64,000 nt of DNA from an uncultured Flavobacteriaceae bacterium. GTDB lineage: Bacteria; Bacteroidota; Bacteroidia; Flavobacteriales; Flavobacteriaceae. The notes under the pieces were generated by a model that saw nothing but the letters and a program-made list of their open reading frames with translations, ran no database searches and was not told where the DNA came from. Position numbers and translations under genes: made by a program. The DNA is taken from the NCBI GenBank assembly GCA_947502495.1, contig CANNAC010000010.1, positions 1 to 64,000 on the forward strand, written 5' to 3'. Shown here piece after piece: positions 1-64,000 of the stretch (positions are counted from its first letter, which is position 1; each line of letters begins with the position of its first letter).

Positions 1-1077
1 ACAACAAGTGACTGGGCAACTGCAGATTGTGATGGAGACGGAGTAAGTAACTTAGACGAAGTAGATCCTGATGGAGATGGCGTTCAAGGACCAAACGATA
101 CCGATCCAAACGATGCATGTGAATTTACTGCAACAGATATTACATTACCTGTAACAGCAGTTACAAGTTGTGATACGGATGGAGATGGTGTATTAGATAG
201 TGTTGAAATTTTAAACGGTACGGATCCGAATAATCCATGTTCTTATAATGTAGAGGATATTACAGAACCAATCACAGCAGGAATTGATTGTGATGGAGAT
301 GGAGTTATTGATGCAGACGAAGTTATGGATGGTACAGATCCACATGATTATTGTGATCTTGTAATAGAGAGCGCAACTGTTGCCCCATCTGCAGCTTGGT
401 TAGCAGATGATTGTGATAGAGATAATGTGCCAAATGGAGAGGAGTTAGGTTATGGAGATACCGACGGAGATGGTATGCCTAACTTTAATGATACGGATGA
501 TGACAATGATGGTGTAGATACTATTAATGAAGATTACACAGATACAGACGTATCAGATGGTGATGTAGATCCAACAGGTGATGGTTTACCAGCTAATGAT
601 GATACAGATGACGACGGTACTCCAGACTATTTAGATACGGATGATGATAACGATGGTATTCTAACTAGTGATGAATATCCTGGTGATGGATTTGGTTTCG
701 ATGCATTTGATAGTGATGGTGATGGTTTACCAGATTATCTAGAAGTAGATAATGGGGTATTAACAGAATCGGATGATGATATTGAAATATTCAACGCGGT
801 AACGCCTAATGGAGATTATGATAATGATGTCTTTACAATTGAAAATATTGAATTGTTCCCAGAGAATCAAGTAAGAATTTACAATAGATGGGGAGTTTTA
901 GTATATGATGCTTTAGGCTACGGTCAGAATGGAGAGTATTTTAGTGGTAGATCAAGCGGTAGAGTTACTATTAGTGAAGATGAATTGTTACCAGAAGGTA
1001 CTTACTTCTACGTAGTGTCTTATGTTAAGAATGGAGAGACTAAAGAAAAAGCAGGTTATTTATATATCCATAGATAG
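1..1077 (+). CDS. Giant T9SS-exported adhesin, C-terminal part (partial, 5' end outside window)
   Basis: The reading frame is open from base 1, so this is the 3' end of a larger gene and the first ATG at 325 is internal. The visible 358 residues carry many Asp/Gly-rich motifs of the form DxDGDGxxDxxE, the pattern of thrombospondin type 3-like calcium-binding repeats, with Cys residues between blocks. The last ~95 residues (FNAVTPNGD, then VRIYNRWG, ending GYLYIHR) match the gliding-motility-associated C-terminal (CHU_C) domain, which directs type IX secretion and cell-surface attachment. A PorP/SprF gene follows after 62 bases, the usual arrangement in Flavobacteria, where the SprF-like protein is needed to export its neighbouring adhesin. 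Ligand unknown. Confidence 0.9.
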   Translation, partial: TTSDWATADCDGDGVSNLDEVDPDGDGVQGPNDTDPNDACEFTATDITLPVTAVTSCDTDGDGVLDSVEILNGTDPNNPCSYNVEDITEPITAGIDCDGDGVIDADEVMDGTDPHDYCDLVIESATVAPSAAWLADDCDRDNVPNGEELGYGDTDGDGMPNFNDTDDDNDGVDTINEDYTDTDVSDGDVDPTGDGLPANDDTDDDGTPDYLDTDDDNDGILTSDEYPGDGFGFDAFDSDGDGLPDYLEVDNGVLTESDDDIEIFNAVTPNGDYDNDVFTIENIELFPENQVRIYNRWGVLVYDALGYGQNGEYFSGRSSGRVTISEDELLPEGTYFYVVSYVKNGETKEKAGYLYIHR

Positions 1078-1085
1078 AATTAAAA

Positions 1086-1115
1086 AAGGAGGTAGATTAA
1101 CGTCTACCTCCATTT
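1086..1115. terminator. Hairpin between adhesin and PorP/SprF gene
   Basis: A perfect 9-bp stem (GGAGGTAGA at 1088-1096, TCTACCTCC at 1103-1111) with a 6-nt loop lies just after the adhesin stop. The T-tract is weak, so it may attenuate transcription or protect the 3' end instead of fully terminating. Confidence 0.5.
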
Positions 1116-1139
1116 ATAAAATAAATATAACAAATTAGA

Positions 1140-2075
1140 ATGAAAAATAAAATCTTACTATTAGTTATTAGTATTAGCACTACTTTTTGCTTAGAAAGTT
1201 TTGCGCAGCAAGAAGCTCAATATACTCAGTATATGTATAATACTATGAGTATTAATCCTGCATATGCTGGTTCGAGAGAAGTATTAAGTGTTGTTGGTTT
1301 ATACAGAACGCAATGGGTAGGCTTAGAAGGAGCTCCAGAAACACAAACATTAGGTATTCATTCTCCTATTGGAAGTAGTGAAAAACTAGGGATAGGATTG
1401 TCTATTATTAATGATAATATCGGGCCAACATCTGAAACTAATTTTGATATTGATCTTTCGTATACTTTTAAGACATCAGATAAAGGAAGATTTTCTTTTG
1501 GTTTAAAGGGTGGAGGGCATTTACTTAATATTAATTATGATGAACTAGATCGTTATAATCAAGGAGATAAAGTATTACCAACAGGGTCTATAAGTGAATT
1601 TTCACCTAACGTAGGTGTTGGGTTATACTATCGTCATGCAGATAAATGGTATTTAGGTGTTTCAGCTCCAAACTTATTGGAAACAGAACATTTGGATGAA
1701 GTAACTTTATCTACTGCAACCGAAAGAATTCATTATTATTTAATTGGAGGTTATGTTTTTGATTTATCTGAAAATTTAAAATTTAAGCCTGCATTTTTAG
1801 GAAAAGCTGTAGAAGGTGCACCTTTACAAGTGGACTTAACAGCAAACTTTTTAATAAACGATAAGCTTACTTTAGGTGCTGCTTATAGATGGAGTGCTTC
1901 TTTAAGTGCATTAGCTGGTTTCCAAATTACAGAAGGATTAATGATTGGTTTAGCATATGATAAAGAAACTACAGAACTTGGTAAAACTAAATTTAATAGT
2001 GGTTCTTATGAGATCATGTTAAGATTTGAATTGTTTAAAAAAGATAGTAAAATTATTTCTCCTAGATTCTTCTAA
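1140..2075 (+). CDS. PorP/SprF family type IX secretion system outer-membrane protein
   Basis: 311 residues with an N-terminal signal peptide ending near FAQQEAQYTQYMYN. The motif QYMYNTMSINPAYAGSRE directly after the signal is the hallmark of the PorP/SprF family; the rest alternates short hydrophobic and polar stretches as expected of an outer-membrane beta-barrel, ending in an aromatic residue. Family members associate with the T9SS translocon and serve export or surface anchoring of the CHU_C-type adhesin encoded just upstream. The OmpA-family gene starts 10 bases downstream, so the two are probably cotranscribed. Homologues are numerous in Flavobacteria, each tied to its own adhesin; this one most likely serves the gene ending at 1077. 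Confidence 0.92.
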   Translation: MKNKILLLVISISTTFCLESFAQQEAQYTQYMYNTMSINPAYAGSREVLSVVGLYRTQWVGLEGAPETQTLGIHSPIGSSEKLGIGLSIINDNIGPTSETNFDIDLSYTFKTSDKGRFSFGLKGGGHLLNINYDELDRYNQGDKVLPTGSISEFSPNVGVGLYYRHADKWYLGVSAPNLLETEHLDEVTLSTATERIHYYLIGGYVFDLSENLKFKPAFLGKAVEGAPLQVDLTANFLINDKLTLGAAYRWSASLSALAGFQITEGLMIGLAYDKETTELGKTKFNSGSYEIMLRFELFKKDSKIISPRFF

Positions 2076-2085
2076 ATAAAAGATT

Positions 2086-4029
2086 ATGAAATTATATAAA
2101 CTTACATTAATTGCCTTTTTTAGTTTCTTTATATCTATAGGGTATGCCCAAAAAGGAAAAATTAAAAAAGCAAGTAAACAATATGACCAATTTAGCTACG
2201 TAAAAACAAGTGAAATTTTACTTGAAGTTGCAGAAGCGGGTCATAAGTCTGTCGATTTATTCCAAAAACTTGGTAACTCATTTTATTTTAATAATAAAAT
2301 GGAAGAAGCTACAAAATGGTATGGAGAATTAATGGCTTTAGATGAACCTTTAGATGCGGAATACTACTTTAGATATGCACAAGCTTTAAAATATGGAGAA
2401 AACTATGAAGAGTCTGATAAATGGATGAAAAAATTCAATGCTTCTAAATCTAATGATTCTAGAGGAAGAGCTTTTGCTTCTACAGTAAATTACCTTGCTA
2501 AAATTGAAAAAGCAAGTAAAGATTTTGAAGTAAAGAATATGGACTTTAATTCTGAAGTATCCGATTTTGGAACTACCCAATATAAAGACAAATTAATTTT
2601 TGCTTCTTCAAGAGGAGATGGTAAAAGCTACGGATGGAATGATCAACCATTTTTAGATTTATATGCTGTAGAAAAACAAGACGATGGTACATACATTAAT
2701 GTAGAAAGTTATGATGAAACTGTAAATACAATGTATCATGAATCTACACCTTCATTTACACCAGATGATCAATTAATGTTTTTTACGCGTAATAACTATA
2801 CCAACAAAAAACTGAAAAGAGATAGTGAGGATATTACAAGATTAAAATTATACAGAGCTAGATTACAAGAAGACGGAACTTGGGGAGATATTGAGTCTAT
2901 ACATTTTAATAGTAATCAATATAGTGTAGCACATCCATCTATTAATGTATACGGAACAAAATTATATTTTGCATCAGATATGCCAGATACACAAGGGAAA
3001 TCAGATTTATATGTAGTAGACATTAATACCGATGGTACTTTAGGTAAACCGGTAAATTTAGGAGCTAAGATAAATACAGAAGGGCAAGAAACATTTCCTT
3101 TTATTAACGAAAGAGGAGATTTATTCTTTTCATCTAATGGGTATCCTGGTTTAGGAGGTTTGGATGTATATGTAATTAGAGATTTCGAAAATAAATATGC
3201 AAGTAATTCTACACTAACTGTAGAAAATTTAGCAAAACCGATTAACAGTCCGCAAGATGATTTTGGTTACTATGAAAACTTAGGGACTAATGAAGGCTTT
3301 TTCTCTTCCAATAGATTAAACGGAAAAGGAGATGATGATATTTATAGTTTTGCTGCCAAAGAAACCAAATGTGAGCAAATTGTTGCAGGTATTGTTAAAG
3401 ATAAAAATACTAGAGAATTATTAGCAGATGCAACAGTTATCTTATTTGATAAAGACGGAAAAGAAATGCAAAGGTTGGTGGTTGAAGACGACGCCGCTTT
3501 TACTTTTAGCTTAGACTGTGATGAAGAATATTTAGTACGTGCTCAAAAACAAGATTATGCTTCAGACGAAGTACGTTTTACTACACCAAGTACGAAACAA
3601 GAATTAGACTTAGAGCTTAACTTGTCTAAAGAAGTTAGAGAAATTGTAGTTGGTACAGATTTAGCTGAAGTATTAGATATTCCTATTATCTATTTCGATT
3701 TTGATAAATCTAATATTAGACCAGATGCAGCTTTAGAATTACAAAAAGTAATAGCTGTAATGAAACAGTATCCTAATATGAAAATAGATGTACGTTCGCA
3801 TACAGATTCTAGAGCTCCTTATAGTTATAACGAATCACTGTCTAAAAGACGAAATAAATCGACTATCGCACATATCATTAAAGTTGGTTTAATAGATGCT
3901 AATAGATTAACAGGTAATGGATATGGAGAAAGAAGATTAACCAATAGATGTTCTGATGGTGTACCATGTACAGAAGAAGAGCACCAACTTAACAGACGTA
4001 GCGAGTTTATTGTAGTTTCGATGGACTAA
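2086..4029 (+). CDS. OmpA family protein with TPR, PD40-type propeller and CarboxypepD_reg-like domains
   Basis: 647 residues. After a signal peptide (ends at GYAQ) come TPR-like helices (about residues 25-140), then WD40/PD40-like blades (DKLIFASSRGDG, STPSFTPDDQLMFFTRN, HPSINVYGTKLYFASDMPD, FPFINERGDLFFSSNG) to about residue 430, a CarboxypepD_reg-like beta-sandwich (AGIVKDKNTRELLADATV), and a C-terminal OmpA domain (IPIIYFDFDKSNIRPDA ... RSHTDSRA ... LSKRRN) that binds peptidoglycan. This is the standard third gene after CHU_C adhesin and PorP/SprF in gliding bacteria and probably anchors the secretion or adhesin assembly to the wall. A strong terminator follows. Confidence 0.92.
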   Translation: MKLYKLTLIAFFSFFISIGYAQKGKIKKASKQYDQFSYVKTSEILLEVAEAGHKSVDLFQKLGNSFYFNNKMEEATKWYGELMALDEPLDAEYYFRYAQALKYGENYEESDKWMKKFNASKSNDSRGRAFASTVNYLAKIEKASKDFEVKNMDFNSEVSDFGTTQYKDKLIFASSRGDGKSYGWNDQPFLDLYAVEKQDDGTYINVESYDETVNTMYHESTPSFTPDDQLMFFTRNNYTNKKLKRDSEDITRLKLYRARLQEDGTWGDIESIHFNSNQYSVAHPSINVYGTKLYFASDMPDTQGKSDLYVVDINTDGTLGKPVNLGAKINTEGQETFPFINERGDLFFSSNGYPGLGGLDVYVIRDFENKYASNSTLTVENLAKPINSPQDDFGYYENLGTNEGFFSSNRLNGKGDDDIYSFAAKETKCEQIVAGIVKDKNTRELLADATVILFDKDGKEMQRLVVEDDAAFTFSLDCDEEYLVRAQKQDYASDEVRFTTPSTKQELDLELNLSKEVREIVVGTDLAEVLDIPIIYFDFDKSNIRPDAALELQKVIAVMKQYPNMKIDVRSHTDSRAPYSYNESLSKRRNKSTIAHIIKVGLIDANRLTGNGYGERRLTNRCSDGVPCTEEEHQLNRRSEFIVVSMD

Positions 4030-4046
4030 CAAAAAATAGAGTAAAC

Positions 4047-4078
4047 AAAAAACCACCAAGAAATTGGTGGTTTTTTTA
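4047..4078 (+). terminator. Rho-independent terminator of the adhesin-PorP-OmpA operon
   Basis: Stem AACCACCAA (4051-4059) pairs with TTGGTGGTT (4064-4072), loop of 4 nt, preceded by A-rich and followed by T-rich sequence; 20 bases after the OmpA stop codon. Confidence 0.88.
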
Positions 4079-4420
4079 TTTCTATATAATTCTAAAAACT
4101 AAAAAAACGAACTTCATTTAAGTATACCTTTTTTATGGCTTTCATATCTAAAATTTAGTATAAGCTTTAAATGTCGATATAGTCAATTAATTTTTCTCCA
4201 AACAGGTGTTAAAATCTCTCTTTTTAATACTATCGTATTTATCGAATTATTATACTGTGATATAGGTTTATAGTTTTTTATCGAAGTGCGCTATAATAGC
4301 ACTTAAAATCTTATTTTTTGGATGCTTTTAGAAGATTGATTGGTTGTGCGTGTAAGAGATATCAGTTTAGTTGTATGTATTTAAGTAGACTTGGCTTCGG
4401 TTAATTGTCTGTTAAAACCA
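4079..4420. other. Intergenic DNA left of the element
   Basis: No ORF with recognisable protein features on either strand. The sequence is very AT-rich and lies between the OmpA terminator and the terminator at 4421-4456. Before the element inserted, this would have been the DNA downstream of the tRNA-Arg gene. Confidence 0.6.
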
Positions 4421-4456
4421 AAAAACCACTCAAATCATAGTGATTGAGTGGTTTTA
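4421..4456 (-). terminator. Probable original terminator of the tRNA-Arg gene, separated from it by the element
   Basis: A 12-bp stem (4422-4433 with 4444-4455, core CCACTCA/TGAGTGG). Read leftwards it is followed by a T-run. It lies 4 bases outside the left copy of the attachment repeat. Since the tRNA reads leftwards into the attachment site, this hairpin would have ended its transcript before insertion. Confidence 0.6.
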
Positions 4457-4459
4457 GTT

Positions 4460-4497
4460 AGAATTCTCATTCTTTAAAGTGACCTCGACTGGATTCA
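4460..4497. repeat. Left attachment repeat of the element (38 bp)
   Basis: 38 bases identical to 39571-39608, beginning AGAATTCTCATTCTTTAAAG. The last 18 bases match the 3' end of the tRNA-Arg gene (acceptor stem and part of the T arm); the first 20 match sequence just downstream of that tRNA. Identity stops abruptly on both sides, as expected of an att core duplicated by integration. Here the tRNA end is only a fragment. Confidence 0.92.
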
Positions 4498-4649
4498 GTC
4501 GGATTAACTTATGCCTTTGTTTATAAGGTTTTCAATGTCTTGTAATAATCTGTTAACCGATTTGTGATAATATCGGTTGATTTACAATGCTTTGATTTGC
4601 ATTTCAATCTTAATGTAAAGATACTAAAACCATGGATTCAAACCTACAT

Positions 4650-4670
4650 AAATCGTATCAAATGCTATGA
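4650..4670. repeat. Left copy of a subterminal 21-nt repeat
   Basis: AAATCGTATCAAATGCTATGA matches 39496-39516 at 19 of 21 positions in the same orientation. Both copies lie inside the element ends (153 bp from the left att repeat, 55 bp from the right one). Just before it, 4633-4644 matches the tRNA T-arm region TGGATTCAAACC. It could be an integrase or excisionase accessory site or the relic of another att site. Confidence 0.5.
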
Positions 4671-4685
4671 AGTGTTACACTATAT

Positions 4686-4744
4686 TATACCCGTTAGGGT
4701 ATGATATCATTGTGTTTTTATCTAATTATACCCGAAAGGGTATA
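4686..4744. repeat. Twin small hairpins TATACCC-N4-GGGTATA
   Basis: TATACCC-GTTA-GGGTATG at 4686-4703 and TATACCC-GAAA-GGGTATA at 4727-4744, start points 41 bp apart. The second abuts the stop codon of the leftward gene at 4746, so both would lie in its 3' untranslated RNA; they could equally be protein-binding dyads. Confidence 0.55.
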
Positions 4745-4745
4745 G

Positions 4746-4949
4746 TTAGGAAACAGCCTCCAAATATTGATTTACAATCTCTTCTTTGATACCGCTGTAT
4801 TCTGCGAATTCTTCAGCAGTGATAAATTGATGAGACTTTTTTCCGAAGTAGATTTTAATTTCATTTAAGAGCTTACGACCGTAGCGCTCACTTCTTCCAG
4901 TGATGCGTTGGATGTCTTTTGGATATATACAAGCTCTTACTATTCTCAT
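4746..4949 (-). CDS. Small putative DNA-binding protein (67 aa)
   Basis: 67 residues, basic in the first half (YPKDIQRITGRSERYGRKLLNEIK) and ending in a short helix-rich region (FITAEEFAEYSGIKEEIVNQYL). The layout suggests two small helix-turn-helix-like units, as in phage or element regulators, and similar short proteins occur in Flavobacteria. It points away from the 5107-6711 cassette, with a 157-bp divergent region between, so it is a candidate regulator of that cassette. No cofactor or catalytic motif is seen. Function inferred only from size, composition and position. Confidence 0.6.
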   Translation of the reverse strand: MRIVRACIYPKDIQRITGRSERYGRKLLNEIKIYFGKKSHQFITAEEFAEYSGIKEEIVNQYLEAVS

Positions 4950-5106
4950 TTTATACTTTATCCATACTTAGTCTATACCTCATCTTGGAATCGTCTATAT
5001 GTACTCTAATGGCATAAAACGAATCTATCGGCATGGATGTATGGGTGTTTTTGATTTCTCTTATAAATCTACTGTCTTTTGCTTAATAATCAAAATATTA
5101 AAAGTT

Positions 5107-5862
5107 ATGGCTAGACAAACAGGTATTATCAAATTGAAAGGAACTATCGGAGATATTTCCTTCTACAAGAGCGCAGACGGACACCTTGCGCGATATAAAG
5201 GAGGTGTTGATGGAAAACGTATTGCAAGTGATCCTGCGTTTCAGAGAACTCGTGAAAATGGTTCGGAGTTTGGACGTGCAGGAAAAGGAGGTAAGGTGTT
5301 TCGAAATGCCATTCGTGTGCTTTTGCAAAATGCAAAAGATAAACGAGTGGTAAGTCGTTTGACAAAAATTTTAGTTGCAGTCACAAAAACGGATTTGGTT
5401 CACGATCGTGGTCTTAGAACCATCGAAGATGGAGATATGAGCACATTGTTAGGCTTTGAATTCAATGTGAATGGAAAGCTAGGCGCAACACTTTTTGCTC
5501 CATTTGCTGTGGCATATGATCGTGCAACTGGAGATGTTACTTTGGATCTAGATCCATTTGCACCAACATTGCGAATTGCTGCTCCTGGAGGTACTACACA
5601 TTACAAAATTGTAATGGGAGGAGCAGAGTTAGATTTTCCAAATGAAGCTTCTGTTTTTGAAAGTGCAGAAACAGGTATTCTTCCATATGATGGTGTGGAT
5701 ACTGCCGCTATTAATTTAACTGTTGCTCTTACAGCTAATACCGTGCTTCCTGTCGTACAAGTTGTTGGTGTTGCGTTTTATCAAGAGGTAAATGGACAAA
5801 TGTATCCGTTGAAAAATGGTGCATATAACGCGCTTTCAGTAGCAAATGTGGATACTGTCTAA
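5107..5862 (+). CDS. Conserved protein of unknown function, first gene of a DUF5675 cassette
   Basis: 251 residues starting MARQTGIIKLKGTIGDISFY. An in-frame ATG exists at 4999, but its 36 extra residues look untranslated and the family start is MARQTG, so 5107 was chosen. The N-terminal half is basic and Gly/Arg-rich (RTRENGSEFGRAGKGGKVFRNA); the second half looks like a beta-rich domain (GATLFAPFAVAYDRATGDVTLDL). I recall similar proteins in many Bacteroidota, usually unannotated. The stop codon TAA directly abuts the ATG of the DUF5675 gene, so the two are translationally coupled. No membrane segment or enzyme motif. It could be a phage-derived structural or export-associated protein; that is a guess. 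Confidence 0.7.
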   Translation: MARQTGIIKLKGTIGDISFYKSADGHLARYKGGVDGKRIASDPAFQRTRENGSEFGRAGKGGKVFRNAIRVLLQNAKDKRVVSRLTKILVAVTKTDLVHDRGLRTIEDGDMSTLLGFEFNVNGKLGATLFAPFAVAYDRATGDVTLDLDPFAPTLRIAAPGGTTHYKIVMGGAELDFPNEASVFESAETGILPYDGVDTAAINLTVALTANTVLPVVQVVGVAFYQEVNGQMYPLKNGAYNALSVANVDTV

Positions 5863-6258
5863 ATGGATGTTTTATTACATAGGACCTATTATGAAGAGGG
5901 CACGAATAGTGCGCTCTTCTATAATGGTCAATTTTTAGGTTTTGCTATTGAATTACCCTGGTTACATAACCAAAGAAATGTGTCCTGTATTCCAGAAGGT
6001 GAATACGCACTGAAAGCGAGGTATTCGGATAAATTTGGACATCATTTACATATCGTGGATGTGAAAGGTCGTAGTCTTATACTACTGCATCCAGCGAATA
6101 ATGCTAAGCGGGAACTTCGTGGCTGTATTGCTCCTGTAACGCAGTTGTCCGGAATAGGAAAAGGAATCCATTCTAAAGCCTTACTTCAAAAATTGGTATC
6201 GCTATGTTATCAAGCATTTGACAGAAACGAAAATGTATTATTAACTATTAAATCATAA
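5863..6258 (+). CDS. DUF5675 family protein
   Basis: 131 residues. The pattern CIPEGEYALKARYS, GRSLILLHPANNAKRELRGCIAP with conserved His, Asn and Cys is typical of DUF5675, a family found in bacteria and phages. The H..N....GCI arrangement recalls L,D-transpeptidase-like active sites, so a peptidoglycan-related role is plausible but unproven. There is no signal peptide. It sits between the unknown 251-aa protein and two tiny membrane proteins, an order reminiscent of phage lysis cassettes (enzyme plus holin-like proteins). Confidence 0.85.
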   Translation: MDVLLHRTYYEEGTNSALFYNGQFLGFAIELPWLHNQRNVSCIPEGEYALKARYSDKFGHHLHIVDVKGRSLILLHPANNAKRELRGCIAPVTQLSGIGKGIHSKALLQKLVSLCYQAFDRNENVLLTIKS

Positions 6259-6262
6259 GATC

Positions 6263-6523
6263 ATGAATGTCGTAGATCGTTATAAACAACCAACGCCTAA
6301 ATTCTTTAAAACTTTGCGAAACATTGGTATTGCATTAGCAACCGCAGGAGGCGCTATCATCGCTGCTCCAATTTCTTTGCCAGCTATCCTAGTAACTGTT
6401 GCCACTTATATGACGGTTGCCGGAACTGTTGTAACTGCAGTTAGTCAAGCTGTCACTATGGATGATAATACGGAGATTCCGAAGATAGACGGAAAAGATT
6501 CCGGATCCAGTAAGCAATCCTAA
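6263..6523 (+). CDS. Small membrane protein, holin-like (86 aa)
   Basis: 86 residues. A short basic N-terminus (VVDRYKQPTPKFFKTLR) is followed by two hydrophobic segments, about residues 21-38 (IGIALATAGGAIIAAPIS) and 40-63 (ILVTVATYMTVAGTVVTAV), then a charged tail. That hairpin topology fits small phage-type holins, but many unrelated proteins look the same. It starts 4 bases after the DUF5675 stop and its TAA overlaps the next ATG by one base, so it is part of the cassette. Confidence 0.65.
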   Translation: MNVVDRYKQPTPKFFKTLRNIGIALATAGGAIIAAPISLPAILVTVATYMTVAGTVVTAVSQAVTMDDNTEIPKIDGKDSGSSKQS

Positions 6524-6711
6524 TGACACAACATTTCTCACATATTCGCTTTTCTATTCTAGGAGGAACTATTTCTTCCGTGTGGTTTCAAATTACATCC
6601 GAAGACCTTTTTAAAACAGCTATCATGGCTGCTTTCGGTGCTGTGGTTAGTTATATCGTTTCCATATTAGCTAAACGCATACATCAGTTTTTTCAGCGTC
6701 AGAATAAATAA
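6523..6711 (+). CDS. Very small membrane protein (62 aa)
   Basis: 62 residues with two weakly hydrophobic stretches (FSILGGTISSVWFQIT and AIMAAFGAVVSYIVSILAK) and a basic C-terminus (RIHQFFQRQNK). The ATG overlaps the previous stop as TAATG. It is the last gene of the rightward cassette; a terminator-like hairpin follows at 6865. A partner of the 86-aa protein is likely; no family recognised. Confidence 0.6.
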   Translation: MTQHFSHIRFSILGGTISSVWFQITSEDLFKTAIMAAFGAVVSYIVSILAKRIHQFFQRQNK

Positions 6712-6863
6712 GAAAAGAGTGCTTTTTTGTTTACGGAATGTTTCCTTTATAGTACTATGCCCTTTCCTATTATTTTAAAAGGAAAAAAAGAAAACAATAG
6801 TTCTGGTGGCGTGGGAATGCTGTCAAGCTTTTTGGACAAAATAATATGCCTAGTAGTAAGTTT

Positions 6864-6900
6864 AAAAAATAATACGCTTTTTTTTTGCGTATTATTTTTT
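6864..6900. terminator. Bidirectional terminator between the cassette and the convergent 242-aa gene
   Basis: A 13-bp stem, AAAAATAATACGC (6865-6877) with GCGTATTATTTTT (6887-6899), with A and T runs on both sides and an all-T loop. It serves both the rightward cassette and the leftward gene ending at 6976. ORFs spanning this hairpin are not credible. Confidence 0.8.
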
Positions 6901-6975
6901 TCAAAACCTTTAGGCTTGAGCTTTATAGCATTATGGCGTTGGATGCAGGAAGCCAACTATATTTGTGGCCTTTTT

Positions 6976-7704
6976 TTATTTTAATTTAAAATTAACCTCC
7001 CATATCCAAGTTGCCCAATGAGCTAAATTTAATGTAGCTTTTTCTTCTTTGCGAAAAAGTGTTCTAGCATTAACAATAAGATTCAATTGATTTAACTTAT
7101 CCTGAAACATTGGTTGCAGCTGTTTATTAGTTGTCTTTGTTAAAGTATTTAAGAACGCAGTGTCAATATTTTCATATTCTTCTAGAATTGGAACAGTATT
7201 ATTTCTTCCTCCAATACCGTAATCAATCATTTCATCATCAGTAACACATATTAACAAGCATTTGTGAGTTGAGAAATCAGAATAAATTGGATTATTAATA
7301 GTGTTAGTATACGCTTTTAATAAAGCTAGTCTGAACATATCATTCAATAATTTACCATGGTTTTTAGGACAAGCCTGATTTTTGGATATTGGTGTGCGTC
7401 TAAAGTATGAGAACTCTGCTAATATGCCTTGTTTTAATTTGTTTGTTGGATCTATACGTAAATCAAATTCTGGTTTCTTATTTTTTCTTCCTTGGCCAGA
7501 ATTACTAGTTTTAATTTCGGGTATAAACTGAGTGCTAGGTAGTGGTTGTTCTAAAATTATATCTGATGCTTTTAAATCATATTCTTTACTCGCTGTAAAA
7601 GCAAAGTCATATCTTATGCTGTCCTCACCAAATGCATGAAATAGGTTCTGTTTTTCAATTCTGTTTTTTACTTGCTTGTGGAATGTTTCAAATAGTTTTT
7701 GCAT
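6976..7704 (-). CDS. Orphan protein of unknown function, possible nuclease-like fold (242 aa)
   Basis: 242 residues, no signal peptide or membrane segment. The centre has FDLRID (from residue 80) and, 16 residues on, GILAEFSYFRR (D81 and E97), which resembles the D...ExK core of PD-(D/E)xK proteins except that Lys is replaced by Ser, followed by a basic helix (KNHGKLLNDMFRLALLKAY). The second half has CLLICVTDDEM, a buried-strand-like segment. It could be a degenerate nuclease-fold binding protein. It reads leftward after the 143-aa gene with a 27-bp gap, probably as a pair, separated from the large cluster by the hairpin-rich region. Function unknown. Confidence 0.55.
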   Translation of the reverse strand: MQKLFETFHKQVKNRIEKQNLFHAFGEDSIRYDFAFTASKEYDLKASDIILEQPLPSTQFIPEIKTSNSGQGRKNKKPEFDLRIDPTNKLKQGILAEFSYFRRTPISKNQACPKNHGKLLNDMFRLALLKAYTNTINNPIYSDFSTHKCLLICVTDDEMIDYGIGGRNNTVPILEEYENIDTAFLNTLTKTTNKQLQPMFQDKLNQLNLIVNARTLFRKEEKATLNLAHWATWIWEVNFKLK

Positions 7705-7731
7705 AGAAAAATGTATTATGATTATATCTCT

Positions 7732-8163
7732 TTAGTTAAATAAATTATTAACTTCTTTGTTGTTTTTTAGAATTAGCGTGAGGTTAAATGATTCTTGTCT
7801 AGAATCTGTTTCGCTTATGATATTGTAGTAAATTAATTTGGTGGTAATTATAAACTGTGAACTATGTTTAAAAGTTTTAAAGCCATTTATGTAGGATTCT
7901 GTAATTAAGTTATAGGTGTTTGTGTTATTCTTTTTTATAATTTCATAGATCACGCATCCATCTAAAACAATTAATAGTTCTTTATTATACACTTCCAATT
8001 TAAAACAAGCAGGTTCCATTTTATTATTATCTATCTCAAGTGATTTTTTAATTTCTATAGGTTTTATGTAGTGTGCATTTTTTGAATTTAAAAGATTTAA
8101 ATTGCTGCCTCTGTATTCCACTAATATGCAACCATAGTATGCGCCTGGATTATTTATTTTCAT
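7732..8163 (-). CDS. Hypothetical protein (143 aa)
   Basis: 143 residues rich in Asn, Ile, Lys and Tyr, with predicted beta-rich character (FKLEVYNKELLIVLDGCVIYEIIKK; HSSQFIITTKLIYYNIIS). No signal peptide, membrane segment or known motif. It lies 27 bp upstream of the 242-aa gene on the same strand, so a two-gene unit is likely. The very low-GC composition fits acquired cargo. I do not recognise the family. Confidence 0.5.
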   Translation of the reverse strand: MKINNPGAYYGCILVEYRGSNLNLLNSKNAHYIKPIEIKKSLEIDNNKMEPACFKLEVYNKELLIVLDGCVIYEIIKKNNTNTYNLITESYINGFKTFKHSSQFIITTKLIYYNIISETDSRQESFNLTLILKNNKEVNNLFN

Positions 8164-9468
8164 TATAATATTTTTTTTTAATGGGTTGATTTTAAATATA
8201 TAAGAAAAGTTTTTAATAAAAAAACGATATTTATTTGTACGTTTTTTTCTAAATAATGTTAGTGGTTTTTATTTTATTTTTCTTAAGCAGGTAATCTAAA
8301 AGGCGCGAGCCGACTGCGAGATTAGCAAGGCTGGTGTGGTAATAGCACGTTGCTTTTTCAGCAAAAGTGCGTACAACAGCAACGGTTTACCGCAAGGGTG
8401 GCGCATTTTTTGATTTTTTTTTATCGATAGTTTGTGTTTTGATGGTATAGCGGAATATACCTGTTTAGGCAAGTGCAAGGTTTGAAGTAGGCCATGGAAG
8501 GCTAGGGGATAGTTTTCAATGGCGGTTTGGCGGCTTACTTTTGTGTTTGCTATTAGTAGCTAATAGATGTAATGTATTTTCAATAGTTTATTATGGTGGT
8601 ATGCAGTTAGCCAATCCGTTATTTAAATAACTATGGAGAAGGAGATGACATGGACCGGATGAAAGCCGTGCTCTTGTGTGCTGTTTGCGAAATGGGATAC
8701 CCCTTTTGTATGGTAGATGCTATTTACGTTGATGTTTCCGTTTGCATGGAAGAGGTCTCTGCCTAAGCAGGGATTAAGGGGTATCTTATTTGCAATATGG
8801 GATACTCAAAAAATGTGACACCCGTAGCCCACAGATTTTATTTGCATTTTTATTAATTTATGCATCTATTGGAATTAAAAGTACTGCATGTTCTTTTTTC
8901 GTTATGGTTTCTGTGGGTTTTGGCCGCAGCGACCCGCAGGCTCGCATAACATTAAATAGCGGTTGTGCCTTAATAATTAGAATTTGCGCATAGCGCAAAA
9001 CCGCTTTGGATTTTAAGGCACAAGAGTAGCTATGGGTGAGGAAGGAGAGAATGTGTGCAATAAAACAAATAAATAGTACCAACGAGGACGTGTCGCCGCA
9101 GTGGTACTATTTATGGTAAGCACAAATGCGACGATAGAAGCATTTGTGATTATGTACTATGGAACTAAATGGAACGACTGACGAACACCTTATTACCTGC
9201 CTACCTAAATTTTGATGTTCATACTATAGTTGGATTAAAAGATGAATTGCGCGTTGGCTGAAAATACTGGTTGTGGGAATGTAGCGTCTATCCGATAGGT
9301 AGGTGAGAAATGGACATAACTAGTATTGCGCCCTTCTATTATGTTGAAGACAAGCTCTATTGAAAGCTCTTGCGATTGAGAGCGTGTAGCTTTTCGCGGA
9401 ACGAATGAAAGCGTATGTGCTGGAGTTTTGGAGTTATTAAAAAATATCGTCAATCAAAGGCTTATAAG
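8164..9468. other. 1.3-kb hairpin-rich stretch without a convincing gene
   Basis: Short ORFs here have no protein-like features. The region is richer in GC than its surroundings and contains many inverted repeats: 8218-8248 (9-bp A/T-tract stem), palindrome 8618-8631 (GTTATTTAAATAAC), imperfect 18-nt arms at 8687-8705 and 8774-8793, a compound set at 8958-9023 with alternative pairings (GTGCCTTAA/TTAAGGCAC; AGCGGTT/AACCGCT; TTTGCGC/GCGCAAA), a 13-bp stem 9069-9081/9102-9114, a 9-bp stem 9121-9129/9140-9148, and CCTACCT/AGGTAGG at 9200/9297. Candidate structured RNA(s), recombination sites or decayed repeats; nothing specific recognised. Confidence 0.5.
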
Positions 9469-9852
9469 TTATTGTGCATTCTTATCCTTCTTCTCATAAT
9501 TTTGAATTAATGATGAAACAAAAGCGCCACCGGCTGCAGTTGCAAGCCAACCCCATATACCAACACCCGTACCTAAGGCGGCAATACCAATACCTCCTGT
9601 TCCAAAAACAAACAAACCGGTTATAGCGCCAAGAAAAGCCCCAATAAAAAGCTTTGAACTAGGAGATTGCTTAGACCACATTATTTTTTTTATCTCCAGT
9701 ACTTTCTCCTTTGTTTTAAGATCTGATGCCTGAATACTTTGAACTTCTTTCAAGAGAGTAATTAATTTCTCCTTTTTTGAGCTAGATAATTTTGAGAAAT
9801 ATTTAATTCCTTTTTCTAAGTTCATTTCAATGTTGTCTCCAATATTTTTCAT
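9469..9852 (-). CDS. Small glycine-rich membrane protein, last gene of the 16-gene cluster (127 aa)
   Basis: 127 residues: a charged helical N-terminal half (to about residue 65), then two hydrophobic Gly/Ala-rich segments (LFIGAFLGAITGLFVFGTGGIGIAALG and GIWGWLATAAGGAFVSSLI, glycine-zipper-like) and a charged tail. The ATG overlaps the stop of the 538-aa gene as ATGA, so expression is coupled. Such small helical-hairpin proteins at the end of defence operons are sometimes membrane-disrupting effectors; that role is inferred here. It parallels the 115-aa glycine-rich membrane protein at 16620. Confidence 0.6.
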   Translation of the reverse strand: MKNIGDNIEMNLEKGIKYFSKLSSSKKEKLITLLKEVQSIQASDLKTKEKVLEIKKIMWSKQSPSSKLFIGAFLGAITGLFVFGTGGIGIAALGTGVGIWGWLATAAGGAFVSSLIQNYEKKDKNAQ

Positions 9853-11465
9853 TTGAATATTTTTAATGCCTCCTCTGCTGCTACTTTAAGGCTTCCATTT
9901 TGTTTTTTATATTCATCAAGGTCTTTTAAACACTTAATTAATATTTCCTCGGTTATTTCACTTTCTTGGATACCTATTGCTTTTAATGCATTTAATATTT
10001 TAGATAAAAATGATTTTCTTTTTTTAAGAATATTTTCAAATTCTTGAAAAGTAAAAAGAGATTTGTTATCAGTTTTGATGTTGTCTGAAAATAAATCAGC
10101 TTCCTGTTTTCTTATATCATTAATCTTACCTATAGAGGGAGAAACTTCTTCATTATTTTTATTTTCGATTGGAGTTTTTTCCTCTTCTTCTTCTTCTTCT
10201 TCTAAGTTTTTACTTAGTGATGCATCCAAATTAAATTCCCTTTTATCTTTGATACTCCCTTCATTGGTTTTAAGTTTTGTTTTACCCTTGCTATTTTGAG
10301 GGGTAATTAAAGGCTTGTTATCTTGTTTTGTGTTAACGGTAAGATCAATTTCCACTGGTTTTTCTTCCTGATTAGAGTTTTTGTTTTCTAATTTAGGCTC
10401 AACAATTTCTTTAGGGCTCCAATCCAGATCTAAATTCTTTTGCGCCTTTAGTAATGTGCTTTTTGAAAAAGATTGTATAGACTTTGATATGGTTTGAATT
10501 GAGAAAGTATATCCTAACATAAAGAGTACTTTTGAGGCTACTACTGAGTCATAATGTTTCAATTCTAGAATATCATCCTTAGCTATCGAAATATCATAGC
10601 CATTCTTTTCTATTTGCTTTTTTAAAAAATAAAAGTAGCTAAAAAGTAAGAAGGCATTTGCATATTTACCATCGTCGGATAAAGTATTTTTAAGTTTATT
10701 AAAACGTGTTTTTTCTTCATTATCAAGATCCGTTTTATCTTCAATATATTGTATGGCCTTATATAATGTTTTACTATTAATTGCTGATTTTTCTTTAATC
10801 ACGAAGCTATAGAAAGTACTTCTTGTAATTTGATCGACTTCCTTATTTAACTTTTTCATACCTACGCAGGCAGCTTTTATTACTGCTTCTACATTTCCTT
10901 CTGGGATGAAACTTGGTGTAATATTAAAATCAATAAGATGTGCTAGAGTAGAATCATTGCCGTTAGGAATAACTTCATTTAATTGAAATAATGTAGCTGT
11001 TTTGAAATCTGTTATAAATTCTTCCTTTGGATTGGAAACCTGATATAACGAACAAAGTTGTTTTCCTGCTTTATATCTTAAAAGATGGCTTCTGTTATTA
11101 ATAAAAGATTTATAAAGTTTCGGATCTAAAGGTTCTAAAACATTGAAGTCAGTATTCAGTTTAGAAGATAGTAATTTTGCTCCTATTTCTGACAAAGGGA
11201 TTAGCGAAGAAATTCCTTTGAATTCTAATATTGGCCCATTATCATAGCCTATTGAATTAGTATTGTATTCGATTAAAAACACTTCATGTTCTTGTTCGTA
11301 AATAGGTAACGAGTTTTGTAAAAGAGTTATTTTCTGTTTGTCGGTTAACTGCATAAATTCCTCATAAGAGAAATTAATTATTCTATCTGATGCTATTCTT
11401 GTACTATCATATTTAATTAGATAGTTTAGCTCTGTACGTTGTAGGATGATAATTATATTTTTCAT
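9849..11465 (-). CDS. Unrecognised 538-aa protein with acidic linker
   Basis: The ORF extends to 11513 but overlaps the helicase gene there; MKNIIIIL at 11465, ten bases after the helicase stop, is the better start. The first ~340 residues look like a globular alpha/beta then helical domain (FLIEYNTNSIGYDNGPILEF; KTLYKAIQYIEDK). Residues ~345-460 are a charged low-complexity linker including a run of eight Glu encoded by a TTC/GAA trinucleotide repeat (near 10180-10205). The C-terminal ~75 residues (FTFQEFENILKKRKSFLSKILNALKAIG) are helical. Its stop overlaps the next gene as ATGA. No motif identifies a function; possibly a scaffold or substrate-recognition partner of the helicase. Confidence 0.6.
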   Translation of the reverse strand: MKNIIIILQRTELNYLIKYDSTRIASDRIINFSYEEFMQLTDKQKITLLQNSLPIYEQEHEVFLIEYNTNSIGYDNGPILEFKGISSLIPLSEIGAKLLSSKLNTDFNVLEPLDPKLYKSFINNRSHLLRYKAGKQLCSLYQVSNPKEEFITDFKTATLFQLNEVIPNGNDSTLAHLIDFNITPSFIPEGNVEAVIKAACVGMKKLNKEVDQITRSTFYSFVIKEKSAINSKTLYKAIQYIEDKTDLDNEEKTRFNKLKNTLSDDGKYANAFLLFSYFYFLKKQIEKNGYDISIAKDDILELKHYDSVVASKVLFMLGYTFSIQTISKSIQSFSKSTLLKAQKNLDLDWSPKEIVEPKLENKNSNQEEKPVEIDLTVNTKQDNKPLITPQNSKGKTKLKTNEGSIKDKREFNLDASLSKNLEEEEEEEEKTPIENKNNEEVSPSIGKINDIRKQEADLFSDNIKTDNKSLFTFQEFENILKKRKSFLSKILNALKAIGIQESEITEEILIKCLKDLDEYKKQNGSLKVAAEEALKIFK

Positions 11466-11475
11466 CTTTATTTTT

Positions 11476-12651
11476 TTAAAAAACGACGTCGTCGTTATCA
11501 TTTTTTGAATCATTTATCTCCTTAACAGGAGTGCTTTTAAGAAATCTGTTATATCCCGAGTACATTACATTTGTAAAGGTTATAAATAAATCTCTTTTAG
11601 CTCTAGACAAAGCTACAAGAATTAAAGCATTTTCATTGTCTGATGCCCCTAAATCTGTTTGAATATTTGGTAATGCCACTGCATCAAAGTCTAAACCTTT
11701 AGAAGAGTGGTATGTCATAATCACGATTTTATTTTCACTATCTGCTTGCTCAAGCGAACCAACATCGCTTCCAACATACATCAATGGAACACCTTGATTA
11801 TTTAAGTGTTTGTTCATTGCTTCAAATATTCTACTTTCTGTATCATAATCTGGATAAGTCCCTTTGGACCATTTCTTCTTACCTTCTAAAGCTAAAACAG
11901 TATCTACATATTTTATAATATCAATTCTTTTAAAGAATAACACAGCATTTACTTCACCTGGTCTATCTATATTGATTTGTTTAGATTCTTTCCATGAAAA
12001 TTCTATTTCTTTTTGATAAGAATCGGCTTTAAACAGTCTAATTTCGGAATCTTCTCTTCCAATATGTACCATGTCAGCAAAAAGATCTGTATACACATTC
12101 TTCAGTACGCTAATAAGCGTTCTAGTAAGCCGATAAATAGTTGTTGTGTTTTTAACCTCAGGATTTAGTTCTTGTATTATTTCTTTTTTTGTTGCAGGTC
12201 TTTCGTTAAAATTAGGGACAGAAGAGTAAATCGATTGTGCTGCATCTCCAGCAATGATTAATTGATTACAACCCTTTTTCATTCTTTCCAAAAGAACTGT
12301 TGGGATATCCTGTATCTCATCACAGAAGATAGCATCAAATCTTTCTGTTCTATAAAGGCGTCCATTAATGTCATAAATAGTTATTACTGGAATAGTCCTA
12401 CCTTTTAATGCCGGAATTTGCCTTAATCCAGAAGACAACAAATCTATCAACGCATGTGTAAAAACAACAACTACAATTTTTGCATTTGGATTACGTATTA
12501 TATAGTCTGTTAGCGCATGTAGTAATACTATAGATTTCCCAGAACCTGCATGACCTTGTATCCAAACAGGTTTGCCATTCAAATCATTCATTTCTTCAAT
12601 AATTTCTCTTTGCTCAGGACCAAGCCTAGCTTCTTCTATCATCCACTGCAT
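11476..12651 (-). CDS. Small UvrD/Rep-like superfamily 1 helicase or ATPase
   Basis: 391 residues with clear SF1A motifs: Q-motif region GPEQREIIE, Walker A GHAGSGKS (33-40), motif II DEIQD (111-115), motif III GDAAQSIY (about 135-142), motif V TYHSSKGLDFDAVALPN and motif VI VALSRAKRDLFITFT. It is much shorter than UvrD or Rep (~700 aa), so the 1B/2B insertions are minimal. It may unwind or translocate on DNA or RNA, or act as an ATP-driven switch. It follows the methyltransferase-Hsp70 gene by 3 bases and precedes the 538-aa gene by 10, placing it in the second half of the cluster. Confidence 0.85.
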   Translation of the reverse strand: MQWMIEEARLGPEQREIIEEMNDLNGKPVWIQGHAGSGKSIVLLHALTDYIIRNPNAKIVVVVFTHALIDLLSSGLRQIPALKGRTIPVITIYDINGRLYRTERFDAIFCDEIQDIPTVLLERMKKGCNQLIIAGDAAQSIYSSVPNFNERPATKKEIIQELNPEVKNTTTIYRLTRTLISVLKNVYTDLFADMVHIGREDSEIRLFKADSYQKEIEFSWKESKQINIDRPGEVNAVLFFKRIDIIKYVDTVLALEGKKKWSKGTYPDYDTESRIFEAMNKHLNNQGVPLMYVGSDVGSLEQADSENKIVIMTYHSSKGLDFDAVALPNIQTDLGASDNENALILVALSRAKRDLFITFTNVMYSGYNRFLKSTPVKEINDSKNDNDDVVF

Positions 12652-12654
12652 ATA

Positions 12655-15156
12655 TTATGTTTTTTTTATAATTGGTTTAACTCTAATGATTGCTGAGTTA
12701 GTAACTAAGTCACAAATAACTCTTGATTCTTGATTTATTTTTATAATTGCTTTTCTAGCTTCTATAGATTGCTCCCATTTAAAGTGGATGCTTTCATTGG
12801 TGATCTCCGAATATAACTCTAAGGAATTTATACCCTTTTCAATGTTAATCTCGTATTCTAAAGTAGGAAGTACTTCTCCTTTTTTAAATATAGTTTTTTG
12901 TTTTCCACTTTCAATGATATTAATATTTCTATTTAGCACAGATTCTATAATCTGTTTACCAAAAGCATTCGTGACAAATGATTGTATGGCATTGCCTAAA
13001 GCAACCTGTTCTTGACTATTATTAGGCATGATTATTTTTGAGACATCAAAATAAGTAGCACATAATGATCGCAAATAGGGGTTTTTAGCACCACCACCTG
13101 ATATTATTACATGATCAAGTTCACTTCGTTTTAAAGCTGCGCTAGAAAGCGTTTTATCTATACTATCTTTAAACCCCCTAAACACTTTATTTCCTGAGAA
13201 ATAAGCTTTCATAATTTCATTAAATTCGAAAAAACTAAACTTAAGGCTGTTACTATTTCCGTAAGACCCAATATGGCAATTTCTATTTTCATTGGAGTTA
13301 GCTAGATCTGGCAAAGTATACCCTACTTGAGCATCTGTCATAAACGATTTGCAAAATTGAATTTTTATTTCTTCACAATTTTTCAAAATAAAATCTTCAT
13401 CTATAACAATACTACTATCTTTTTCAACAAGTTTATTCGCTATCAGTTTGTTAATAAGATTACCGCCAATATTTTTATTCCTATAGATTGCTAAATTTTC
13501 AGCAATTACATTATCGGAGTCCTTATTTAATTTAATGGCGCAGCAATCCACAGTTCCAGCTCCTACATCAATAACTAAAACATTTAAATCCTTATCTAAA
13601 TTTAAAGCTAAATTTTCTTGATAAATAGTTCCAAGAAGTGAAGATACTGGCTCTTCAACAAAAGAGAATGTATCTAATTCAAAGCCAGCTTGAACAATAT
13701 ATTTTTCGAGTAGCTCTTTCTCTTTTAACCCATAATTTGCAGGAGTACTAAAAGATAATCTTTTTTCGAAAGGCAATTTTTTTGCAATAACAAGTCTATC
13801 AATTTCACTTTTCAACCTTTTAAAGAAAACAACTAGAGCATCTGCACCATTCCTAATTGAATACTCAGCGTTATTATAAAGAACTGAAGTTGGATAAATT
13901 AAGTTTTCTAACTCCAATATATTTTCTTTGAAACCATACCAACCGTTAGTTCCTAAAACTAAATCACTTCTTTTTTCTTGAGCATACCTTCCTAGTAAAA
14001 ATCTATTATTAACTACACCTATAATTGAAGGGATAATTGTACTTGTAGAGCTGTAACCCAAATGATCCTTTTGCTCTATTTCAAGAAGTTCTACTTTGAG
14101 CTTGTCTTTATATAGGTAAGCAATAGAGCATACAGAGCTAGAGGTTCCAAAATCTATCCCAATAAATGTCCTGTCGGTTAAATCTTGTATTGCCCCCTTT
14201 ACATTTCTTAGTGGATGATAAATTGCATTAATACCAATTGAATCACACTCTTTAATACAAACTTTAGGGGAAGCTTTTTTACTTAATAATGAAAAATCAT
14301 ATTTAAGATTTTTACGAGGGATTAGTCCATCTGTATAGTCCAGTAAATTATCTCTAATAATTTGAGATGGTCTATGATTGATAGAAGTCATTGCAGATGC
14401 ACTTCTGTTTTTAGAAGTGGTTACTTTACTTATGTTTAAAAATTGACTTTCTATTTTTTGTTCTAATTGCGCAATTTTTGATCTTACACTGGTTGTTAAG
14501 TCTACCATCAATAATGAAGAAAAATCTGAAAGTGATTTAAAAATATCAATCACATTTTTTTCTAGGATATGATAGTCTTCTCGAGCTATTTCATTAATAC
14601 AATTTTGAATAACAACTATATCCGCCTTCTCAAAAATGGATGCATTAGAAACAATTGAATTTTTATCAACAAGATTAAATTGATGACTATTCCATTTAAT
14701 GGAAACTTCATTATATTGATTCAGTTCTGGTAGTAAAAATCCTGATAAGGCGGAATGACTATAATTCCAAGTATTAGCATTTATATCTAAAATATCAATG
14801 GATATGTTTTTCATATTAGGACAATATTCTAGAATATACTTTATTGTTCCATAAGCTTCAGATCCAGGACCTCCACCAATGAAGACCGCCGAAAAATCGC
14901 TCTTAGTTTTCATTAATTGTAAATCCTGCTCTACCAATATTTTGTATATGAGTTGGTAATAATGGGGTAGGTAGGTTATAAGATATGCACTTTGAATTTT
15001 CTGTAATGCATAATTGACATAAACAGGAGGTGGTTTTCTATATGAAGCTCTTAATTGTCTTACGTCTGGTTTTATTGATTGTAAATATTCTTTTATTTCT
15101 ACAGACTCATCTTTTAAATCATCTATTGCCTTTACAATATCATCATATACACTCAT
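12655..15156 (-). CDS. Methyltransferase-like domain fused to Hsp70/DnaK-type ATPase
   Basis: 833 residues. Residues ~80-230 form a Rossmann-type SAM-methyltransferase-like domain: glycine loop FIGGGPGSEAYG (~88-99), acidic strand end SIDILDIN, and ADIVVIQNCINEIA in the motif IV region. From ~328 an actin-like Hsp70 ATPase begins: phosphate-1 IGIDFGTSSSVC, TPANYG, FVEEPVSSLLG, phosphate-2 VIDVGAGTVDCC (~525), adenosine motif IISGGGAKNPY (~683) and EQVALGNAIQ, then a short beta-rich tail instead of a full substrate-binding domain and lid. The start ATG overlaps the AlkB stop (TAATG). The fusion suggests ATP-controlled conformational switching coupled to a methylation or SAM-sensing module. The substrate (RNA, DNA or protein) cannot be read. 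I recall no named system with it. Confidence 0.82.
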   Translation of the reverse strand: MSVYDDIVKAIDDLKDESVEIKEYLQSIKPDVRQLRASYRKPPPVYVNYALQKIQSAYLITYLPHYYQLIYKILVEQDLQLMKTKSDFSAVFIGGGPGSEAYGTIKYILEYCPNMKNISIDILDINANTWNYSHSALSGFLLPELNQYNEVSIKWNSHQFNLVDKNSIVSNASIFEKADIVVIQNCINEIAREDYHILEKNVIDIFKSLSDFSSLLMVDLTTSVRSKIAQLEQKIESQFLNISKVTTSKNRSASAMTSINHRPSQIIRDNLLDYTDGLIPRKNLKYDFSLLSKKASPKVCIKECDSIGINAIYHPLRNVKGAIQDLTDRTFIGIDFGTSSSVCSIAYLYKDKLKVELLEIEQKDHLGYSSTSTIIPSIIGVVNNRFLLGRYAQEKRSDLVLGTNGWYGFKENILELENLIYPTSVLYNNAEYSIRNGADALVVFFKRLKSEIDRLVIAKKLPFEKRLSFSTPANYGLKEKELLEKYIVQAGFELDTFSFVEEPVSSLLGTIYQENLALNLDKDLNVLVIDVGAGTVDCCAIKLNKDSDNVIAENLAIYRNKNIGGNLINKLIANKLVEKDSSIVIDEDFILKNCEEIKIQFCKSFMTDAQVGYTLPDLANSNENRNCHIGSYGNSNSLKFSFFEFNEIMKAYFSGNKVFRGFKDSIDKTLSSAALKRSELDHVIISGGGAKNPYLRSLCATYFDVSKIIMPNNSQEQVALGNAIQSFVTNAFGKQIIESVLNRNINIIESGKQKTIFKKGEVLPTLEYEINIEKGINSLELYSEITNESIHFKWEQSIEARKAIIKINQESRVICDLVTNSAIIRVKPIIKKT

Positions 15157-15776
15157 TAGCTTACAATGGTTCTAAAAGTTAAATTTATTCTTGAATCTGA
15201 AATTTTTTTCTGTACTGGAATTTGATGCAACCAATTATGCTGTAGGGCCCCTTTCATTATTACTAATGAGCCTGGTTTAAGTTCAAGCTGAAGTTTTTGA
15301 TTAGGATCTTCTTTATGTTTTAAATCAAATCGTCTTATTGCTCCTAGGCTTACAGACGCGATTAATGGATTGATTCCTAACCCTTTTTCATCATCTGCGT
15401 GCCAACTTACTTTATCATTGCCATCACGATAAAGATTCAATAAAACACTATTAAAATCTGAATCAGGTAAAAAGCTTTCAATGACTTTTTTTATACCTAA
15501 GAGTTCTTTAGTCCATGGTTCTGGGTTACAGAATATACCAGAATATTTATAATTAAATCCTTCATAGCCATACCATGCCGTTTTACGAGGTACAGGATAT
15601 GTTTTTCCATACATTTTAATTTCTTCTTGACGCCATTTTATGTTTTCAGTAAATTTTTTAAAATACATATTAGCCTTGTCTAATGGCATAAAATTTTCCA
15701 TAAACCATACTTCACCATCTTTTAGTGTTATTTTTTCAAACTCTCGTTTTTTAGGTATTTGGTTAAATAAATCCAT
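15156..15776 (-). CDS. AlkB-like 2-oxoglutarate/Fe(II) dioxygenase
   Basis: 206 residues, close in layout to AlkB2/ALKBH2-type proteins. Iron ligands H126 and D128 (SWHADDE) and H184 (WLHQIP) are present, with 2-oxoglutarate-binding arginines R196 and R202 (RINLTFR) and the typical LNLYRDGNDKVSWH, ASVSLGAIRRF and LKPGSLVIMKG blocks. Family members oxidatively remove alkyl groups from N1-A/N3-C in DNA or RNA. Chromosomal AlkB genes usually stand alone; here it is one base-overlapped with the methyltransferase-Hsp70 gene inside a defence-type operon. It might reverse the operon's own modification or counter modified phage nucleic acid. All catalytic residues look intact. Confidence 0.92.
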   Translation of the reverse strand: MDLFNQIPKKREFEKITLKDGEVWFMENFMPLDKANMYFKKFTENIKWRQEEIKMYGKTYPVPRKTAWYGYEGFNYKYSGIFCNPEPWTKELLGIKKVIESFLPDSDFNSVLLNLYRDGNDKVSWHADDEKGLGINPLIASVSLGAIRRFDLKHKEDPNQKLQLELKPGSLVIMKGALQHNWLHQIPVQKKISDSRINLTFRTIVS

Positions 15777-15823
15777 AATATTGTATTGATGATTAAAGTG
15801 TTGATGTTTAGTTGAATAAGGTG

Positions 15824-16627
15824 TTATGCTTCTGTAAATCTATTCTTTACGATATAAAACATTTTACTTATAACATTATGGCAATCCTCAAATATGTTAT
15901 ATGCTTCCTCTTCAGAATAAATTACTTTATTAAAATGAATTATTTCTATTCTTTGATTGTTTTTTAAGTTAGATAAGGAATCGATTAATGTTTTAAATCC
16001 TGAGTTTAGTGGGTCTTTTTCTTTTAATTTTGATTGGGTTTTAGCTATTAATGTTCCCCATTTCATGCTAGGTTTAGAACTGGTTTTAACCATTTTATTG
16101 TAAAAATAGATATTGTAGTTTTCTGTTGCTTTTAAAATATGAATTACGGCGGAAGTATAAATTCCGTAAGCATAACATTGACAAAAAAGAATTAAATCTT
16201 CTCTAATGGATTCTGGTATTTCAATTAAAATCTGGTAGTTATTAAATAATTTGTATGGTTCCTTTAATAAAATCTGAATATCCATTTTTTTTGACTCAGG
16301 AAATGCAATTACTTTAGATGATAAATAAATATATAGGCATTCCCAAATCTCCTTAATATCGATTTTCATTTTTTCAAACAAACTCTTTTCAATCCTATTC
16401 TCAGGTTGTTTTTCAGTAGCATCATTTAATTCTTTAAAATGAAGAAAATAGCTACTATGCATATCCGTTTTTTTTTCAATTTCTACATTGCTGAAATCAT
16501 TAATTCTGTGAACAAAACCTGTTATAAGCCTATAGAAACAAATATTTGAAGTGTCTAATCTACAAAGCTCAATTTCCTTAAATAATACTCCAATATTTAA
16601 AATATCTGTCGCTGGTATTCTATTCAT
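15824..16627 (-). CDS. HEPN-like protein with RX4H motif (267 aa)
   Basis: 267 residues, mostly helical. The C-terminal half (about 145-265) has a helix AYGIYTSAVIHILKATENYN and later NNQRIEIIHFNKV, giving R226-x4-H231, the RX4-6H signature of HEPN ribonucleases, followed by a long helix (EEEAYNIFEDCHNVISKMFYIV). This order resembles DUF4145-type HEPN proteins. The N-terminal half is unrecognised. HEPN RNases are frequent effectors in toxin-antitoxin and antiphage systems, so this is a candidate toxin of the second half of the cluster. It overlaps the preceding membrane-protein gene by 8 bases. Assignment from motif only. Confidence 0.55.
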   Translation of the reverse strand: MNRIPATDILNIGVLFKEIELCRLDTSNICFYRLITGFVHRINDFSNVEIEKKTDMHSSYFLHFKELNDATEKQPENRIEKSLFEKMKIDIKEIWECLYIYLSSKVIAFPESKKMDIQILLKEPYKLFNNYQILIEIPESIREDLILFCQCYAYGIYTSAVIHILKATENYNIYFYNKMVKTSSKPSMKWGTLIAKTQSKLKEKDPLNSGFKTLIDSLSNLKNNQRIEIIHFNKVIYSEEEAYNIFEDCHNVISKMFYIVKNRFTEA

Positions 16628-16967
16628 GATTTTGTTCTAATAAATCTTTTAATTTTAATTTTAAAGAACGAGATATTGGGTAGTTTTCAATTTTAGATTT
16701 AATACTCTCTTTAGTTTCGCCCTTATCTAATAACCCTTCAATTGTTCTAATGTAAATTTTTTCAAATGAATATTTTGAAATTGCCATGGAAACATAGACA
16801 GAAAACCCAAGAACTCCAAGACCGCCGACCATTCCCGCTGGTCCTCCAAGAACAGCAAGAGAAGTTGTAATCGCTGCAGCCCCAGCATAACCACTTACAT
16901 TTATTGCAACTAGTAGTATTAATCCTGGAATACCTAAGCCAACTATTTTTTCTACTATTTTATCCAT
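16620..16967 (-). CDS. Glycine-rich small membrane protein (115 aa)
   Basis: 115 residues with two hydrophobic, glycine/alanine-rich segments (IPGLILLVAINVSGYAGAAAI and GGPAGMVGGLGVLGFSVYVSMAI) and a basic helical C-terminal tail (KYSFEKIYIRTIEGLLDKGETKESIKSKI). No signal peptide. It overlaps the HEPN-like gene by 8 bases and follows the 92-aa Lon-like fragment by 31. It looks like the 127-aa protein at the operon end in size and Gly content, but I could not align them convincingly. A membrane effector or anchor is possible. Confidence 0.6.
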   Translation of the reverse strand: MDKIVEKIVGLGIPGLILLVAINVSGYAGAAAITTSLAVLGGPAGMVGGLGVLGFSVYVSMAISKYSFEKIYIRTIEGLLDKGETKESIKSKIENYPISRSLKLKLKDLLEQNHE

Positions 16968-16998
16968 GAATTTTTATTTTAAATTTAAACAATATGTT

Positions 16999-17277
16999 TT
17001 ACTCTCCTAAAATACCTTTCTGAATCAACATTTGCTTGTTTGAATAAAAAGGTACATCTGTATTCACTAAAACTGATGTAGGGCCGTTTGCTAGTTCATT
17101 TAAGTTAGCCATTGGTACAATTACCGTTTTAGCCCCATTATCGGAAAGCATTGTTATTTTATCTGCAAAATTTATAGTGTGATTATAAGTCATTGATAAT
17201 CCAGTTTCTCGGTGTTGAGTTAAATCGAAGGTTAATGTTTTTCTTATATTTAATTTAAGATATTCCTCAACCATCAT
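16999..17277 (-). CDS. Stand-alone Lon/BrxL C-terminal-like fragment (92 aa)
   Basis: 92 residues. The stretch FADKITMLSDNGAKTVIVPMANLNELANGP (shown here only to name the match, residues 37-66) parallels the end of Lon-type proteolytic domains, where KEK..AA..G.KTV.IP..N..DL..IP contains the catalytic Lys; K40 falls at that position. The upstream part with the catalytic Ser is absent, so it cannot be a complete protease. BREX BrxL proteins carry a similar C-terminal domain. The start overlaps the PP2C stop as TAATG, so it is cotranslated with the kinase/phosphatase module. It may be a relic domain kept for complex assembly. Confidence 0.55.
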   Translation of the reverse strand: MMVEEYLKLNIRKTLTFDLTQHRETGLSMTYNHTINFADKITMLSDNGAKTVIVPMANLNELANGPTSVLVNTDVPFYSNKQMLIQKGILGE

Positions 17278-17978
17278 TATTCAAATTCTGAAATTAAGAT
17301 TAAACTAGCATTATCATTAGCCTCTTTTTTTAATCTATCGTTTAATTTATTTATGAAGCCTGTTTGTTCGTTTTTCATTAAAAATAAAAGTGTCTGACTA
17401 TCAAAAATACTATGCACTCCATCAGAACATATTATAAGTTCATCATTTTCTTTAACAATTAACTCTTGATAAGAAATCACAGATTTCTTAATGTCTCCTT
17501 GAATAGAACGAGTTACTATATGAGAATATTTAGAGGATTTAAAATCTTCATTTGAAGATTCATTATTTGAAAGTTCATTTATTAAATTATGAGACTTACT
17601 TTCAAAAAGCAACTTGTTATTGGAATAATGCAAAATTTTAATATCTCCTACCCAAAAACATTTAGCTATACCTTGTGATAATACTATAGCCCCAAGAGTT
17701 GTCCCCATCTTAGATAGGTTTTGTTCTTGGTATTGTCTTATTGCTAGATTTGCTTTATTAATAGCTTTTTGAATAGTTTCCTCATTTATTTTATCAATAT
17801 TTGACAAAAAAGTTAATACGTTTTCAGTGGCTATTTGCGCTGCTAATTCACCATTGTCATAGCCTCCCATACCATCTGCAACAAGGTATAAATGCGTATT
17901 AGTATCTATGCTCTTTGTTAAGATAACATCTTGATTGACTTTCCTTTTTCCTATATGGGTTAATGTCGTTGATTTCAT
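17277..17978 (-). CDS. PP2C-family serine/threonine phosphatase
   Basis: 233 residues, the compact bacterial PP2C catalytic domain. Visible motifs: RKVNQD (metal-binding Asp 17), LVADGMGGY (D35-G36), MGTTLGAIV, CFWVGD, ELIICSDGVHSI and the final metal site DNASLI. It removes phosphate from Ser/Thr in a Mg/Mn-dependent way. One gene separates it from the 517-aa protein and two from the double-kinase protein, so it is probably the antagonist of that kinase, giving a reversible phosphorylation switch. TAATG overlaps on both sides (with the HerA-type gene and the 92-aa gene) show tight coupling. Confidence 0.93.
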   Translation of the reverse strand: MKSTTLTHIGKRKVNQDVILTKSIDTNTHLYLVADGMGGYDNGELAAQIATENVLTFLSNIDKINEETIQKAINKANLAIRQYQEQNLSKMGTTLGAIVLSQGIAKCFWVGDIKILHYSNNKLLFESKSHNLINELSNNESSNEDFKSSKYSHIVTRSIQGDIKKSVISYQELIVKENDELIICSDGVHSIFDSQTLLFLMKNEQTGFINKLNDRLKKEANDNASLILISEFE

Positions 17979-20900
17979 TAATTACCTGTAGCTTGTATAG
18001 TGCTACCTCCGTGTTTTGTTACTCTTGGTCTAGTTGAAACTTTTACTGGTTTTGCAGAAATACTTTTCTCTGTAGCTTTAGTGGCCCATAAAAACCCTTC
18101 TCCAGGTGTTAATGCACTCATGTCCGCTGGCGTCAATGTTGACAATTGAGTAATTGATTTTTGAATATGCTTAAGCCATTGTGGACTATTAAATTTATGA
18201 AGTAATACAACTGAACTCAATTCAATTATTTCATTTGGAAGACTAGGTGGGTCTTGACTTGCTATCATTATACTTACACCTTTATGTCTCATCTCACGTA
18301 TTGCCGTTACAATATTGCCTGTCAAATCTTTATTGTCCATATACTTATGGGCTTCATCAAAAACTATAAACTTATTAAAGTGAAGACCATTAAGGTTTTT
18401 AACTGCTGAAAAAATATTGAGCATTATAACAAATAAACCTAATGCTTCATCTTTTACTATAAACTCATCTCTTAGATCGACAACAATTAACCTACCTGGT
18501 TTTAAAACATCTCTCATCATAAAGCTATCATCGACATATTCGCGAGCAAAACTCAATTTTTGTCTAGCTAAAGCTTTTTGAGAGTTGCTTAATAACTCAG
18601 AAGCTTCAACACTTTCAGCAAGACCTTCGATAGTAATATTTGATCGATGCTCTTTCATAATTGCTTTTAATTGTCTTATGTATGTAGAATCATTACCGAT
18701 AGCACCTAAAATGAACATCCAATCTTGTACGTTTAATTCTTTAGAATTAAACGCAATTGGTAGAACCGTAATAGATGGATATTCAGCTTTACGTTCTTCA
18801 ATTTTATCTTTTGGAGTTAAAATTATAACATCTTCGATGTTATCAGGTTCGGCACCATATCTAGCTTTTAATTTAGCCAGTTCATTTTCTTTATCATTTG
18901 GTAAAATCATGGAAGTAAACTCTGGCTCATAATCCATACTTTCACTGTAGTGAAAAATTACTCCCGCTAATGGTGATGGTAATAGATTAATATTGCTAAA
19001 TTGTTTTAGAACCATTTCTGAAATAGTTCCTATAGTATAACTTTTTCCTCCACCTTGAACACCAAATAGACTTATTGTATTGGTTTCGCTTAGGTCTATT
19101 GCTATTTTCTTTTGAAGAATACTCTCTCCAAGAATACCAAATTGCTCACTAGGAGAAGTTTTCCCTATAAGGATATCATATTCTGGTACAATATGCTCTT
19201 TAGATGGTTCGTCCGAAATTGATGTTTTTTCCTCTGCAACTAAACTATGCTTTTCAGTATGTTCAGGTTCAGGATAAAGGTTTGTATGATTAATAGGAGT
19301 CTCGTCAACAATAATTTCATTTTCTTGAATTGTTTCATCTGTATCTAGATCCTCTATACCTTTATCGATTTCTTTTTCAAGCTTTGACTTGAATTTTTGC
19401 ATAAATGGTTTAAGCTCATTCTTATTTCCAAAGGCTTTGTTCAAATCCTTATCAAAGTCACTTTCTTCTAGTCTTTTTGTATTAAGATCAGAATCTGGGT
19501 CTAATATGTCATCAATTAACTTACCTCCAAAAGTGAAAAAGGTAGAATCATTATCTAATACCGTTTTCTTATGTCTTTCTTTTGCGGCAAAATCGAAGAT
19601 TAAACCTAGCCTTTTAAATCTTAATGTAAATCCTTCATCTAGTTTTTGCATAAATGCTAGATATTGGTTATAAGCATTATTCGATAAATATTCATACCTA
19701 TTTGCTCTTTCTAAATAGAACGTAAGCAGCGATTTTAGTTCCTTATTCTTAATCTCTCTATCTAGACGATCGAAAGAATTATTATATCCAGGATCAAAAT
19801 GATTTCTCAATGCTTCAATAGTGTTCTCTATTTGATCTAACATCTTTAATCTTAGAGTATCTTTTTCAGTTTCTCCTAATGACTTTCTACATTTTATTTC
19901 TATCACAGAAATAGAAATTTCTTTTTTAGAAGGATTCATAGAAACCAAAAGGTTATCTGCTCTGGATTTACTGCCAGATGGAAGGTTTTCAAATAAGTTT
20001 TGATGTAAATCAATAGGGATTAAGAAAGCATCTTTCAACATTTCTTTTTTCTCTAAAACTCGCTTTGTAAATGCGGAACCAATAACCTCAAAAGCCTTGT
20101 TTTTTGTAGAATTTAACTGTAAAACTAGAGAGCTACTTACTGCTCTCAGGTCTTCTAATAAAATTTTTATTTTATGTTCATCTTGCTCATTGTGTATGTC
20201 TAAATTAAACTCTTCAAAATGTGGTCCTAATAAACCTAGAACTTCAGATGTTGGTCTAGTTGTTAAAAAAGATGAAATTCCAAGTATTTCTTCACCAGGA
20301 ACGTAATCTAATAAAAATGGAATTTTACCATCTTTTGAAGGTTGATCAAAAATTTGTGGCCCTAAATTTTTATCAAATGTAATTACCCAATCAGAATAAT
20401 CATGCAAGTGCGTTAAAAGAACTTTATCTCTATCGTTTAATCTTAGTTGAGTAGAAGGGATAGAAGAGGTGAGTTCTGATGCTAATGCACTACTAACAAA
20501 GCTCTGGATGTTTTCAAAAAGCTTAATTCCGTTTGCTCCAGTAGTATCATATTTAATTGGTAATTTATTACCTTGAATAAATCTATTCCATTTTACTTGA
20601 GATCCATTTTCGTCGACCAATACAGATGATTCTGTTATTAATCCATTTAAATAAAAATTTCGATCTTCAATGGATGGTTTTATTAATTCTATAGAAATAG
20701 GGAATGGGCTTATTAAAAAGCTTAAATGAGATGTATAGCTTGAAGGATCTTTAAGAAAATCAGTAATATTATTAATAGAAAAACGCAATTTAGGAAACAA
20801 TCTATTCCTAGAAGGTTGTGAAAAAGCTTCAGCTTCCTCAGAAATGTTCGATTCCGGGTTAATTAATGTTTTTAAAGACTGTCCATGTTCTATAATTTTA

Positions 20901-23389
20901 TCATCGCCTTTAAAGATTCTAACTTCATAGTTAATATTTTCAAATTCCTTTTCTTTTTCTAGCTCAACAAAAGCATTTGAAAATACCTCAGCATCACCAG
21001 CGTTAAATAAATTAATTACTAATTTATCTATGTATGGATGTTGTGCTAAGTAATTTTTTATATGACGGATAACTAACTTTAAGCTCAAATCTGTCTCAAC
21101 AAAGTTGTCCTTTGTTATATTAAATAACAATCTTAAATAGTGCTGTAACTGCCTAGATATAGAAGTCATCCCATTTTTTGACTCTTGTGATATTGTACTT
21201 AAATACAATCCCCAACCGAATGATAACTCACCACTATAATTATATGATTTTTGCGAAATAGGTTCTATTAATACTAGCTGGTTATTATCTGGAGAAAGAT
21301 TCCCAATAAATAAATCTTCTAAATTGTGTGACCAAGAATCCTTATGACCTGAGAATTCTTTAGTTTGTCTTTCCCAATCTTCAAACACTTCTATTAACTG
21401 AATTGCCCAGGCAAGACGAAGCGGGTGTAATGGAGATATTAATAAAGCTTCTACTTTACTACCGTCTGGCAGTTTACTTTTTATTCGAGAAACGTCAATC
21501 ATTTGTAGTTCTATTAAGAACTCTTTTAATTTTGTTTTTTCCTCTAAATCAATTTCATCAGATTCTAATTGTGCTTTTAATTTACTCGTCCATTTTGTGT
21601 AACTATCAACATATTTTTTGATTTCTTCCTTATAGATAAATATGTTCGTTGTTTCAAATATTCCATCTTCATTTTCATTTGAATTTACTATCGCATCAAA
21701 AACTTCCTTTCTTTGCTTCAATAGTGACTTTGGAGCTATATCATTTAATTCACTTTTTACGAATTCAAGAGTCTCGAAACCTATAGCAAGTTTATTGCTT
21801 TTTAGTTGACATTTTACATAACCTAGACTATCTGCGTTTTCCAAAAACTTATTTTCTATTTGTCTAAGTTTAGTAGAAATATTAATTTGATAGTTATGCT
21901 TGTCTGAATAATTAATATGGAAAGTAGAAGAGTGTTTTTCTTTACCATCATTTATCCAAAGATTTGAGGTTTCTGAAGGCTCAGGAATATGGGAGTCTTC
22001 ATCGGTTTTTAAAGCATCAATACGATATTTTAAGGATGCTTGCATTACATTGTTAAGCTTGTCCTTTCGTTGATTCTCATCTCTATCTATTACATCCTCA
22101 ATTACATAATCAAAATCCTCTGAATCGCATGTAAGCTTGAACGGAAAAGAGTTTTTGTGTGCATCTTGATTATCTTTTTTAGCTTGTTCCCATGCTTTTT
22201 GAATTTTATAATCTCTAAATTCATCATCTGCATTTAGCATATTCCCGTGCTCATCTTCAGCTAAAACTTTTATAAAATATGATCCTTCTTCTATAATGTT
22301 GGGATTAAGTTCTAATGTAACATCTCTATATGGTCTGTTTGAATTTGAGTTTTTTACTTTTCTTAAAACAGTAATTTCTTCTCCGTTACTGCCATTTACC
22401 GCCATTAAAATAATTCTAAAGAATTTTAGATCCTTAATGTCTTTAGGGTTTGGATTTGTTCGGAAACGAACTTTTAATTTTGCAATTTTACTTTCTTGAG
22501 CGTATAAAACATTGGTTCCTTCTTCAACTTTTAAATCAGTAGACTTAATTTCATCAGTAATTAGCTTGATGTGCGTGAAATCTAAATCTGGTATTGGCCA
22601 ATTACTAAAATTCAAATTACTATAATCATCATTTATTGATTCACAAATATCTTGAGCATTTTTAGCTTCCTTTTCGGTTTTTAAAAAATCGACAATATCT
22701 TTTTGTATGGAGTCATTTTCTAACCTTAAATCTGCGATTCGATCATATAGAGGCTTGTTAAATGCAGATAATAACTCTACACTTTCCCTATTAAAATTAA
22801 GTCTTGATCTTATTTTTTCTCTATGACTCAATAAAGTATTATCAGGAATTAGTGATAAATGAAATATATTATTTCCAATTGCATTAGTATCATAATTAGC
22901 TTCACTAATAGCTATCAAATAATCAATTATCTGAGAGTTACTAGGGTCTAAATAACCTATAATATCCGTAGAAATCACGTCATAAATATCGTCAGGAATT
23001 TCATCAATTAATGTATCTACTAGTTCGGTTTCGATACCTTCTAATGAAATCTCTTTAAAGGTTGCATTACCATAAGAATCTTCTGCAGCTGTTCTACTAT
23101 TTGAAGGAATTAAGATAAGTAGTGGCTTATCTTGTTTATTTCTCAATTCAATTAATTTTGTAGCAGATATATATCTGTCATCTGATTTCTCATCTTCCGA
23201 AACTATATAAAGATCTAAATGCTTATGCTTTTCTTTTATAACATTCCATAGATATTCTAATTCTAAAACTCCTAGTCCTGTAATTTTCATACAATGTCCT
23301 GCAGAAGCATTTTCAAAGTCAAGCTTATGTAACTCTAGAATTAGGTCAATAATCTTTTGGTAGTATATATTTATAGTAATTGTATTCAT
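17978..23389 (-). CDS. Large HerA/FtsK-type ATPase with internal nuclease-like motif (MAD8-like)
   Basis: 1803 residues. The C-terminal ~380 residues form a HerA-type ATPase: Walker A GVQGGGKS (~1440), Walker B FIVFDEAHKYMDN (~1676) and IMIASQDPPSLP. Around residues 1140-1170, SRADNLLVSMN followed by VIEIKCRKS gives a D...ExK pattern typical of PD-(D/E)xK nucleases. An acidic linker (~1340-1400) separates the two. The N-terminal ~1100 residues are unrecognised, with beta-sandwich-like stretches near 290-400. Size and layout match DptH and the ATP-binding protein MAD8 of the methylation-associated defense system, as I recall them. Probably the DNA-translocating restriction effector, since no HsdR is present. 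Confidence 0.8.
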   Translation of the reverse strand: MNTITINIYYQKIIDLILELHKLDFENASAGHCMKITGLGVLELEYLWNVIKEKHKHLDLYIVSEDEKSDDRYISATKLIELRNKQDKPLLILIPSNSRTAAEDSYGNATFKEISLEGIETELVDTLIDEIPDDIYDVISTDIIGYLDPSNSQIIDYLIAISEANYDTNAIGNNIFHLSLIPDNTLLSHREKIRSRLNFNRESVELLSAFNKPLYDRIADLRLENDSIQKDIVDFLKTEKEAKNAQDICESINDDYSNLNFSNWPIPDLDFTHIKLITDEIKSTDLKVEEGTNVLYAQESKIAKLKVRFRTNPNPKDIKDLKFFRIILMAVNGSNGEEITVLRKVKNSNSNRPYRDVTLELNPNIIEEGSYFIKVLAEDEHGNMLNADDEFRDYKIQKAWEQAKKDNQDAHKNSFPFKLTCDSEDFDYVIEDVIDRDENQRKDKLNNVMQASLKYRIDALKTDEDSHIPEPSETSNLWINDGKEKHSSTFHINYSDKHNYQINISTKLRQIENKFLENADSLGYVKCQLKSNKLAIGFETLEFVKSELNDIAPKSLLKQRKEVFDAIVNSNENEDGIFETTNIFIYKEEIKKYVDSYTKWTSKLKAQLESDEIDLEEKTKLKEFLIELQMIDVSRIKSKLPDGSKVEALLISPLHPLRLAWAIQLIEVFEDWERQTKEFSGHKDSWSHNLEDLFIGNLSPDNNQLVLIEPISQKSYNYSGELSFGWGLYLSTISQESKNGMTSISRQLQHYLRLLFNITKDNFVETDLSLKLVIRHIKNYLAQHPYIDKLVINLFNAGDAEVFSNAFVELEKEKEFENINYEVRIFKGDDKIIEHGQSLKTLINPESNISEEAEAFSQPSRNRLFPKLRFSINNITDFLKDPSSYTSHLSFLISPFPISIELIKPSIEDRNFYLNGLITESSVLVDENGSQVKWNRFIQGNKLPIKYDTTGANGIKLFENIQSFVSSALASELTSSIPSTQLRLNDRDKVLLTHLHDYSDWVITFDKNLGPQIFDQPSKDGKIPFLLDYVPGEEILGISSFLTTRPTSEVLGLLGPHFEEFNLDIHNEQDEHKIKILLEDLRAVSSSLVLQLNSTKNKAFEVIGSAFTKRVLEKKEMLKDAFLIPIDLHQNLFENLPSGSKSRADNLLVSMNPSKKEISISVIEIKCRKSLGETEKDTLRLKMLDQIENTIEALRNHFDPGYNNSFDRLDREIKNKELKSLLTFYLERANRYEYLSNNAYNQYLAFMQKLDEGFTLRFKRLGLIFDFAAKERHKKTVLDNDSTFFTFGGKLIDDILDPDSDLNTKRLEESDFDKDLNKAFGNKNELKPFMQKFKSKLEKEIDKGIEDLDTDETIQENEIIVDETPINHTNLYPEPEHTEKHSLVAEEKTSISDEPSKEHIVPEYDILIGKTSPSEQFGILGESILQKKIAIDLSETNTISLFGVQGGGKSYTIGTISEMVLKQFSNINLLPSPLAGVIFHYSESMDYEPEFTSMILPNDKENELAKLKARYGAEPDNIEDVIILTPKDKIEERKAEYPSITVLPIAFNSKELNVQDWMFILGAIGNDSTYIRQLKAIMKEHRSNITIEGLAESVEASELLSNSQKALARQKLSFAREYVDDSFMMRDVLKPGRLIVVDLRDEFIVKDEALGLFVIMLNIFSAVKNLNGLHFNKFIVFDEAHKYMDNKDLTGNIVTAIREMRHKGVSIMIASQDPPSLPNEIIELSSVVLLHKFNSPQWLKHIQKSITQLSTLTPADMSALTPGEGFLWATKATEKSISAKPVKVSTRPRVTKHGGSTIQATGN

Positions 23390-23395
23390 TATTAT

Positions 23396-24949
23396 CTAAT
23401 CAATTAGTTCGTAACGTGGACGTATTCTTTGTAAAATGTATGCGTCACTTAAATCATTATAAAAGCCTATTTGACGTAGTTTCATCTTAAATGACTCTAC
23501 ATTTTCTTTGAATGCAAGATGCGTGTTAAGATCGGCATCTTTAAAGCGCTCTTCGGAAAGACCATTTATTATTAAACCATATCTATCTCTAATATTTTCA
23601 ATAAGTTCTTCTATAGATAGTGTCTTAGTAGTAAACTTATCATCTTCAACATCAAGAACAAGTATTTGTACTAATGTTTCTAGTAATCTAGTTCCCAATA
23701 CAAATCGTCTTGGATGCTTTTTACTTCTACCCTGGGCCATAAACCCACGTTCCGTATTTTTTTGAGCCAGATTATCTATAAGCTGAACGTGATAACGGTA
23801 TTGGTATGCACCACGAGCTTTGAGAATAAGCTCAATATACTTATCAAAATAAGTGTCTTCATACTTTACCATGTCTTTAATTAGTTCCCTATCATCTTCT
23901 TCTAGAGAATTATAGAGATTATCCCATTGCGTTTCAAAATAAATTTCAAACCCAATTGGTTTTTCTTCTAATACAGAAAGCGCCTTATGTAAATTTGAGG
24001 AATCTGTTTTTTCCAGCTTTAACCTTCGTAAGGCTGCGTTTACTTGAAAAGTTGCTTTAATATAATCGTATACACTATTTGTTAGATTCTCAGCATCTGC
24101 ACTTGCTAGTTTAGCAATTTTACTTTCATTATTATCAGTTGCATCTATTACAATATTCCAATTATCCTTGTGATCAATAGTTCCCTTTTCTACCATTTCA
24201 GGAAGTAGATATACTAATTTCTGAACATAAATTGATAAATGAAAAGATGTAATTGTTTTTAAATAATCTACGATTACATTTCTTGGGATTTTTCTCTTAT
24301 AAACCAATAATCGTCGAACATCATCACAATACAGTTGTGCTTGTTTATCAAGTAAAGGTTTAATTTGGTTTAAAGAGCTATTGGTATCTAAAAAACCTGG
24401 TTTGATATTTTTGATAATATGTAACAATCCTAAACTATCTACATCCAACCCATCCTTTATATTTATTTTATTGGTCGTATTATCCCAGCCTTCCATTAAA
24501 AAGCTTTTTAAATCCTCTTTAACCTTAGTGTTGGCTCCTAACATTAAATAAACCTGGTCAGCAGTATTGTAATCTCTAGTATGCGCTGCATTTCTTACAC
24601 GATAACTTTCTAAATGGATCGGCCTTAATGAAGATATTTTTTCTTTATCTAAGTTACCTCTAAAAACCATATTAACTAAATTACTACGCATCCACAGTTC
24701 TGCAGCTTCTTTATTTTCACTAAATCCTTTTATAGAACCTTCTTCTTCTAGCTTTCCAAAAACACGTTGTAATGTTTCTAAATCTATAAATGAGTTAGCT
24801 CTTGCTCGTTGTCTAGGCCTGATACCATTATGCTTTAAAAGCATAAATAGGTTTACAAAAATATTATCAATATTTACAGCCTTGGCATCTCCTGCGTAGA
24901 TAAGCTCATTTCTAAAAAGACTTTCTTCTTTGTTTAATTTTATTGCCAT
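23396..24949 (-). CDS. Unrecognised 517-aa partner protein (MAD7-like)
   Basis: 517 residues, soluble, largely helical, rich in charged residues, with no nucleotide-binding motif. The C-terminal region (GTRLLETLVQILVLD, then LSIEELIENIRDRYGLIINGL, then ILQRIRPRYEL) resembles a winged-helix-like DNA-binding end. It sits exactly between the double-kinase gene (2-bp gap) and the HerA-type gene (6-bp gap), the position of MAD7 in the methylation-associated defense system as I remember it. It may bridge the kinase sensor and the ATPase effector. Assignment rests mainly on position and size. Confidence 0.65.
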   Translation of the reverse strand: MAIKLNKEESLFRNELIYAGDAKAVNIDNIFVNLFMLLKHNGIRPRQRARANSFIDLETLQRVFGKLEEEGSIKGFSENKEAAELWMRSNLVNMVFRGNLDKEKISSLRPIHLESYRVRNAAHTRDYNTADQVYLMLGANTKVKEDLKSFLMEGWDNTTNKINIKDGLDVDSLGLLHIIKNIKPGFLDTNSSLNQIKPLLDKQAQLYCDDVRRLLVYKRKIPRNVIVDYLKTITSFHLSIYVQKLVYLLPEMVEKGTIDHKDNWNIVIDATDNNESKIAKLASADAENLTNSVYDYIKATFQVNAALRRLKLEKTDSSNLHKALSVLEEKPIGFEIYFETQWDNLYNSLEEDDRELIKDMVKYEDTYFDKYIELILKARGAYQYRYHVQLIDNLAQKNTERGFMAQGRSKKHPRRFVLGTRLLETLVQILVLDVEDDKFTTKTLSIEELIENIRDRYGLIINGLSEERFKDADLNTHLAFKENVESFKMKLRQIGFYNDLSDAYILQRIRPRYELID

Positions 24950-24951
24950 AA

Positions 24952-27900
24952 CTATAATTGCATTGTTGCTATACTCAGATGGTTTTGTGCATCCTTGCTA
25001 ATTTCATAAAACTCTAAATTATCTTTAGTTACTACCACTTTGTTGTATGTTAAGTTTTCTAAAAGATTTTTAAAAATAGTTAACTCAACAAATTTCCCTC
25101 TTATGTCATTTAAAGACGGACTATATCCTTTCTGAATGAAATAAAGCATTTCAAAAAGATCTAGGGAGATTACTAACTCTATATGAGTTTCTTTTTTATG
25201 TCTAAAAATGAGACTATCCGGTTCATATTCTAAATATTTCACAAGATGATCTGTACGACTAACAAATAATTCAAAATCATTCAAATCAAATAATCTAAAC
25301 GATTTACTAAAAGGATCTTTAATCTCTGAAGAGCTTAACACCAAGTGCTTTTGCCATATCGCTTCATTTTCGCAACCTTCATTCATTGAAATAGCTTTAG
25401 AAATAGAAGATTTCAACTCAATTAATGGACTATGTGGAACTTTACTGTAAAGCGCTTTAAAGATTTTCTTTAATTCTGTTCTGTTTCCTTCCTTTTTAAA
25501 ACCTGTCCAACTACAACCTTTATAAGGCATAATCTCAATAGTTCTAGAATAGCCGCTAGATACATTCTCCAAAGCAATTGTTTTCAATCCTTTTCCTTCT
25601 GACTGAACTATGTTTTTTAATGTATCTGAACATCTTTCAGTAAATGCTACAGAAGACATTAAATCTGTACTTAAAAATGTTATTACTTCTTCTTTAGTCT
25701 CCTCACGATTAGTTACATATTTAATTACAACTTCTGATGAATCTATTGAAGCATTCAGGGCTTCATAAAAACTTAACAATGATTGATAAGGTAAACGTTT
25801 TTGATAATTACTGATACGTCCTTCAAAATATTGATGTCTTATGTATGTTTTTTGGATTGTCTTAATTTTATTAAGTAATTCTTCTGTTTGCTCGTGAGCA
25901 GGAACCCAAATTTTATGATTATTAAAATCATCTAATAGGTTAAATTCTCTATCTGAAAACTCTAGATATTGTCTATTTACGTGTTGCCCAAAAAATAAAT
26001 CTCTATCTAAATTTGGTATCGCTACGTTTCCAATATCTGTTTCTCTTAATAGTTTTATAAGCCTATCATTATCACCCGAATCTTCATAATCTGAATTTGT
26101 AAGATTGAAATAATATAGTTGCCAATATTCTTCAGGCCTATTTTGAAGTCTCGTATAGACGTCTTCAACTTCTTCACAACTATAATCTCTAGAAATCATA
26201 AATGCAATGTAAGACCTTAAGTCGCGCATAGTAACGTGTAATTCTCTTTTTAAACCAACCGTACGTAATAGCCATTCCATTCTAGTAATGACTTCGTCAC
26301 CAGATGCAGGATCGTTTAATGAATCTACATTGTATTTTATAAAACATTTGTTAGCTATAGAGCAACCTTCACATTTATTCCAAAGACTTTTTTTGGTTAG
26401 TGCTTTTACTTGTTGTCTAAACAAACTAGGCTCTTGTCCATCTGTAGAAGTTATAGACCTTAGGTTAAGATTTATAATCATTAAACCTGGTGGTAAATCA
26501 AAATGTCCTTCCTTGTAAAAATACTGATCTATAGTATCGTGCAGTGACTTATATTTTTCTGAAGTTTTTAAAAACTCAACTAGACGTCCTTCGTTTATTG
26601 CAATTACACGTCCTTGTTTTGCATCGTTAAAGTTTTTTAATCCTTGAAAAGGATTGAAAAACGATTCTAATACTTCGTTGTTAATTTTACCTTCCTCATC
26701 TTGAGAACCATCATAATTACTTTCGAAAGGTGTTCCATTTACATCAAACTTGGCACCATTTTTATGCCCAAAACGTTTCAAGTTTTTTACACTTGGATCA
26801 TCTTCTATTTTTCTAATAAAAGCTGTTTTTCCATCTCCTGCGTTTCCTGTTATAATAATAAGTTTAAATCTAGCATCTAGAATATCTGGAATTAATTTTC
26901 TATCTAATTTAGATGGCGAATAGGTCAATTGGTCATAATTGGAACCACGATCATTAACACGAGTTCCCCAGTTCCCTGATTTAGATTGACTATATAATGA
27001 ATTAATATAATCTACTATATCTATACCTTCTACATCTAATTTATGCTCTTTTAATCTATTAGTATTTTCTTCGAATGATTCTTTTAATGCGGAATAAACT
27101 CGTTCGATATTACCTTCATTAAAATTACGAGCTCCACCTTGCCAAAAAGTTTCATTTATCAAAACTTGATTATCCACTTTGATAATTATCTTAAGCTTAT
27201 CCCCAAATGAAATTGACGTTTTATAACGTGTAATTGTTTCCTTAAATTTATTTAATGAAGAATGAACCGTCTTCCTAATATCACTATAAACAGCCATTTC
27301 ATTTAATAGCTTAATCCTTGTGCTATCTTGGCCTATAATAACTTCTGTATGGTATAATTTACTATCCTGAACACCTTGGTTATTCGTTTTATTTTCTTCT
27401 AGAAGATTGTCTTCACCAATTTGCTGAAGGTTTTCCAACATTTCTTTAGCAGTTGCAAAACGAGTAGCTGAACTCGTTCCTATAGATTTTAATAGGAAAT
27501 TTGAAAAAGCTCCCGAGATCCTAGCATTAAACTCCTTTGGGTTTGTTGGTGCCTGACTAACGCTAGGTACTCTAAATTGAGGCCAAGGATATTTTTTAGT
27601 GACTAATTCATACAACGTTATTCCTAATGCAAAGGTATCTGCAGAAAAATCCCAATTGATATTATGCCCATCTAATAAATCTGGTGCTAAATATGGATTA
27701 GTGCCTACATACGATTTGTCATTTTCTTTTAATGATGCTACATTAAAATCAATAAGCACAAAACGTCCTTTGTTATCCCAAATAATATTTTGAGGTTTTA
27801 CATCTCTATGTAATATTGGTTTTTCTCTAGTCTGAAGATATTCTAAAGCAGAAAGCATTTCAGTAGCTAACCTATAAACGGTAGATATAGATAAATTTGC

Positions 27901-29676
27901 ATCTGTTTTTATATATGTGCTTAAGTTATCTCCATCTAAAAACTCTGTAGTGGTATAAAACTGATTTTGAGGTGTTTTACCATTCCAACTAAATTTTACG
28001 ATATGTGGATGATCTAATTCTATCAAGGCATTATACTCGTCTAAAACAGAAGTGATATTTACACTTTCGTGAAACAACTTTAAGGCGTAATCACGACCTT
28101 GTAAATCGTGTTTTGCTTTAAAAACTCTTGAATACCCACCACGACCTAAAATTTTATGAATGATATAATCTCCAACTTTGTCGCCTTCTTTTACTTCATA
28201 AGTATCTGTGGATTGGTTAGCACTTGAAGTTGTGTTCTTAGTTTGCTCTTTAGTAGATAATTCTACTTTCAAAGATTCTTTAATGAAATTTTCAATTTCT
28301 TCAATACTATCTAAACGTTTGTCGCTGTTTGTTAGTACTGTTTTCAAACAAATCTCATCAATCCATTGCGGTAGTGAACCATTTTCTGCGGATGGCAAAC
28401 GATCTTTAGGTAATGTACCGCCAAGTTTATCTAACTCAAAAGGGCTTTTTATAGGTTCTTTTCCTGAAAACAACCAAGAAATTAAAACACCGAGTGAATA
28501 AATGTCTGAAGCTCTTGATGCATCTTTTGCTATAAGTTCCAATGGATGATATGGCGAAGCGTTAGACTCGCTTATGGTATGCATTACAGTATAACCATTC
28601 TCATTATGATCTGTAAAATAAGACTTCCCAAAATTACCTAAATACGCATAACCATTATTTAAAAAGATATTTTCTGGGTTAATATCCCTATGAAAAATAT
28701 TCTCTTTGTGTGCTGCTTTTAAAGCACTCATTACATTTTTAAGAATTTCTATTTTTTCATCGAATGTAAAAGTTTTTCCTCTTGCAGCTGATCTTAAAGA
28801 GTCTTCTTCCATTAAGTCTGTAATCTCGTAAAATAGATGGTTTTCTTCATCTACTTTAAACTCTACAGGAAGAATAAATGGATTAGACCTTATCTTTAAA
28901 AGTGCATTGTATTGGTTTTTAATACTTTCTTCTCTTGCCCGTAATTCTTCAGGAGATAAACCTACTACTTGTAAGGCATATTCTTTAACACGTTTGCGTA
29001 TGTTTGAGGTTACATTTTTTGGCTTCACCAAATACTCTACATAATTGTCCGATTCTTGTTTTATAATCTCAACAATTTCATAGCCTTGTACTTCTTTTTT
29101 CTGGTCTGGAGATTTTTTATTCTGTTCTCCTATCAATAACTGAACAATATCATCTTGAACATCTACAATAGCATCTTCCCATTTACCTACTGCTTCAGGA
29201 TCTGTTATATGATCTATTAACTTTTTAGACAATGTAAAAGTCATATCTGCAGCTTTCTCCCACATAATGGGTTGAAAGGAATTAGGATAGGACAATGTTA
29301 CCAAATTATCTATCCAGGCTTTTCCATAATTACGATTAGCTTCTTTTAATTTTGAAGCTAGAATAGCTGTTTTTTGACGGTTTGTTTTTAATGGATTGGG
29401 TTTTTGCCTATCATTTACATACCAATAATCATCTGCGCCTTCAATTTGCCCTTTCCAGTCTTTATTCTCAATATTATACACTGCGTGAGGAGCAACGACT
29501 ACTAAATCATATTCCCAAAACTGTGTACGATTGTTACGTGGATTAGTAGAAGCAATCTCCACATTAGGAATTAAAAAGTAATTATCTGGAAGCTTGATTT
29601 GTAAGAAGTCAAGCAAACGTTTTTCTCCAGCATTTACAACTGAATCAAAATATGGTGGTTTAATTATTTTTCCCAT
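24952..29676 (-). CDS. NERD - pseudokinase - Ser/Thr kinase - P-loop NTPase protein (MAD6/PglW-like)
   Basis: 1574 residues. Residues ~10-120: NERD (nuclease-related) domain with FWEYDLVVVAPHAVYNIENKDW. Residues ~215-470: first kinase-like domain with HRDINPEN (~325) but NFG in place of DFG (~349), probably inactive. Residues ~500-770: second kinase with glycine loop GRGGYSRVF, YALK lysine, HRDVKPQN (~621), DFN for DFG and GTNPYLAPD, probably active. From ~935: P-loop ITGNAGDGKT, with a Cys cluster (CEGCSIANKC) further on that may bind zinc, and a long C-terminal region. Kinases with a NERD domain are part of Pgl/BREX-2 (PglW) and MADS (MAD6). Overlaps the specificity-subunit gene by 13 bases. 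Probably the central sensor/signalling protein. Confidence 0.85.
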   Translation of the reverse strand: MGKIIKPPYFDSVVNAGEKRLLDFLQIKLPDNYFLIPNVEIASTNPRNNRTQFWEYDLVVVAPHAVYNIENKDWKGQIEGADDYWYVNDRQKPNPLKTNRQKTAILASKLKEANRNYGKAWIDNLVTLSYPNSFQPIMWEKAADMTFTLSKKLIDHITDPEAVGKWEDAIVDVQDDIVQLLIGEQNKKSPDQKKEVQGYEIVEIIKQESDNYVEYLVKPKNVTSNIRKRVKEYALQVVGLSPEELRAREESIKNQYNALLKIRSNPFILPVEFKVDEENHLFYEITDLMEEDSLRSAARGKTFTFDEKIEILKNVMSALKAAHKENIFHRDINPENIFLNNGYAYLGNFGKSYFTDHNENGYTVMHTISESNASPYHPLELIAKDASRASDIYSLGVLISWLFSGKEPIKSPFELDKLGGTLPKDRLPSAENGSLPQWIDEICLKTVLTNSDKRLDSIEEIENFIKESLKVELSTKEQTKNTTSSANQSTDTYEVKEGDKVGDYIIHKILGRGGYSRVFKAKHDLQGRDYALKLFHESVNITSVLDEYNALIELDHPHIVKFSWNGKTPQNQFYTTTEFLDGDNLSTYIKTDANLSISTVYRLATEMLSALEYLQTREKPILHRDVKPQNIIWDNKGRFVLIDFNVASLKENDKSYVGTNPYLAPDLLDGHNINWDFSADTFALGITLYELVTKKYPWPQFRVPSVSQAPTNPKEFNARISGAFSNFLLKSIGTSSATRFATAKEMLENLQQIGEDNLLEENKTNNQGVQDSKLYHTEVIIGQDSTRIKLLNEMAVYSDIRKTVHSSLNKFKETITRYKTSISFGDKLKIIIKVDNQVLINETFWQGGARNFNEGNIERVYSALKESFEENTNRLKEHKLDVEGIDIVDYINSLYSQSKSGNWGTRVNDRGSNYDQLTYSPSKLDRKLIPDILDARFKLIIITGNAGDGKTAFIRKIEDDPSVKNLKRFGHKNGAKFDVNGTPFESNYDGSQDEEGKINNEVLESFFNPFQGLKNFNDAKQGRVIAINEGRLVEFLKTSEKYKSLHDTIDQYFYKEGHFDLPPGLMIINLNLRSITSTDGQEPSLFRQQVKALTKKSLWNKCEGCSIANKCFIKYNVDSLNDPASGDEVITRMEWLLRTVGLKRELHVTMRDLRSYIAFMISRDYSCEEVEDVYTRLQNRPEEYWQLYYFNLTNSDYEDSGDNDRLIKLLRETDIGNVAIPNLDRDLFFGQHVNRQYLEFSDREFNLLDDFNNHKIWVPAHEQTEELLNKIKTIQKTYIRHQYFEGRISNYQKRLPYQSLLSFYEALNASIDSSEVVIKYVTNREETKEEVITFLSTDLMSSVAFTERCSDTLKNIVQSEGKGLKTIALENVSSGYSRTIEIMPYKGCSWTGFKKEGNRTELKKIFKALYSKVPHSPLIELKSSISKAISMNEGCENEAIWQKHLVLSSSEIKDPFSKSFRLFDLNDFELFVSRTDHLVKYLEYEPDSLIFRHKKETHIELVISLDLFEMLYFIQKGYSPSLNDIRGKFVELTIFKNLLENLTYNKVVVTKDNLEFYEISKDAQNHLSIATMQL

Positions 29677-31058
29677 TGTTCTATTTCTTTTTCTACTAAT
29701 GCGATTGCTTCTTGTTCTTTTTTAAAAGCTAAATACCTGAAGTTTTTAAATTTTTGAATTTTTTCAGAGATTTCTGAGATCTCGCTTGATTCTGGAATTA
29801 AAACAGGGACAGTTTCTATGTGAAATGGTTCAACTCGTTCTATAACCGATCCATATTTTAAAGACTGAATATAATCCTTTACTATAGGGACATTTAAATA
29901 TGCGTATAAATAAAATAAGTCAATATCTGAATCTCTCGCTTCAACTCTTATTATATCTTGAGATCCTAAAGCCATTAACTCTTCATATTCTTTAGAAATT
30001 AATTTTGTATCACCTACTGTACCAGCACAAGTCAATAATATCTGATTTTCTTTTAAAGATTGTTCTTCTAAAAAAGGAGTTCTCGTTTTTGATAAATATT
30101 CGCATTTTGAAAATGGATTTACTTTACTTAATTCTGAACCTTTAATGTAAGGAAGACCAAATTTTTTTTCGACTTTCACTCTTTTAAAAATACCAGGACG
30201 TGTAATTTCAACACCTAATTCTTTTAGAGTTTTAATGTTAACTCCAGTTGATTTAATACTTTCTAAAAGTGTAATTCCTTTATTTATGTACGAAGGAGCA
30301 TCTATCCTCTTTTGATAATTACTTGCTAAATTAGAAATGTGAATAATATTATTTTTGCTAGCTATTTTTTTAGAGGATTTTATCAATACTTTTTCAATCA
30401 AGCAAATAGACTCCTTAAATAGCAAACTTGACTTCCCCTTTAGTTCGGATGCTTCACAAATAAGGTTGTTGATTTTTAATTGAAGATTGTTTGGGAAAAT
30501 TGGAATTAGCAAATCTTTAATATGGTGTGGTTCAATATGTTTTACAACACCTCCGTAACTAGATTGAACCAGTAAACCATTACCGTATTTTGATGTGAGA
30601 TAAGCATATATAAAACCTGCCATCAAATTATTCTTTATCTTTCTTGGGACTACTCTAATTAAATCGTGAGTAGCTACTTTCCCTACAAAATCATCATTTG
30701 TAAAGACAGTATTACCTAATGTACCAGAACAAGTAATTAAAGTCCAGCCTTTTTCAATCGCCAGTTTTGCTTTATTTTTAGTATATTTTTTGGACACAAA
30801 TTTTCCACCATCAATGTTGGACTTAATCATATTGGAACCAGTAATGTAGGGCCAACCATGTTTTTCGGACTCAACATAACTTCTTTTAAATATATTTCCA
30901 GAGAATATATCTTCACTTTCTTCTGATAAAGTTGTCAATGGATATGGTGAGTTTTTTAGTTTTATTTTAGTGAGTGGACCATCGCTTAAATAGTAAGAAG
31001 CATCTAATCGTTCTCCGGATTCCTTAAACCATTTATGTTTTACTTTGAGTGTTTTCAT
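29664..31058 (-). CDS. Type I-like specificity subunit (S) with two target-recognition domains (MAD5-like)
   Basis: 464 residues in two similar halves, each with a target-recognition domain: WPYITGSNMI ... LITCSGTLGNT ... ATHDLIRV ... GVVKHIEPHHIKDLLIPI in the first, LPYIKGSEL ... LLTCAGTVGDT ... GSQDIIRV ... GSVIERVEPFHIETVPVLI in the second. Such proteins give sequence specificity to the N6-adenine methylase encoded 6 bases upstream. No HsdR is present anywhere in the element. The recognition sequence cannot be predicted from the protein, but two TRDs imply a bipartite target. The gene overlaps the kinase gene by 13 bases. Confidence 0.9.
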   Translation of the reverse strand: MKTLKVKHKWFKESGERLDASYYLSDGPLTKIKLKNSPYPLTTLSEESEDIFSGNIFKRSYVESEKHGWPYITGSNMIKSNIDGGKFVSKKYTKNKAKLAIEKGWTLITCSGTLGNTVFTNDDFVGKVATHDLIRVVPRKIKNNLMAGFIYAYLTSKYGNGLLVQSSYGGVVKHIEPHHIKDLLIPIFPNNLQLKINNLICEASELKGKSSLLFKESICLIEKVLIKSSKKIASKNNIIHISNLASNYQKRIDAPSYINKGITLLESIKSTGVNIKTLKELGVEITRPGIFKRVKVEKKFGLPYIKGSELSKVNPFSKCEYLSKTRTPFLEEQSLKENQILLTCAGTVGDTKLISKEYEELMALGSQDIIRVEARDSDIDLFYLYAYLNVPIVKDYIQSLKYGSVIERVEPFHIETVPVLIPESSEISEISEKIQKFKNFRYLAFKKEQEAIALVEKEIEQWEK

Positions 31059-31064
31059 ATAATA

Positions 31065-33077
31065 CTAGTTTATAAATTCTTTATATAACAAAGTAATTGC
31101 AGTTAGGTCATCATCTAGCTTTTTTATTTTCTCTTTTCTTATTTTTAATACTTTTTCTCCGTTTTGTTTCTTAGTTAGATATTTTGCTTCTTGATTGAAT
31201 AGAATTTCTGCTCCGTCATTATCTCTCAAATAAATAGGGTTACCTCTTCTGTCTTTACCAAGCTTTTCAGCAATAGCCATAAAAACTTCATAATCTTCAT
31301 CTTGCTCTTGTGCTATTTGCCTTTGATGTTCTGTTTTCTTTTTTAAATATAATAATGATGCTTGTACACCAACTTGAGGTAAAAAGGCTTCTACAGGAAG
31401 GTCTATCGAGGCTAAAACCTGGAAACGATCTAAAATCCATTCTCTAACTGCCAGCATATTCGGGTTTCCTAATATGCCATCAGGAAGGACTATAGCCATT
31501 TTACCGCCATCTTTCAGGAAATCGTAACAAGCTTCAATAAATAAAACTTCGGGTGCTGTACTAAACTTACTCAAGTAATATCGAGAAGCAATTTCTGTTT
31601 CTACTTTTACTTTAGCACCAAACGGTGGGTTTGTAAAAATCATATCAAACTTACCACGTGCATCTGTACCGTAAGCATTCTCAATATCTTGCATTTCGCG
31701 TAAGCTGTTGTCAATAGCAGTATTGATTTTCTCAACTTCTGTCGGGTGTTCCCAAAGCGGATAGGCCAAAGAATTAACGTGAAAGATATTTGCGTGACCA
31801 TCACCACCCATTACCATATTCATACGAGCAGCTTTCTTTAAATCTGGATCAAAGTCAAAACCAAAAATGCTATTTTCTGCATAGACTCTTACTTTCTCAT
31901 TTACCTCTGGGGAATTATATTTTTCTTCTAAAAATGGACCTTCTAAATCTGGAAACATTTCTTTTGTGATTTGTTGGCGCACGTGATCTAAAACCATAAC
32001 CAAAAAACCACCAGATCCACAGGCAGGATCAAGAACACGATGGTGTTCTTTGGGATTCAACATTTCTACCATACATTTTACAATGTTACGCGGCGTAAAA
32101 AACTGACCTGCTTCTTGTTTTAAAGTATTACTTACAATAGTTTCGTAAGCCATACCTTTAACATCTACAGAAGCATCTAAAAAAGAATATTTTGCTAACT
32201 CTCCTGCTATAAAAGCCAAACCTTTATCTGTTAGATCTATACTTTCATTTCCTTGGAATACCTCGGAAAAAATATCAGCATTTTTTAATTCTTCAAAAAG
32301 ACCTTTAATTCTTTTAGCTACTGCTTTTCTTCCTTCTTCTGAGTTTTGTTCCTTAACACCAACCCAAAATTTACGACGGTAGCTTTCGCCATCAGGCAAT
32401 TCCATAAAGCGACGTTTTTCATCATACAGCTTACAGAATATTAAATTTAACAGTTGCCAGAAGGCATCTTTTTTACGTCCTTCATTACCATAAATATAAT
32501 CGTGAGAACGTTTAAAAACCTTTATTAAGGAATCGTTTGCAGGAGTACGTGTATGCGAGCGATCTGCACGTTCTAAGTCTTCTAATGTTTCTCCTTCTCC
32601 AGGAAAATCTGATAGGTCTGTAAAGTCATAATCAAAACCAATAGCGTCGTCTTCCTTTTGTAAGAAGTTGTAGCTAGAACCATTTGCCCATAGCCCAAAC
32701 TCACAACTTTCTACAGCTGCCATTGCATTTTCAAGTGTAGCTGTAAGTCCTTTCTTTTTGTCGGTTACTTTAACTTTATCATCTTGTACAATAGCGATTC
32801 TAATAATAAAATCTTGCTCGTGTGGTTTTCCTTTTTCAAAGATGACCAAATTTACTTTTTGCTTTTTAGTTTTGCCAGTTTCTGGATCTTCATACTCCAC
32901 GGTAAAGTCACGTTCCATATCATCTAGATCAAAGCCGTATTCTTCGTTAAGCATTAACATGACGGACTGTAGATTAGATTCTTGAGCTTTAGTTTTCTTG
33001 ACTTCTCCTGAGAGAATACATACTAGCTCGTTATCTTCTAATACAATTTCTTCTTTACTTTTTATATCTGTAGCCAT
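31065..33077 (-). CDS. N6-adenine DNA methyltransferase, HsdM-like (MAD2-like)
   Basis: 670 residues. SAM-binding motif DPACGSGGF (~350), catalytic NPPFG (~482) and the VKGMAYETIVSNTLKQEAGQFFTPRNIV block are typical of HsdM/N6_Mtase. An N-terminal extension of ~150 residues (YGFDLDDMERDFTVEYEDP, VNLVIFEKG) looks like the type I restriction HSDR_N-type fold and is unusual for plain HsdM. It modifies adenine at sites set by the downstream S subunit; the mark probably protects host DNA from the HerA/kinase part of the cluster. It follows the AbiEii-like gene by 17 bases. Confidence 0.92.
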   Translation of the reverse strand: MATDIKSKEEIVLEDNELVCILSGEVKKTKAQESNLQSVMLMLNEEYGFDLDDMERDFTVEYEDPETGKTKKQKVNLVIFEKGKPHEQDFIIRIAIVQDDKVKVTDKKKGLTATLENAMAAVESCEFGLWANGSSYNFLQKEDDAIGFDYDFTDLSDFPGEGETLEDLERADRSHTRTPANDSLIKVFKRSHDYIYGNEGRKKDAFWQLLNLIFCKLYDEKRRFMELPDGESYRRKFWVGVKEQNSEEGRKAVAKRIKGLFEELKNADIFSEVFQGNESIDLTDKGLAFIAGELAKYSFLDASVDVKGMAYETIVSNTLKQEAGQFFTPRNIVKCMVEMLNPKEHHRVLDPACGSGGFLVMVLDHVRQQITKEMFPDLEGPFLEEKYNSPEVNEKVRVYAENSIFGFDFDPDLKKAARMNMVMGGDGHANIFHVNSLAYPLWEHPTEVEKINTAIDNSLREMQDIENAYGTDARGKFDMIFTNPPFGAKVKVETEIASRYYLSKFSTAPEVLFIEACYDFLKDGGKMAIVLPDGILGNPNMLAVREWILDRFQVLASIDLPVEAFLPQVGVQASLLYLKKKTEHQRQIAQEQDEDYEVFMAIAEKLGKDRRGNPIYLRDNDGAEILFNQEAKYLTKKQNGEKVLKIRKEKIKKLDDDLTAITLLYKEFIN

Positions 33078-33094
33078 TTTGTAAAACTGTTGTT

Positions 33095-33937
33095 TTAGTT
33101 TAGTTGGTTTATTATATTTTGTATACTTTCTAACACTTCTTCGTAAGAAAGCATCTTGTGGGTTTCTATAATTTGATTGATGAGGATACTGTGTTCTTTT
33201 TGATCTACAGTGTCTATCAATATTTGTTTAATCGTTGTTAAATCATCTGGATATTCTTTTAAAATTTCCGAAACATCAATACCTAATAGTGTAGCACCAC
33301 CTTTTACTGTTGTAAACTCTTCGGTATAGATATCCTCGTAATGATTTACAGCTGCTCTCTCTTCATTAATGGATAAATAATTCTCTAGAATAAAACCAAT
33401 ATCATCAGCATCTTTATTGCTTTTATGGTTCCGGTCTTTCCAGGCTGTAATTTTTAGTAAAAATATTCCACTTAAAGAGGCTATCTGTATTTCTATTTCT
33501 TGATCCACCTTAACTTTTAGTGAAGCTTCTTCTGCCGCATCAAAACCCAATACTGACATTGCAAAATCTTCATCTGGTGGCCAGAATATTTTGCTATCTT
33601 GTTTCATTATATCACCAAAAGGAACAATATCTAATTCAAATTTTCCTTGATATATAAATCGTTGTTTTTGATCTTTATCTTTAGTAAAATTCTCAAGTTT
33701 TATAATATCTTTTTCAACCTTTTGCCATTGTTCCCAATTATTAACAGTAATGGCGATATCTAGATCGTGTGTTAAGCGACCTGATTTCTCGTTATGCAAT
33801 TCCATTACGATATCTCTTGCAGTAGCACCAATTACAAAAAAGGAAATGCCTGCTTGCTTAAAATATGCGGTAAGCTCAATGAGAATAGGCTTCAATAATG
33901 GATGCGTAAATTTGTCACTAGATATATCTAAGCTCAT
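33095..33937 (-). CDS. AbiEii/AbiGii-like nucleotidyltransferase (type IV toxin family)
   Basis: 280 residues. A minimal nucleotidyltransferase fold: FFVIGATARDIVME (residues 33-46) with G37 and R41-D42, then HDLDIAI with D58 and D60 as metal ligands, then FELDIVPFG supplying a third acidic residue. In AbiE systems this is the toxin (AbiEii, nucleotidyl transfer to tRNA or other acceptor). It overlaps the AbiEi-like gene by 20 bases, as in toxin-antitoxin pairs. Being the second gene of the defence operon, it may instead have been recruited as a control module. Catalytic residues look intact. Confidence 0.8.
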   Translation of the reverse strand: MSLDISSDKFTHPLLKPILIELTAYFKQAGISFFVIGATARDIVMELHNEKSGRLTHDLDIAITVNNWEQWQKVEKDIIKLENFTKDKDQKQRFIYQGKFELDIVPFGDIMKQDSKIFWPPDEDFAMSVLGFDAAEEASLKVKVDQEIEIQIASLSGIFLLKITAWKDRNHKSNKDADDIGFILENYLSINEERAAVNHYEDIYTEEFTTVKGGATLLGIDVSEILKEYPDDLTTIKQILIDTVDQKEHSILINQIIETHKMLSYEEVLESIQNIINQLN

Positions 33938-34919
33938 TCTCTAGTATTTGTTTAGCTGTTTCTATGTTTCTACCGAAACCGCTATTAATTAAATCGGCAT
34001 ATATTAATAAAGCTGGTGCTGTTTTTTGATTTTCAGAGTCGTTCTTCCAAAATTTTTGTAAAATTTCTACCTCTCCATTTTCACTAGGAACCAGTTTTAA
34101 CGATCTTGCTACTTCAGATAAGTCTAAATCTGTAAAAAGAGTGAATTTTTCTGGTCTTAAATTCTCTGTTAAAATTGCTCCTCCAGGTTCACCTCCCCAC
34201 AAAATATAGCCATTATTAATATGCGTATTAATATTTCTCCATTGTTGTTGATAATCTTTATCTAAAAAACGCATACGCTTTCTTAAAATGCGAGGTCTTA
34301 TCACGGCATTGTATTCTACAATCCAACGTTCTAGTAATTCGTTTTTATTTTTTAAAACACGCTTATCACCAGTCTTTAATAGGTAATTTAGGTCTTCTAA
34401 CTCCGCCATCACATTACTAACAGACCCTATAGAAACATTTGCTTTTTCTGCAATTCTCCTGTATGAATATTGTAAGTTTTCTGGCTTATATAATAATTGG
34501 AATACTATTTTTAATCCAGCCTCTTGAAAAGCACGAGATTGATTTGTCTTTTCTTTTTTAGCTTTCTTTTGACCTTCTATAAAAATAATAAGTTCATTAC
34601 ATTTGATAAATGCATTCCCTGCAGTGTCCATATAGTTTATACCTCGCTCCTTTAGTTCTTCTGTTGCTTTTTTAGAAATATATTCTGCAATTAAAATAAT
34701 AGGCCTATTACTATTATATTTCGCCTCTTCAAGTTTAGACAAGATTAAACCTTGATTTGAAGTTCGCACAGTTTTTTTTGCTTCCACAATAAATTGTTCA
34801 TTCTTGATACGTAAAAGTGCATCATAGTTAGGTCTATTACTATCTATTTCAATAGGAATATTAATTAATGTCTCTAGCTTAGAGACAGCTTCATATATAA
34901 AGTCATTATTTCGATACAT
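33918..34919 (-). CDS. AbiEi-like transcriptional regulator/antitoxin with nuclease-fold-like N-terminus
   Basis: 333 residues, first gene of the leftward cluster. N-terminal part: NYDALLRIKNEQFIVEAKK gives D33...E46-x-K48, the PD-(D/E)xK core pattern, followed by PIILIAEYIS and GINYMDTAGNAFI. The middle has a winged helix-turn-helix (YSYRRIAEKANVSIGSVSNVMAELEDLNYL, ~150-180). The C-terminal part has the AbiEi-type features GGEPGGAILT and LFTDLD. AbiEi proteins bind inverted repeats in their own promoter, and nested inverted repeats are visible just upstream (34928-34980). It is probably the autoregulator and antitoxin for the nucleotidyltransferase and may set expression of the whole cluster. 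Confidence 0.8.
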   Translation of the reverse strand: MYRNNDFIYEAVSKLETLINIPIEIDSNRPNYDALLRIKNEQFIVEAKKTVRTSNQGLILSKLEEAKYNSNRPIILIAEYISKKATEELKERGINYMDTAGNAFIKCNELIIFIEGQKKAKKEKTNQSRAFQEAGLKIVFQLLYKPENLQYSYRRIAEKANVSIGSVSNVMAELEDLNYLLKTGDKRVLKNKNELLERWIVEYNAVIRPRILRKRMRFLDKDYQQQWRNINTHINNGYILWGGEPGGAILTENLRPEKFTLFTDLDLSEVARSLKLVPSENGEVEILQKFWKNDSENQKTAPALLIYADLINSGFGRNIETAKQILENELRYI

Positions 34920-34927
34920 AGGACTAG

Positions 34928-34980
34928 GTGTTCATTATTTTGCAGTGTTCAGTGACAATGAACACTCAAATATAATGAAC
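34928..34980 (-). promoter_or_regulatory. Promoter with nested inverted-repeat operator for the 16-gene cluster
   Basis: Inner dyad GTGTTCA-N7-TGAACAC (34945-34965) is nested within outer arms GTTCATTAT (34930-34938) and ATAATGAAC (34972-34980): four half-sites. Read leftwards, TATATTTG (34974-34967) fits the Bacteroidota -7 consensus TAnnTTTG and lies between the inner and outer dyads. Binding of the AbiEi-like protein here would block transcription; that is inferred from known AbiEi autoregulation. Confidence 0.7.
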
Positions 34981-35052
34981 ATTATTAGTAAAACTAGTAT
35001 TACCTTCAATAATTCTTTAAAAATCACAATTTAACTAAACGGTATCAATTTA

Positions 35053-35072
35053 AATTACGGTTTTCCGTAATT
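35053..35072. repeat. Palindromic hairpin in the gap upstream of the defence cluster
   Basis: AATTACGG-TTTT-CCGTAATT, a perfect 8-bp stem in the 274-bp gap between the backbone ATPase gene and the AbiEi-like gene. It could be a terminator for neither gene orientation in particular, an operator, or a replication-related site; the rest of the gap is AT-rich without a gene. Confidence 0.4.
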
Positions 35073-35194
35073 GGATAAAATTGTTTAAAATAAAAAGAAT
35101 GTTAATCGTTTTATTTATATGATTTTATCGGTATTGTGTCGGTGTTGTGCACTATTTTCTCTTATCTATTTTGTAAATAAGCACTTGTGAATGT

Positions 35195-35890
35195 TCAACT
35201 ACGATTGTCTTTACAATTTGCAGAAAAACTGATCAAGTTGAACATTTCCCGCATCCGTGATCTTACACGTTCTCCATATTTTTCTTGGAGTTCTTCTGCG
35301 TTGAGGTTGGTTGTGATATGTGTAAGGATGTTTTTTTGTTTAAATACTTCATATCTTGAGATGAGTATTTCTCCCATTACATTACAATCTTTACCATAAT
35401 GTCTGCCAATATGTTCTACGCCTAAGTCGTCAAAGCAATATGTATTGTGATCGCTATAATCTTCAATCATTTTAAAACCAATACCATTGAACCCAAACAC
35501 TATATTCCTGCAAGGAATAAGTGTGTAGGATTTTTTGTGTGGAACTAGATGTGGTAATAATCGCATTAAAGTCGTTTTTCCACAACCAACAGGACCAGAT
35601 AAAAGGATGCCTTTATTGGTGTCGACATCTAGTTTCTTGCAGTATTCGTGATCCTGGATAAAATAGCTTGCTAGTTTGAGTAAGAGCTCGTGGTCGTCTT
35701 GGTAGATTTTAAAGTTCTTGCCAAATAATAGTTTTCCTTTTACGTCTAGGTAGGTGAGGATTTTGGGGAAATCATAGGTGATTTCTTTGCCGTTAAAACT
35801 TCCTAACTCAAATTGGGTAGCGCCTTCGTAAATGATACTGGGGTTTTTTAAATTATATGTGCTAGTTGTTTTTGTCATTTTGGAGTTCAT
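35195..35890 (-). CDS. DnaC/IstB-like AAA+ ATPase of the element backbone
   Basis: 231 residues with Walker A GPVGCGKT (~98-105), Walker B YCFDDLGVEH and a C-terminal arginine-rich segment (YGERVRSRMREMF), as in DnaC-type helicase loaders and related ATPases. A second in-frame ATG at 35878 is an equally good start. With the DnaD-like gene, the HTH gene, RteC and the integrase it forms the recombination/replication side of the element, as in many Bacteroidota islands. It may load the host replicative helicase on the excised circle. The last gene of the backbone, facing the defence cluster. Confidence 0.75.
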   Translation of the reverse strand: MNSKMTKTTSTYNLKNPSIIYEGATQFELGSFNGKEITYDFPKILTYLDVKGKLLFGKNFKIYQDDHELLLKLASYFIQDHEYCKKLDVDTNKGILLSGPVGCGKTTLMRLLPHLVPHKKSYTLIPCRNIVFGFNGIGFKMIEDYSDHNTYCFDDLGVEHIGRHYGKDCNVMGEILISRYEVFKQKNILTHITTNLNAEELQEKYGERVRSRMREMFNLISFSANCKDNRS

Positions 35891-35928
35891 TTAATATTCA
35901 ACCCTTCCGTCACTCGTTCCTCGTGCCA

Positions 35929-35949
35929 CCTTCCCTTGGCAAGGGAAGG
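35929..35949. repeat. Palindromic dispersed-type repeat
   Basis: CCTTCCCTT-GGC-AAGGGAAGG, a 9-bp perfect stem in the short gap between the ATPase and DnaD-like genes, with flanks reading CACTCGTTCCTCGTGCCA. Short GC-richer palindromes like this are commonly scattered through Flavobacteria genomes; it may also end or stabilise the upstream transcript. Confidence 0.55.
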
Positions 35950-35951
35950 AG

Positions 35952-36701
35952 TTAAAGCGGTTGGTCATAATTTTTATTTCTGATTGTATGTAGATTCCCG
36001 CTTTCACTAGAGCGATGGTTGTCTCGAATTTGGGACTGTCGTTTTTCTGTTTTTAATTCTGCAGCTTTTAGTATCCAATTTTTGGCCGAAGCGTGCCAAT
36101 CTTCCATTTTAATTTTGCCACCTATTTTCCAACCATTAGCCTGGTAATGGTTATAGAATTTTTGTGCTTCCAGTTCCGGTGCCTTTATTTTTTTAAAAAA
36201 GGCTATAACTTCTAATTCATTTTTTGGAAGCTCCAGTTTATAACTGTTTTCTATTTGTTTATACTGTTTATTAAAAGGTACCAATGCTTGTCCTTGATTT
36301 GGGACAGATAAGTCCAGCGGTTGTACTACTACTTGTCTTGCATTTGGGATAGTAGATTCTAATTGACTTTTACTTTTCTTCTTGGGATTCCCGCTTTCGC
36401 GGGAACTAAAGATGAGCATCTTAATCACGGATCCTTTAAATGGATTATGCGATGGTTCGTAGATGAGGTATTTGTAATGGTGTAATTCTTTGGTGCATCT
36501 GTGATAGGTAGATTTAGAACCTATCTTGGATAAACGCATTACCTCTTCCCGGTTTACATGGAAACCGTCGCAAAAGCGATTGTAGTTCCATATTTGGAAA
36601 AACGCTAAATACAAACTTATGTGCGTTGGATTGAGTCTGCTGTCTTTTGAAAACTGACTAAATACTGCGTTGAGGTGCTTGATATAATTAACTTCTGCCA
36701 A
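35952..36701 (-). CDS. DnaD-like/replication-initiation-like protein of the element backbone
   Basis: 249 residues. N-terminal winged-helix-like part (INYIKHL-type start, LNPTHISLYLAFFQIWNYNRF, VNREEVMRLSKIGSKSTYHRCTKEL), a Pro/Gln-rich linker, and a C-terminal DnaD/DnaT-like helix block (VIAFFKKIKAPELEAQKFYNHYQANGWKIGG). Similar proteins accompany integrase and DnaC-like genes on Bacteroidota elements. The start is TTG at 36701 (no in-frame ATG fits the conserved N-terminus). Two palindromic repeat copies lie inside the gene in the same frame and each adds an ESGN peptide. Confidence 0.7.
   Translation of the reverse strand: MAEVNYIKHLNAVFSQFSKDSRLNPTHISLYLAFFQIWNYNRFCDGFHVNREEVMRLSKIGSKSTYHRCTKELHHYKYLIYEPSHNPFKGSVIKMLIFSSRESGNPKKKSKSQLESTIPNARQVVVQPLDLSVPNQGQALVPFNKQYKQIENSYKLELPKNELEVIAFFKKIKAPELEAQKFYNHYQANGWKIGGKIKMEDWHASAKNWILKAAELKTEKRQSQIRDNHRSSESGNLHTIRNKNYDQPL
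36388..36405. repeat. Palindromic repeat inside a coding sequence
   Basis: TTCCCGC-TTTC-GCGGGAA, perfect 7-bp stem, inside the DnaD-like gene (encoding SSRESGNP leftwards). A partly decayed relative starts at 35994 in the same gene, and two more degenerate relatives lie at 62247-62296. Confidence 0.65.
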
Positions 36702-36709
36702 AACATTTC

Positions 36710-36982
36710 TTATGAAGCGACACGATTGTCTTTGAGTACTTTTAATATTTCGTCATACTCATAGAGTATAATGCCTCCAATTTTTGTGTAGGGTAGTGTA
36801 CCGTTGATTCTAAAGTTTTGTAATGTTCCTGGACTTACTTGAAGCATTTCCATTACCTCTGCAGATTTGAGGTATTTCTTTGGTGTGGTTTTAGGGTTTT
36901 CGGTAATTAGTTTTTTTAGCTCTCCGAATAATTGCATTTTAAAATCGTGGAGGTCGTCTGTAGTTAAAATTTCTGTTGCCAT
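36710..36982 (-). CDS. Excisionase-like helix-turn-helix protein
   Basis: 90 residues from ATG 36982 (an in-frame GTG at 37012 is less likely). The core KYLKSAEVMEMLQVSPGTLQNFRINGTLPYTKIGGIILYEYDEI is the MerR/excisionase-type winged helix (HTH_17) that binds DNA at att regions or promoters. It precedes the DnaD-like gene by 8 bases. On Bacteroidota elements such proteins act with RteC-type regulators in excision control. Confidence 0.82.
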   Translation of the reverse strand: MATEILTTDDLHDFKMQLFGELKKLITENPKTTPKKYLKSAEVMEMLQVSPGTLQNFRINGTLPYTKIGGIILYEYDEILKVLKDNRVAS

Positions 36983-37167
36983 TGTAGAATTTGTTTTAGT
37001 TATAGCTACCACCTCTAACTTTCGTTATTAATGGCAGCTATTAATGAGATTTGACTTTCGTTCTACAAAGCTGGTCTTTTTTGTGTTATTTTTTTCGGTA
37101 GGTATTCGGTACTACCGAAATAATTTAACAGTTATGAAGTGTAATTTTATGACCATACATATTGTGT

Positions 37168-38022
37168 TTATTTAGCGTTATCAAGGTCTATGCGTTTTTC
37201 AAGACTCCTTTTTAATTGGTCTAAAAACTTTGTGTTGTCTTTTTCTCGATTCTTGATTTCGGCATAGGTTTTATAAAAATTGTTGAGTTTGATGTCAAAC
37301 AAGGTCGCGCAAACTTCAGCCATTTTACTCAATTCTGCTTGTCCGTTTCTTATGGCTCCGGAACTATGCAAAGCATAAATTAATTCTACTAAATCTGTTT
37401 TTGTTGCGGTCCATGAGAGTCCGTTGAGAATTGCCGGACTTGTTTCTTGGACCGCTATATTCTCATTTTGGATGCGTAACGATTTAAGCTCGCATTGGTA
37501 ATAGTTAGATAATAGGTCATAACTAATTACTTGTGCAGCTAGATTATCGTGACTAGTAGAAAATTCAGGATCTATAAAATAATGTAGCGTGTCCACAGGA
37601 AAGTCTAGTTTGTCTTTACCTCTTACAAAATAGATATGGTCTAATGATGTACTAGAATATTTTGTGTATTGAAAGAATTCTAAATTTCTCATTTTATGTT
37701 GTTCTAGTTTGTCTATCCTATTTCTGACATAATCGATTTGCATAGATATACTCGCTGTAGGTCTTTCTGAAATAAAACGTCTTACTTTGGAAAAGAATTT
37801 AATATGACCATTAATAAACGGCTTAACCACTTTAAAGAATTTAATTTCTTCTTCTTGACTTATAAAACAATCTGCAGCTTTTAGTCGCCGTCTTAATTGA
37901 TTCAGTGTGTCTCTAGAGAGATTTAGGCCTGCATTTAATTCCTTTGGGTTTGTTAAATTAGACTTTTCGAATTGTTTTATTTGTTTTTTGTAATTCTTGA
38001 TGATTGGGGCTATGTACTTCAT
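37168..38022 (-). CDS. RteC-family regulator
   Basis: 284 residues. The C-terminal half (SWTATKTDLVELIYALHSSGAIRNGQAELSKMAEVCATLFDIKLNNFYKTYAEIKNR, about residues 200-260) is the characteristic RteC domain. In CTnDOT, RteC activates excision genes; on many Bacteroidota islands an RteC-like gene sits beside the integrase, as here (88 bases from it). The N-terminal half is helical and basic. It is separated by 155 bp from the HTH gene, room for its target promoter. Confidence 0.85.
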   Translation of the reverse strand: MKYIAPIIKNYKKQIKQFEKSNLTNPKELNAGLNLSRDTLNQLRRRLKAADCFISQEEEIKFFKVVKPFINGHIKFFSKVRRFISERPTASISMQIDYVRNRIDKLEQHKMRNLEFFQYTKYSSTSLDHIYFVRGKDKLDFPVDTLHYFIDPEFSTSHDNLAAQVISYDLLSNYYQCELKSLRIQNENIAVQETSPAILNGLSWTATKTDLVELIYALHSSGAIRNGQAELSKMAEVCATLFDIKLNNFYKTYAEIKNREKDNTKFLDQLKRSLEKRIDLDNAK

Positions 38023-38110
38023 CGACTACGTTTTTGATATAAATTTAATTAAATTGTAGAAAATTTTCTACAAAATAATAAAAAAATCAAACAAATAAAA
38101 TTTAAATCTA

Positions 38111-39364
38111 TTATCCTCTTTTTTTAAATTTCTTTTCTTTCTTTGATAAAATATCTTTTAATGCATTCATATCTGAACTGATTTTATTTTCTAATACTCT
38201 GGCGTAGATTTGTGTAGTTGCGATTTTTGTATGTCCTAAAAGTTTGGAAACTGTTTCGATAGGAACTCCGTTGGATAGAGTAACTGTTGTTGCAAATGTA
38301 TGGCGTGCCATGTGAAAGGTTAGGTTTTTCTGGATGCCAGCAAAATTAGCGACTTCTTTAAGGAATACATTTAGTTTCTCATTGGATAATACTGGTAATA
38401 AAGAATCGTTTATCGCTGTACTTGGATGGTCTTTGTATTTATTTACAATATCTAATGCTTGCCCTAATAGTGGTACCTTAACAACGGTATTCGTTTTTTG
38501 TCTTTTGGTTCTTATCCAATTTCCTCCATCCATTCCTAATACTAAATGATTAGGAGTTAAATTCATAATGTCTACATAGCTGATACCAGTGTAACAGCTA
38601 AATACAAATAGATCACGAACGCGGTCTAGACGTTTTGAAATAAAAACTTTTTCTTCCAGGCTTTTTAATTCGACTTCAGAAAGAAATTCTCTGTTGGTTT
38701 TGTCATAGGTCATTTTCCATCTAACAAAAGGATCTTTGTTAATCCATTCCATATGATAGGCGAGTGTTACGATTTTTCGTAATCGCTGAATATGTTTCAT
38801 TACTGTGTTGTTGCTTAGCGCTTTTTGATGTCCAACAGGCCAGAGGTTGGATAGGTAGATTTGAAAATCGGTTAAAAACTCGTAATTGAGTTGCTTAAGA
38901 TAGATATCGGAAGTCTTTTTTTTCTGCAGTAAAAATTTCTTGACATAGTTTTCTGTGATTCCGAAGTTCCGGATGGAGCCAGCTGCAAGTGTATTTTCGA
39001 TTTTCTGATTGTGGTACTCTAAAATATTATTGAGTGTTTTTCCGTCATCGTCATTTTCACCAGTGTACTGTGCTTTTATTAATTGTGCAGTGATAAGCTC
39101 TCCTTTGAATTTAAGGTCTTGGTAGATTTGGAAGAGTAGGGTGTAAGTTTCATCTAGATAACTATTGATTTGTCTAGCTTTTGCATTTGTGCCGTTCACA
39201 CGTTTTTTAGTTACGTTCCAGTGGTCAACGTTGACCTTGCGTTTTAAACTTATATTGACACGTTTGCGGTCAACAGTTACTCGTGCATAGATTTCTGCTT
39301 CATTATTTTTTGCACGTGAAGCGTTTATCCAGAATAGGATAGAGAATGTTTTAGATGTTTTCAT
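38111..39364 (-). CDS. Site-specific tyrosine recombinase (integrase)
   Basis: 417 residues: an N-terminal arm-binding part (KRVNISLKRKVNVDHWN), a SAM-like core-binding domain (~100-200) and the catalytic domain with HMARHTF (H351, R354), LLGHTKI (H378) and nucleophile Y387 (TQIYAR). The first catalytic arginine position reads CYTGISY, Ser or Gly in place of Arg, as described for the CTnDOT-family IntDOT. It points away from the tRNA, 207 bases from the right attachment repeat. Several GGTCAAC sites lie both upstream and within its first codons. It should catalyse insertion at the tRNA-Arg 3' end. Confidence 0.93.
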   Translation of the reverse strand: MKTSKTFSILFWINASRAKNNEAEIYARVTVDRKRVNISLKRKVNVDHWNVTKKRVNGTNAKARQINSYLDETYTLLFQIYQDLKFKGELITAQLIKAQYTGENDDDGKTLNNILEYHNQKIENTLAAGSIRNFGITENYVKKFLLQKKKTSDIYLKQLNYEFLTDFQIYLSNLWPVGHQKALSNNTVMKHIQRLRKIVTLAYHMEWINKDPFVRWKMTYDKTNREFLSEVELKSLEEKVFISKRLDRVRDLFVFSCYTGISYVDIMNLTPNHLVLGMDGGNWIRTKRQKTNTVVKVPLLGQALDIVNKYKDHPSTAINDSLLPVLSNEKLNVFLKEVANFAGIQKNLTFHMARHTFATTVTLSNGVPIETVSKLLGHTKIATTQIYARVLENKISSDMNALKDILSKKEKKFKKRG

Positions 39365-39488
39365 AGTTGTACGTCTTTAAGTGTTAAACTTGTTTAAGAC
39401 GAAAGTCAAATCAACTATACTCTGGTTTTCGGGTCGCGGTCAACAGTGTTGACCGCGGACATTACTTGTTGACCGCGAGGTGGTCAAC
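39223..39488. promoter_or_regulatory. Cluster of seven GGTCAAC/GTTGACC sites at the integrase/att end
   Basis: Exact heptamers at 39223, 39230 (inverted), 39268, 39438, 39448 (inverted), 39468 (inverted) and 39482. Four lie between the integrase start and the attachment site, two of them forming a 23-bp palindrome CGCGGTCAACA-G-TGTTGACCGCG (39435-39457); three lie in the first codons of the integrase. Likely arm-type integrase or excision-factor binding sites, possibly also autoregulating the integrase promoter. Confidence 0.65.
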
Positions 39489-39495
39489 AGATATG

Positions 39496-39516
39496 AAATC
39501 ATATCAAATTCTATGA
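39496..39516. repeat. Right copy of the subterminal 21-nt repeat
   Basis: AAATCATATCAAATTCTATGA, 19 of 21 identical to 4650-4670 and in the same orientation; between the GGTCAAC cluster and the right attachment repeat. Confidence 0.5.
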
Positions 39517-39532
39517 CCCCCTAAAAACGACT

Positions 39533-39565
39533 AAAGCTTGTAAAATCATAGATTTTACAAGCTTT
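39533..39565 (-). terminator. Element-borne hairpin that replaces the tRNA terminator
   Basis: A perfect 15-bp stem (39533-39547 with 39551-39565) with a 3-nt loop, 5 bases from the attachment repeat. Read leftwards after the tRNA-Arg it is followed by TAGTCGTTTTTAG. It probably ends the tRNA transcript now that the original hairpin is 35 kb away. Confidence 0.6.
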
Positions 39566-39570
39566 TGATA

Positions 39571-39608
39571 AGAATTCTCATTCTTTAAAGTGACCTCGAC
39601 TGGATTCA
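39571..39608. repeat. Right attachment repeat of the element (38 bp)
   Basis: Identical to 4460-4497. Bases 39591-39608 are the 3' end of the tRNA-Arg gene, so insertion left the tRNA intact. Confidence 0.92.
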
Positions 39609-39664
39609 AACCAGTAACCTCTTGAGCCGTAATCAAGTGCGCTATTCAGTTGCGCCACGAGGCC
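39591..39664 (-). tRNA. tRNA-Arg (anticodon ACG), element insertion site
   Basis: 74 nt reading leftwards. Acceptor GGCCTCG pairs with CGAGGTC (one G-U), D stem GCGC/GCGC, anticodon stem CTTGA/TCAAG with loop TTACGGC (anticodon ACG, position 34 A expected to be edited to inosine), T stem ACTGG/CCAGT with loop TTTGAAT, discriminator A. CCA is not encoded. The 3' end overlaps the right attachment repeat. Confidence 0.95.
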
Positions 39665-39899
39665 ATTTTTGTGGGTGCAAATATATTTCTTTTTAATAGA
39701 AACACAAAGCAAACTCAATATTTTATTTTATTTTATTTTTGTTGTAAAAATACAGCAATATAATAAGTGACGTACAGATTGCTTTTAAAGAGACTACAGG
39801 TGATTATTACTTGTCTGATTTTTAGTCGTTAAAAGACTATGACCTTCGTTTTACTAGGAGCGTAAAAGAGAAGAAGGATGAAGTGTAATTAGAAAAAAA
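39665..39899. other. Intergenic, tRNA promoter side
   Basis: AT-rich sequence upstream of the leftward tRNA-Arg. It should hold the tRNA promoter; no gene is seen. Confidence 0.5.
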
Positions 39900-40052
39900 T
39901 TAATCTAAAGCATTCTTAGTTACGTACACTTTCCAACCAAAAACAGCCATTTGTAGTTTAGATGCTTTACTTAAATCTAATTTTTGCTTCGTAAAACTAG
40001 GTAATAAAGCTTTGTTAACCTTAGCTAATATTTTAAACGCTTTCTTTTTCAT
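39900..40052 (-). CDS. Small conserved basic protein (50 aa)
   Basis: 50 residues starting MKKKAFKILAKVNKALLPSF and ending GWKVYVTKNALD: strongly basic, with a conserved-looking GW..YVTK end. I recall similar ~50-residue proteins in many Flavobacteriaceae, sometimes labelled SsrA-binding protein without real similarity to SmpB. Start chosen at the only ATG, preceded by an A-rich stretch. Stands alone between the tRNA and the endonuclease gene. Function unknown. Confidence 0.75.
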   Translation of the reverse strand: MKKKAFKILAKVNKALLPSFTKQKLDLSKASKLQMAVFGWKVYVTKNALD

Positions 40053-40672
40053 TATTGAAAAGGATTTTTTTTTTGAATGACAAAATTATTGCTTTAAATA
40101 TAGGTAAACAAATATTCTTTTTCTTATAAATAGTAAAACCTATTCTAGACTAAGTCTTACTATCTGATTAAATATTAAAGTATGGAGATAATAAATTCAA
40201 TTAAAGTGGTTACAAGTGTCATCATAATTTTAAGGGTTTAGTTGTTAATAAAGGGGTTCGTTTTTCTTATGTTTTTTAAATATATATGTTTTTTAAACCA
40301 TGTTCCAAGCGATTTATAGAATAACAATGAAGTTGCATATGGTATTATAACTAAAAAGAGGATTAGTGTTTTTAACTGTAATATGTTTGTCTTGAATTGT
40401 GTTTCAATGTGTAGCTGTATATGGGTTTTATGTAGTGGTATTGTAACTATTCAAGGGGCTTTTTTAAAGGTTTTTATAAGCCGAAGGCTTTTATATAACA
40501 AAACAGATGGTATTTTTCCGTTTTCATCTTTATTCTAGTTTTTAAAAGGTCAAATTAAGATCCTATTTTTCTGTGTAGATTTTTTTCTATAAGTGTTAAA
40601 GTTCTGTATTTCGAGAGGTTAAAATCTACTTAAAACCAAACGGATACGTACTTTTACAAAAAATTCCCCCTA
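40053..40672. other. 620-bp intergenic region
   Basis: No gene on either strand. The sequence is strongly AT-rich with several short T-tracts; the promoter of the secreted endonuclease gene at 40673 must lie near its right end. No repeat or RNA gene recognised. Confidence 0.55.
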
Positions 40673-42655
40673 ATGAAAAAGTATTACATGTTATTGATAT
40701 GTTTCGTTATATATCAATTTTCCTTCAGTCAAATTGTTATCAATGAAGTCGATTGCGACACGCCAAGTACTGACGATAAAGAATTTATAGAACTTAAATC
40801 AGCTACACCCAATTTTCCGCTAGATGGTTATGTATTAGTCTTATTTAATGGAAATGGAGATTATAGCTATTTTGCTTTAGATCTAGATGGTTACCAAACA
40901 GACCCAAATGGTTTATTTTTAATAGGAAGTGATACTGTAGAGCCTTTTCCGCAATTACTTATTTCGATAAATACCATTCAAAATGGTGCAGATGCGGTTG
41001 CTATTTATTTAGGAGATGATTCTGATTTTCCACAGGACACTCCTCCAACTACCACAAATTTAATAGATGCTTTGGTTTATGATACTTCCGATTCCGATGA
41101 TATTGAACTAATGGCTGCCTTAGGAGTTACAGAACAAATAAGCGAAGGGTCTAGTAACAATACAAATTCCATTCAACTTCTTCAAGATGGTTCTTATGTG
41201 TCAACAACACCAACACCAAGAATGGTTAATGATGGGGCAGGTGTAGCTGTTACTGCAATTAGTATGTTTACAGATCAAGAAATGTATAATGAAGGAGATT
41301 CTTTTGATATCGTTTTTTCTACGGAAGAAAACGTAACTGAAAATTTGACTTTTAGTTTTACATTAGATAATTATGGATTTAATGCTACCGATTTTTCAGG
41401 AGCAACAACCGTAACTATTCCTAATGGATCTAATACGGTAACAACAACTATAACTATTATAAACGACACTTTAGATGAAGGTGATGAAGAACCAATAGTG
41501 AAGTTTTCTACTTTAGATTGGCCTTATATTGCTAATAACAATTTTTTAAAACTAAGAGCTGTTGATGATGATTATACCATGGCAAACTTTGGTACACCTG
41601 CAAATCAATTTGATCCATTTATAGGAAATGTTACAAACACACAACCGGAAGGATATTATGATAGCTTACATGGTTTGCAAGACGATGTTTTGCGCCAAGC
41701 GGTACAAGATGTTATTGCCGAAGAAGGTGTGGTAAGAGCACAAACCTATGCAGATGTAATTGATATTTTAAGAGAAGCAGATCAAAATCCAGAACATAGT
41801 AATCAGGTTTGGTTATTGTATACCGAACAAGGTCGATCTAAGTTAGATAATCATACTGGAGGTAGTAGTACAGGTTTATGGAATAGAGAACATACCTACC
41901 CACAATCTCGTGGTACTTTTAAAGCTAGAGAAGGAGATGATATTGCAGATGGAAAAGAAATTTATTGGAATACCACAGCGGATTCGCTTCGTCATGGATA
42001 TTCAGATGCACACGCATTAAGAGCGGCAGATGGACCAGAAAATAGCTCCCGTAACAATAAAAATTATGGAGACCCGCTTTTAGGAGGATATAATGGTCCA
42101 GGAAATACTGCTGGAAGCTTTTACGGAGACGTGGCTAGAAGTGTTTTTTATATGGCAGTTAGATATAATGGGTTAGAACTTGTTAATGGTTATCCAGATG
42201 GTGAAGATGAAGCAAACGATGGAACACTTGGAGATTTAGCAACTTTATTAGAATGGCATAGAAATGATCCGCCAGACGATTATGAAATGAATAGAAACAA
42301 CGTGGTCTATACTTGGCAGTTTAATAGAAACCCATTTATTGATGAGCCAGATTTAGTAGAATACATTTGGGGAAATCAAGTAGCTCCAAATGTAACTTGG
42401 GATCAAGGATTGAGTATTGCTGAAGTGAATGAACTCCAGGTGCAAGTGTATCCTAATCCAGCGAAAGATGTCGTTTATGTTAACGGACTTTTAAATAAAG
42501 CTACAGTGGACGTTTTCTCTGTGGAAGGACGAAAATTAGAAAATTATACGATTACCGGTAATTCCGTTTTAAACATCAACCTTTCTAGTGGTATGTATTT
42601 GTTTAAAATTACCTCGGAAGGTAAAACAGCCATGAAGAAAATAGTGATTAAGTAA
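40673..42655 (+). CDS. Secreted endonuclease I with lamin-tail, Calx-beta and T9SS sorting domains
   Basis: 660 residues. Signal peptide to FSFSQ; lamin-tail-like domain (~20-170: IVINEVDCDTPSTDDKEFIEL); Calx-beta-like domain (~195-290: MYNEGDSFDIVFST ... DTLDEGDEEPIV); endonuclease I/NucM domain (~320-570) with catalytic TGLWNREHTYPQSRG, the DLH-like SDAHALR block and NNKNYGD; and a C-terminal T9SS type A sorting tail (VQVYPNPAKDVVYV ... GMYLFKITSEGKTAMKKIVIK). It should degrade extracellular DNA or RNA for nutrient gain, exported through the T9SS. Single gene with its own terminator. Confidence 0.92.
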   Translation: MKKYYMLLICFVIYQFSFSQIVINEVDCDTPSTDDKEFIELKSATPNFPLDGYVLVLFNGNGDYSYFALDLDGYQTDPNGLFLIGSDTVEPFPQLLISINTIQNGADAVAIYLGDDSDFPQDTPPTTTNLIDALVYDTSDSDDIELMAALGVTEQISEGSSNNTNSIQLLQDGSYVSTTPTPRMVNDGAGVAVTAISMFTDQEMYNEGDSFDIVFSTEENVTENLTFSFTLDNYGFNATDFSGATTVTIPNGSNTVTTTITIINDTLDEGDEEPIVKFSTLDWPYIANNNFLKLRAVDDDYTMANFGTPANQFDPFIGNVTNTQPEGYYDSLHGLQDDVLRQAVQDVIAEEGVVRAQTYADVIDILREADQNPEHSNQVWLLYTEQGRSKLDNHTGGSSTGLWNREHTYPQSRGTFKAREGDDIADGKEIYWNTTADSLRHGYSDAHALRAADGPENSSRNNKNYGDPLLGGYNGPGNTAGSFYGDVARSVFYMAVRYNGLELVNGYPDGEDEANDGTLGDLATLLEWHRNDPPDDYEMNRNNVVYTWQFNRNPFIDEPDLVEYIWGNQVAPNVTWDQGLSIAEVNELQVQVYPNPAKDVVYVNGLLNKATVDVFSVEGRKLENYTITGNSVLNINLSSGMYLFKITSEGKTAMKKIVIK

Positions 42656-42670
42656 ACTATAATTCTATAA

Positions 42671-42703
42671 AAAAAATCGCAAACAGAACGTTTGCGATTT
42701 TTT
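42671..42703. terminator. Bidirectional terminator between endonuclease I and M56 genes
   Basis: Stem AAAAAATCGCAAAC (42671-42684) with GTTTGCGATTTTTT (42690-42703), 5-nt loop; 15 bases after the endonuclease stop and 24 bases from the end of the convergent M56 gene. Confidence 0.9.
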
Positions 42704-42726
42704 TATGCTTGGTTTTAACTAAAATA

Positions 42727-44385
42727 TTATTTTTTGGTGGTTACCTGTATTACACCGTTTTTAGCTTTTTCGCCATATTTTCGTGTGTGTTTTTCTCCTT
42801 TAACAACATTCATGCTTTCTATAATGTTAGGATCCAGGTTTTCTAATTCTTCCCTTGTAGATTCTTTATTGTCTATAAATATTAAAGGGCTATTTTCTGC
42901 ATCTGTAGAAATATAGAGTTTATTATCTTTCGTTTTTGTTTTAAAAACATTAATGTCATTAGCACCACCTTCTTCAACAACCCAAGTTTGTTCACTGTTT
43001 TTTCCTTGTGTGATTTCTTCCGTTATAAGGTTTCCATTTTTATCTTTCGTTGTAAATTTTACTTTCTCTTTATTTTCTGAAGCTTCCGTATTTAAATCAA
43101 TAGTAGTAGCTTTTCTATGTACAGTTACTTTATGGTCTTTGTTGTTTTCATCTTCAACAATAACTTCCATATTTTGGTTGGCATTTTTTTCATCTTCCGT
43201 TAAAATAGTAGCGGTTCTTTTTTCAGTGATAACTATTTCATTCGCTTCTACGGTGCTAATAGAAATACTATAGTCCTCGTTATTATAGGTTATTTTAATG
43301 GGTTTAATAGCGTTATTCGAATTAGAGCTAAAATTGGTTTTCATCTTTTTAGAACTTGCTTCAATTTTAATCGCAATAATTTCATTTCGATCGTTTCTTT
43401 GAATGTTCTTAAAGTCCAGAGTTACATCTTTCATTTTAAATTCCGAAATAACTTTGTCTAATGCCGCATCCGAAAAATCCTTACTAATTATAACGGTTTC
43501 AATAGCTCCAATCGTTTGTGTGAAATTAGAAGTATTCGAATGCAAGTAAACTTCTCTCGTATTAAAGCTCATTAAAAACAGCGTTAATACCGGTAATACC
43601 AATGCATATTTTAATGCATTTAATTTTCTAGATTTTGATTTGTGTAACATAACGATTCGTTTTTTTATTAATGAAGTGTAAAAATTGTTGGTTAATGCTA
43701 ATGATCGGTTTGCAATGCTTGTTTTAAGTAAAACATACTCGTAACTCTTTTTATTGCTAGAAAAATGTGCGTTTTTATCGGCAATAAATTCTAGATTTTG
43801 CTGTATTTCTTTTTTGTAAAACCAGATAAACGGATTAAACCAAAACACAACAGTCGCTAATTGTATAAAAAGGATGTCTATAGAATGAAATTGCTTTGCA
43901 TGCACTTTTTCATGATTAATAATATGTTCTAATTCTGTAGGACTAAACGGTTTCTTATTATACACAATAAAGTGGAAAAAAGAGAAAGGAGATAAAGCTT
44001 TTTCGGTTTCTATATATACAAAGCCATTGTGTTTATAGGATTTGTTTTTACGTAGTAAACAAAACAAGGAAACGAATTCTAAAAGCAGCTTGAAGAAAAA
44101 GAAACTCGCGCCAAGAATGTAAATACTACTTAATATTACTAAACTATAGTCTTTGGTTGCGTTTGCAGAAAGATTTATATTTTCTGTAATAGAAGAAATA
44201 GCAATGCTAGTATTTGGATTTTCTAGGTAAATAGGAATTATTAATCCAGGTAAACCAATGGTGGCTAGTAATCCTATGACTAAAAACCATCGGTTGCTTT
44301 CAAAAAAAGTTTCCCGTTGCAAAAACAGTTTGTAGCATAAATAGAATAGGGCAGTAATAGCAGATGCTTTTAAAAAATACTCCAT
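42727..44385 (-). CDS. M56 family metallopeptidase (BlaR1-like sensor) with plug-like tail
   Basis: 552 residues. N-terminal transmembrane helices (FLKASAITALFYLCYKLFL; WFLVIGLLATIGLPGLIIPI; SLVILSSIYILGASFFFFKLLLEF), a zinc-protease motif HEKVH (~159) within LEHIINHEKVHAKQF, EFIADKNAH as third ligand region, a further helix (ALVLPVLTLFLMSF ~296) and a periplasmic C-terminal half ending in a TonB-plug-like segment (IESMNVVKGEKHTRKYGEKAKNGVIQVTTKK). BlaR1-like proteins cleave a partner repressor on sensing an envelope signal. The BlaI-type repressor gene lies 2 bases upstream. Confidence 0.9.
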   Translation of the reverse strand: MEYFLKASAITALFYLCYKLFLQRETFFESNRWFLVIGLLATIGLPGLIIPIYLENPNTSIAISSITENINLSANATKDYSLVILSSIYILGASFFFFKLLLEFVSLFCLLRKNKSYKHNGFVYIETEKALSPFSFFHFIVYNKKPFSPTELEHIINHEKVHAKQFHSIDILFIQLATVVFWFNPFIWFYKKEIQQNLEFIADKNAHFSSNKKSYEYVLLKTSIANRSLALTNNFYTSLIKKRIVMLHKSKSRKLNALKYALVLPVLTLFLMSFNTREVYLHSNTSNFTQTIGAIETVIISKDFSDAALDKVISEFKMKDVTLDFKNIQRNDRNEIIAIKIEASSKKMKTNFSSNSNNAIKPIKITYNNEDYSISISTVEANEIVITEKRTATILTEDEKNANQNMEVIVEDENNKDHKVTVHRKATTIDLNTEASENKEKVKFTTKDKNGNLITEEITQGKNSEQTWVVEEGGANDINVFKTKTKDNKLYISTDAENSPLIFIDNKESTREELENLDPNIIESMNVVKGEKHTRKYGEKAKNGVIQVTTKK

Positions 44386-44387
44386 GC

Positions 44388-44747
44388 TTATTTTTTTTGT
44401 TCAATTATAGATATAATCTCTTTTAGTTCTGCAACACTTATTTTTTCTTCTTTAGCAAAAAAGGAAACTACATTTTTATAAGAGCTGTTAAAATAGTTGT
44501 CTATGGCCGTATTCATAAACTTTTTTTTATACGCTTCTTTAGTTACAATAGGAAAGTATTGATGCGTTTTTCCGAAGGCATTATAACTAACATAGTTTTT
44601 TTCTTCTAAGTTTCTAATGATGGTAGACAGCGTATTATAGTGTGGTTTTTCTTCTTCAATTTCCTGTAATACATCTTTTACGAAAGCCTTTTCTAGCTTC
44701 CATAAAATGTGCATAATTTCTTCTTCTTTATTGGTTAGTTTCTGCAT
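44388..44747 (-). CDS. BlaI/MecI/CopY family transcriptional repressor
   Basis: 119 residues from ATG 44747 (a TTG one codon earlier is also in frame). Winged-helix start LTNKEEEIMHILWKLEKAFVKDVLQEI, recognition region HYNTLSTIIRNLEEKNYVSYNAFGKTHQY, and a C-terminal dimerisation helix. It would repress its own operon and be cleaved by the M56 protease encoded downstream. Repeats at 44804-44850 are candidate operators. Confidence 0.93.
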   Translation of the reverse strand: MQKLTNKEEEIMHILWKLEKAFVKDVLQEIEEEKPHYNTLSTIIRNLEEKNYVSYNAFGKTHQYFPIVTKEAYKKKFMNTAIDNYFNSSYKNVVSFFAKEEKISVAELKEIISIIEQKK

Positions 44748-44803
44748 CAAAAATATATTTTCGTTCCTATGAAAATAGGAATCTAATTTACTCTTTCAAA
44801 TTT

Positions 44804-44850
44804 ACAACTATTTTAGTAGTTATACAACTATAAATACAGTTAATCAACTA
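44804..44850 (-). promoter_or_regulatory. Candidate BlaI-type operator region with 20-bp spaced repeats
   Basis: ACAACTA at 44804, ACAACTA at 44824 and TCAACTA at 44844, exactly 20 bp apart (two helical turns), with a dyad TAGTT-ATAC-AACTA at 44817-44830. Located 57-103 bp upstream of the BlaI gene and shared with the divergent exchanger gene at 44910. Confidence 0.5.
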
Positions 44851-44909
44851 AATTTTAAGTTTTGTTTTTTCATTTAGAAGAAATACTATCTTCGTAAAAA
44901 AAAATAAAT

Positions 44910-45854
44910 ATGAGTATTGCTTTTCTAATTTTGGGCTTTGTTTTATTAGTAATAGGAGGAGAGTTTCTAGTTCGAGCTTCGGTTGCTTTATCTTTTAAAT
45001 TAAACATATCTAAGATAGTTATTGGTATGACTGTGGTTTCTTTTGCTACTTCAGCTCCAGAATTACTAGTAAGTTTAAACGCAGCGCTGTCTGGCTCTCC
45101 AGCAATTGCAATAAATAATGTGGTAGGTTCTAATATCGCAAATATTGGTTTGGTGCTAGGTATTACAGCTATAGTTGGTGCTATAGGTGTCGATAAATCT
45201 TTTTATAAGGTAAATTGGCCAGTAATGATGTTGTTCTCTATTGCGTTATATTATTTTCTTTGGAATGATAACCAACTAACAGCAATAGAAGGTGCAATCC
45301 TTTTTACAGCTTTAATTGTATTTGTAATCTTTTTAATTAGAAGTCAGAAAAACGCGGAAGTTTCCGAAGAAGTAGATGATGCTTTAGCAACCGTTTCCAA
45401 TTTTAAAATGATTATTTGGTTACTTATAGGTGCTTTGGCTTTATACTTTGGTAGTGAATGGTTGGTAAAAGGAGCTACAGAAATTGCAACACAACTTGGA
45501 GTTAGTGAAGCAGTAATTGGTGTTACTATGATTGCTATTGGTACCAGTGTTCCAGAACTAGCAGCGTCGGTAATTGCCGCAGCGAAACAAGAAAAAGCAA
45601 TCTCTTTAGGAAACTTAATTGGTTCTAATATTTTTAATATTGGTTCGGTACTTGGTTTGACTTCTATGATTAAAACCATTCCGGTAACAGAGTCTTTAAT
45701 ATTATCTCGCGATATCTTTTGGATGCTAATTTTTGCTTCTCTAGTTCTAGTTTTAGCATTGCTTCCAAAAAGACATGAGATTAATAAAATTAAGGGATTT
45801 GGTTTGGTAATGCTTTACGGTATTTTTATCGTCTTAGTGTTTAGAGGGAGTTAA
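44910..45854 (+). CDS. Calcium/sodium antiporter (CaCA family, YrbG-like)
   Basis: 314 residues, ten hydrophobic segments. The two alpha-repeats are clear: FATSAPELLVSLNAALSGSPAIAINNVVGSNIANIGLVLG (residues ~48-87, named by its ends only) and IGTSVPELAASVIAA ... LGNLIGSNIFNIGSVLGLTS. These GS-N repeats line the cation path. It exchanges Na+ for Ca2+ across the inner membrane. Divergent from the BlaI/M56 operon and convergent with a 111-aa gene that overlaps its end by 4 bases. Confidence 0.94.
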   Translation: MSIAFLILGFVLLVIGGEFLVRASVALSFKLNISKIVIGMTVVSFATSAPELLVSLNAALSGSPAIAINNVVGSNIANIGLVLGITAIVGAIGVDKSFYKVNWPVMMLFSIALYYFLWNDNQLTAIEGAILFTALIVFVIFLIRSQKNAEVSEEVDDALATVSNFKMIIWLLIGALALYFGSEWLVKGATEIATQLGVSEAVIGVTMIAIGTSVPELAASVIAAAKQEKAISLGNLIGSNIFNIGSVLGLTSMIKTIPVTESLILSRDIFWMLIFASLVLVLALLPKRHEINKIKGFGLVMLYGIFIVLVFRGS

Positions 45855-46186
45855 GGAGAGGTTGGTTTACTACTTTTATTCTTCTTTCTTGTTGTAAATT
45901 TATAGATAGTAAAGGTTAAAATTAGAAAAACAAAGCATGTTATAATTCTAAGTTTGGTGTTCCCTTCTGTTTCATTTTTTCCAAACGGAGCAACAGTAGT
46001 AAGTGATGATGCAATCGCTTCCATAGCTCCTATTATAAGTCTACCTTTTATATCATCAAAAAAGCTGCCATTACCAATTGCTGTAAAAAATCCATGTAAA
46101 AAACCTGCTAAAGGTATGCTCAATAAGAATCCGGAAATGGAAGATATGATTAGTTCTGTTTTATTTTTTAGTATAATAGTTTTCAT
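45851..46186 (-). CDS. Small membrane protein of unknown function (111 aa)
   Basis: 111 residues with hydrophobic segments at ~12-38 (LIISSISGFLLSIPLAGFLHGFFTAI) and ~82-97 (IITCFVFLILTFTIYKF), a middle part containing GRLIIGAMEAIASSLTTVAPFG, and a basic tail (TTRKKNKSSK). Convergent with the antiporter with a 4-base overlap. No family recognised; probably an inner-membrane protein. Confidence 0.6.
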   Translation of the reverse strand: MKTIILKNKTELIISSISGFLLSIPLAGFLHGFFTAIGNGSFFDDIKGRLIIGAMEAIASSLTTVAPFGKNETEGNTKLRIITCFVFLILTFTIYKFTTRKKNKSSKPTSP

Positions 46187-46293
46187 TGTTATCTGTGAAC
46201 TTTAAAGAAATGAATTCGTTTTAAATAATTATATCAGCAATAAAACGAAGTTAAAAAAAATCTCACAAACTAAAGAGCATAAATTACTTGCAT

Positions 46294-46325
46294 AAAAAAA
46301 GGCTATCTAAACAGACAGCCTTTTT
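46294..46325 (-). terminator. Terminator of the glutamine synthetase II gene
   Basis: AAAAAGGCTATCT and AGACAGCCTTTTT arms around AAAC, with one internal mismatch; 33 bases beyond the end of the leftward GSII gene, and also placed to stop readthrough from the right. Confidence 0.8.
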
Positions 46326-46358
46326 AATGGATATAATTTAAATAATGTAAATTATTTA

Positions 46359-47384
46359 TTAGCTAATATTTGCAGACTTTACCGTCTTAATAATTCTACC
46401 AGCAATTTTATATGGATCTCCATTAGAAGCAGGTCGTCTGTCTTCTAACCATCCTTTCCAACCTTTCTCTACTGTAATAATTGGAATTCTTATAGATGCT
46501 CCTCTATCCGATACTCCGTAAGAAAAATCGTGAATAGAAGCGGTCTCATGATCTCCTGTTAAACGTTGGTCATTGAACTCTCCGTAAACAGCGATGTGTT
46601 CTTTTACAACTGGTCTAAATGCTTCACATATTTTTTCGTACGTTTCTTTACTTCCACATGTTCTTAAAACAGTGTTAGAGAAATTAGCATGCATTCCAGA
46701 TCCATTCCAATCCATATCTCTACCTAATGGTTTTGGATGGTATTCAATATAATAACCATATTGTTCTGTTAATCTATCTAATAAATAACGAGAAACCCAA
46801 ATTTCATCACCTGCTTGTTTAGCCCCTTTTGCAAACAATTGGTATTCCCATTGCCCAGAAGCAACTTCTTGATTAATTCCTTCAAAATTTAAACCTGCAT
46901 CAATACATAAATCGGCATGCTCTTCTACTAGTTTTCTACCATGTGTATGTAAACCACCAACAGAACAGTAATACATTCCTTGCGGCGCAGGATAACCACC
47001 AATAGGGAAACCTAAAGGTAATTGTGTTTTTGTGTCCATTATAAAGTACTCTTGCTCAAAACCAAACCAGAAATCATTATCTTCATCTTCAATCGTAGCT
47101 CTACCGTTAGAAACGTGTGGCGTACCATCTGCATTTAAAACTTCTGTCATTACTAAATAACCATTTCTTCTTGTAGGATCTGGATAAATTGCAACTGGTT
47201 TTAATAAACAATCAGAAGCACCTCCAGATGCTTGCTTAGTAGATGAACCATCAAACGACCAATTGTCTAGCTCTTCAATGGTACCTTGAAAGTTTTCATG
47301 CTCTTCCACTTTGGTTTTACTTCTCATATTCTGAGTTGGGAAATACCCATCTAACCAAATGTATTCTAATTTAATTTTTGCCAT
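46359..47384 (-). CDS. Glutamine synthetase, type II (GSII)
   Basis: 341 residues, the short eukaryote-like form (GSI is ~470, GSIII ~700+). N-terminal beta-grasp with EYIWLDGYFPTQNMRSKTK and WSFDGSSTKQA; catalytic part with FGFEQEYFIMD, GINQEVASGQWEYQ (glutamate-binding), NGSGMHANFSN (ATP/glutamate loop) and GDHETASIHDFSYGVSDRGASIRIP. It condenses glutamate and ammonium. Divergent from the GSIII gene with a 184-bp intergenic region, which suggests shared nitrogen control. Confidence 0.95.
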   Translation of the reverse strand: MAKIKLEYIWLDGYFPTQNMRSKTKVEEHENFQGTIEELDNWSFDGSSTKQASGGASDCLLKPVAIYPDPTRRNGYLVMTEVLNADGTPHVSNGRATIEDEDNDFWFGFEQEYFIMDTKTQLPLGFPIGGYPAPQGMYYCSVGGLHTHGRKLVEEHADLCIDAGLNFEGINQEVASGQWEYQLFAKGAKQAGDEIWVSRYLLDRLTEQYGYYIEYHPKPLGRDMDWNGSGMHANFSNTVLRTCGSKETYEKICEAFRPVVKEHIAVYGEFNDQRLTGDHETASIHDFSYGVSDRGASIRIPIITVEKGWKGWLEDRRPASNGDPYKIAGRIIKTVKSANIS

Positions 47385-47512
47385 AATACTTCAAATTATA
47401 TTAATAATATGTTTGCGAATATAATAAATTTTCATTGTTGCCTATAAAAAAATAGCCCCAATAGTTTCAATTTTATTAAATTGTTGTTAATAGCCCTATT
47501 TTTTTTAGGGTA

Positions 47513-47545
47513 TTGTTTTTTTAGTAGCTAAAAATTGTAAATTTG
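47513..47545 (+). promoter_or_regulatory. Bacteroidota-type promoter of the GSIII gene
   Basis: TTG at 47513-47515 and TAAATTTG at 47538-47545 (consensus TAnnTTTG) with 22-bp spacing; the -7 element ends 23 bases before the ATG. Good match to the sigma-ABfr consensus. Confidence 0.65.
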
Positions 47546-47568
47546 TAATATAATTTAAAAATAAATTT

Positions 47569-49755
47569 ATGTCCACCTTAAGATTTCATGCGATAAAAGA
47601 AACCTATAATAGAAAACCTGTTCTTATTGAAGAAAAGGAACGTCGTTCTTCTATTTTCGGAGCGAATGTCTTTAATGAAGACAAGATGCAACAATATTTA
47701 ACTAAAGAAGCACTTAAAAGTGTGCAGGATGCCATTAAAAATGGTTCAAAAATAGATAGAGTCATTGCCGATCATATCTCTACAGGAATGAAAGAATGGG
47801 CTATCTCTAAAGGAGTTACACATTACACACATTGGTTTCAACCATTAACAGGAGCTACCGCAGAAAAGCACGATGCGTTTTTTGAGCCTGTTGGAAATGG
47901 TAGAGCAATAGAGAAATTTGAAGGCGGACAACTAGTACAGCAGGAACCAGATGCTTCTAGTTTTCCTAATGGAGGCATACGTAATACGTTTGAAGCGCGT
48001 GGTTATACCGCTTGGGATCCAACTTCACCAGCATTTATTTATGGTACAACGCTTTGTGTGCCTACTGTATTTGTTTCCTATACCGGAGAAGCTCTAGATT
48101 ATAAAACTCCGCTACTTCGTGCGTTACAAGCCGTAGATCAAGCAGCAGTTGCCGTGTGTAAATATTTTGATAAAAATGTAAAAAAAGTAAACGCTTCTTT
48201 AGGTTGGGAACAAGAGTATTTCTTAATCGATCTTGCCTTGGCTAATTCTCGTCCGGATATAGTTTTAACTGGTCGTACCTTATTAGGACATTCTCCAGCA
48301 AAAGGGCAACAGTTAGATGATCATTATTTTGGTACCATCCCAAATCGTGCAATGGCATATATGCGGGACTTAGAAACCGAATGTATGTTACTTGGTATTC
48401 CCGTGAAAACAAGACATAATGAAGTGGCTCCTAATCAATTTGAATTAGCGCCAGTTTATGACGAAGCAAATCTTGCTGTAGATCATAATTCCTTATTAAT
48501 GGATGTGATGGATAAGATTGCTGCACGACATAATTTTAAAGTGCTTTTTCATGAAAAACCATTTGCAGGAGTAAACGGTTCTGGGAAACATAACAATTGG
48601 AGTTTAGCTACAGATACCGGAGTAAATCTTTTAAGTCCAGGGAAAACACCAATGAGTAACCTACAGTTTTTAACCTTTTTTATTAATACCATTAAAGCGG
48701 TTTATGATAACGAAGAACTTCTTCGTGCTGCAATAGCATCTGCTAGTAATGATCATCGTTTAGGGGCAAATGAAGCACCTCCTGCAATTATTTCTGTATT
48801 TATAGGAGAGCAATTAACGAAGACATTAAGTGAACTGGAAAACGTTACTAATGGTAAATTATCTCCGGAAGAAAAAACAGATTTAAAATTGAATGTCGTA
48901 GGAAAGATTCCAGATGTGCTACTCGATAATACCGATAGAAACAGAACTTCTCCTTTTGCGTTTACAGGAAATAAATTCGAATTTAGAGCCGTAGGATCTA
49001 CAGCAAATTGTGCAAATCCAATGACTGTTTTAAATGCGATTGTTGCAAAACAATTAATAGCGTTTAAAGGAGAGGTAGATGCCTTAATTGAAAAGAAAAG
49101 CTTAAAGAAAGACGAAGCTGTCTTTAATATACTAAGAGAATATATCAAGAAATCTAAAAATATTCTATTCGAAGGAAATGGCTATGGAGAAGCTTGGGAA
49201 AAGGAAGCTAAAAAACGTGGATTGAGTAATAATAAAACGACTCCGGAAGCATTAAAAGCCAAAATCTCCAAAAAAGCTATCGATCTATATGGCGATTTAG
49301 GCATTATGAATAAAGTAGAAGTGGAGGCGCGTTACGAAATAGAAGTAGAGCAATATACCATGCGCTTGCAAATAGAAAGTCGTGTGCTTGGTGATATCGC
49401 AAGAAATCATATTGTGCCTACCGCAGTGAAGTATCAAAACGTTTTAATAGAAAACGTAAGAGGACTTAAAGAGATATATGGTGCGGATTTTAAAAAGTTA
49501 GCCAAAGAACAAATGGTTTTAATTGAAAGCATATCGAGTCATTTAGAATCTTTAAATTCTAATGTTACTAAAATGACTAATGAACGTAAAAAAGCGAATA
49601 TGCTAGAAGACATAGAGAAGAAAGCGGAAGCATATTGTTTTAAGGTAAAACCGCTATTTGATGATATTAGATACCATTGCGATAAGTTAGAGTTATTGGT
49701 AGATGATGAGCTTTGGCCGCTAACAAAGTATAGAGAATTACTGTTTACAAACTAG
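47569..49755 (+). CDS. glnN: Glutamine synthetase, type III (GSIII)
   Basis: 728 residues, the length of GSIII. Diagnostic blocks: THYTHWFQPLTGATAEKHD, FEARGYTAWDPTSPAFI, LGWEQEYFLID, KTRHNEVAPNQFELAPVYDEAN, GVNGSGKHNNWSL, HRLGANEAPPAIIS and NRTSPFAFTGNKFEFRAVGS. It catalyses ATP-dependent glutamine synthesis; GSIII is the main or second enzyme in Bacteroidota. Divergent from GSII. A terminator follows at 49776. Confidence 0.96.
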   Translation: MSTLRFHAIKETYNRKPVLIEEKERRSSIFGANVFNEDKMQQYLTKEALKSVQDAIKNGSKIDRVIADHISTGMKEWAISKGVTHYTHWFQPLTGATAEKHDAFFEPVGNGRAIEKFEGGQLVQQEPDASSFPNGGIRNTFEARGYTAWDPTSPAFIYGTTLCVPTVFVSYTGEALDYKTPLLRALQAVDQAAVAVCKYFDKNVKKVNASLGWEQEYFLIDLALANSRPDIVLTGRTLLGHSPAKGQQLDDHYFGTIPNRAMAYMRDLETECMLLGIPVKTRHNEVAPNQFELAPVYDEANLAVDHNSLLMDVMDKIAARHNFKVLFHEKPFAGVNGSGKHNNWSLATDTGVNLLSPGKTPMSNLQFLTFFINTIKAVYDNEELLRAAIASASNDHRLGANEAPPAIISVFIGEQLTKTLSELENVTNGKLSPEEKTDLKLNVVGKIPDVLLDNTDRNRTSPFAFTGNKFEFRAVGSTANCANPMTVLNAIVAKQLIAFKGEVDALIEKKSLKKDEAVFNILREYIKKSKNILFEGNGYGEAWEKEAKKRGLSNNKTTPEALKAKISKKAIDLYGDLGIMNKVEVEARYEIEVEQYTMRLQIESRVLGDIARNHIVPTAVKYQNVLIENVRGLKEIYGADFKKLAKEQMVLIESISSHLESLNSNVTKMTNERKKANMLEDIEKKAEAYCFKVKPLFDDIRYHCDKLELLVDDELWPLTKYRELLFTN

Positions 49756-49775
49756 ACATAAGTCTTCATGAATAT

Positions 49776-49806
49776 AAAGGTCGCTTTATTAAAAGCGGCC
49801 TTTTTT
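49776..49806 (+). terminator. Terminator of the GSIII gene
   Basis: AAAGGTCGCTTT pairs with AAAGCGGCCTTT (one G-T pair), loop of 3-4 nt, then a T-run; 20 bases after the stop. Confidence 0.85.
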
Positions 49807-49937
49807 ATGGAGCAAAAGTTAATACTTTGTATTTGGTCTAATATAACTCACATGTCAACGAATACTTTGGTTAATAGAAGTTTAGTCTCTTTGTTTTCTT
49901 TACTTTAGCAGAGCTATTAATCAATAATCAATTTAAA

Positions 49938-50075
49938 ATGAAGAGGCTTTTTTTAAGTGTCCTTATGCTCATGGTTGCGACTTTTATATTCTCGCAAGCT
50001 AGTAAAGAAAAAAAGGAACAAGATTTCAAAAAAGATTTAGTACAGACCGAACAAGTGGTTCAACATAAATATTAA
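49938..50075 (+). CDS. Small secreted peptide (45 aa)
   Basis: 45 residues: a signal-peptide-like start (MKRLFLSVLMLMVATFIFSQ) with a cleavage site after SQA, then a highly charged 24-residue tail (ASKEKKEQDFKKDLVQTEQV). It has a normal ATG with an A-rich upstream and is followed by a strong hairpin at 50141, supporting a real short gene. Function unknown. Confidence 0.6.
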   Translation: MKRLFLSVLMLMVATFIFSQASKEKKEQDFKKDLVQTEQVVQHKY

Positions 50076-50140
50076 CTAGTTATAGTTAGTGGGTAACTCT
50101 TGGAGTTATTTTGTACTAATTTAAGTTTTTAAGTATTTTT

Positions 50141-50177
50141 AATAAAGACAAATGAACTTGGTTCATTTGTCTTTATT
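50141..50177. terminator. Long perfect hairpin after the 45-aa gene
   Basis: A perfect 17-bp stem (50141-50157 with 50161-50177) with a TTG loop, A-rich before and TTGTTTT after; terminates the short gene and could act in both directions. Confidence 0.85.
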
Positions 50178-50216
50178 GTTTTAAATTAAATCCATATCTA
50201 TAAAAAACCTGCCAAA

Positions 50217-50888
50217 ATGATTTCAAATTTTAAACAAGTTTCCCTAGTTCTATTCCTGTGTTTTTGTACTGCTCAAGTATGTGCACAAATCCAAAATGAA
50301 GCGAGTAAACAAACAAAAGAAAAATCGCATACCTTTTTTTATAAATATAGAGCAGATAATGTTTTTACTGCTGCTTTAGGTACCGCAGTAATTAATGGAG
50401 ACTACCCAGATCCGTTGTTCGAGTTTTATGGACAAGTAGGTTATAAAAGATATATTAATCCGTATGTGAATGTGAATTTCACCTATAACAAATTTAACCT
50501 AGCGCATAAAAATATTAGTAATAATGGATACATGTCTTTTGATCTTAATGTAGAAAGTACCATTATGCCAGATCGTTTTTTTACTCCTTTTGTTTTTGCA
50601 GGTGCCGGACTTAACGCGTCTAATTATTTTGAAGCAACAGGGATGAAAATACAAGGAGGTCTTGGCGTAGAATATATAGTTATGGCAGATTTTGGTATAA
50701 AACTGTTTACAGATTATAACCATACTTTTTCAGATGAATTAGATGGAAAAGTGTTTGGTGATGCAAATGATGTGTTTTGGAGAATTGGTTTTGGACTCAA
50801 TTATTACTTCGGGAATTCTAATAAAAAGGAAAAAATACCAAGTAACGAACCAACAATTATTAATTCTAATCCAATAATTCATAATTAA
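50217..50888 (+). CDS. Outer-membrane beta-barrel protein (OmpW/OmpA-barrel-like)
   Basis: 223 residues. Signal peptide to QVCAQ, then alternating amphipathic strands: AALGTAVINGDYPDPLFEFYGQVGYKRYI, VNVNFTYNKFNL, FTPFVFAGAGLNASNY, GGLGVEYIVMADFGIKLFTDYNHTF, VFWRIGFGLNYYFG. This is a small Bacteroidota porin-like barrel, similar to those often annotated as curli-assembly-related or OmpA-barrel proteins. The C-terminal ~25 residues are disordered (Asn/Pro-rich). Just upstream of the AIR synthase gene, with no sign of functional linkage. Confidence 0.75.
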   Translation: MISNFKQVSLVLFLCFCTAQVCAQIQNEASKQTKEKSHTFFYKYRADNVFTAALGTAVINGDYPDPLFEFYGQVGYKRYINPYVNVNFTYNKFNLAHKNISNNGYMSFDLNVESTIMPDRFFTPFVFAGAGLNASNYFEATGMKIQGGLGVEYIVMADFGIKLFTDYNHTFSDELDGKVFGDANDVFWRIGFGLNYYFGNSNKKEKIPSNEPTIINSNPIIHN

Positions 50889-50928
50889 CTTAAATACAAT
50901 TCCTATTTTTGTTGCTCAAAATAGATTC

Positions 50929-52107
50929 ATGAGCCAAGATGTAAGTAAAAGATATGCACAAAGAGGAGTTTCTGCTTCTAAAGAAGATGTGCATAACGCT
51001 ATAAAAAATATAGATAAAGGTTTATTTCCAAAAGCATTCTGTAAAATTGTTCCAGATTATTTAACCAATGATGATGATTATTGTTTAATCATGCATGCAG
51101 ATGGCGCAGGAACAAAATCATCATTAGCATATATGTACTGGAAAGAAACAGGAGATATTTCTGTTTGGAAAGGTATTGCACAAGATGCTTTAATTATGAA
51201 TATTGATGATTTGCTTTGTGTTGGAGCAACAGACAATATTATGCTTTCCTCTACTATTGGAAGAAATAAAAACCTAATTACAGGCGAAGTGCTTTCGGCA
51301 ATCATTAATGGTACCGAAGAACTTATTCAAGACTTAAAAACCTTTGGTGTTACTATCCATTCCACAGGAGGAGAAACAGCAGATGTTGGTGATTTAGTTC
51401 GAACTATTATTGTAGATTCTACAGTAACCGCAAGAATGAAACGTGCAGATGTTGTAGATAATGCAAACATTAAACCTGGCGATGTCATTGTTGGTTTAGA
51501 AAGTTTTGGTCAAGCTACTTATGAGAAAGAATATAATGGCGGAATGGGAAGCAATGGCTTAACTTCTGCAAGACACGATGTCTTCTCTAAATATTTAGCA
51601 GAAAAATACCCGGAAAGTTTTGATGCTTCCGTACCAGAAGATTTAGTGTATTCTGGAAATATAAAATTAACAGACGCGGTAGAAAATTCTCCTATTGATG
51701 CAGGGAAATTAGTGTTATCGCCAACAAGAACCTATGCGCCAATTATTAGTGCAATCTTATCGAAATATAATAGTGATAGTTTGCACGGAATGGTACATTG
51801 TTCTGGAGGAGCACAAACTAAAATACTTCACTTTATAGATAATCTACATATTGTAAAAGATAATATGTTTGCGGTGCCACCTTTATTTAAACTTATTCAA
51901 GAACAATCTAAAACAGATTGGAAAGAAATGTACCAAGTTTTTAATTGCGGACATAGAATGGAATTATACGTAACTCCAGAAATAGCGGAAGATATTATCG
52001 CTATTTCAAAATCCTTTAACGTAGATGCTAAAATTATTGGTCGTGTAGAAGCTTCCGAAGAGAAAAAGCTGACTATTAAAAGTGCATATGGTGTTTTTAA
52101 CTATTAA
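50929..52107 (+). CDS. purM: AIR synthase (phosphoribosylformylglycinamidine cyclo-ligase), PurM-type
   Basis: 392 residues. PurM/AIRS fold: YAQRGVSASKEDVHNAI start, HADGAGTKSSLAYMYW, QDALIMNIDDLLCVGA (metal/ATP-binding Asp), GGETADVGDLV, GVIVGLESFGQATYEKEYNGGMGSNGLTSARHD region and a C-terminal domain with SGGAQTKILHF. It makes aminoimidazole ribotide in purine synthesis. The Bacteroidota version is longer than the E. coli enzyme (~345 aa). Single gene start at 50929. Confidence 0.9.
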   Translation: MSQDVSKRYAQRGVSASKEDVHNAIKNIDKGLFPKAFCKIVPDYLTNDDDYCLIMHADGAGTKSSLAYMYWKETGDISVWKGIAQDALIMNIDDLLCVGATDNIMLSSTIGRNKNLITGEVLSAIINGTEELIQDLKTFGVTIHSTGGETADVGDLVRTIIVDSTVTARMKRADVVDNANIKPGDVIVGLESFGQATYEKEYNGGMGSNGLTSARHDVFSKYLAEKYPESFDASVPEDLVYSGNIKLTDAVENSPIDAGKLVLSPTRTYAPIISAILSKYNSDSLHGMVHCSGGAQTKILHFIDNLHIVKDNMFAVPPLFKLIQEQSKTDWKEMYQVFNCGHRMELYVTPEIAEDIIAISKSFNVDAKIIGRVEASEEKKLTIKSAYGVFNY

Positions 52108-52149
52108 TACATTTATAGATACAAGAATGATATTAAAAGTAGTGGATTA

Positions 52150-52848
52150 ATGAGTTTTGAGAAAAAAGCACTGCTTATTATTTCATTACTATTGTTAGTT
52201 TGTAATATCTATATAGTTTCTGTTTACACGATTTTTGAAAATAGAATAATAAGATTAATTAGTGTATTCCTTTACTTTTTATTATTCCTTTATTTTAAAG
52301 GATATAAAAATAAGATCATATGGACGGTTTTTATGTGCTTTTTAGTTTCCGATTTTTTCATGCTTTTTTATGAAAATAGCGTCTACAATAAACTAACCTC
52401 AATATTTTCCATTATTGGCTATTTAATCTTTTTGAGTTACGGATTGAAAAAAGTGCAATTGCGAAAAGTAAATAAATTACTGATTGCCTTTTTTGTGTTT
52501 ATAATCTCTTTAAATTTCTTTTTTCTAGACCAATTAATCCGTTTTATAGCATATAAATTGCACGACGATGTACAGCAAATGTTACTCTATATCTATGGTG
52601 TTGTACTTATCTCGGCCTGCGTTTTTGCAGGGAACTACCATTTCACATCTAATACTACAAAGTCTATGTTTTATATGTATTTTATTTTTGGCTTTGCACT
52701 TTCCGATTTCTTTGCTGTACTCGCATATTATTTGAATTTTGACCTGTTATATATTCCCGAAATATCTTTTTACCTTTTTGCTTATTTCTTTATTATAAGA
52801 TACGCTATTCATGATTATGAAGAGGAATATGTGGTATTCGACAAATAA
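52150..52848 (+). CDS. Polytopic membrane protein, YhhN-like
   Basis: 232 residues with about eight hydrophobic helices (ALLIISLLLLVCNIYIVSVY; ISVFLYFLLFLYF; VFMCFLVSDFFMLFY; IIGYLIFLSYGL; LIAFFVFIISLNFFFL; MLLYIYGVVLISACVFAG; FGFALSDFFAVLAYYLNF; YLFAYFFIIRYAI). The paired SDFF motifs and helix layout resemble the YhhN (lysoplasmalogenase) family, poorly conserved in Bacteroidota. Enzyme activity is uncertain. Starts 42 bases after purM, possibly cotranscribed. Confidence 0.65.
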   Translation: MSFEKKALLIISLLLLVCNIYIVSVYTIFENRIIRLISVFLYFLLFLYFKGYKNKIIWTVFMCFLVSDFFMLFYENSVYNKLTSIFSIIGYLIFLSYGLKKVQLRKVNKLLIAFFVFIISLNFFFLDQLIRFIAYKLHDDVQQMLLYIYGVVLISACVFAGNYHFTSNTTKSMFYMYFIFGFALSDFFAVLAYYLNFDLLYIPEISFYLFAYFFIIRYAIHDYEEEYVVFDK

Positions 52849-52897
52849 CAATAAAAGCTACTTCTTGCCGTTTTCTTGTTAAAAACTGTTAAAAAGA

Positions 52898-52922
52898 TTA
52901 AATACTTTGTTGAAGTATTTAA
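52898..52922. terminator. Hairpin between YhhN-like and DUF3078 genes
   Basis: Perfect 10-bp stem TTAAATACTT/AAGTATTTAA with TGTTG loop; AT-rich, so a weak terminator or an upstream element of the DUF3078 gene. Confidence 0.45.
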
Positions 52923-52947
52923 ATTCGTATGCTATTAAATATTACAC

Positions 52948-53919
52948 ATGAAAAAAGTTTTATTCCTACTACTCGTTTTTGCTATTCAATTTACTTTTGC
53001 TCAATCCGATTCTACGACTGTTGATGTAGATACTACCTTTAGAGAGAGTTTTCCTAAATGGAAAAACAAAAACATTGCTACTCTAGATGTAAGTGAGGTG
53101 GCTTTTGTGAATTGGAATTCTGGAGGAAGTAACTCCATTTCCGCATTATTAGGTATTGTTAGCCAAGCAAACTATAAATTCAAACACTTTTTTTGGAAAA
53201 ATAATATTAATATCCGCTACGGAATTAATAAACAACAAGAACAAGAGTTAAGAAAAACGGAAGATATAATTGAAGTTAATTCTAGTGTTGGCTATAGAAG
53301 CGATAGTTTAACCAATTGGTTTTTTACTTCTAGATTTAATTTTAAAACACAGTTTACAAACGGTTATACCTATCCGAATACCACAAATGCAATTTCTAAA
53401 ATTATGGCGCCAGGTTATTTGTTTTATGGTGTAGGAATCGAATATGGTAAAAACATAGAAAAATTATCGGTTTACTTTTCACCAGCAACTACTAAATCTA
53501 CTTTTGTTTTAGATCAAGAATTAGCTAACGCCGGAGCATTTGGTGTTAAGCCAGCTATTTTAGACGAACAAGAAAATGTGATTAAAAATGGAGAACAAGT
53601 GCGAAATGAGTTTGGCATTCTAATTACAAATGCCTACGAAACAGAAATCGCTACCAATGTTTATATGAAGCATGCCGTAAACTTTTATACCGATTATCTT
53701 AATGACTTCGGAAACATAGATGTAGATTGGCAAGTAAATCTAGATTTTAAAGTGAATAATTACATTAGAGCGAATCTAGGCTCGCATTTAAAGTATGATA
53801 ATGATGTGAAAAATCTGATGGCTATTAATGAAGTAACGGAAGAAGAAGAATATGTTGAAGAAGGAGCCAAAGTACAATGGAAACAAATTCTAGGTATTGG
53901 TGTGGTTGTCGATTTTTAA
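52948..53919 (+). CDS. DUF3078 family outer-membrane-associated protein
   Basis: 323 residues. Signal peptide to FTFAQ, then WNSGGSNSISALLGIVSQANYKF, WFFTSRFNFKTQFTNGYTYPNT, ISKIMAPGYLFYGVGIEYG and ISPATTKSTFVLDQELA, the conserved blocks of DUF3078. Strand-rich, probably an outer-membrane barrel. Function unknown in the family. Convergent with the ABC ATPase gene, ends overlapping by 4 bases. Confidence 0.9.
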   Translation: MKKVLFLLLVFAIQFTFAQSDSTTVDVDTTFRESFPKWKNKNIATLDVSEVAFVNWNSGGSNSISALLGIVSQANYKFKHFFWKNNINIRYGINKQQEQELRKTEDIIEVNSSVGYRSDSLTNWFFTSRFNFKTQFTNGYTYPNTTNAISKIMAPGYLFYGVGIEYGKNIEKLSVYFSPATTKSTFVLDQELANAGAFGVKPAILDEQENVIKNGEQVRNEFGILITNAYETEIATNVYMKHAVNFYTDYLNDFGNIDVDWQVNLDFKVNNYIRANLGSHLKYDNDVKNLMAINEVTEEEEYVEEGAKVQWKQILGIGVVVDF

Positions 53920-54578
53920 GGTATGCTATTTGCGCTTAAGTAGTTGTAAAACTCTAAGTCTTTTAATTCCTTAATTTGTTTGGTGTAGCCATTTTTAAGT
54001 AAGTAGATCGAATCTGCAGTATCGATAATGTCTTTGTACATATGATCGGTGATGATAATAATTTTATGCTGTTTTTCTTCGGTAATCAGACTTTTTAGTT
54101 TCTCCATATAAAGTGGTGCGATATGAGAAAAAGGTTCATCCAATAAAATAATTTCACTTTTACCTTTTACTATTAAATAGGTTTCTACTAAACGACGCTC
54201 TCCACCAGAGAGCAAATGAATCTTGCTGTTTTTATATTTTGAAAAACCTTCAAAAGTAGCCGTGAAAGATTCCCAAGATACCTCTAAGATTTTAAAAATG
54301 GTTTTCAGTTTTAAACCCTTCGAAACAAAATTGTATTGCGGTAATAAGCTAACGTTTTTAGCTAAGTACAAAGGTTTAGTAATTGGTTTGTTGTCTATTC
54401 TTACTAGTTTGTATTTGGGTTGTAATGCTCCAAATAGTATTTGTAGTAAACAGCTTTTTCCGCAACCATTACTTCCAAGAATAGCAGTTACCTTTCCTGT
54501 TTCTGCTTTCAGATAAATTCCATTTAATAATAGTTTGTTAGAAAAAGAAAGCTCTACATTATCTATCTCTAAAATCAT
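53916..54578 (-). CDS. ABC transporter ATP-binding protein
   Basis: 220 residues, a single ABC ATPase: Walker A GSNGCGKS (35-42), Q-loop LLPQYNFVS, signature LSGGERRLVE, Walker B EIILLDEPFSH and switch His in TDHMYK. It is encoded with two small three-helix membrane proteins just upstream (ATGA overlap with the first). The paralogous pair probably forms the membrane part. Substrate unknown; the very small permeases are unusual. Confidence 0.88.
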   Translation of the reverse strand: MILEIDNVELSFSNKLLLNGIYLKAETGKVTAILGSNGCGKSCLLQILFGALQPKYKLVRIDNKPITKPLYLAKNVSLLPQYNFVSKGLKLKTIFKILEVSWESFTATFEGFSKYKNSKIHLLSGGERRLVETYLIVKGKSEIILLDEPFSHIAPLYMEKLKSLITEEKQHKIIIITDHMYKDIIDTADSIYLLKNGYTKQIKELKDLEFYNYLSANSIP

Positions 54579-54853
54579 AGTATTGTTTTTGCTATTAGAA
54601 GAAAGCTAATCGATAATATAGCATCTATAAGAAACACGCAAGCATATAATTTAAAAGTAGAAATACCTGCGTTTTTGTAAAATACTAAATTGTTTTTTGC
54701 TTTTGTTTCTCGAATATAATACCATAAAAATATGGTGAGAAGTAGTTTTAGGAATACAAGAACAGCAATATTACTTCCTGCCAAAACATTAATTATAAAC
54801 GACCAAAGAAGGAACGGTTTGTAAAAAATAAAAATAAGTTTTAGCGATTTCAT
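54575..54853 (-). CDS. Small three-helix membrane protein, partner of the ABC ATPase (92 aa)
   Basis: 92 residues. Hydrophobic helices near 10-32 (PFLLWSFIINVLAGSNIAVLVF), 35-45 and 72-91 (LYACVFLIDAILSISFLLIA). It begins MKSLKLIFIFYKPFLLWSF and aligns along its whole length with the next protein (MKLLKGIFAYYKPLFLWSF), so the two arose by tandem duplication. Its ATGA overlap with the ATPase gene supports a common complex. Confidence 0.7.
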   Translation of the reverse strand: MKSLKLIFIFYKPFLLWSFIINVLAGSNIAVLVFLKLLLTIFLWYYIRETKAKNNLVFYKNAGISTFKLYACVFLIDAILSISFLLIAKTIL

Positions 54854-54916
54854 GCCTCCTAATTAAAGCGTTTTTTTGGGTAATGTTAAAGATATTTGGA
54901 AAGGTTTAACAGTATG

Positions 54917-55204
54917 TCAAGCAAAACCTTTTATCAAAAATATAAAAATAAGAGATACAGCACAGTCTATTAAAAATAAGAAACAGAGTAGTTTTAGGTT
55001 CGAAACACCTACCATTTTATAAAAGCCAATTCTTCTTCTAACGCTGGCATCTTTTAGTAATAACCAAAATAAAATCACTACAAATAGCTTGGTTAGAATA
55101 GTAAGCATAAAGCTTTGACTTATTATTAAAACAATAAGATTTATAGTAAAAGACCACAGAAATAGTGGTTTATAGTAAGCAAATATTCCTTTTAGCAGTT
55201 TCAT
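54917..55204 (-). CDS. Small three-helix membrane protein, tandem paralogue (95 aa)
   Basis: 95 residues from ATG 55204; a GTG at 55231 would add nine residues but breaks the match to its paralogue. Shared landmarks with the 92-aa protein: YKPLFLWSFTINL, a hydrophobic middle with a Lys-Leu pair, R..IGFYKMVGVSNLKLLCFLFLIDCAVS. Separated from the 92-aa gene by 63 bases. Probably a membrane subunit of the same small ABC system. Confidence 0.7.
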   Translation of the reverse strand: MKLLKGIFAYYKPLFLWSFTINLIVLIISQSFMLTILTKLFVVILFWLLLKDASVRRRIGFYKMVGVSNLKLLCFLFLIDCAVSLIFIFLIKGFA

Positions 55205-55321
55205 GAGTACTATTAAAACGCAAAAGGGCACGAATTATTTTCATAACAATATTGCTAGTCTATACACTATATAAAATCCATAAATTATCGTATTTTTGGC
55301 ATACAATTTTTTAGAAGATAG

Positions 55322-56398
55322 ATGTTAGATAAATTACAAATAGTAAAACAACGTTTTGATGAGGTTAGTGATTTAATCATTCAACCAGATATTATCACAG
55401 ATCAAAAGCGTTATGTAGAGTTAAATAAAGAATACAAAGACTTACGCCTTTTAATGGATAAACGTGAGCAATATATAGAGTTTACAGAGAATCTTGCTGA
55501 AGCGGAAGCGATTATTGCAGATGGTAGCGATGCCGAAATGGTAGAGATGGCCAAAATGCAATATGACGAAGCTAAAGAAGGGATTCCTAAGTTAGACGAT
55601 GAAATTCGTGTACTATTAATTCCTAAAGATCCGCAAGATTCTAAAAATGCAGTAGTAGAATTACGCGCAGGAACTGGTGGCGATGAAGCGAGTATTTTTG
55701 CTGGAGATTTGTTTAGAATGTACACCAAATACTGTGAAGGTAGAGGTTGGAAAGTAGATACTGTAGATTATAGTGAAGGGACCAATGGTGGTTTTAAAGA
55801 AATTCAATTTGAAGTTACTGGTAATGATGTGTACGGAACTTTAAAATTTGAAGCTGGTGTACATCGTGTTCAACGTGTACCACAAACCGAAACTCAAGGT
55901 CGTGTACATACAAGTGCTGCAACTGTTATGGTATTTCCAGAAGCCGAAGAATTTGATGTAGAAATAAATCCAAAAGATGTACGTATCGATTTTTTCTGTT
56001 CTTCAGGACCTGGAGGACAATCGGTAAATACAACCTATTCTGCAGTGCGTTTAACACATGTTCCAACCGGATTGGTAGCACAATGTCAAGATCAAAAATC
56101 ACAACATAAAAACAAAGAGAAAGCATTTAAAGTATTGCGTTCTCGTTTGTATGATATGGAGTTGGCTAAGAAAAACGAAGAAGATGCTGCTTTACGTGGT
56201 ACGATGGTAACTTCTGGTGATAGAAGTGCTAAGATTAGAACCTATAACTATTCGCAAGGTCGTGTAACCGATCATAGAATCGGATTAACACTTTACGATT
56301 TACAAAATATTGTAAATGGGGATATTCAAAAAATTATAGACGAATTACAATTAGCAGATAACACCGAGAAGTTAAAAGCTAGTGACGAACACCTTTAA
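55322..56398 (+). CDS. prfA: Peptide chain release factor 1
   Basis: 358 residues, standard RF1 length. GGQ motif in [19 protein letters not shown] (~231), the RF1-type [19 protein letters not shown] and [18 protein letters not shown] blocks, and C-terminal [22 protein letters not shown]. It terminates translation at UAA and UAG. Followed by a terminator hairpin. Confidence 0.98.
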
Positions 56399-56402
56399 TA
56401 AT

Positions 56403-56425
56403 AAGCCTCTTTTTGAGGCTTTTTT
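56403..56425 (+). terminator. Terminator of prfA
   Basis: AAGCCTC (56403-56409) pairs with GAGGCTT (56415-56421) then a T-run. A second hairpin (CTGCAAGGTT/AACCTTGTAG, 56437-56460) follows in the gap before pyrF. Confidence 0.85.
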
Positions 56426-56504
56426 AATAATATTCCTGCAAGGTTTTTAGAACCTTGTAGGTATCAAAACAATAGTTTCCTCTGTTAGAGGATTAAGGAG
56501 GCGC

Positions 56505-57332
56505 ATGACAACACAACAACTTACTGCTCAGATCCAAAAAAAGAAATCCTTTCTATGTATCGGATTGGATGTCGATTTAAATAAAATTCCGAAACATCTT
56601 TTAAAAGAAGAAGATCCCATATTTGCTTTTAATAAGGCTATCATAGATGCCACACATCATTTATGCGTTGCCTATAAACCGAATACTGCTTTTTATGAAG
56701 CCTACGGATTGAAAGGTTGGAAAGCTTTAGAAAAGACCATTAACTACTTAAACGAAAAGCATCCAGAAATTTTCACCATTGCGGATGCAAAACGTGGGGA
56801 TATTGGTAATACAAGTACCATGTATGCTAAAGCTTTTTTTGAAGACTTAGCGTTCGATAGTGTCACTGTTGCACCGTATATGGGAAAAGATTCTGTAGAA
56901 CCTTTTTTAGCTTTTGAAAACAAGCATACTATTATGTTGGCATTAACTTCCAACGAAGGTGCTTTCGATTTTCAGACCAAACAAGTAGAAGGAAAAGAAT
57001 TGTATAAGCAAGTGTTAGAGACTTCTAAAAACTGGAAAAATTCAGAAAACCTAATGTATGTGGTTGGTGCTACTAAAGCAGAATATTTTACAGAAATCAG
57101 AAAAATTGTTCCAAATAGCTTTTTACTTGTTCCAGGCGTTGGAGCGCAAGGAGGAAATTTACAAGACGTTTGTAAATACGGAATGAGTGATACTATAGGT
57201 TTATTAATAAATTCTTCAAGAGGAATTATTTACGCTTCCAAAGAACTAGATTTTGCAGATGCAGCAGCAAATAGTGCCAAAGAACTGCAAGCGCAAATGG
57301 AAGTGATTCTATCATTGCGAGTAACGAAGTAA
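56505..57332 (+). CDS. pyrF: Orotidine-5'-phosphate decarboxylase (type 2)
   Basis: 275 residues. [13 protein letters not shown] start, [13 protein letters not shown], catalytic [13 protein letters not shown] (Lys/Asp pair), [13 protein letters not shown] and [11 protein letters not shown] phosphate-binding region: the longer type-2 family. Catalyses the last step of UMP synthesis. It has an unusually strong Shine-Dalgarno sequence for this phylum (AAGGAGG, 5 bases before ATG). The BtuF-like gene starts 9 bases after it. Confidence 0.96.
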
Positions 57333-57341
57333 TCCTTTTAA

Positions 57342-58124
57342 ATGAAGCTAAAAGATCAACTAGGAAGAGAATTATGTTTAGAATCCGTTCCTAAACGGAT
57401 TGTTTCCTTAGTGCCTTCGCAAACCGAATTGCTCTATGATTTAGGTTTAGAATCTTCTATTGTAGGTATTACTAAATTCTGTGTACATCCAAAACATTTA
57501 CTAAAAACAAAAACGATTGTTGGTGGTACAAAGCAAATAAATCTGGAAAAAATAAAAGCCTTACAGCCAGATATTATTCTATGTAATAAAGAGGAAAACA
57601 CAAAAGATATTGTGGGTGCTTGTAGTGCTATTTGTGCGGTTCATGTTTCCGAAATTGAAAATGTTTCCCATTGTGTAGAAATGATTCAGCAATATGGAGA
57701 AATATTCAATAAGAAGGAAGAAGCTTCCGTGATTTCAGAAAAAATTCAAATCAATTTAAAAGATTTTCAAAATTTTATAAAAGACAAACCAACTTTAAAA
57801 GTGGCGTATTTCATCTGGAAAAACCCTTTTATGGTTGCAGGTAAAGACACCTTTATTAATTATTTATTACAATTAAATAAATTGGTAAATGTATATGCCG
57901 TTTTAGGAAGGTATCCAGAAATTGAAATGCAACAAGATAAAGATGTAGACGTGATCTTTTTGTCTAGTGAGCCATATCCTTTTAAAGAAAAACATATAGA
58001 AGAATTACAAGCGTACTATACTAATGCCAAAATACAATTAGTAGATGGTGAAATGTTTTCGTGGTATGGTTCTAGACTAATGAAGTCTTTTAGTTATTTC
58101 AAGAAGCTACATGTAAGTCTTTAG
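57342..58124 (+). CDS. BtuF-like metal/cobalamin-binding periplasmic-type protein
   Basis: 260 residues of the helical-backbone substrate-binding fold: RIVSLVPSQTELLYDLGL, IVGITKFCVHP, VGGTKQINLEKIKALQPDIILCNKEEN, VAYFIWKNPFMVAGKDTFIN, and RYPEIEMQ. No signal peptide is visible, as in many family members described as cobalamin-binding. It may bind corrinoid or a metal complex; no transporter genes lie beside it. Possibly cotranscribed with pyrF. Confidence 0.8.
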   Translation: MKLKDQLGRELCLESVPKRIVSLVPSQTELLYDLGLESSIVGITKFCVHPKHLLKTKTIVGGTKQINLEKIKALQPDIILCNKEENTKDIVGACSAICAVHVSEIENVSHCVEMIQQYGEIFNKKEEASVISEKIQINLKDFQNFIKDKPTLKVAYFIWKNPFMVAGKDTFINYLLQLNKLVNVYAVLGRYPEIEMQQDKDVDVIFLSSEPYPFKEKHIEELQAYYTNAKIQLVDGEMFSWYGSRLMKSFSYFKKLHVSL

Positions 58125-58319
58125 TGTACTTTTTCTTGTATATCACTTCTATAAACGGTACAGCTTTTTTATCTGTAGCTCTTAGGTTTAATAACTTGTT
58201 TAAATTTGGTTTTATTTTTCCGACTTTGCAAAAATGTGTGCTCATAACTTGTTCTTTATATATAAAGTACGAGTTTTTTGTGCATTTGGATTTTAAGCAA
58301 AGGTTAAATAAAAGATAAA

Positions 58320-58520
58320 TTAAGAAGTTACAGAATGTGATGTATCTCTAGATAGGTATTTTAACTTGTTTAGTTTGCCTAAAAGTTTAATCGCTCTATA
58401 TTCTGAAATATCACTTAATGCGTGATCTGTTTGTCTGAAATTATAAGCTTGCTCGATAAGATTTTTGTATTTCTTATCGAGTTTACTTTGGTGCTTTTTT
58501 ATTAAATCATTGTTGTTCAT
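58320..58520 (-). CDS. Lacal_2735-like small protein (66 aa)
   Basis: 66 residues, charged, helical: LIKKHQSKLDKKYKNLIEQAYNF then SDISEYRAIKLLGKLNKLK. The pattern matches the small Lacal_2735 family of Flavobacteria (coiled-coil-like, function unknown). Convergent with the BtuF-like gene. An ORF at 58124-58318 on the other strand is not supported by any feature. Confidence 0.65.
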   Translation of the reverse strand: MNNNDLIKKHQSKLDKKYKNLIEQAYNFRQTDHALSDISEYRAIKLLGKLNKLKYLSRDTSHSVTS

Positions 58521-58670
58521 GGTGGTAATTAGCTATTAGTCAATTAAATATACGTTATTTATTGACAGCTTAAACATACTTTTATTAAATTTAACAAAAA
58601 AAGTTTCTTTTAAATTAAGCGTTCCATTTCCAATTTACATCTTCTAAATAGTGTGTTTGACTTGCAAATA

Positions 58671-58706
58671 AAAAGCCTTTGAAGAAATGATTCTTCAAAG
58701 GCTTTT
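58671..58706. terminator. Bidirectional terminator near the DUF4197 gene
   Basis: A perfect 16-bp stem (58671-58686 with 58691-58706, core GCCTTTGAAGAA) with ATGA loop and flanking A/T runs; 44 bases beyond the end of the leftward DUF4197 gene. Confidence 0.9.
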
Positions 58707-58749
58707 TATGTTTTAATAATCTAATTTTCTAAATATCGAAGAACCAAGA

Positions 58750-59454
58750 TTAATCTTGTAAAGCAAAAACCTTACGTAATAAATCTGTAGTTCTAGAAGC
58801 TGTTTTACCTCTAATTTCTTTTTCTTCTACGGCAATCATTTTATAAACCCCATTTAAAGCTTCACCGGTAACATAGTCTGTTAAATCTGGATTCACATTA
58901 CTAGTAAAAGGAATCGCATTATACTTGTTAATTAAATTAGACCAAATTTCATCTGCACCAACTTTGCTAAAAGAGTTTTTAATCACAGGATTAAATTTAG
59001 CATATAAAGCGGTTTGTGTTTTGCTGGTTAAATATTGCGTAGCGGCATCATCATTACCAAGAAGAATGTTTTTCGCATCTGCAAAAGTGATGTCTTTAAC
59101 CGCGCTAACAAAAATAGGAGTTGCTTCACTTACCGCATCTTCTGCAGCTCTGTTTAATACTTTTAAACCTTCATCTGCTAAACTACTTAGCCCGATATCA
59201 CGTAATGCTTTGTCTACTTTTTTTAATTCTTCAGGTAGTACTATTTTTACTAAGTCATTTTTGAAAAAACCATCCTTTTGTGTTAGTTTGGTAACTTGTT
59301 TGTCAATACCAAGATCTAAAGCTTGGCGTAAACCAGAACCAATTTCAGATTCAGATATTCCAACTTCTTCTGGCAATTGATCTATTACTTGTTGTAATTC
59401 TGCACAAGCAGTAAAGTTTAAAATAATAACTAAGGCTAAAATTTTACGTATCAT
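58750..59454 (-). CDS. DUF4197 domain lipoprotein
   Basis: 234 residues. Lipoprotein-type signal LVIILNFTACAEL (lipobox Cys 17), then the DUF4197 body: GLRQALDLGIDKQVTKLTQKDGFFKND, VKIVLPEELKKVDKALRDIGL, EDAVSEATPIFVSAVKDITFADAKNILLGNDDAATQYL and NPDLTDYVTGEALNGVYKMIAVEEKEIR. Periplasmic, all-alpha, function unknown. Single gene with its own terminator. Confidence 0.93.
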   Translation of the reverse strand: MIRKILALVIILNFTACAELQQVIDQLPEEVGISESEIGSGLRQALDLGIDKQVTKLTQKDGFFKNDLVKIVLPEELKKVDKALRDIGLSSLADEGLKVLNRAAEDAVSEATPIFVSAVKDITFADAKNILLGNDDAATQYLTSKTQTALYAKFNPVIKNSFSKVGADEIWSNLINKYNAIPFTSNVNPDLTDYVTGEALNGVYKMIAVEEKEIRGKTASRTTDLLRKVFALQD

Positions 59455-59492
59455 ATTTTTTTTGTTTTTATTTAAGCGGTTAAAGATATAAT

Positions 59493-61091
59493 TTAAAGTG
59501 CTGCAATTGCTCCATTGTTATTTATTATTTCTGCATCTATAATATTGGCGTCAAATCCGCTAAAATTGGCAATATCATTTTCTGTGATTTGAATGTTGTC
59601 TTTTTCTAAACTCGTTTTGTTTTTTATTTTATTTACTATGTTTATGCAATAATTTTGATTTGTAAAAAACGTAGTTGTGTTTTTTAAGGATGGCTGCGGA
59701 GGAGTTATGATTAACTTAGAATCAAAGGTGTTGTTTTTAATTGTTGCATTACTGAAAGCTCCGAAAACACCAAAATATTTAAAGTCTAAAAAAGTGTTAT
59801 TAGTAACCGTTAATACGTATGTGTTCTGTTTTTCTAGCTCATAAGGAATAGAAGATCGAATACCTATATCTGCATTGTTAAAGGTGTTGTTTTCAATATT
59901 AACATTCCCTAATTCATTATAAAATAGTTTTCCTTCTTTTTCAACTTCTTTGGTGTATTCGTTTCCTTTAAGGTAAACTCCAGATGCAATTAAATCTACA
60001 TATTTCCAAACAGATTCTGGAAGTTGGGATTCTTGCAAAAGATCAAAATCATAATTTACAGTATTAAAAACATTGTTTTTAATTAAAATATTAGATATTT
60101 TCTTTCCAGTTTTAAAGTCTTTACGAGCTACATCAGGGAACCCATAAGTTATAAATACTCCCGTTCTACTATTATGAACTGTAGCGTTTTTGATTACTAC
60201 ATTTTCTGTTTGTTCATTGTCTTGCTGTGTACCTATAGAAAATGCTCTATTCGCATTATATAAATCCACAGTAACGTTGTTTATCGTTACATTTTTTGCA
60301 TTAAAAATAGCTAAGCCATTCATGGTTGGGTCACTAATAGCGCCTGCTGCTGTAAATTCAATTTTTAAATCGGAAACACGAATATTTTCTATTTGTTCGT
60401 AATTATTTTCATTATATGAGAAGTTACCATTTCCCGTTGGATGGGAACCTCTTATTACAATCAGGGCCCCTTGTCGCGTAGAAGCATTTAAACCATTGGA
60501 TGTCGTGGTAGATTTAAATAAGAAATTTTTTTCGTCAAACTTTAAAATTGTCTTATCGCCTTTACCATACATGTGAATATTGCTAAAGTCTATAATTAAA
60601 TCTCTAAAATAGTAAGTCCCTTCTGAGAATTTTATACTACCTCCATGGGATGCTTTTATATCCAACATCATTTGCTTGGATAAACCGTATTGTGAAATAT
60701 TATTAGGAACCTGGTTAGGTATCATTCCCCACCATTCTGGCTTAAAAACTTTTTGGTTGGTAAAAATAACATTTGGCTTTTGATCATTCCAATCTGCATC
60801 TCCTTTCGAAAAATGAAATATCTGATGTTTTCCTGCTTTTATTACTCCTTTAATTGTGATTGTTTGGTCTTCTTCAATAAGGAATTTTCCGTTTTCTGTA
60901 AATATCAAGGTTAGGTATTCTGGAATAACTAGGTTATTAGAGAAATACATTGGCTTATCGATAAGGATAATATTATCGTTTTCTGAAAGTTCTTCAGCAA
61001 TTAATAAATCTAGTTCTTTTGACATTATAACTTCATTAGAAAATGTGAATCCGTTTAGGATTAAGAATAGTAATAATATGGCGTTTTTCAT
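59493..61091 (-). CDS. Secreted right-handed parallel beta-helix protein
   Basis: 532 residues with signal peptide (to FTFSN). The body has pectate-lyase-like coils with repeated asparagine ladders (NGLAIFNAKNVTINNVTV, QTENVVIKNATVHNSRTGVFI, ISNILIKNNVFNTV, LGNVNIENNTFNNADIGI, YVLTVTNNTFLDFKYFGVFG, NATIKNNTFDS), i.e. a right-handed beta-helix as in polysaccharide-processing enzymes. A WWGMIP motif lies near 130. No T9SS tail. Substrate unknown; polysaccharide binding or cleavage plausible. Single gene. Confidence 0.85.
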   Translation of the reverse strand: MKNAILLLFLILNGFTFSNEVIMSKELDLLIAEELSENDNIILIDKPMYFSNNLVIPEYLTLIFTENGKFLIEEDQTITIKGVIKAGKHQIFHFSKGDADWNDQKPNVIFTNQKVFKPEWWGMIPNQVPNNISQYGLSKQMMLDIKASHGGSIKFSEGTYYFRDLIIDFSNIHMYGKGDKTILKFDEKNFLFKSTTTSNGLNASTRQGALIVIRGSHPTGNGNFSYNENNYEQIENIRVSDLKIEFTAAGAISDPTMNGLAIFNAKNVTINNVTVDLYNANRAFSIGTQQDNEQTENVVIKNATVHNSRTGVFITYGFPDVARKDFKTGKKISNILIKNNVFNTVNYDFDLLQESQLPESVWKYVDLIASGVYLKGNEYTKEVEKEGKLFYNELGNVNIENNTFNNADIGIRSSIPYELEKQNTYVLTVTNNTFLDFKYFGVFGAFSNATIKNNTFDSKLIITPPQPSLKNTTTFFTNQNYCINIVNKIKNKTSLEKDNIQITENDIANFSGFDANIIDAEIINNNGAIAAL

Positions 61092-61385
61092 AAGAATAAT
61101 ATTTATAATTGAATAATTACAAATACTATTCCTGAAAAAGGATATTATGAATTAAATAGGTTTTATTATGATTTATTTGTGTTAAAATTATGATTTAATT
61201 ATCATAATTGAATGATTAATGTTAAAGTAGTATTAAATGCACACTTGTAGCTTTTGTTCAGAGGATGATTTTTATCTGAAACTATGGCTTTGTAATCGCT
61301 ACACTAAATGTAATAATAGAATAGTCTTGTTATTTGTTATACTAGTTAAAGTAATAGTCTTTTCTATTGTTTCAGCACATAGTAA

Positions 61386-62240
61386 TTACGAAAAAATAAC
61401 TGTTTTATTGTTATAGACCATTACCTTTCTCTTAATATGAAGTTTGATAGCATTAGCTAAAACTATTTTTTCTAAATCACGTCCTTTGGCTATTAAATCT
61501 TCAATAGCATGCGTGTGGGAAACACGAGCAACATCTTGTTCCATAATTGGTCCGGCATCTAGCTCTTCGGTAACATAATGACTGGTTGCACCAATAATTT
61601 TAACACCACGTTTGTATGCAGAATGATATGGTTTTGCACCAACAAAAGCAGGTAAAAAGGAATGATGAATATTAATAACCTTGTTTGGGTATTGACTAAT
61701 TATTTTGCTAGATACTATTTGCATATAACGCGCAAGAACTATAAAATGGATACCAAATTCTTTACATAATTTGAGTTGCTGTTCTTCGGCTTCCGCCTTG
61801 GTGTCTTTAGTGACTGGAATATGATAAAATGGAATATTGAAACTATCTGCAATAGGCTTTAAAGTATTGTGATTACTTATAATAAAAGGAATGTCTACAT
61901 CTAGTTCTCCAGAATTATAACGCCCTAAAATATCATACAAACAATGATCGTATTTAGATACAAATAATGCCATTTTGGGTTTATTTTCAGCAGAATATAT
62001 GCGCCATTTCATTTTAAAACGATCGGCCAAATCTAGTTTGAAACTCGCCTTGAATGCTTCCGTTTTAAAAGAAGAAGTTTCAAATTCACCTTCTAAACGC
62101 ATAAAGAAAATATCTTGTTCTCTATCTACATGTTGATCTATGTAAACAATGTTTCCGTTATTATTGGCAATAAAATTGGTGACAGTTGCTATGATTCCAG
62201 ATTGATCCGGGCAATTTATAAGTATAGTTAGTTTTTTCAT
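61386..62240 (-). CDS. purU: Formyltetrahydrofolate deformylase
   Basis: 284 residues: N-terminal ACT domain (LTILINCPDQSGIIATVTNFIANNNGNI) and a formyltransferase-like domain with FIISNHNTLKPIA, IVLARYMQIVS, INIHHSFLPAFVGAKPYH (catalytic His) and GATSHYVTEELDAGPIMEQD. It hydrolyses 10-formyl-THF to formate and THF, balancing one-carbon units for purine synthesis. Single gene; a 294-bp AT-rich gap without a gene lies between it and the beta-helix gene. Confidence 0.96.
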   Translation of the reverse strand: MKKLTILINCPDQSGIIATVTNFIANNNGNIVYIDQHVDREQDIFFMRLEGEFETSSFKTEAFKASFKLDLADRFKMKWRIYSAENKPKMALFVSKYDHCLYDILGRYNSGELDVDIPFIISNHNTLKPIADSFNIPFYHIPVTKDTKAEAEEQQLKLCKEFGIHFIVLARYMQIVSSKIISQYPNKVINIHHSFLPAFVGAKPYHSAYKRGVKIIGATSHYVTEELDAGPIMEQDVARVSHTHAIEDLIAKGRDLEKIVLANAIKLHIKRKVMVYNNKTVIFS

Positions 62241-62246
62241 GTTTGT

Positions 62247-62296
62247 TTTCCGCGAAAGCGAGAATGTTTTATGTTTTATTTCCGTGAAAACGAAAA
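62247..62296. repeat. Two degenerate palindromic repeats upstream of purU
   Basis: TTTCCGCGAAAGCGAGAA (62247-62264) and TTTCCGTGAAAACGAAAA (62279-62296), 32 bp apart. Both are relatives of the TTCCCGC..GCGGGAA palindrome found at 36388 in the element, suggesting one dispersed repeat family in this genome. Confidence 0.5.
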
Positions 62297-62528
62297 CCTA
62301 ATAAATATTATGCATACTAAATTACTCTAAAAATACGAGCTTATCTTTTTGTTTTTAACTTTTAGATAATTGCATATTATAGAGCGATATTTTTGAATAT
62401 TCCGTAAATTGCGAGCCTAAAACAGATTATATTTTAGGAATGAAACATGCATTCCTTTTTTTTGAAATTATAGAAAGATATAAAATGAATGTTACATCTT
62501 TCAAATAAAAAGTAATATAAACCACAAG

Positions 62529-64000
62529 ATGACACAAGCAACACCATACAAACCAAAATATAAAGTAAGAATAGTTACGGCAGCGGCCTTATTTGACGGT
62601 CATGATGCATCCATAAATATTATGCGTCGTATTATTCAATCTACAGGAGTAGAAGTGATCCATTTAGGTCACGATAGAAGTGTAGATGAGGTTGTAAATA
62701 CAGCCATTCAAGAAGATGCAAATGCTATTTGTTTAACCTCTTATCAAGGTGGACATAATGAGTATTTTAAATATATGTACGATCTTTTAAAAGAAAGAGG
62801 CGCAGCACATATCAAGATTTTTGGTGGTGGTGGTGGTGTAATTCTTCCATCTGAAATTAAAGAATTAATGGATTATGGTATTGCACGTATTTACTCACCA
62901 GATGATGGTCGTGCGATGGGGTTACAAGGTATGATTAATGATTTAGTAGAGCAATCAGACTTTGCCGTTGGAGATGTTTTAAATGGAGAGCTAGATATTT
63001 TACCTTCTAAAAATGCAAGAGCAATTGCTCGCGTTATTTCTTCTGCTGAAAATTTCCCGGAAGTTGCAAAAGATACTTTAGATAAAATTCATATAAAAAA
63101 TAAGAAGTCTAAAACACCAGTTTTAGGTATTACAGGAACTGGTGGGTCTGGAAAATCCTCTTTAGTAGATGAATTGGTTAGAAGGTTTTTAATCGACTTT
63201 CCAAAAAAAACGGTGGGTTTAGTATCTGTAGATCCTTCTAAACGTAAAACTGGAGGAGCACTTTTAGGAGATCGAATTAGAATGAATGCGATCAATAATT
63301 CTAGGGTGTATATGCGTAGTTTGGCTACACGTCAATCTAATTTGGCATTGTCAAAATATGTAAATGAAGCAGTACAAGTTTTAAAAGCTGCAGAGTATGA
63401 TTTAATTATTTTAGAAACTTCTGGAATCGGACAATCCGATACCGAAATCATGGAACATTCGGATGTTGCATTATATGTAATGACCCCAGAATTTGGTGCT
63501 GCAACGCAATTGGAGAAAATCGATATGTTGGATTTTGCAGATTTGGTTGCTATTAATAAGTTTGATAAACGTGGTTCTTTAGATGCGTTACGTGATGTGA
63601 AAAAACAATATATGCGTAACAATAATCTTTGGGATATTCCACAAGATCAGTTGCCAGTATATGGTACTATCGCTTCCCAATTTAACGATCCAGGAATGAA
63701 TACGCTGTACAAAGCAATCATGGATAAGTTGGTGGAGAAAACCGATTCGGATTTAAAATCGACCTTCCATATTTCAGACGAAATGAGCGAAAAGATTTTT
63801 GTAATTCCACCATCAAGAACGAGATACTTATCAGAAATAGCAGAGAGTAATCGTGCCTATGATAAAACAGCAAGAACGCAAGAAGAAGTTGCTCAGAAAT
63901 TATACGGAATTTATAAAACCATTGGTTCTGTTGGAGATGTCGCCTTGAGCGCAGTCGAAAGGTCTTTTATAGGAAAACAAGGTCTTGACCAAGATGAGAT
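62529..64000 (+). CDS. icmF: Fused acyl-CoA (isobutyryl-CoA) mutase IcmF, N-terminal part (runs off the window)
   Basis: The first 490 residues. Residues ~10-140: B12-binding domain with [14 protein letters not shown] (lower-ligand DxH motif), CLTSYQGGH and FGGGGGVI. Residues ~190-400: MeaB-type G-protein chaperone with Walker [10 protein letters not shown] (~200), [19 protein letters not shown] and INKFDKRG. The mutase large domain must follow beyond 64000. IcmF proteins (~1100 aa) isomerise isobutyryl-/butyryl-CoA with adenosylcobalamin; the G domain loads and protects the cofactor. Near 63943 the linker contains a repeat-like stretch encoding LSAVER. No cobalamin riboswitch is seen upstream. 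Confidence 0.93.
63943..63962. repeat. Dispersed-repeat-like sequence inside the IcmF gene
   Basis: CCTTGAGCGCAGTCGAAAGG resembles a short repeat that is common between genes in Flavobacteria. Here it lies in frame in the linker between the G domain and the mutase domain. Confidence 0.5.

Follow-up and report, generated by a model that had tools for sequence, protein, structure and literature searches.

A four-gene unit encoding an AlkB dioxygenase, a methyltransferase–Hsp70 fusion, a helicase, and a conserved partner recurs across Bacteroidota and may serve in defense

The window, a 64,000-nucleotide stretch from an uncultured Flavobacteriaceae bacterium, contains a 35-kb element that sits in a tRNA-Arg gene and carries a gene quartet, the genes that flank it, and a MADS-like operon (table 1). 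In a genome of the same genus (G887) the site is empty; window positions 169–4134 and 39590–42913 are contiguous there. A search of positions 4000–40000 against Rfam found only the tRNA. We use the label MADS-like since mad1, mad3, and mad4 are not among the PADLOC matches listed for the operon, and the MADS label itself follows PADLOC model names. Four relatives of the operon besides its own were found by mad7, and two of them (G108 and G193) were compared, leaving out G220 and G394. Gene order is the same in both, with the PP2C gene in the same place (50% and 31% identity, respectively), and the genes that come after PP2C differ from those of the window and are unrelated to each other. The MADS-like operon ends at PP2C.

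Table 1. Features of the integrated element and of its quartet, flanking genes, and MADS-like operon
Feature	Coordinates	Strand	Evidence or remark
Left 38-bp direct repeat	4460..4497		
127-aa glycine-rich membrane protein	9469..9852	-	Weak LeoBC tail similarity, PADLOC 8.6e-4; outside recurrent core
Core 4: protein U, 538 aa	9849..11465	-	Conserved in five quartet loci; start set at 11465 by comparison with relatives
Core 3: small SF1 helicase, 391 aa	11476..12651	-	Viral_helicase1 9.8e-11, UvrD 7e-10, UvrD_C 2e-9
Core 2: MTase::Hsp70 fusion, 833 aa	12655..15156	-	AF2 model, Foldseek, HSP70 Pfam
Class I SAM methyltransferase domain, residues 1-295 of fusion	14272-15156	-	Predicted structure
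Hsp70-type ATPase, residues about 325-770 of fusion		-	HSP70 Pfam
Core 1: AlkB-family Fe(II)/2OG dioxygenase, 206 aa, ALKBH3/ALKBH2-like	15156..15776	-	PF13532 5e-32
267-aa protein	15824..16627	-	HEPN only guessed; outside recurrent core
115-aa glycine-rich membrane protein	16620..16967	-	Hydropathy; LeoBC tail 0.015
92-aa protein, BrxL (Lon-related) C-terminal tail-like	16999..17277	-	PADLOC 5.9e-9, NCBIfam 9.3e-5
PP2C phosphatase, last common gene of MADS-like operon	17277..17978	-	PF13672 2.7e-18
MADS-like operon: methyltransferase, specificity subunit, kinase, mad7-like, HerA/mad8-like	17978..33077	-	PADLOC mad2, mad5, mad6, mad7, mad8
Tyrosine-recombinase integrase of element	38111..39364	-	Phage_integrase 4.7e-16; PHROG integrase 9.6e-41
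Right 38-bp direct repeat	39571..39608		Overlaps 3' end of tRNA-Arg (39590-39664)

Downstream of PP2C, the minus strand of 9469–17277 holds eight co-directional, tightly packed genes, as read from the list of open reading frames and the DNA of 16500–17400. The PP2C and 92-aa genes share one base, 31 bp separate the 92-aa from the 115-aa gene, the latter overlaps the 267-aa gene by 8 bases, and the widest gap of the run (47 bp) precedes AlkB. AlkB and the methyltransferase–Hsp70 fusion (MTase::Hsp70) share one base, 3 bp lie between the fusion and the SF1 helicase gene, and protein U overlaps the 127-aa gene by 4 bases. The open reading frame of U opens at 11513, which would overlap the helicase gene by 38 bases, but the start residue of its relatives corresponds to 11465, giving a spacing of 10 bp and the length of 538 aa proposed previously. 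A preliminary description of this DNA had noted eight genes on one strand with several overlaps and no promoter-sized gap, which holds. The −33/−7 promoter pattern of Bacteroidota is absent from the minus strand near 15800 and 17280; it occurs six times in the window against 5.96 expected, and a single occurrence ∼400 nt before the quartet of locus L016 is likewise at chance level.

Four of the eight genes, encoding AlkB, MTase::Hsp70, the helicase, and U (9849–15776), are found in the same order and on the same strand in five other Bacteroidota loci (L016–L020), that is, in five of five other loci that carry the MTase::Hsp70 fusion. Loci L017 and L019 are near-identical. Junctions between quartet genes in the other loci range from −38 to +13 nt, and DNA homology to the Salegentibacter locus (L016) spans window positions 15778 to 10409, from 2 nt ahead of the AlkB ATG to a point inside U. 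Loci were scanned with short peptide patterns, so relatives were missed. The quartet is securely one recurrent unit across different genomes and surroundings. Values of dN/dS are 0.04–0.20 in all four genes, rough because dS is 1.1–1.8, and the four genes are under purifying selection.

The recurrence separates the quartet from its neighbors on both sides. In L016–L020, blastp (E 0.001) found no match to the BrxL-tail protein, the 267-aa protein, or either membrane protein. We therefore reject the unity of the eight genes, which the preliminary description had treated as a single module, because only four recur jointly. Its concern that the eight might never recur together elsewhere is dispelled for the core and, in the data searched, stands for the other four. 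Assembly of unrelated genes by chance could account for those four flanking genes, but it is refuted for the quartet by an order that is identical in six loci including its own, and as an explanation of the whole is hardly credible. The preliminary description had also left open whether the genes are a system of their own that follows the MADS-like module or a long arm accessory to that module. An arm that depends on the MADS-like system would fit the shared strand, the lack of any gap over 47 bp, and the contiguity with PP2C. However, the AlkB, helicase, and 538-aa genes recur without the kinase module in all five other quartets, whose fetched flanks contain no MADS-like gene except for a type IIG enzyme in L017 with a 21% match to the MADS methyltransferase, and G108 and G193 carry other genes past PP2C. 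No mad model is among the PADLOC matches listed for the eight genes (for the helicase, the best 25 of 41). Dependence on the MADS-like system is very improbable for the eight genes and largely refuted for the quartet, which is borne out as a separate unit.

Of the flanking proteins, the 92-aa one aligns to positions 618–677 of the 680 in the PADLOC BrxL model; its NCBIfam match is far under the cut-off of that model and it has none in Pfam. For the 267-aa protein, searches of Pfam (below 0.05), PADLOC, and NCBIfam found nothing, leaving the earlier HEPN label unsupported; by eye, the protein has one RX4H string (RIEIIH). Among 247 genomes it had one weak match (7.5e-4) besides its own, and neither it nor the BrxL-tail protein was found in plasmids. 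Kyte–Doolittle hydropathy (19-residue windows) exceeds 1.6 in stretches of both the 115- and the 127-aa protein.

The earlier assignments of AlkB, the methyltransferase–Hsp70, and the SF1 helicase were upheld by Pfam and, for the methyltransferase, by predicted structure. Among 20 matches of AlkB to solved structures, the nearest are ALKBH3 (1.3e-33) and ALKBH2 (3.5e-31). Residues H126, D128, H184, R196, and R202 are invariant in 30 of 30 aligned AlkBs, which all have the HxD...H...R active site of the AlkB (Fe(II)/2OG) family. The window AlkB is like ALKBH2 and ALKBH3 in sequence and active-site residues, but unlike theirs its gene belongs to a mobile cassette that also encodes a methyltransferase–Hsp70 fusion. 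In the fusion, the Hsp70 half scores 39.7 bits against a Pfam cut-off of 20.6, whereas the N-terminal half is without a Pfam match and has no credible match by sequence to solved structures. An AF2 model of the latter (pLDDT 92.7) was placed by Foldseek in the class I SAM methyltransferase fold, a match that does not discriminate among substrates. G96, E100, D124, Q184, N185, C186, N188, and E189 are invariant in 30 aligned rows and G94 is kept in 90% or more; the modeled domain is predicted to combine a Rossmann-like fold, a glycine motif (G94, G96), and an acidic residue (D124) after strand 2, as expected of the class. Judged by these conserved residues, both enzymes look active.

Several Pfam models exceed their cut-offs in the helicase, and the residues of its ATP-binding and C-terminal motifs are invariant in eight of eight aligned sequences, which places it in SF1 by family and motifs. 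Protein U has no match in Pfam or NCBIfam and a sole PADLOC match at 0.028. Its model has a mean pLDDT of 61 and no PDB match at E < 0.1 (a match to DarT, 7omv, at E 1.3 and probability 0.54 was disregarded), and its best match in a viral library was at 0.028 with a TM of about 0.1. A profile of U matches the U proteins of three Hsp70-helicase-U trios (hhalign 98%, 1.6e-13).

Parts of the quartet are also found apart. We identified 33 loci with the methyltransferase (L008, L010, and L016–L046; L036 and L039 are repeats of L011 and L014, the latter two were not counted, and near-identical species remain among the 33). AlkB adjoins the methyltransferase in 30 of these and is missing from L024, L040, and L042; conversely, it occurs near the trio of L013 without a methyltransferase, so the two are not obligate partners. 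The divergence of the two proteins is correlated (r 0.79 in 28 of 34 rows, the 33 loci plus the window less L019, L024, L029, L040, L042, and L044; matched in 0 of 2000 permutations). The Hsp70-helicase-U trio also occurs apart from the AlkB–methyltransferase pair. Since both units exist apart, we infer that a gene fusion joined pair and trio into the quartet, the direction being set by parsimony. The fused domain varies: HEPN_Swt1 matches the N-terminal part of two Hsp70 relatives, each time below the Pfam cut-off, and some cyanobacterial methyltransferases bear a hydrophobic tail or TPRs.

Adjacency in 30 of 33 loci and correlated divergence are also expected if AlkB and the methyltransferase catalyze successive steps that yield a hypermodified base in RNA, with Hsp70 and the helicase delivering them. 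ALKBH8 makes such a base in tRNA, and among the 50 fold matches listed for the methyltransferase the largest overlap is with the mitoribosomal factor Rsm22/METTL17 (TMq 0.61). On the other hand, ALKBH2 and ALKBH3 are the top solved structures and ALKBH8 is absent from the 20 matches, the listed methyltransferases reach a TM of only about 0.35–0.6, and shared descent alone can produce correlated divergence. We consider serial hypermodification quite unlikely.

The surroundings of relatives point toward defense. Quartets in L017–L019 have a type IIG restriction–modification (RM) gene on one side and a DruE-like helicase on the other, and in L017 and L018 a DrmD-like helicase is found upstream. 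The near-identity of L017 and L019 leaves few independent contexts. The trio of L013 adjoins a type II RM system and that of L052 a DrmD-like helicase, a type IIG RM gene, and candidate PDC-M04 genes. The quartet of L020 is between an FRG gene and mobilization genes; that of L016 is 305 nt past a tRNA-Asn gene, with a patatin fragment 3 kb downstream. No defense system was recognized beside the L016 quartet or the trios of L047 and L054, and most cyanobacterial pairs had no established defense setting. A role in serving the element itself (plasmid or island stabilization, help in conjugation, or counter-defense) would suit the mobile settings, which include the window's own element, plasmids (L009 and L047), the mobilization genes of L020, and GTA/phage tail genes before the Hsp70 of L146. 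But none of the genes for transfer or partition is shared by three or more of the 33 methyltransferase loci, and we regard such a role as improbable. Of the other plasmid matches to Hsp70, the two inspected, in Priestia (L048) and Aeromonas (L049), have neighbors that differ from those of the trio. Phage records yielded no match to MTase::Hsp70; the Hsp70 of L013 had 17 matches there, the named ones being DnaK or HscA. In viral contigs, 64 stretches matched the methyltransferase pattern and none was confirmed, and of 87 SF1 helicases found, 80 were kept, all weak, none with any window protein (tblastn, E 1e-8).

A nondefensive alternative is that AlkB, the helicase, and the chaperone form a mobile cassette for nucleic-acid repair or maintenance that is carried as useful cargo. 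The ALKBH2/3-like AlkB with its intact active site is consistent with this, as are the three loci without a recognized defense neighbor and the DUF1848 gene that adjoins 6 of 33 methyltransferase loci, which could fit repair or modification. Against it, the genes are repeatedly sited by RM, Druantia/DISARM-like, and MADS-like genes, pure repair would hardly call for a methyltransferase next to a demethylase, and occurrence is patchy (besides its own, one helicase match in 395 genomes of the phylum and one match to the Hsp70 half in 299 genomes of the family). A repair cassette is unlikely.

We tentatively favor, at a little short of even confidence, the reading that this recurrent block of a fused pair and trio is a portable, nucleic-acid-directed defense cassette against phages or mobile elements; its role in defense is deduced from genomic context. 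A methyltransferase–Hsp70 fusion together with an enzyme of the type that demethylates DNA or RNA, often beside antivirus systems, may represent a new type of defense. In one conceivable mechanism, Hsp70 with the helicase and U would be an ATP-driven trigger that recognizes invading nucleic acid or foreign protein, and the domain fused to Hsp70, a methyltransferase here and HEPN_Swt1-like in two relatives, would act on nucleic acid. The methyltransferase would methylate bases of the invader, and AlkB, which is encoded first, would erase the mark from host nucleic acid, which we propose would limit self-damage. Such reversible methylation, with an Hsp70-gated methyltransferase that marks and thereby poisons invading (or all) nucleic acid, AlkB as antidote, and an exchangeable trigger-fused part, is a speculative scheme that we judge unlikely in this full form. 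Were the quartet defensive, it would combine an Hsp70 ATPase with a dealkylase and with a methyltransferase family that lacks a Pfam model; AlkB proteins would gain a role besides damage repair, and the use of methyl marks as a reversible weapon could be tested. The suggested route of assembly is two gene units, one fusion, and then transfer of the product, as cargo, to sites behind or within larger systems based on methylation.

The quartet is apparently undescribed, in keeping with the preliminary description, and its combination matched no system in a copy of PADLOC (2023) or in the open literature searched. Among single proteins, Rsm22/METTL17, NNMT, Dot1L, and the plantazolicin methyltransferase share the fold of the N-terminal domain of the fusion, with TMq ≤0.61 among the matches listed. 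The only PADLOC match of MTase::Hsp70, to protein B of PDC-M61, is weak (1.5e-6) and confined to the Hsp70 half. AlkB matches the 2OG part of CARF_2OG (1.8e-51, profile positions 191–351 only), a type III CRISPR protein that we rejected because the window AlkB, at 206 aa, is without a CARF domain. The best PADLOC match of the helicase is Gabija GajB (2.5e-16; 391 aa vs. 369–685 in the GajB models listed), and Gabija was rejected as no GajA is among the matches listed for the eight genes; a GajA match of 0.0086 is at 35195–35890. BREX was rejected as well, given only a 92-aa BrxL tail and no PglZ or BrxC among the matches listed. CoCoNuT systems are, as outlined in the main text of PMC11090510, of restriction type, combine with RM, BREX, or Druantia into superoperons, and have HEPN and glycine-zipper parts, with RNA targeting proposed by the authors. 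Their type III has an Hsp70-like CnuD, so that an Hsp70-like ATPase is common to both, but by Pfam the eight genes lack a McrB GTPase and McrC/DUF2357, AlkB is unmentioned in that main text (PMC11090510), and we rejected CoCoNuT for its missing partner genes. MADS is matched by the upstream operon through mad2, mad5, mad6, mad7, and mad8, but the quartet occurs without MADS.

Of the eight genes at 9469-17277, four make up the unit, and it also exists without MADS. The preliminary description had read eight open reading frames (ORFs) there as one module. Its eight ORFs were confirmed in place, all on the minus strand with gaps of at most 47 bp, and its length for U was upheld with a start judged from relatives. 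A real unit is present, but only AlkB, the MTase::Hsp70 fusion (MTase, a class I SAM methyltransferase domain), the SF1 helicase and U recur together, and the borders had been drawn too wide. The fusion is found in Salegentibacter sp. 24 (L016), a Flavobacteriales MAG (L017), a Chitinophagaceae MAG (L018), a Chryseobacterium gleum MAG (L019) and Algoriphagus resistens (L020), after a pattern scan with the MTase-domain family, covering single representative genomes of what the tool describes as 84,980 species, returned 31 loci. In all five, AlkB precedes the fusion and an SF1 helicase and U follow on the same strand, with -38 to +13 nt between neighboring genes; L017 and L019, nearly identical to each other, are not independent. 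The window's other four cluster genes have no match in these five loci, which argues against a unit of all eight. The suggestion that the unit is separate from the MADS-like module stands, as the quartet occurs elsewhere without MADS in the flanks compared; the only MADS-like protein match in the five loci is of the L017 type IIG enzyme to the methyltransferase of the MADS-like operon (21%, 4.9e-4).

Features of the window and of related loci (plain coordinates refer to the window)
Feature	Location	Description and basis
Integrative element	4460-39608	35.1 kb
Direct repeat, left copy	4460-4497	38 bp
Direct repeat, right copy	39571-39608	38 bp; overlaps tRNA-Arg 3' end
tRNA-Arg	39590-39664	
Integrase	38111-39364	adjoins right repeat; profile matches
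Stretch past last cluster gene	8164-9468	~1.3 kb; no ORF of at least 75 aa
Quartet	9849-15776	minus strand
92-aa protein		BrxL-tail-like; PADLOC and NCBIfam matches
115-aa protein		membrane protein; hydropathy
267-aa protein		no family match in Pfam, PADLOC or NCBIfam
AlkB		Pfam domain match
Fusion protein		MTase-like::Hsp70; Pfam (Hsp70), predicted structure and fold search (MTase)
SF1 helicase		Pfam matches
U	start 11465	538 aa; without family
127-aa protein		membrane
PP2C phosphatase gene	17277-17978	
MADS-like operon	17978-33077	minus strand
AbiEi/AbiEii-type pair	33095-34919	Pfam
G108 slot after PP2C	L063:1689-4661	NERD/UvrD-like protein with TBP-TOTE domain
Gene before AlkB	L017:7069-8190; L019:2844-4022	
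Helicase relative before AlkB	L017:8243-9367	
Antarctobacter plasmid Hsp70	L009:13467-16346	in trio
L147 Hsp70	L147:7332-8282	316-aa ORF
L146 Hsp70 locus	L146:929-10352	

Nucleotide homology between the window and L016 (77%) begins at 15778, 2 nt ahead of the AlkB start codon (ATG), and breaks off within U at 10409; dN/dS is 0.04 for AlkB, 0.11 for MTase, 0.14 for Hsp70, 0.10 for the helicase and 0.20 for U (dS 1.1-1.8). Occurrence of the quartet is patchy. The fusion protein is matched in 5 of 395 class genomes (its own at full length, four in one half only) and, among 299 family genomes, in its own and one other (Hsp70 half); the helicase family is matched in its own and one other of 395 phylum genomes.

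A 35-kb integrative element carries both the MADS-like operon and the eight genes, as shown by flanking repeats, an integrase and an empty site in the same-genus genome G887. There, window positions 169-4134 (90% identity) directly adjoin 39590-42913 (86%), with no counterpart of 4135-4459, left of the repeat, in that stretch; the G887 counterpart of the repeat has diverged (11 mismatches). MTase::Hsp70 has no match in G887 at E 1e-20. Genes upstream of the cluster match mad2, mad5, mad6, mad7 and mad8 in PADLOC, and the operon is named MADS-like because mad1, mad3 and mad4 are absent among the matches listed; the AbiEi/AbiEii-type pair heads it, ahead of its methyltransferase. Relatives of mad7 occur in 5 of 395 class genomes, its own included, and the comparison took in two of the four others (G108 and G193). 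Both have the window's gene order (methyltransferase, specificity, kinase, mad7, HerA, PP2C), and their genes after PP2C match neither the window's proteins nor each other. PP2C is thus the last gene that the window's operon has in common with these two relatives, and the eight genes appear to occupy a variable slot behind it. The occupant in G108 is listed in the table.

Quartets differ in neighborhood. That of the window is placed behind the MADS-like operon, and those of L017-L019 have a type IIG RM gene on one side and on the other a DruE-like helicase (both cut by the L019 contig); L017 and L018 also carry a DrmD-like helicase upstream. The L020 quartet has an FRG-domain gene before it and mobilisation genes after it; that of L016 lies 305 nt past a tRNA-Asn, with ordinary chromosomal genes upstream and genes without known function plus a patatin fragment downstream. 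Between L017 and L019, the gene preceding AlkB shares 41% identity, versus 91-99% for other genes, and is fast-changing or swapped. Because the gene at this position differs among L017/L019, L020 (the FRG gene) and the window (the 267-aa gene), we infer a variable effector slot. Directly before AlkB, L017 also has a second, diverged SF1 helicase relative (~25% identical), its first ATP-binding motif lost as judged by eye.

Trios of Hsp70, helicase and a third gene occur without MTase in L009 (Antarctobacter plasmid), L013, L047 (Persicobacter plasmid), L052 (Hsp70 split) and L054; L012 has a split Hsp70, after which the locus is cut off. U of L013, L052 and L054 matches quartet U by profile (hhalign 98%, 1.6e-13), and in L009 and L047 the third gene has only position in common with it. 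The L013 trio adjoins a type II RM system, with AlkB and a DpdF-like helicase further along, and that of L052 adjoins a DrmD-like helicase, type IIG RM and PDC-M04 genes; no recognised defence gene was seen among the few neighbors scanned of L054 and L047. In L146, an Hsp70 86% identical to that of L009 directly follows GTA/phage tail genes, where the contig ends. The simplest reading is that the quartet arose by joining an AlkB-MTase pair to an Hsp70-helicase-U trio.

Domain exchange of this kind is frequent in conflict systems. Quartet Hsp70 carries MTase where the Hsp70s of L009 and L147 have an N-terminal HEPN_Swt1-like domain (0.0015 and 8.7e-5, both below the Pfam cut-off); neither helicase nor U is seen beside the L147 ORF. 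Tails of trio Hsp70s match TPRs; the L013 match passes the cut-off, and those of L009, L047 and L054 fall short of it. The L028 MTase has TPRs at its C-terminal end. Five of 32 MTase ORFs (L023, L027, L034, L035 and L041) terminate in a stretch of strong hydrophobicity (2.5-3.1), preceded by an apparent coiled coil by eye, suggesting that these cyanobacterial MTases may be membrane-anchored.

Across 33 MTase loci (L008, L010 and L016-L046), AlkB is upstream on the same strand in 29, at -29 to +83 nt in 28 and at 666 nt in L031. The AlkB tail in L029, cut by a contig end, brings the count to 30; L024, L040 and L042 have no AlkB beside MTase. The next most frequent neighbor families reach 6 of 33 each. 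Divergence of AlkB and MTase is correlated (r 0.79 over 28 rows, 0.83 over 18 cyanobacterial rows; 0 of 2000 permutations each), a pattern that common ancestry could produce by itself. Cyanobacteria account for 23 loci, including one on plasmid pSYSA, where a type III-B CRISPR locus lies ~5 kb away, and one on a Picosynechococcus plasmid (L036) adjoining DUF1156 and DUF499 genes; the remainder are the five quartets and loci of Acidobacteriota, Gammaproteobacteria, Poribacteria, Flavobacterium and Mucilaginibacter. A DUF1848 gene is convergent to MTase in 6 of 33 loci (L010, L024, L025, L029, L040 and L042), which may connect these loci with the repair or modification of nucleic acids.

Both enzymes look intact from conserved residues. 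Active-site residues are kept in 30 of 30 aligned AlkBs, and G96, E100, D124 and QNCxNE of MTase are invariant in 30 aligned rows. Among solved structures AlkB is nearest to ALKBH3/2, which demethylate 1-methyladenine and 3-methylcytosine. The MTase predicted structure (pLDDT 92.7) has, among the 50 matches listed, its largest fold overlap with Rsm22/METTL17 (TMq 0.61) and its lowest E-values with plantazolicin, NNMT and Dot1L methyltransferases; overlap and E-value favor different methyltransferases, so these matches do not discriminate among substrates. The four genes are a unit, and genomic context makes a defence role likely. Hsp70, helicase and U would form an ATP-driven trigger, MTase would be the acting part and AlkB might reverse its action. 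We treat this antidote step as hypothetical; counting against it, L013 has AlkB without MTase, and the MTases of L024, L040 and L042 lack AlkB.

Some plant RNA viruses also combine AlkB, methyltransferase, SF1 helicase and Hsp70, and we draw no homology. Among the matches listed by PADLOC (2023) no defence system fits the quartet; a protein of candidate PDC-M61 weakly matches the Hsp70 half (1.5e-6) and CARF_2OG partially matches AlkB. No published description of the quartet was found in the openly accessible literature searched. The nearest published idea found is the Hsp70-like CnuD of CoCoNuT, which, unlike the quartet, comes without AlkB in the part of its description consulted (PMC11090510).
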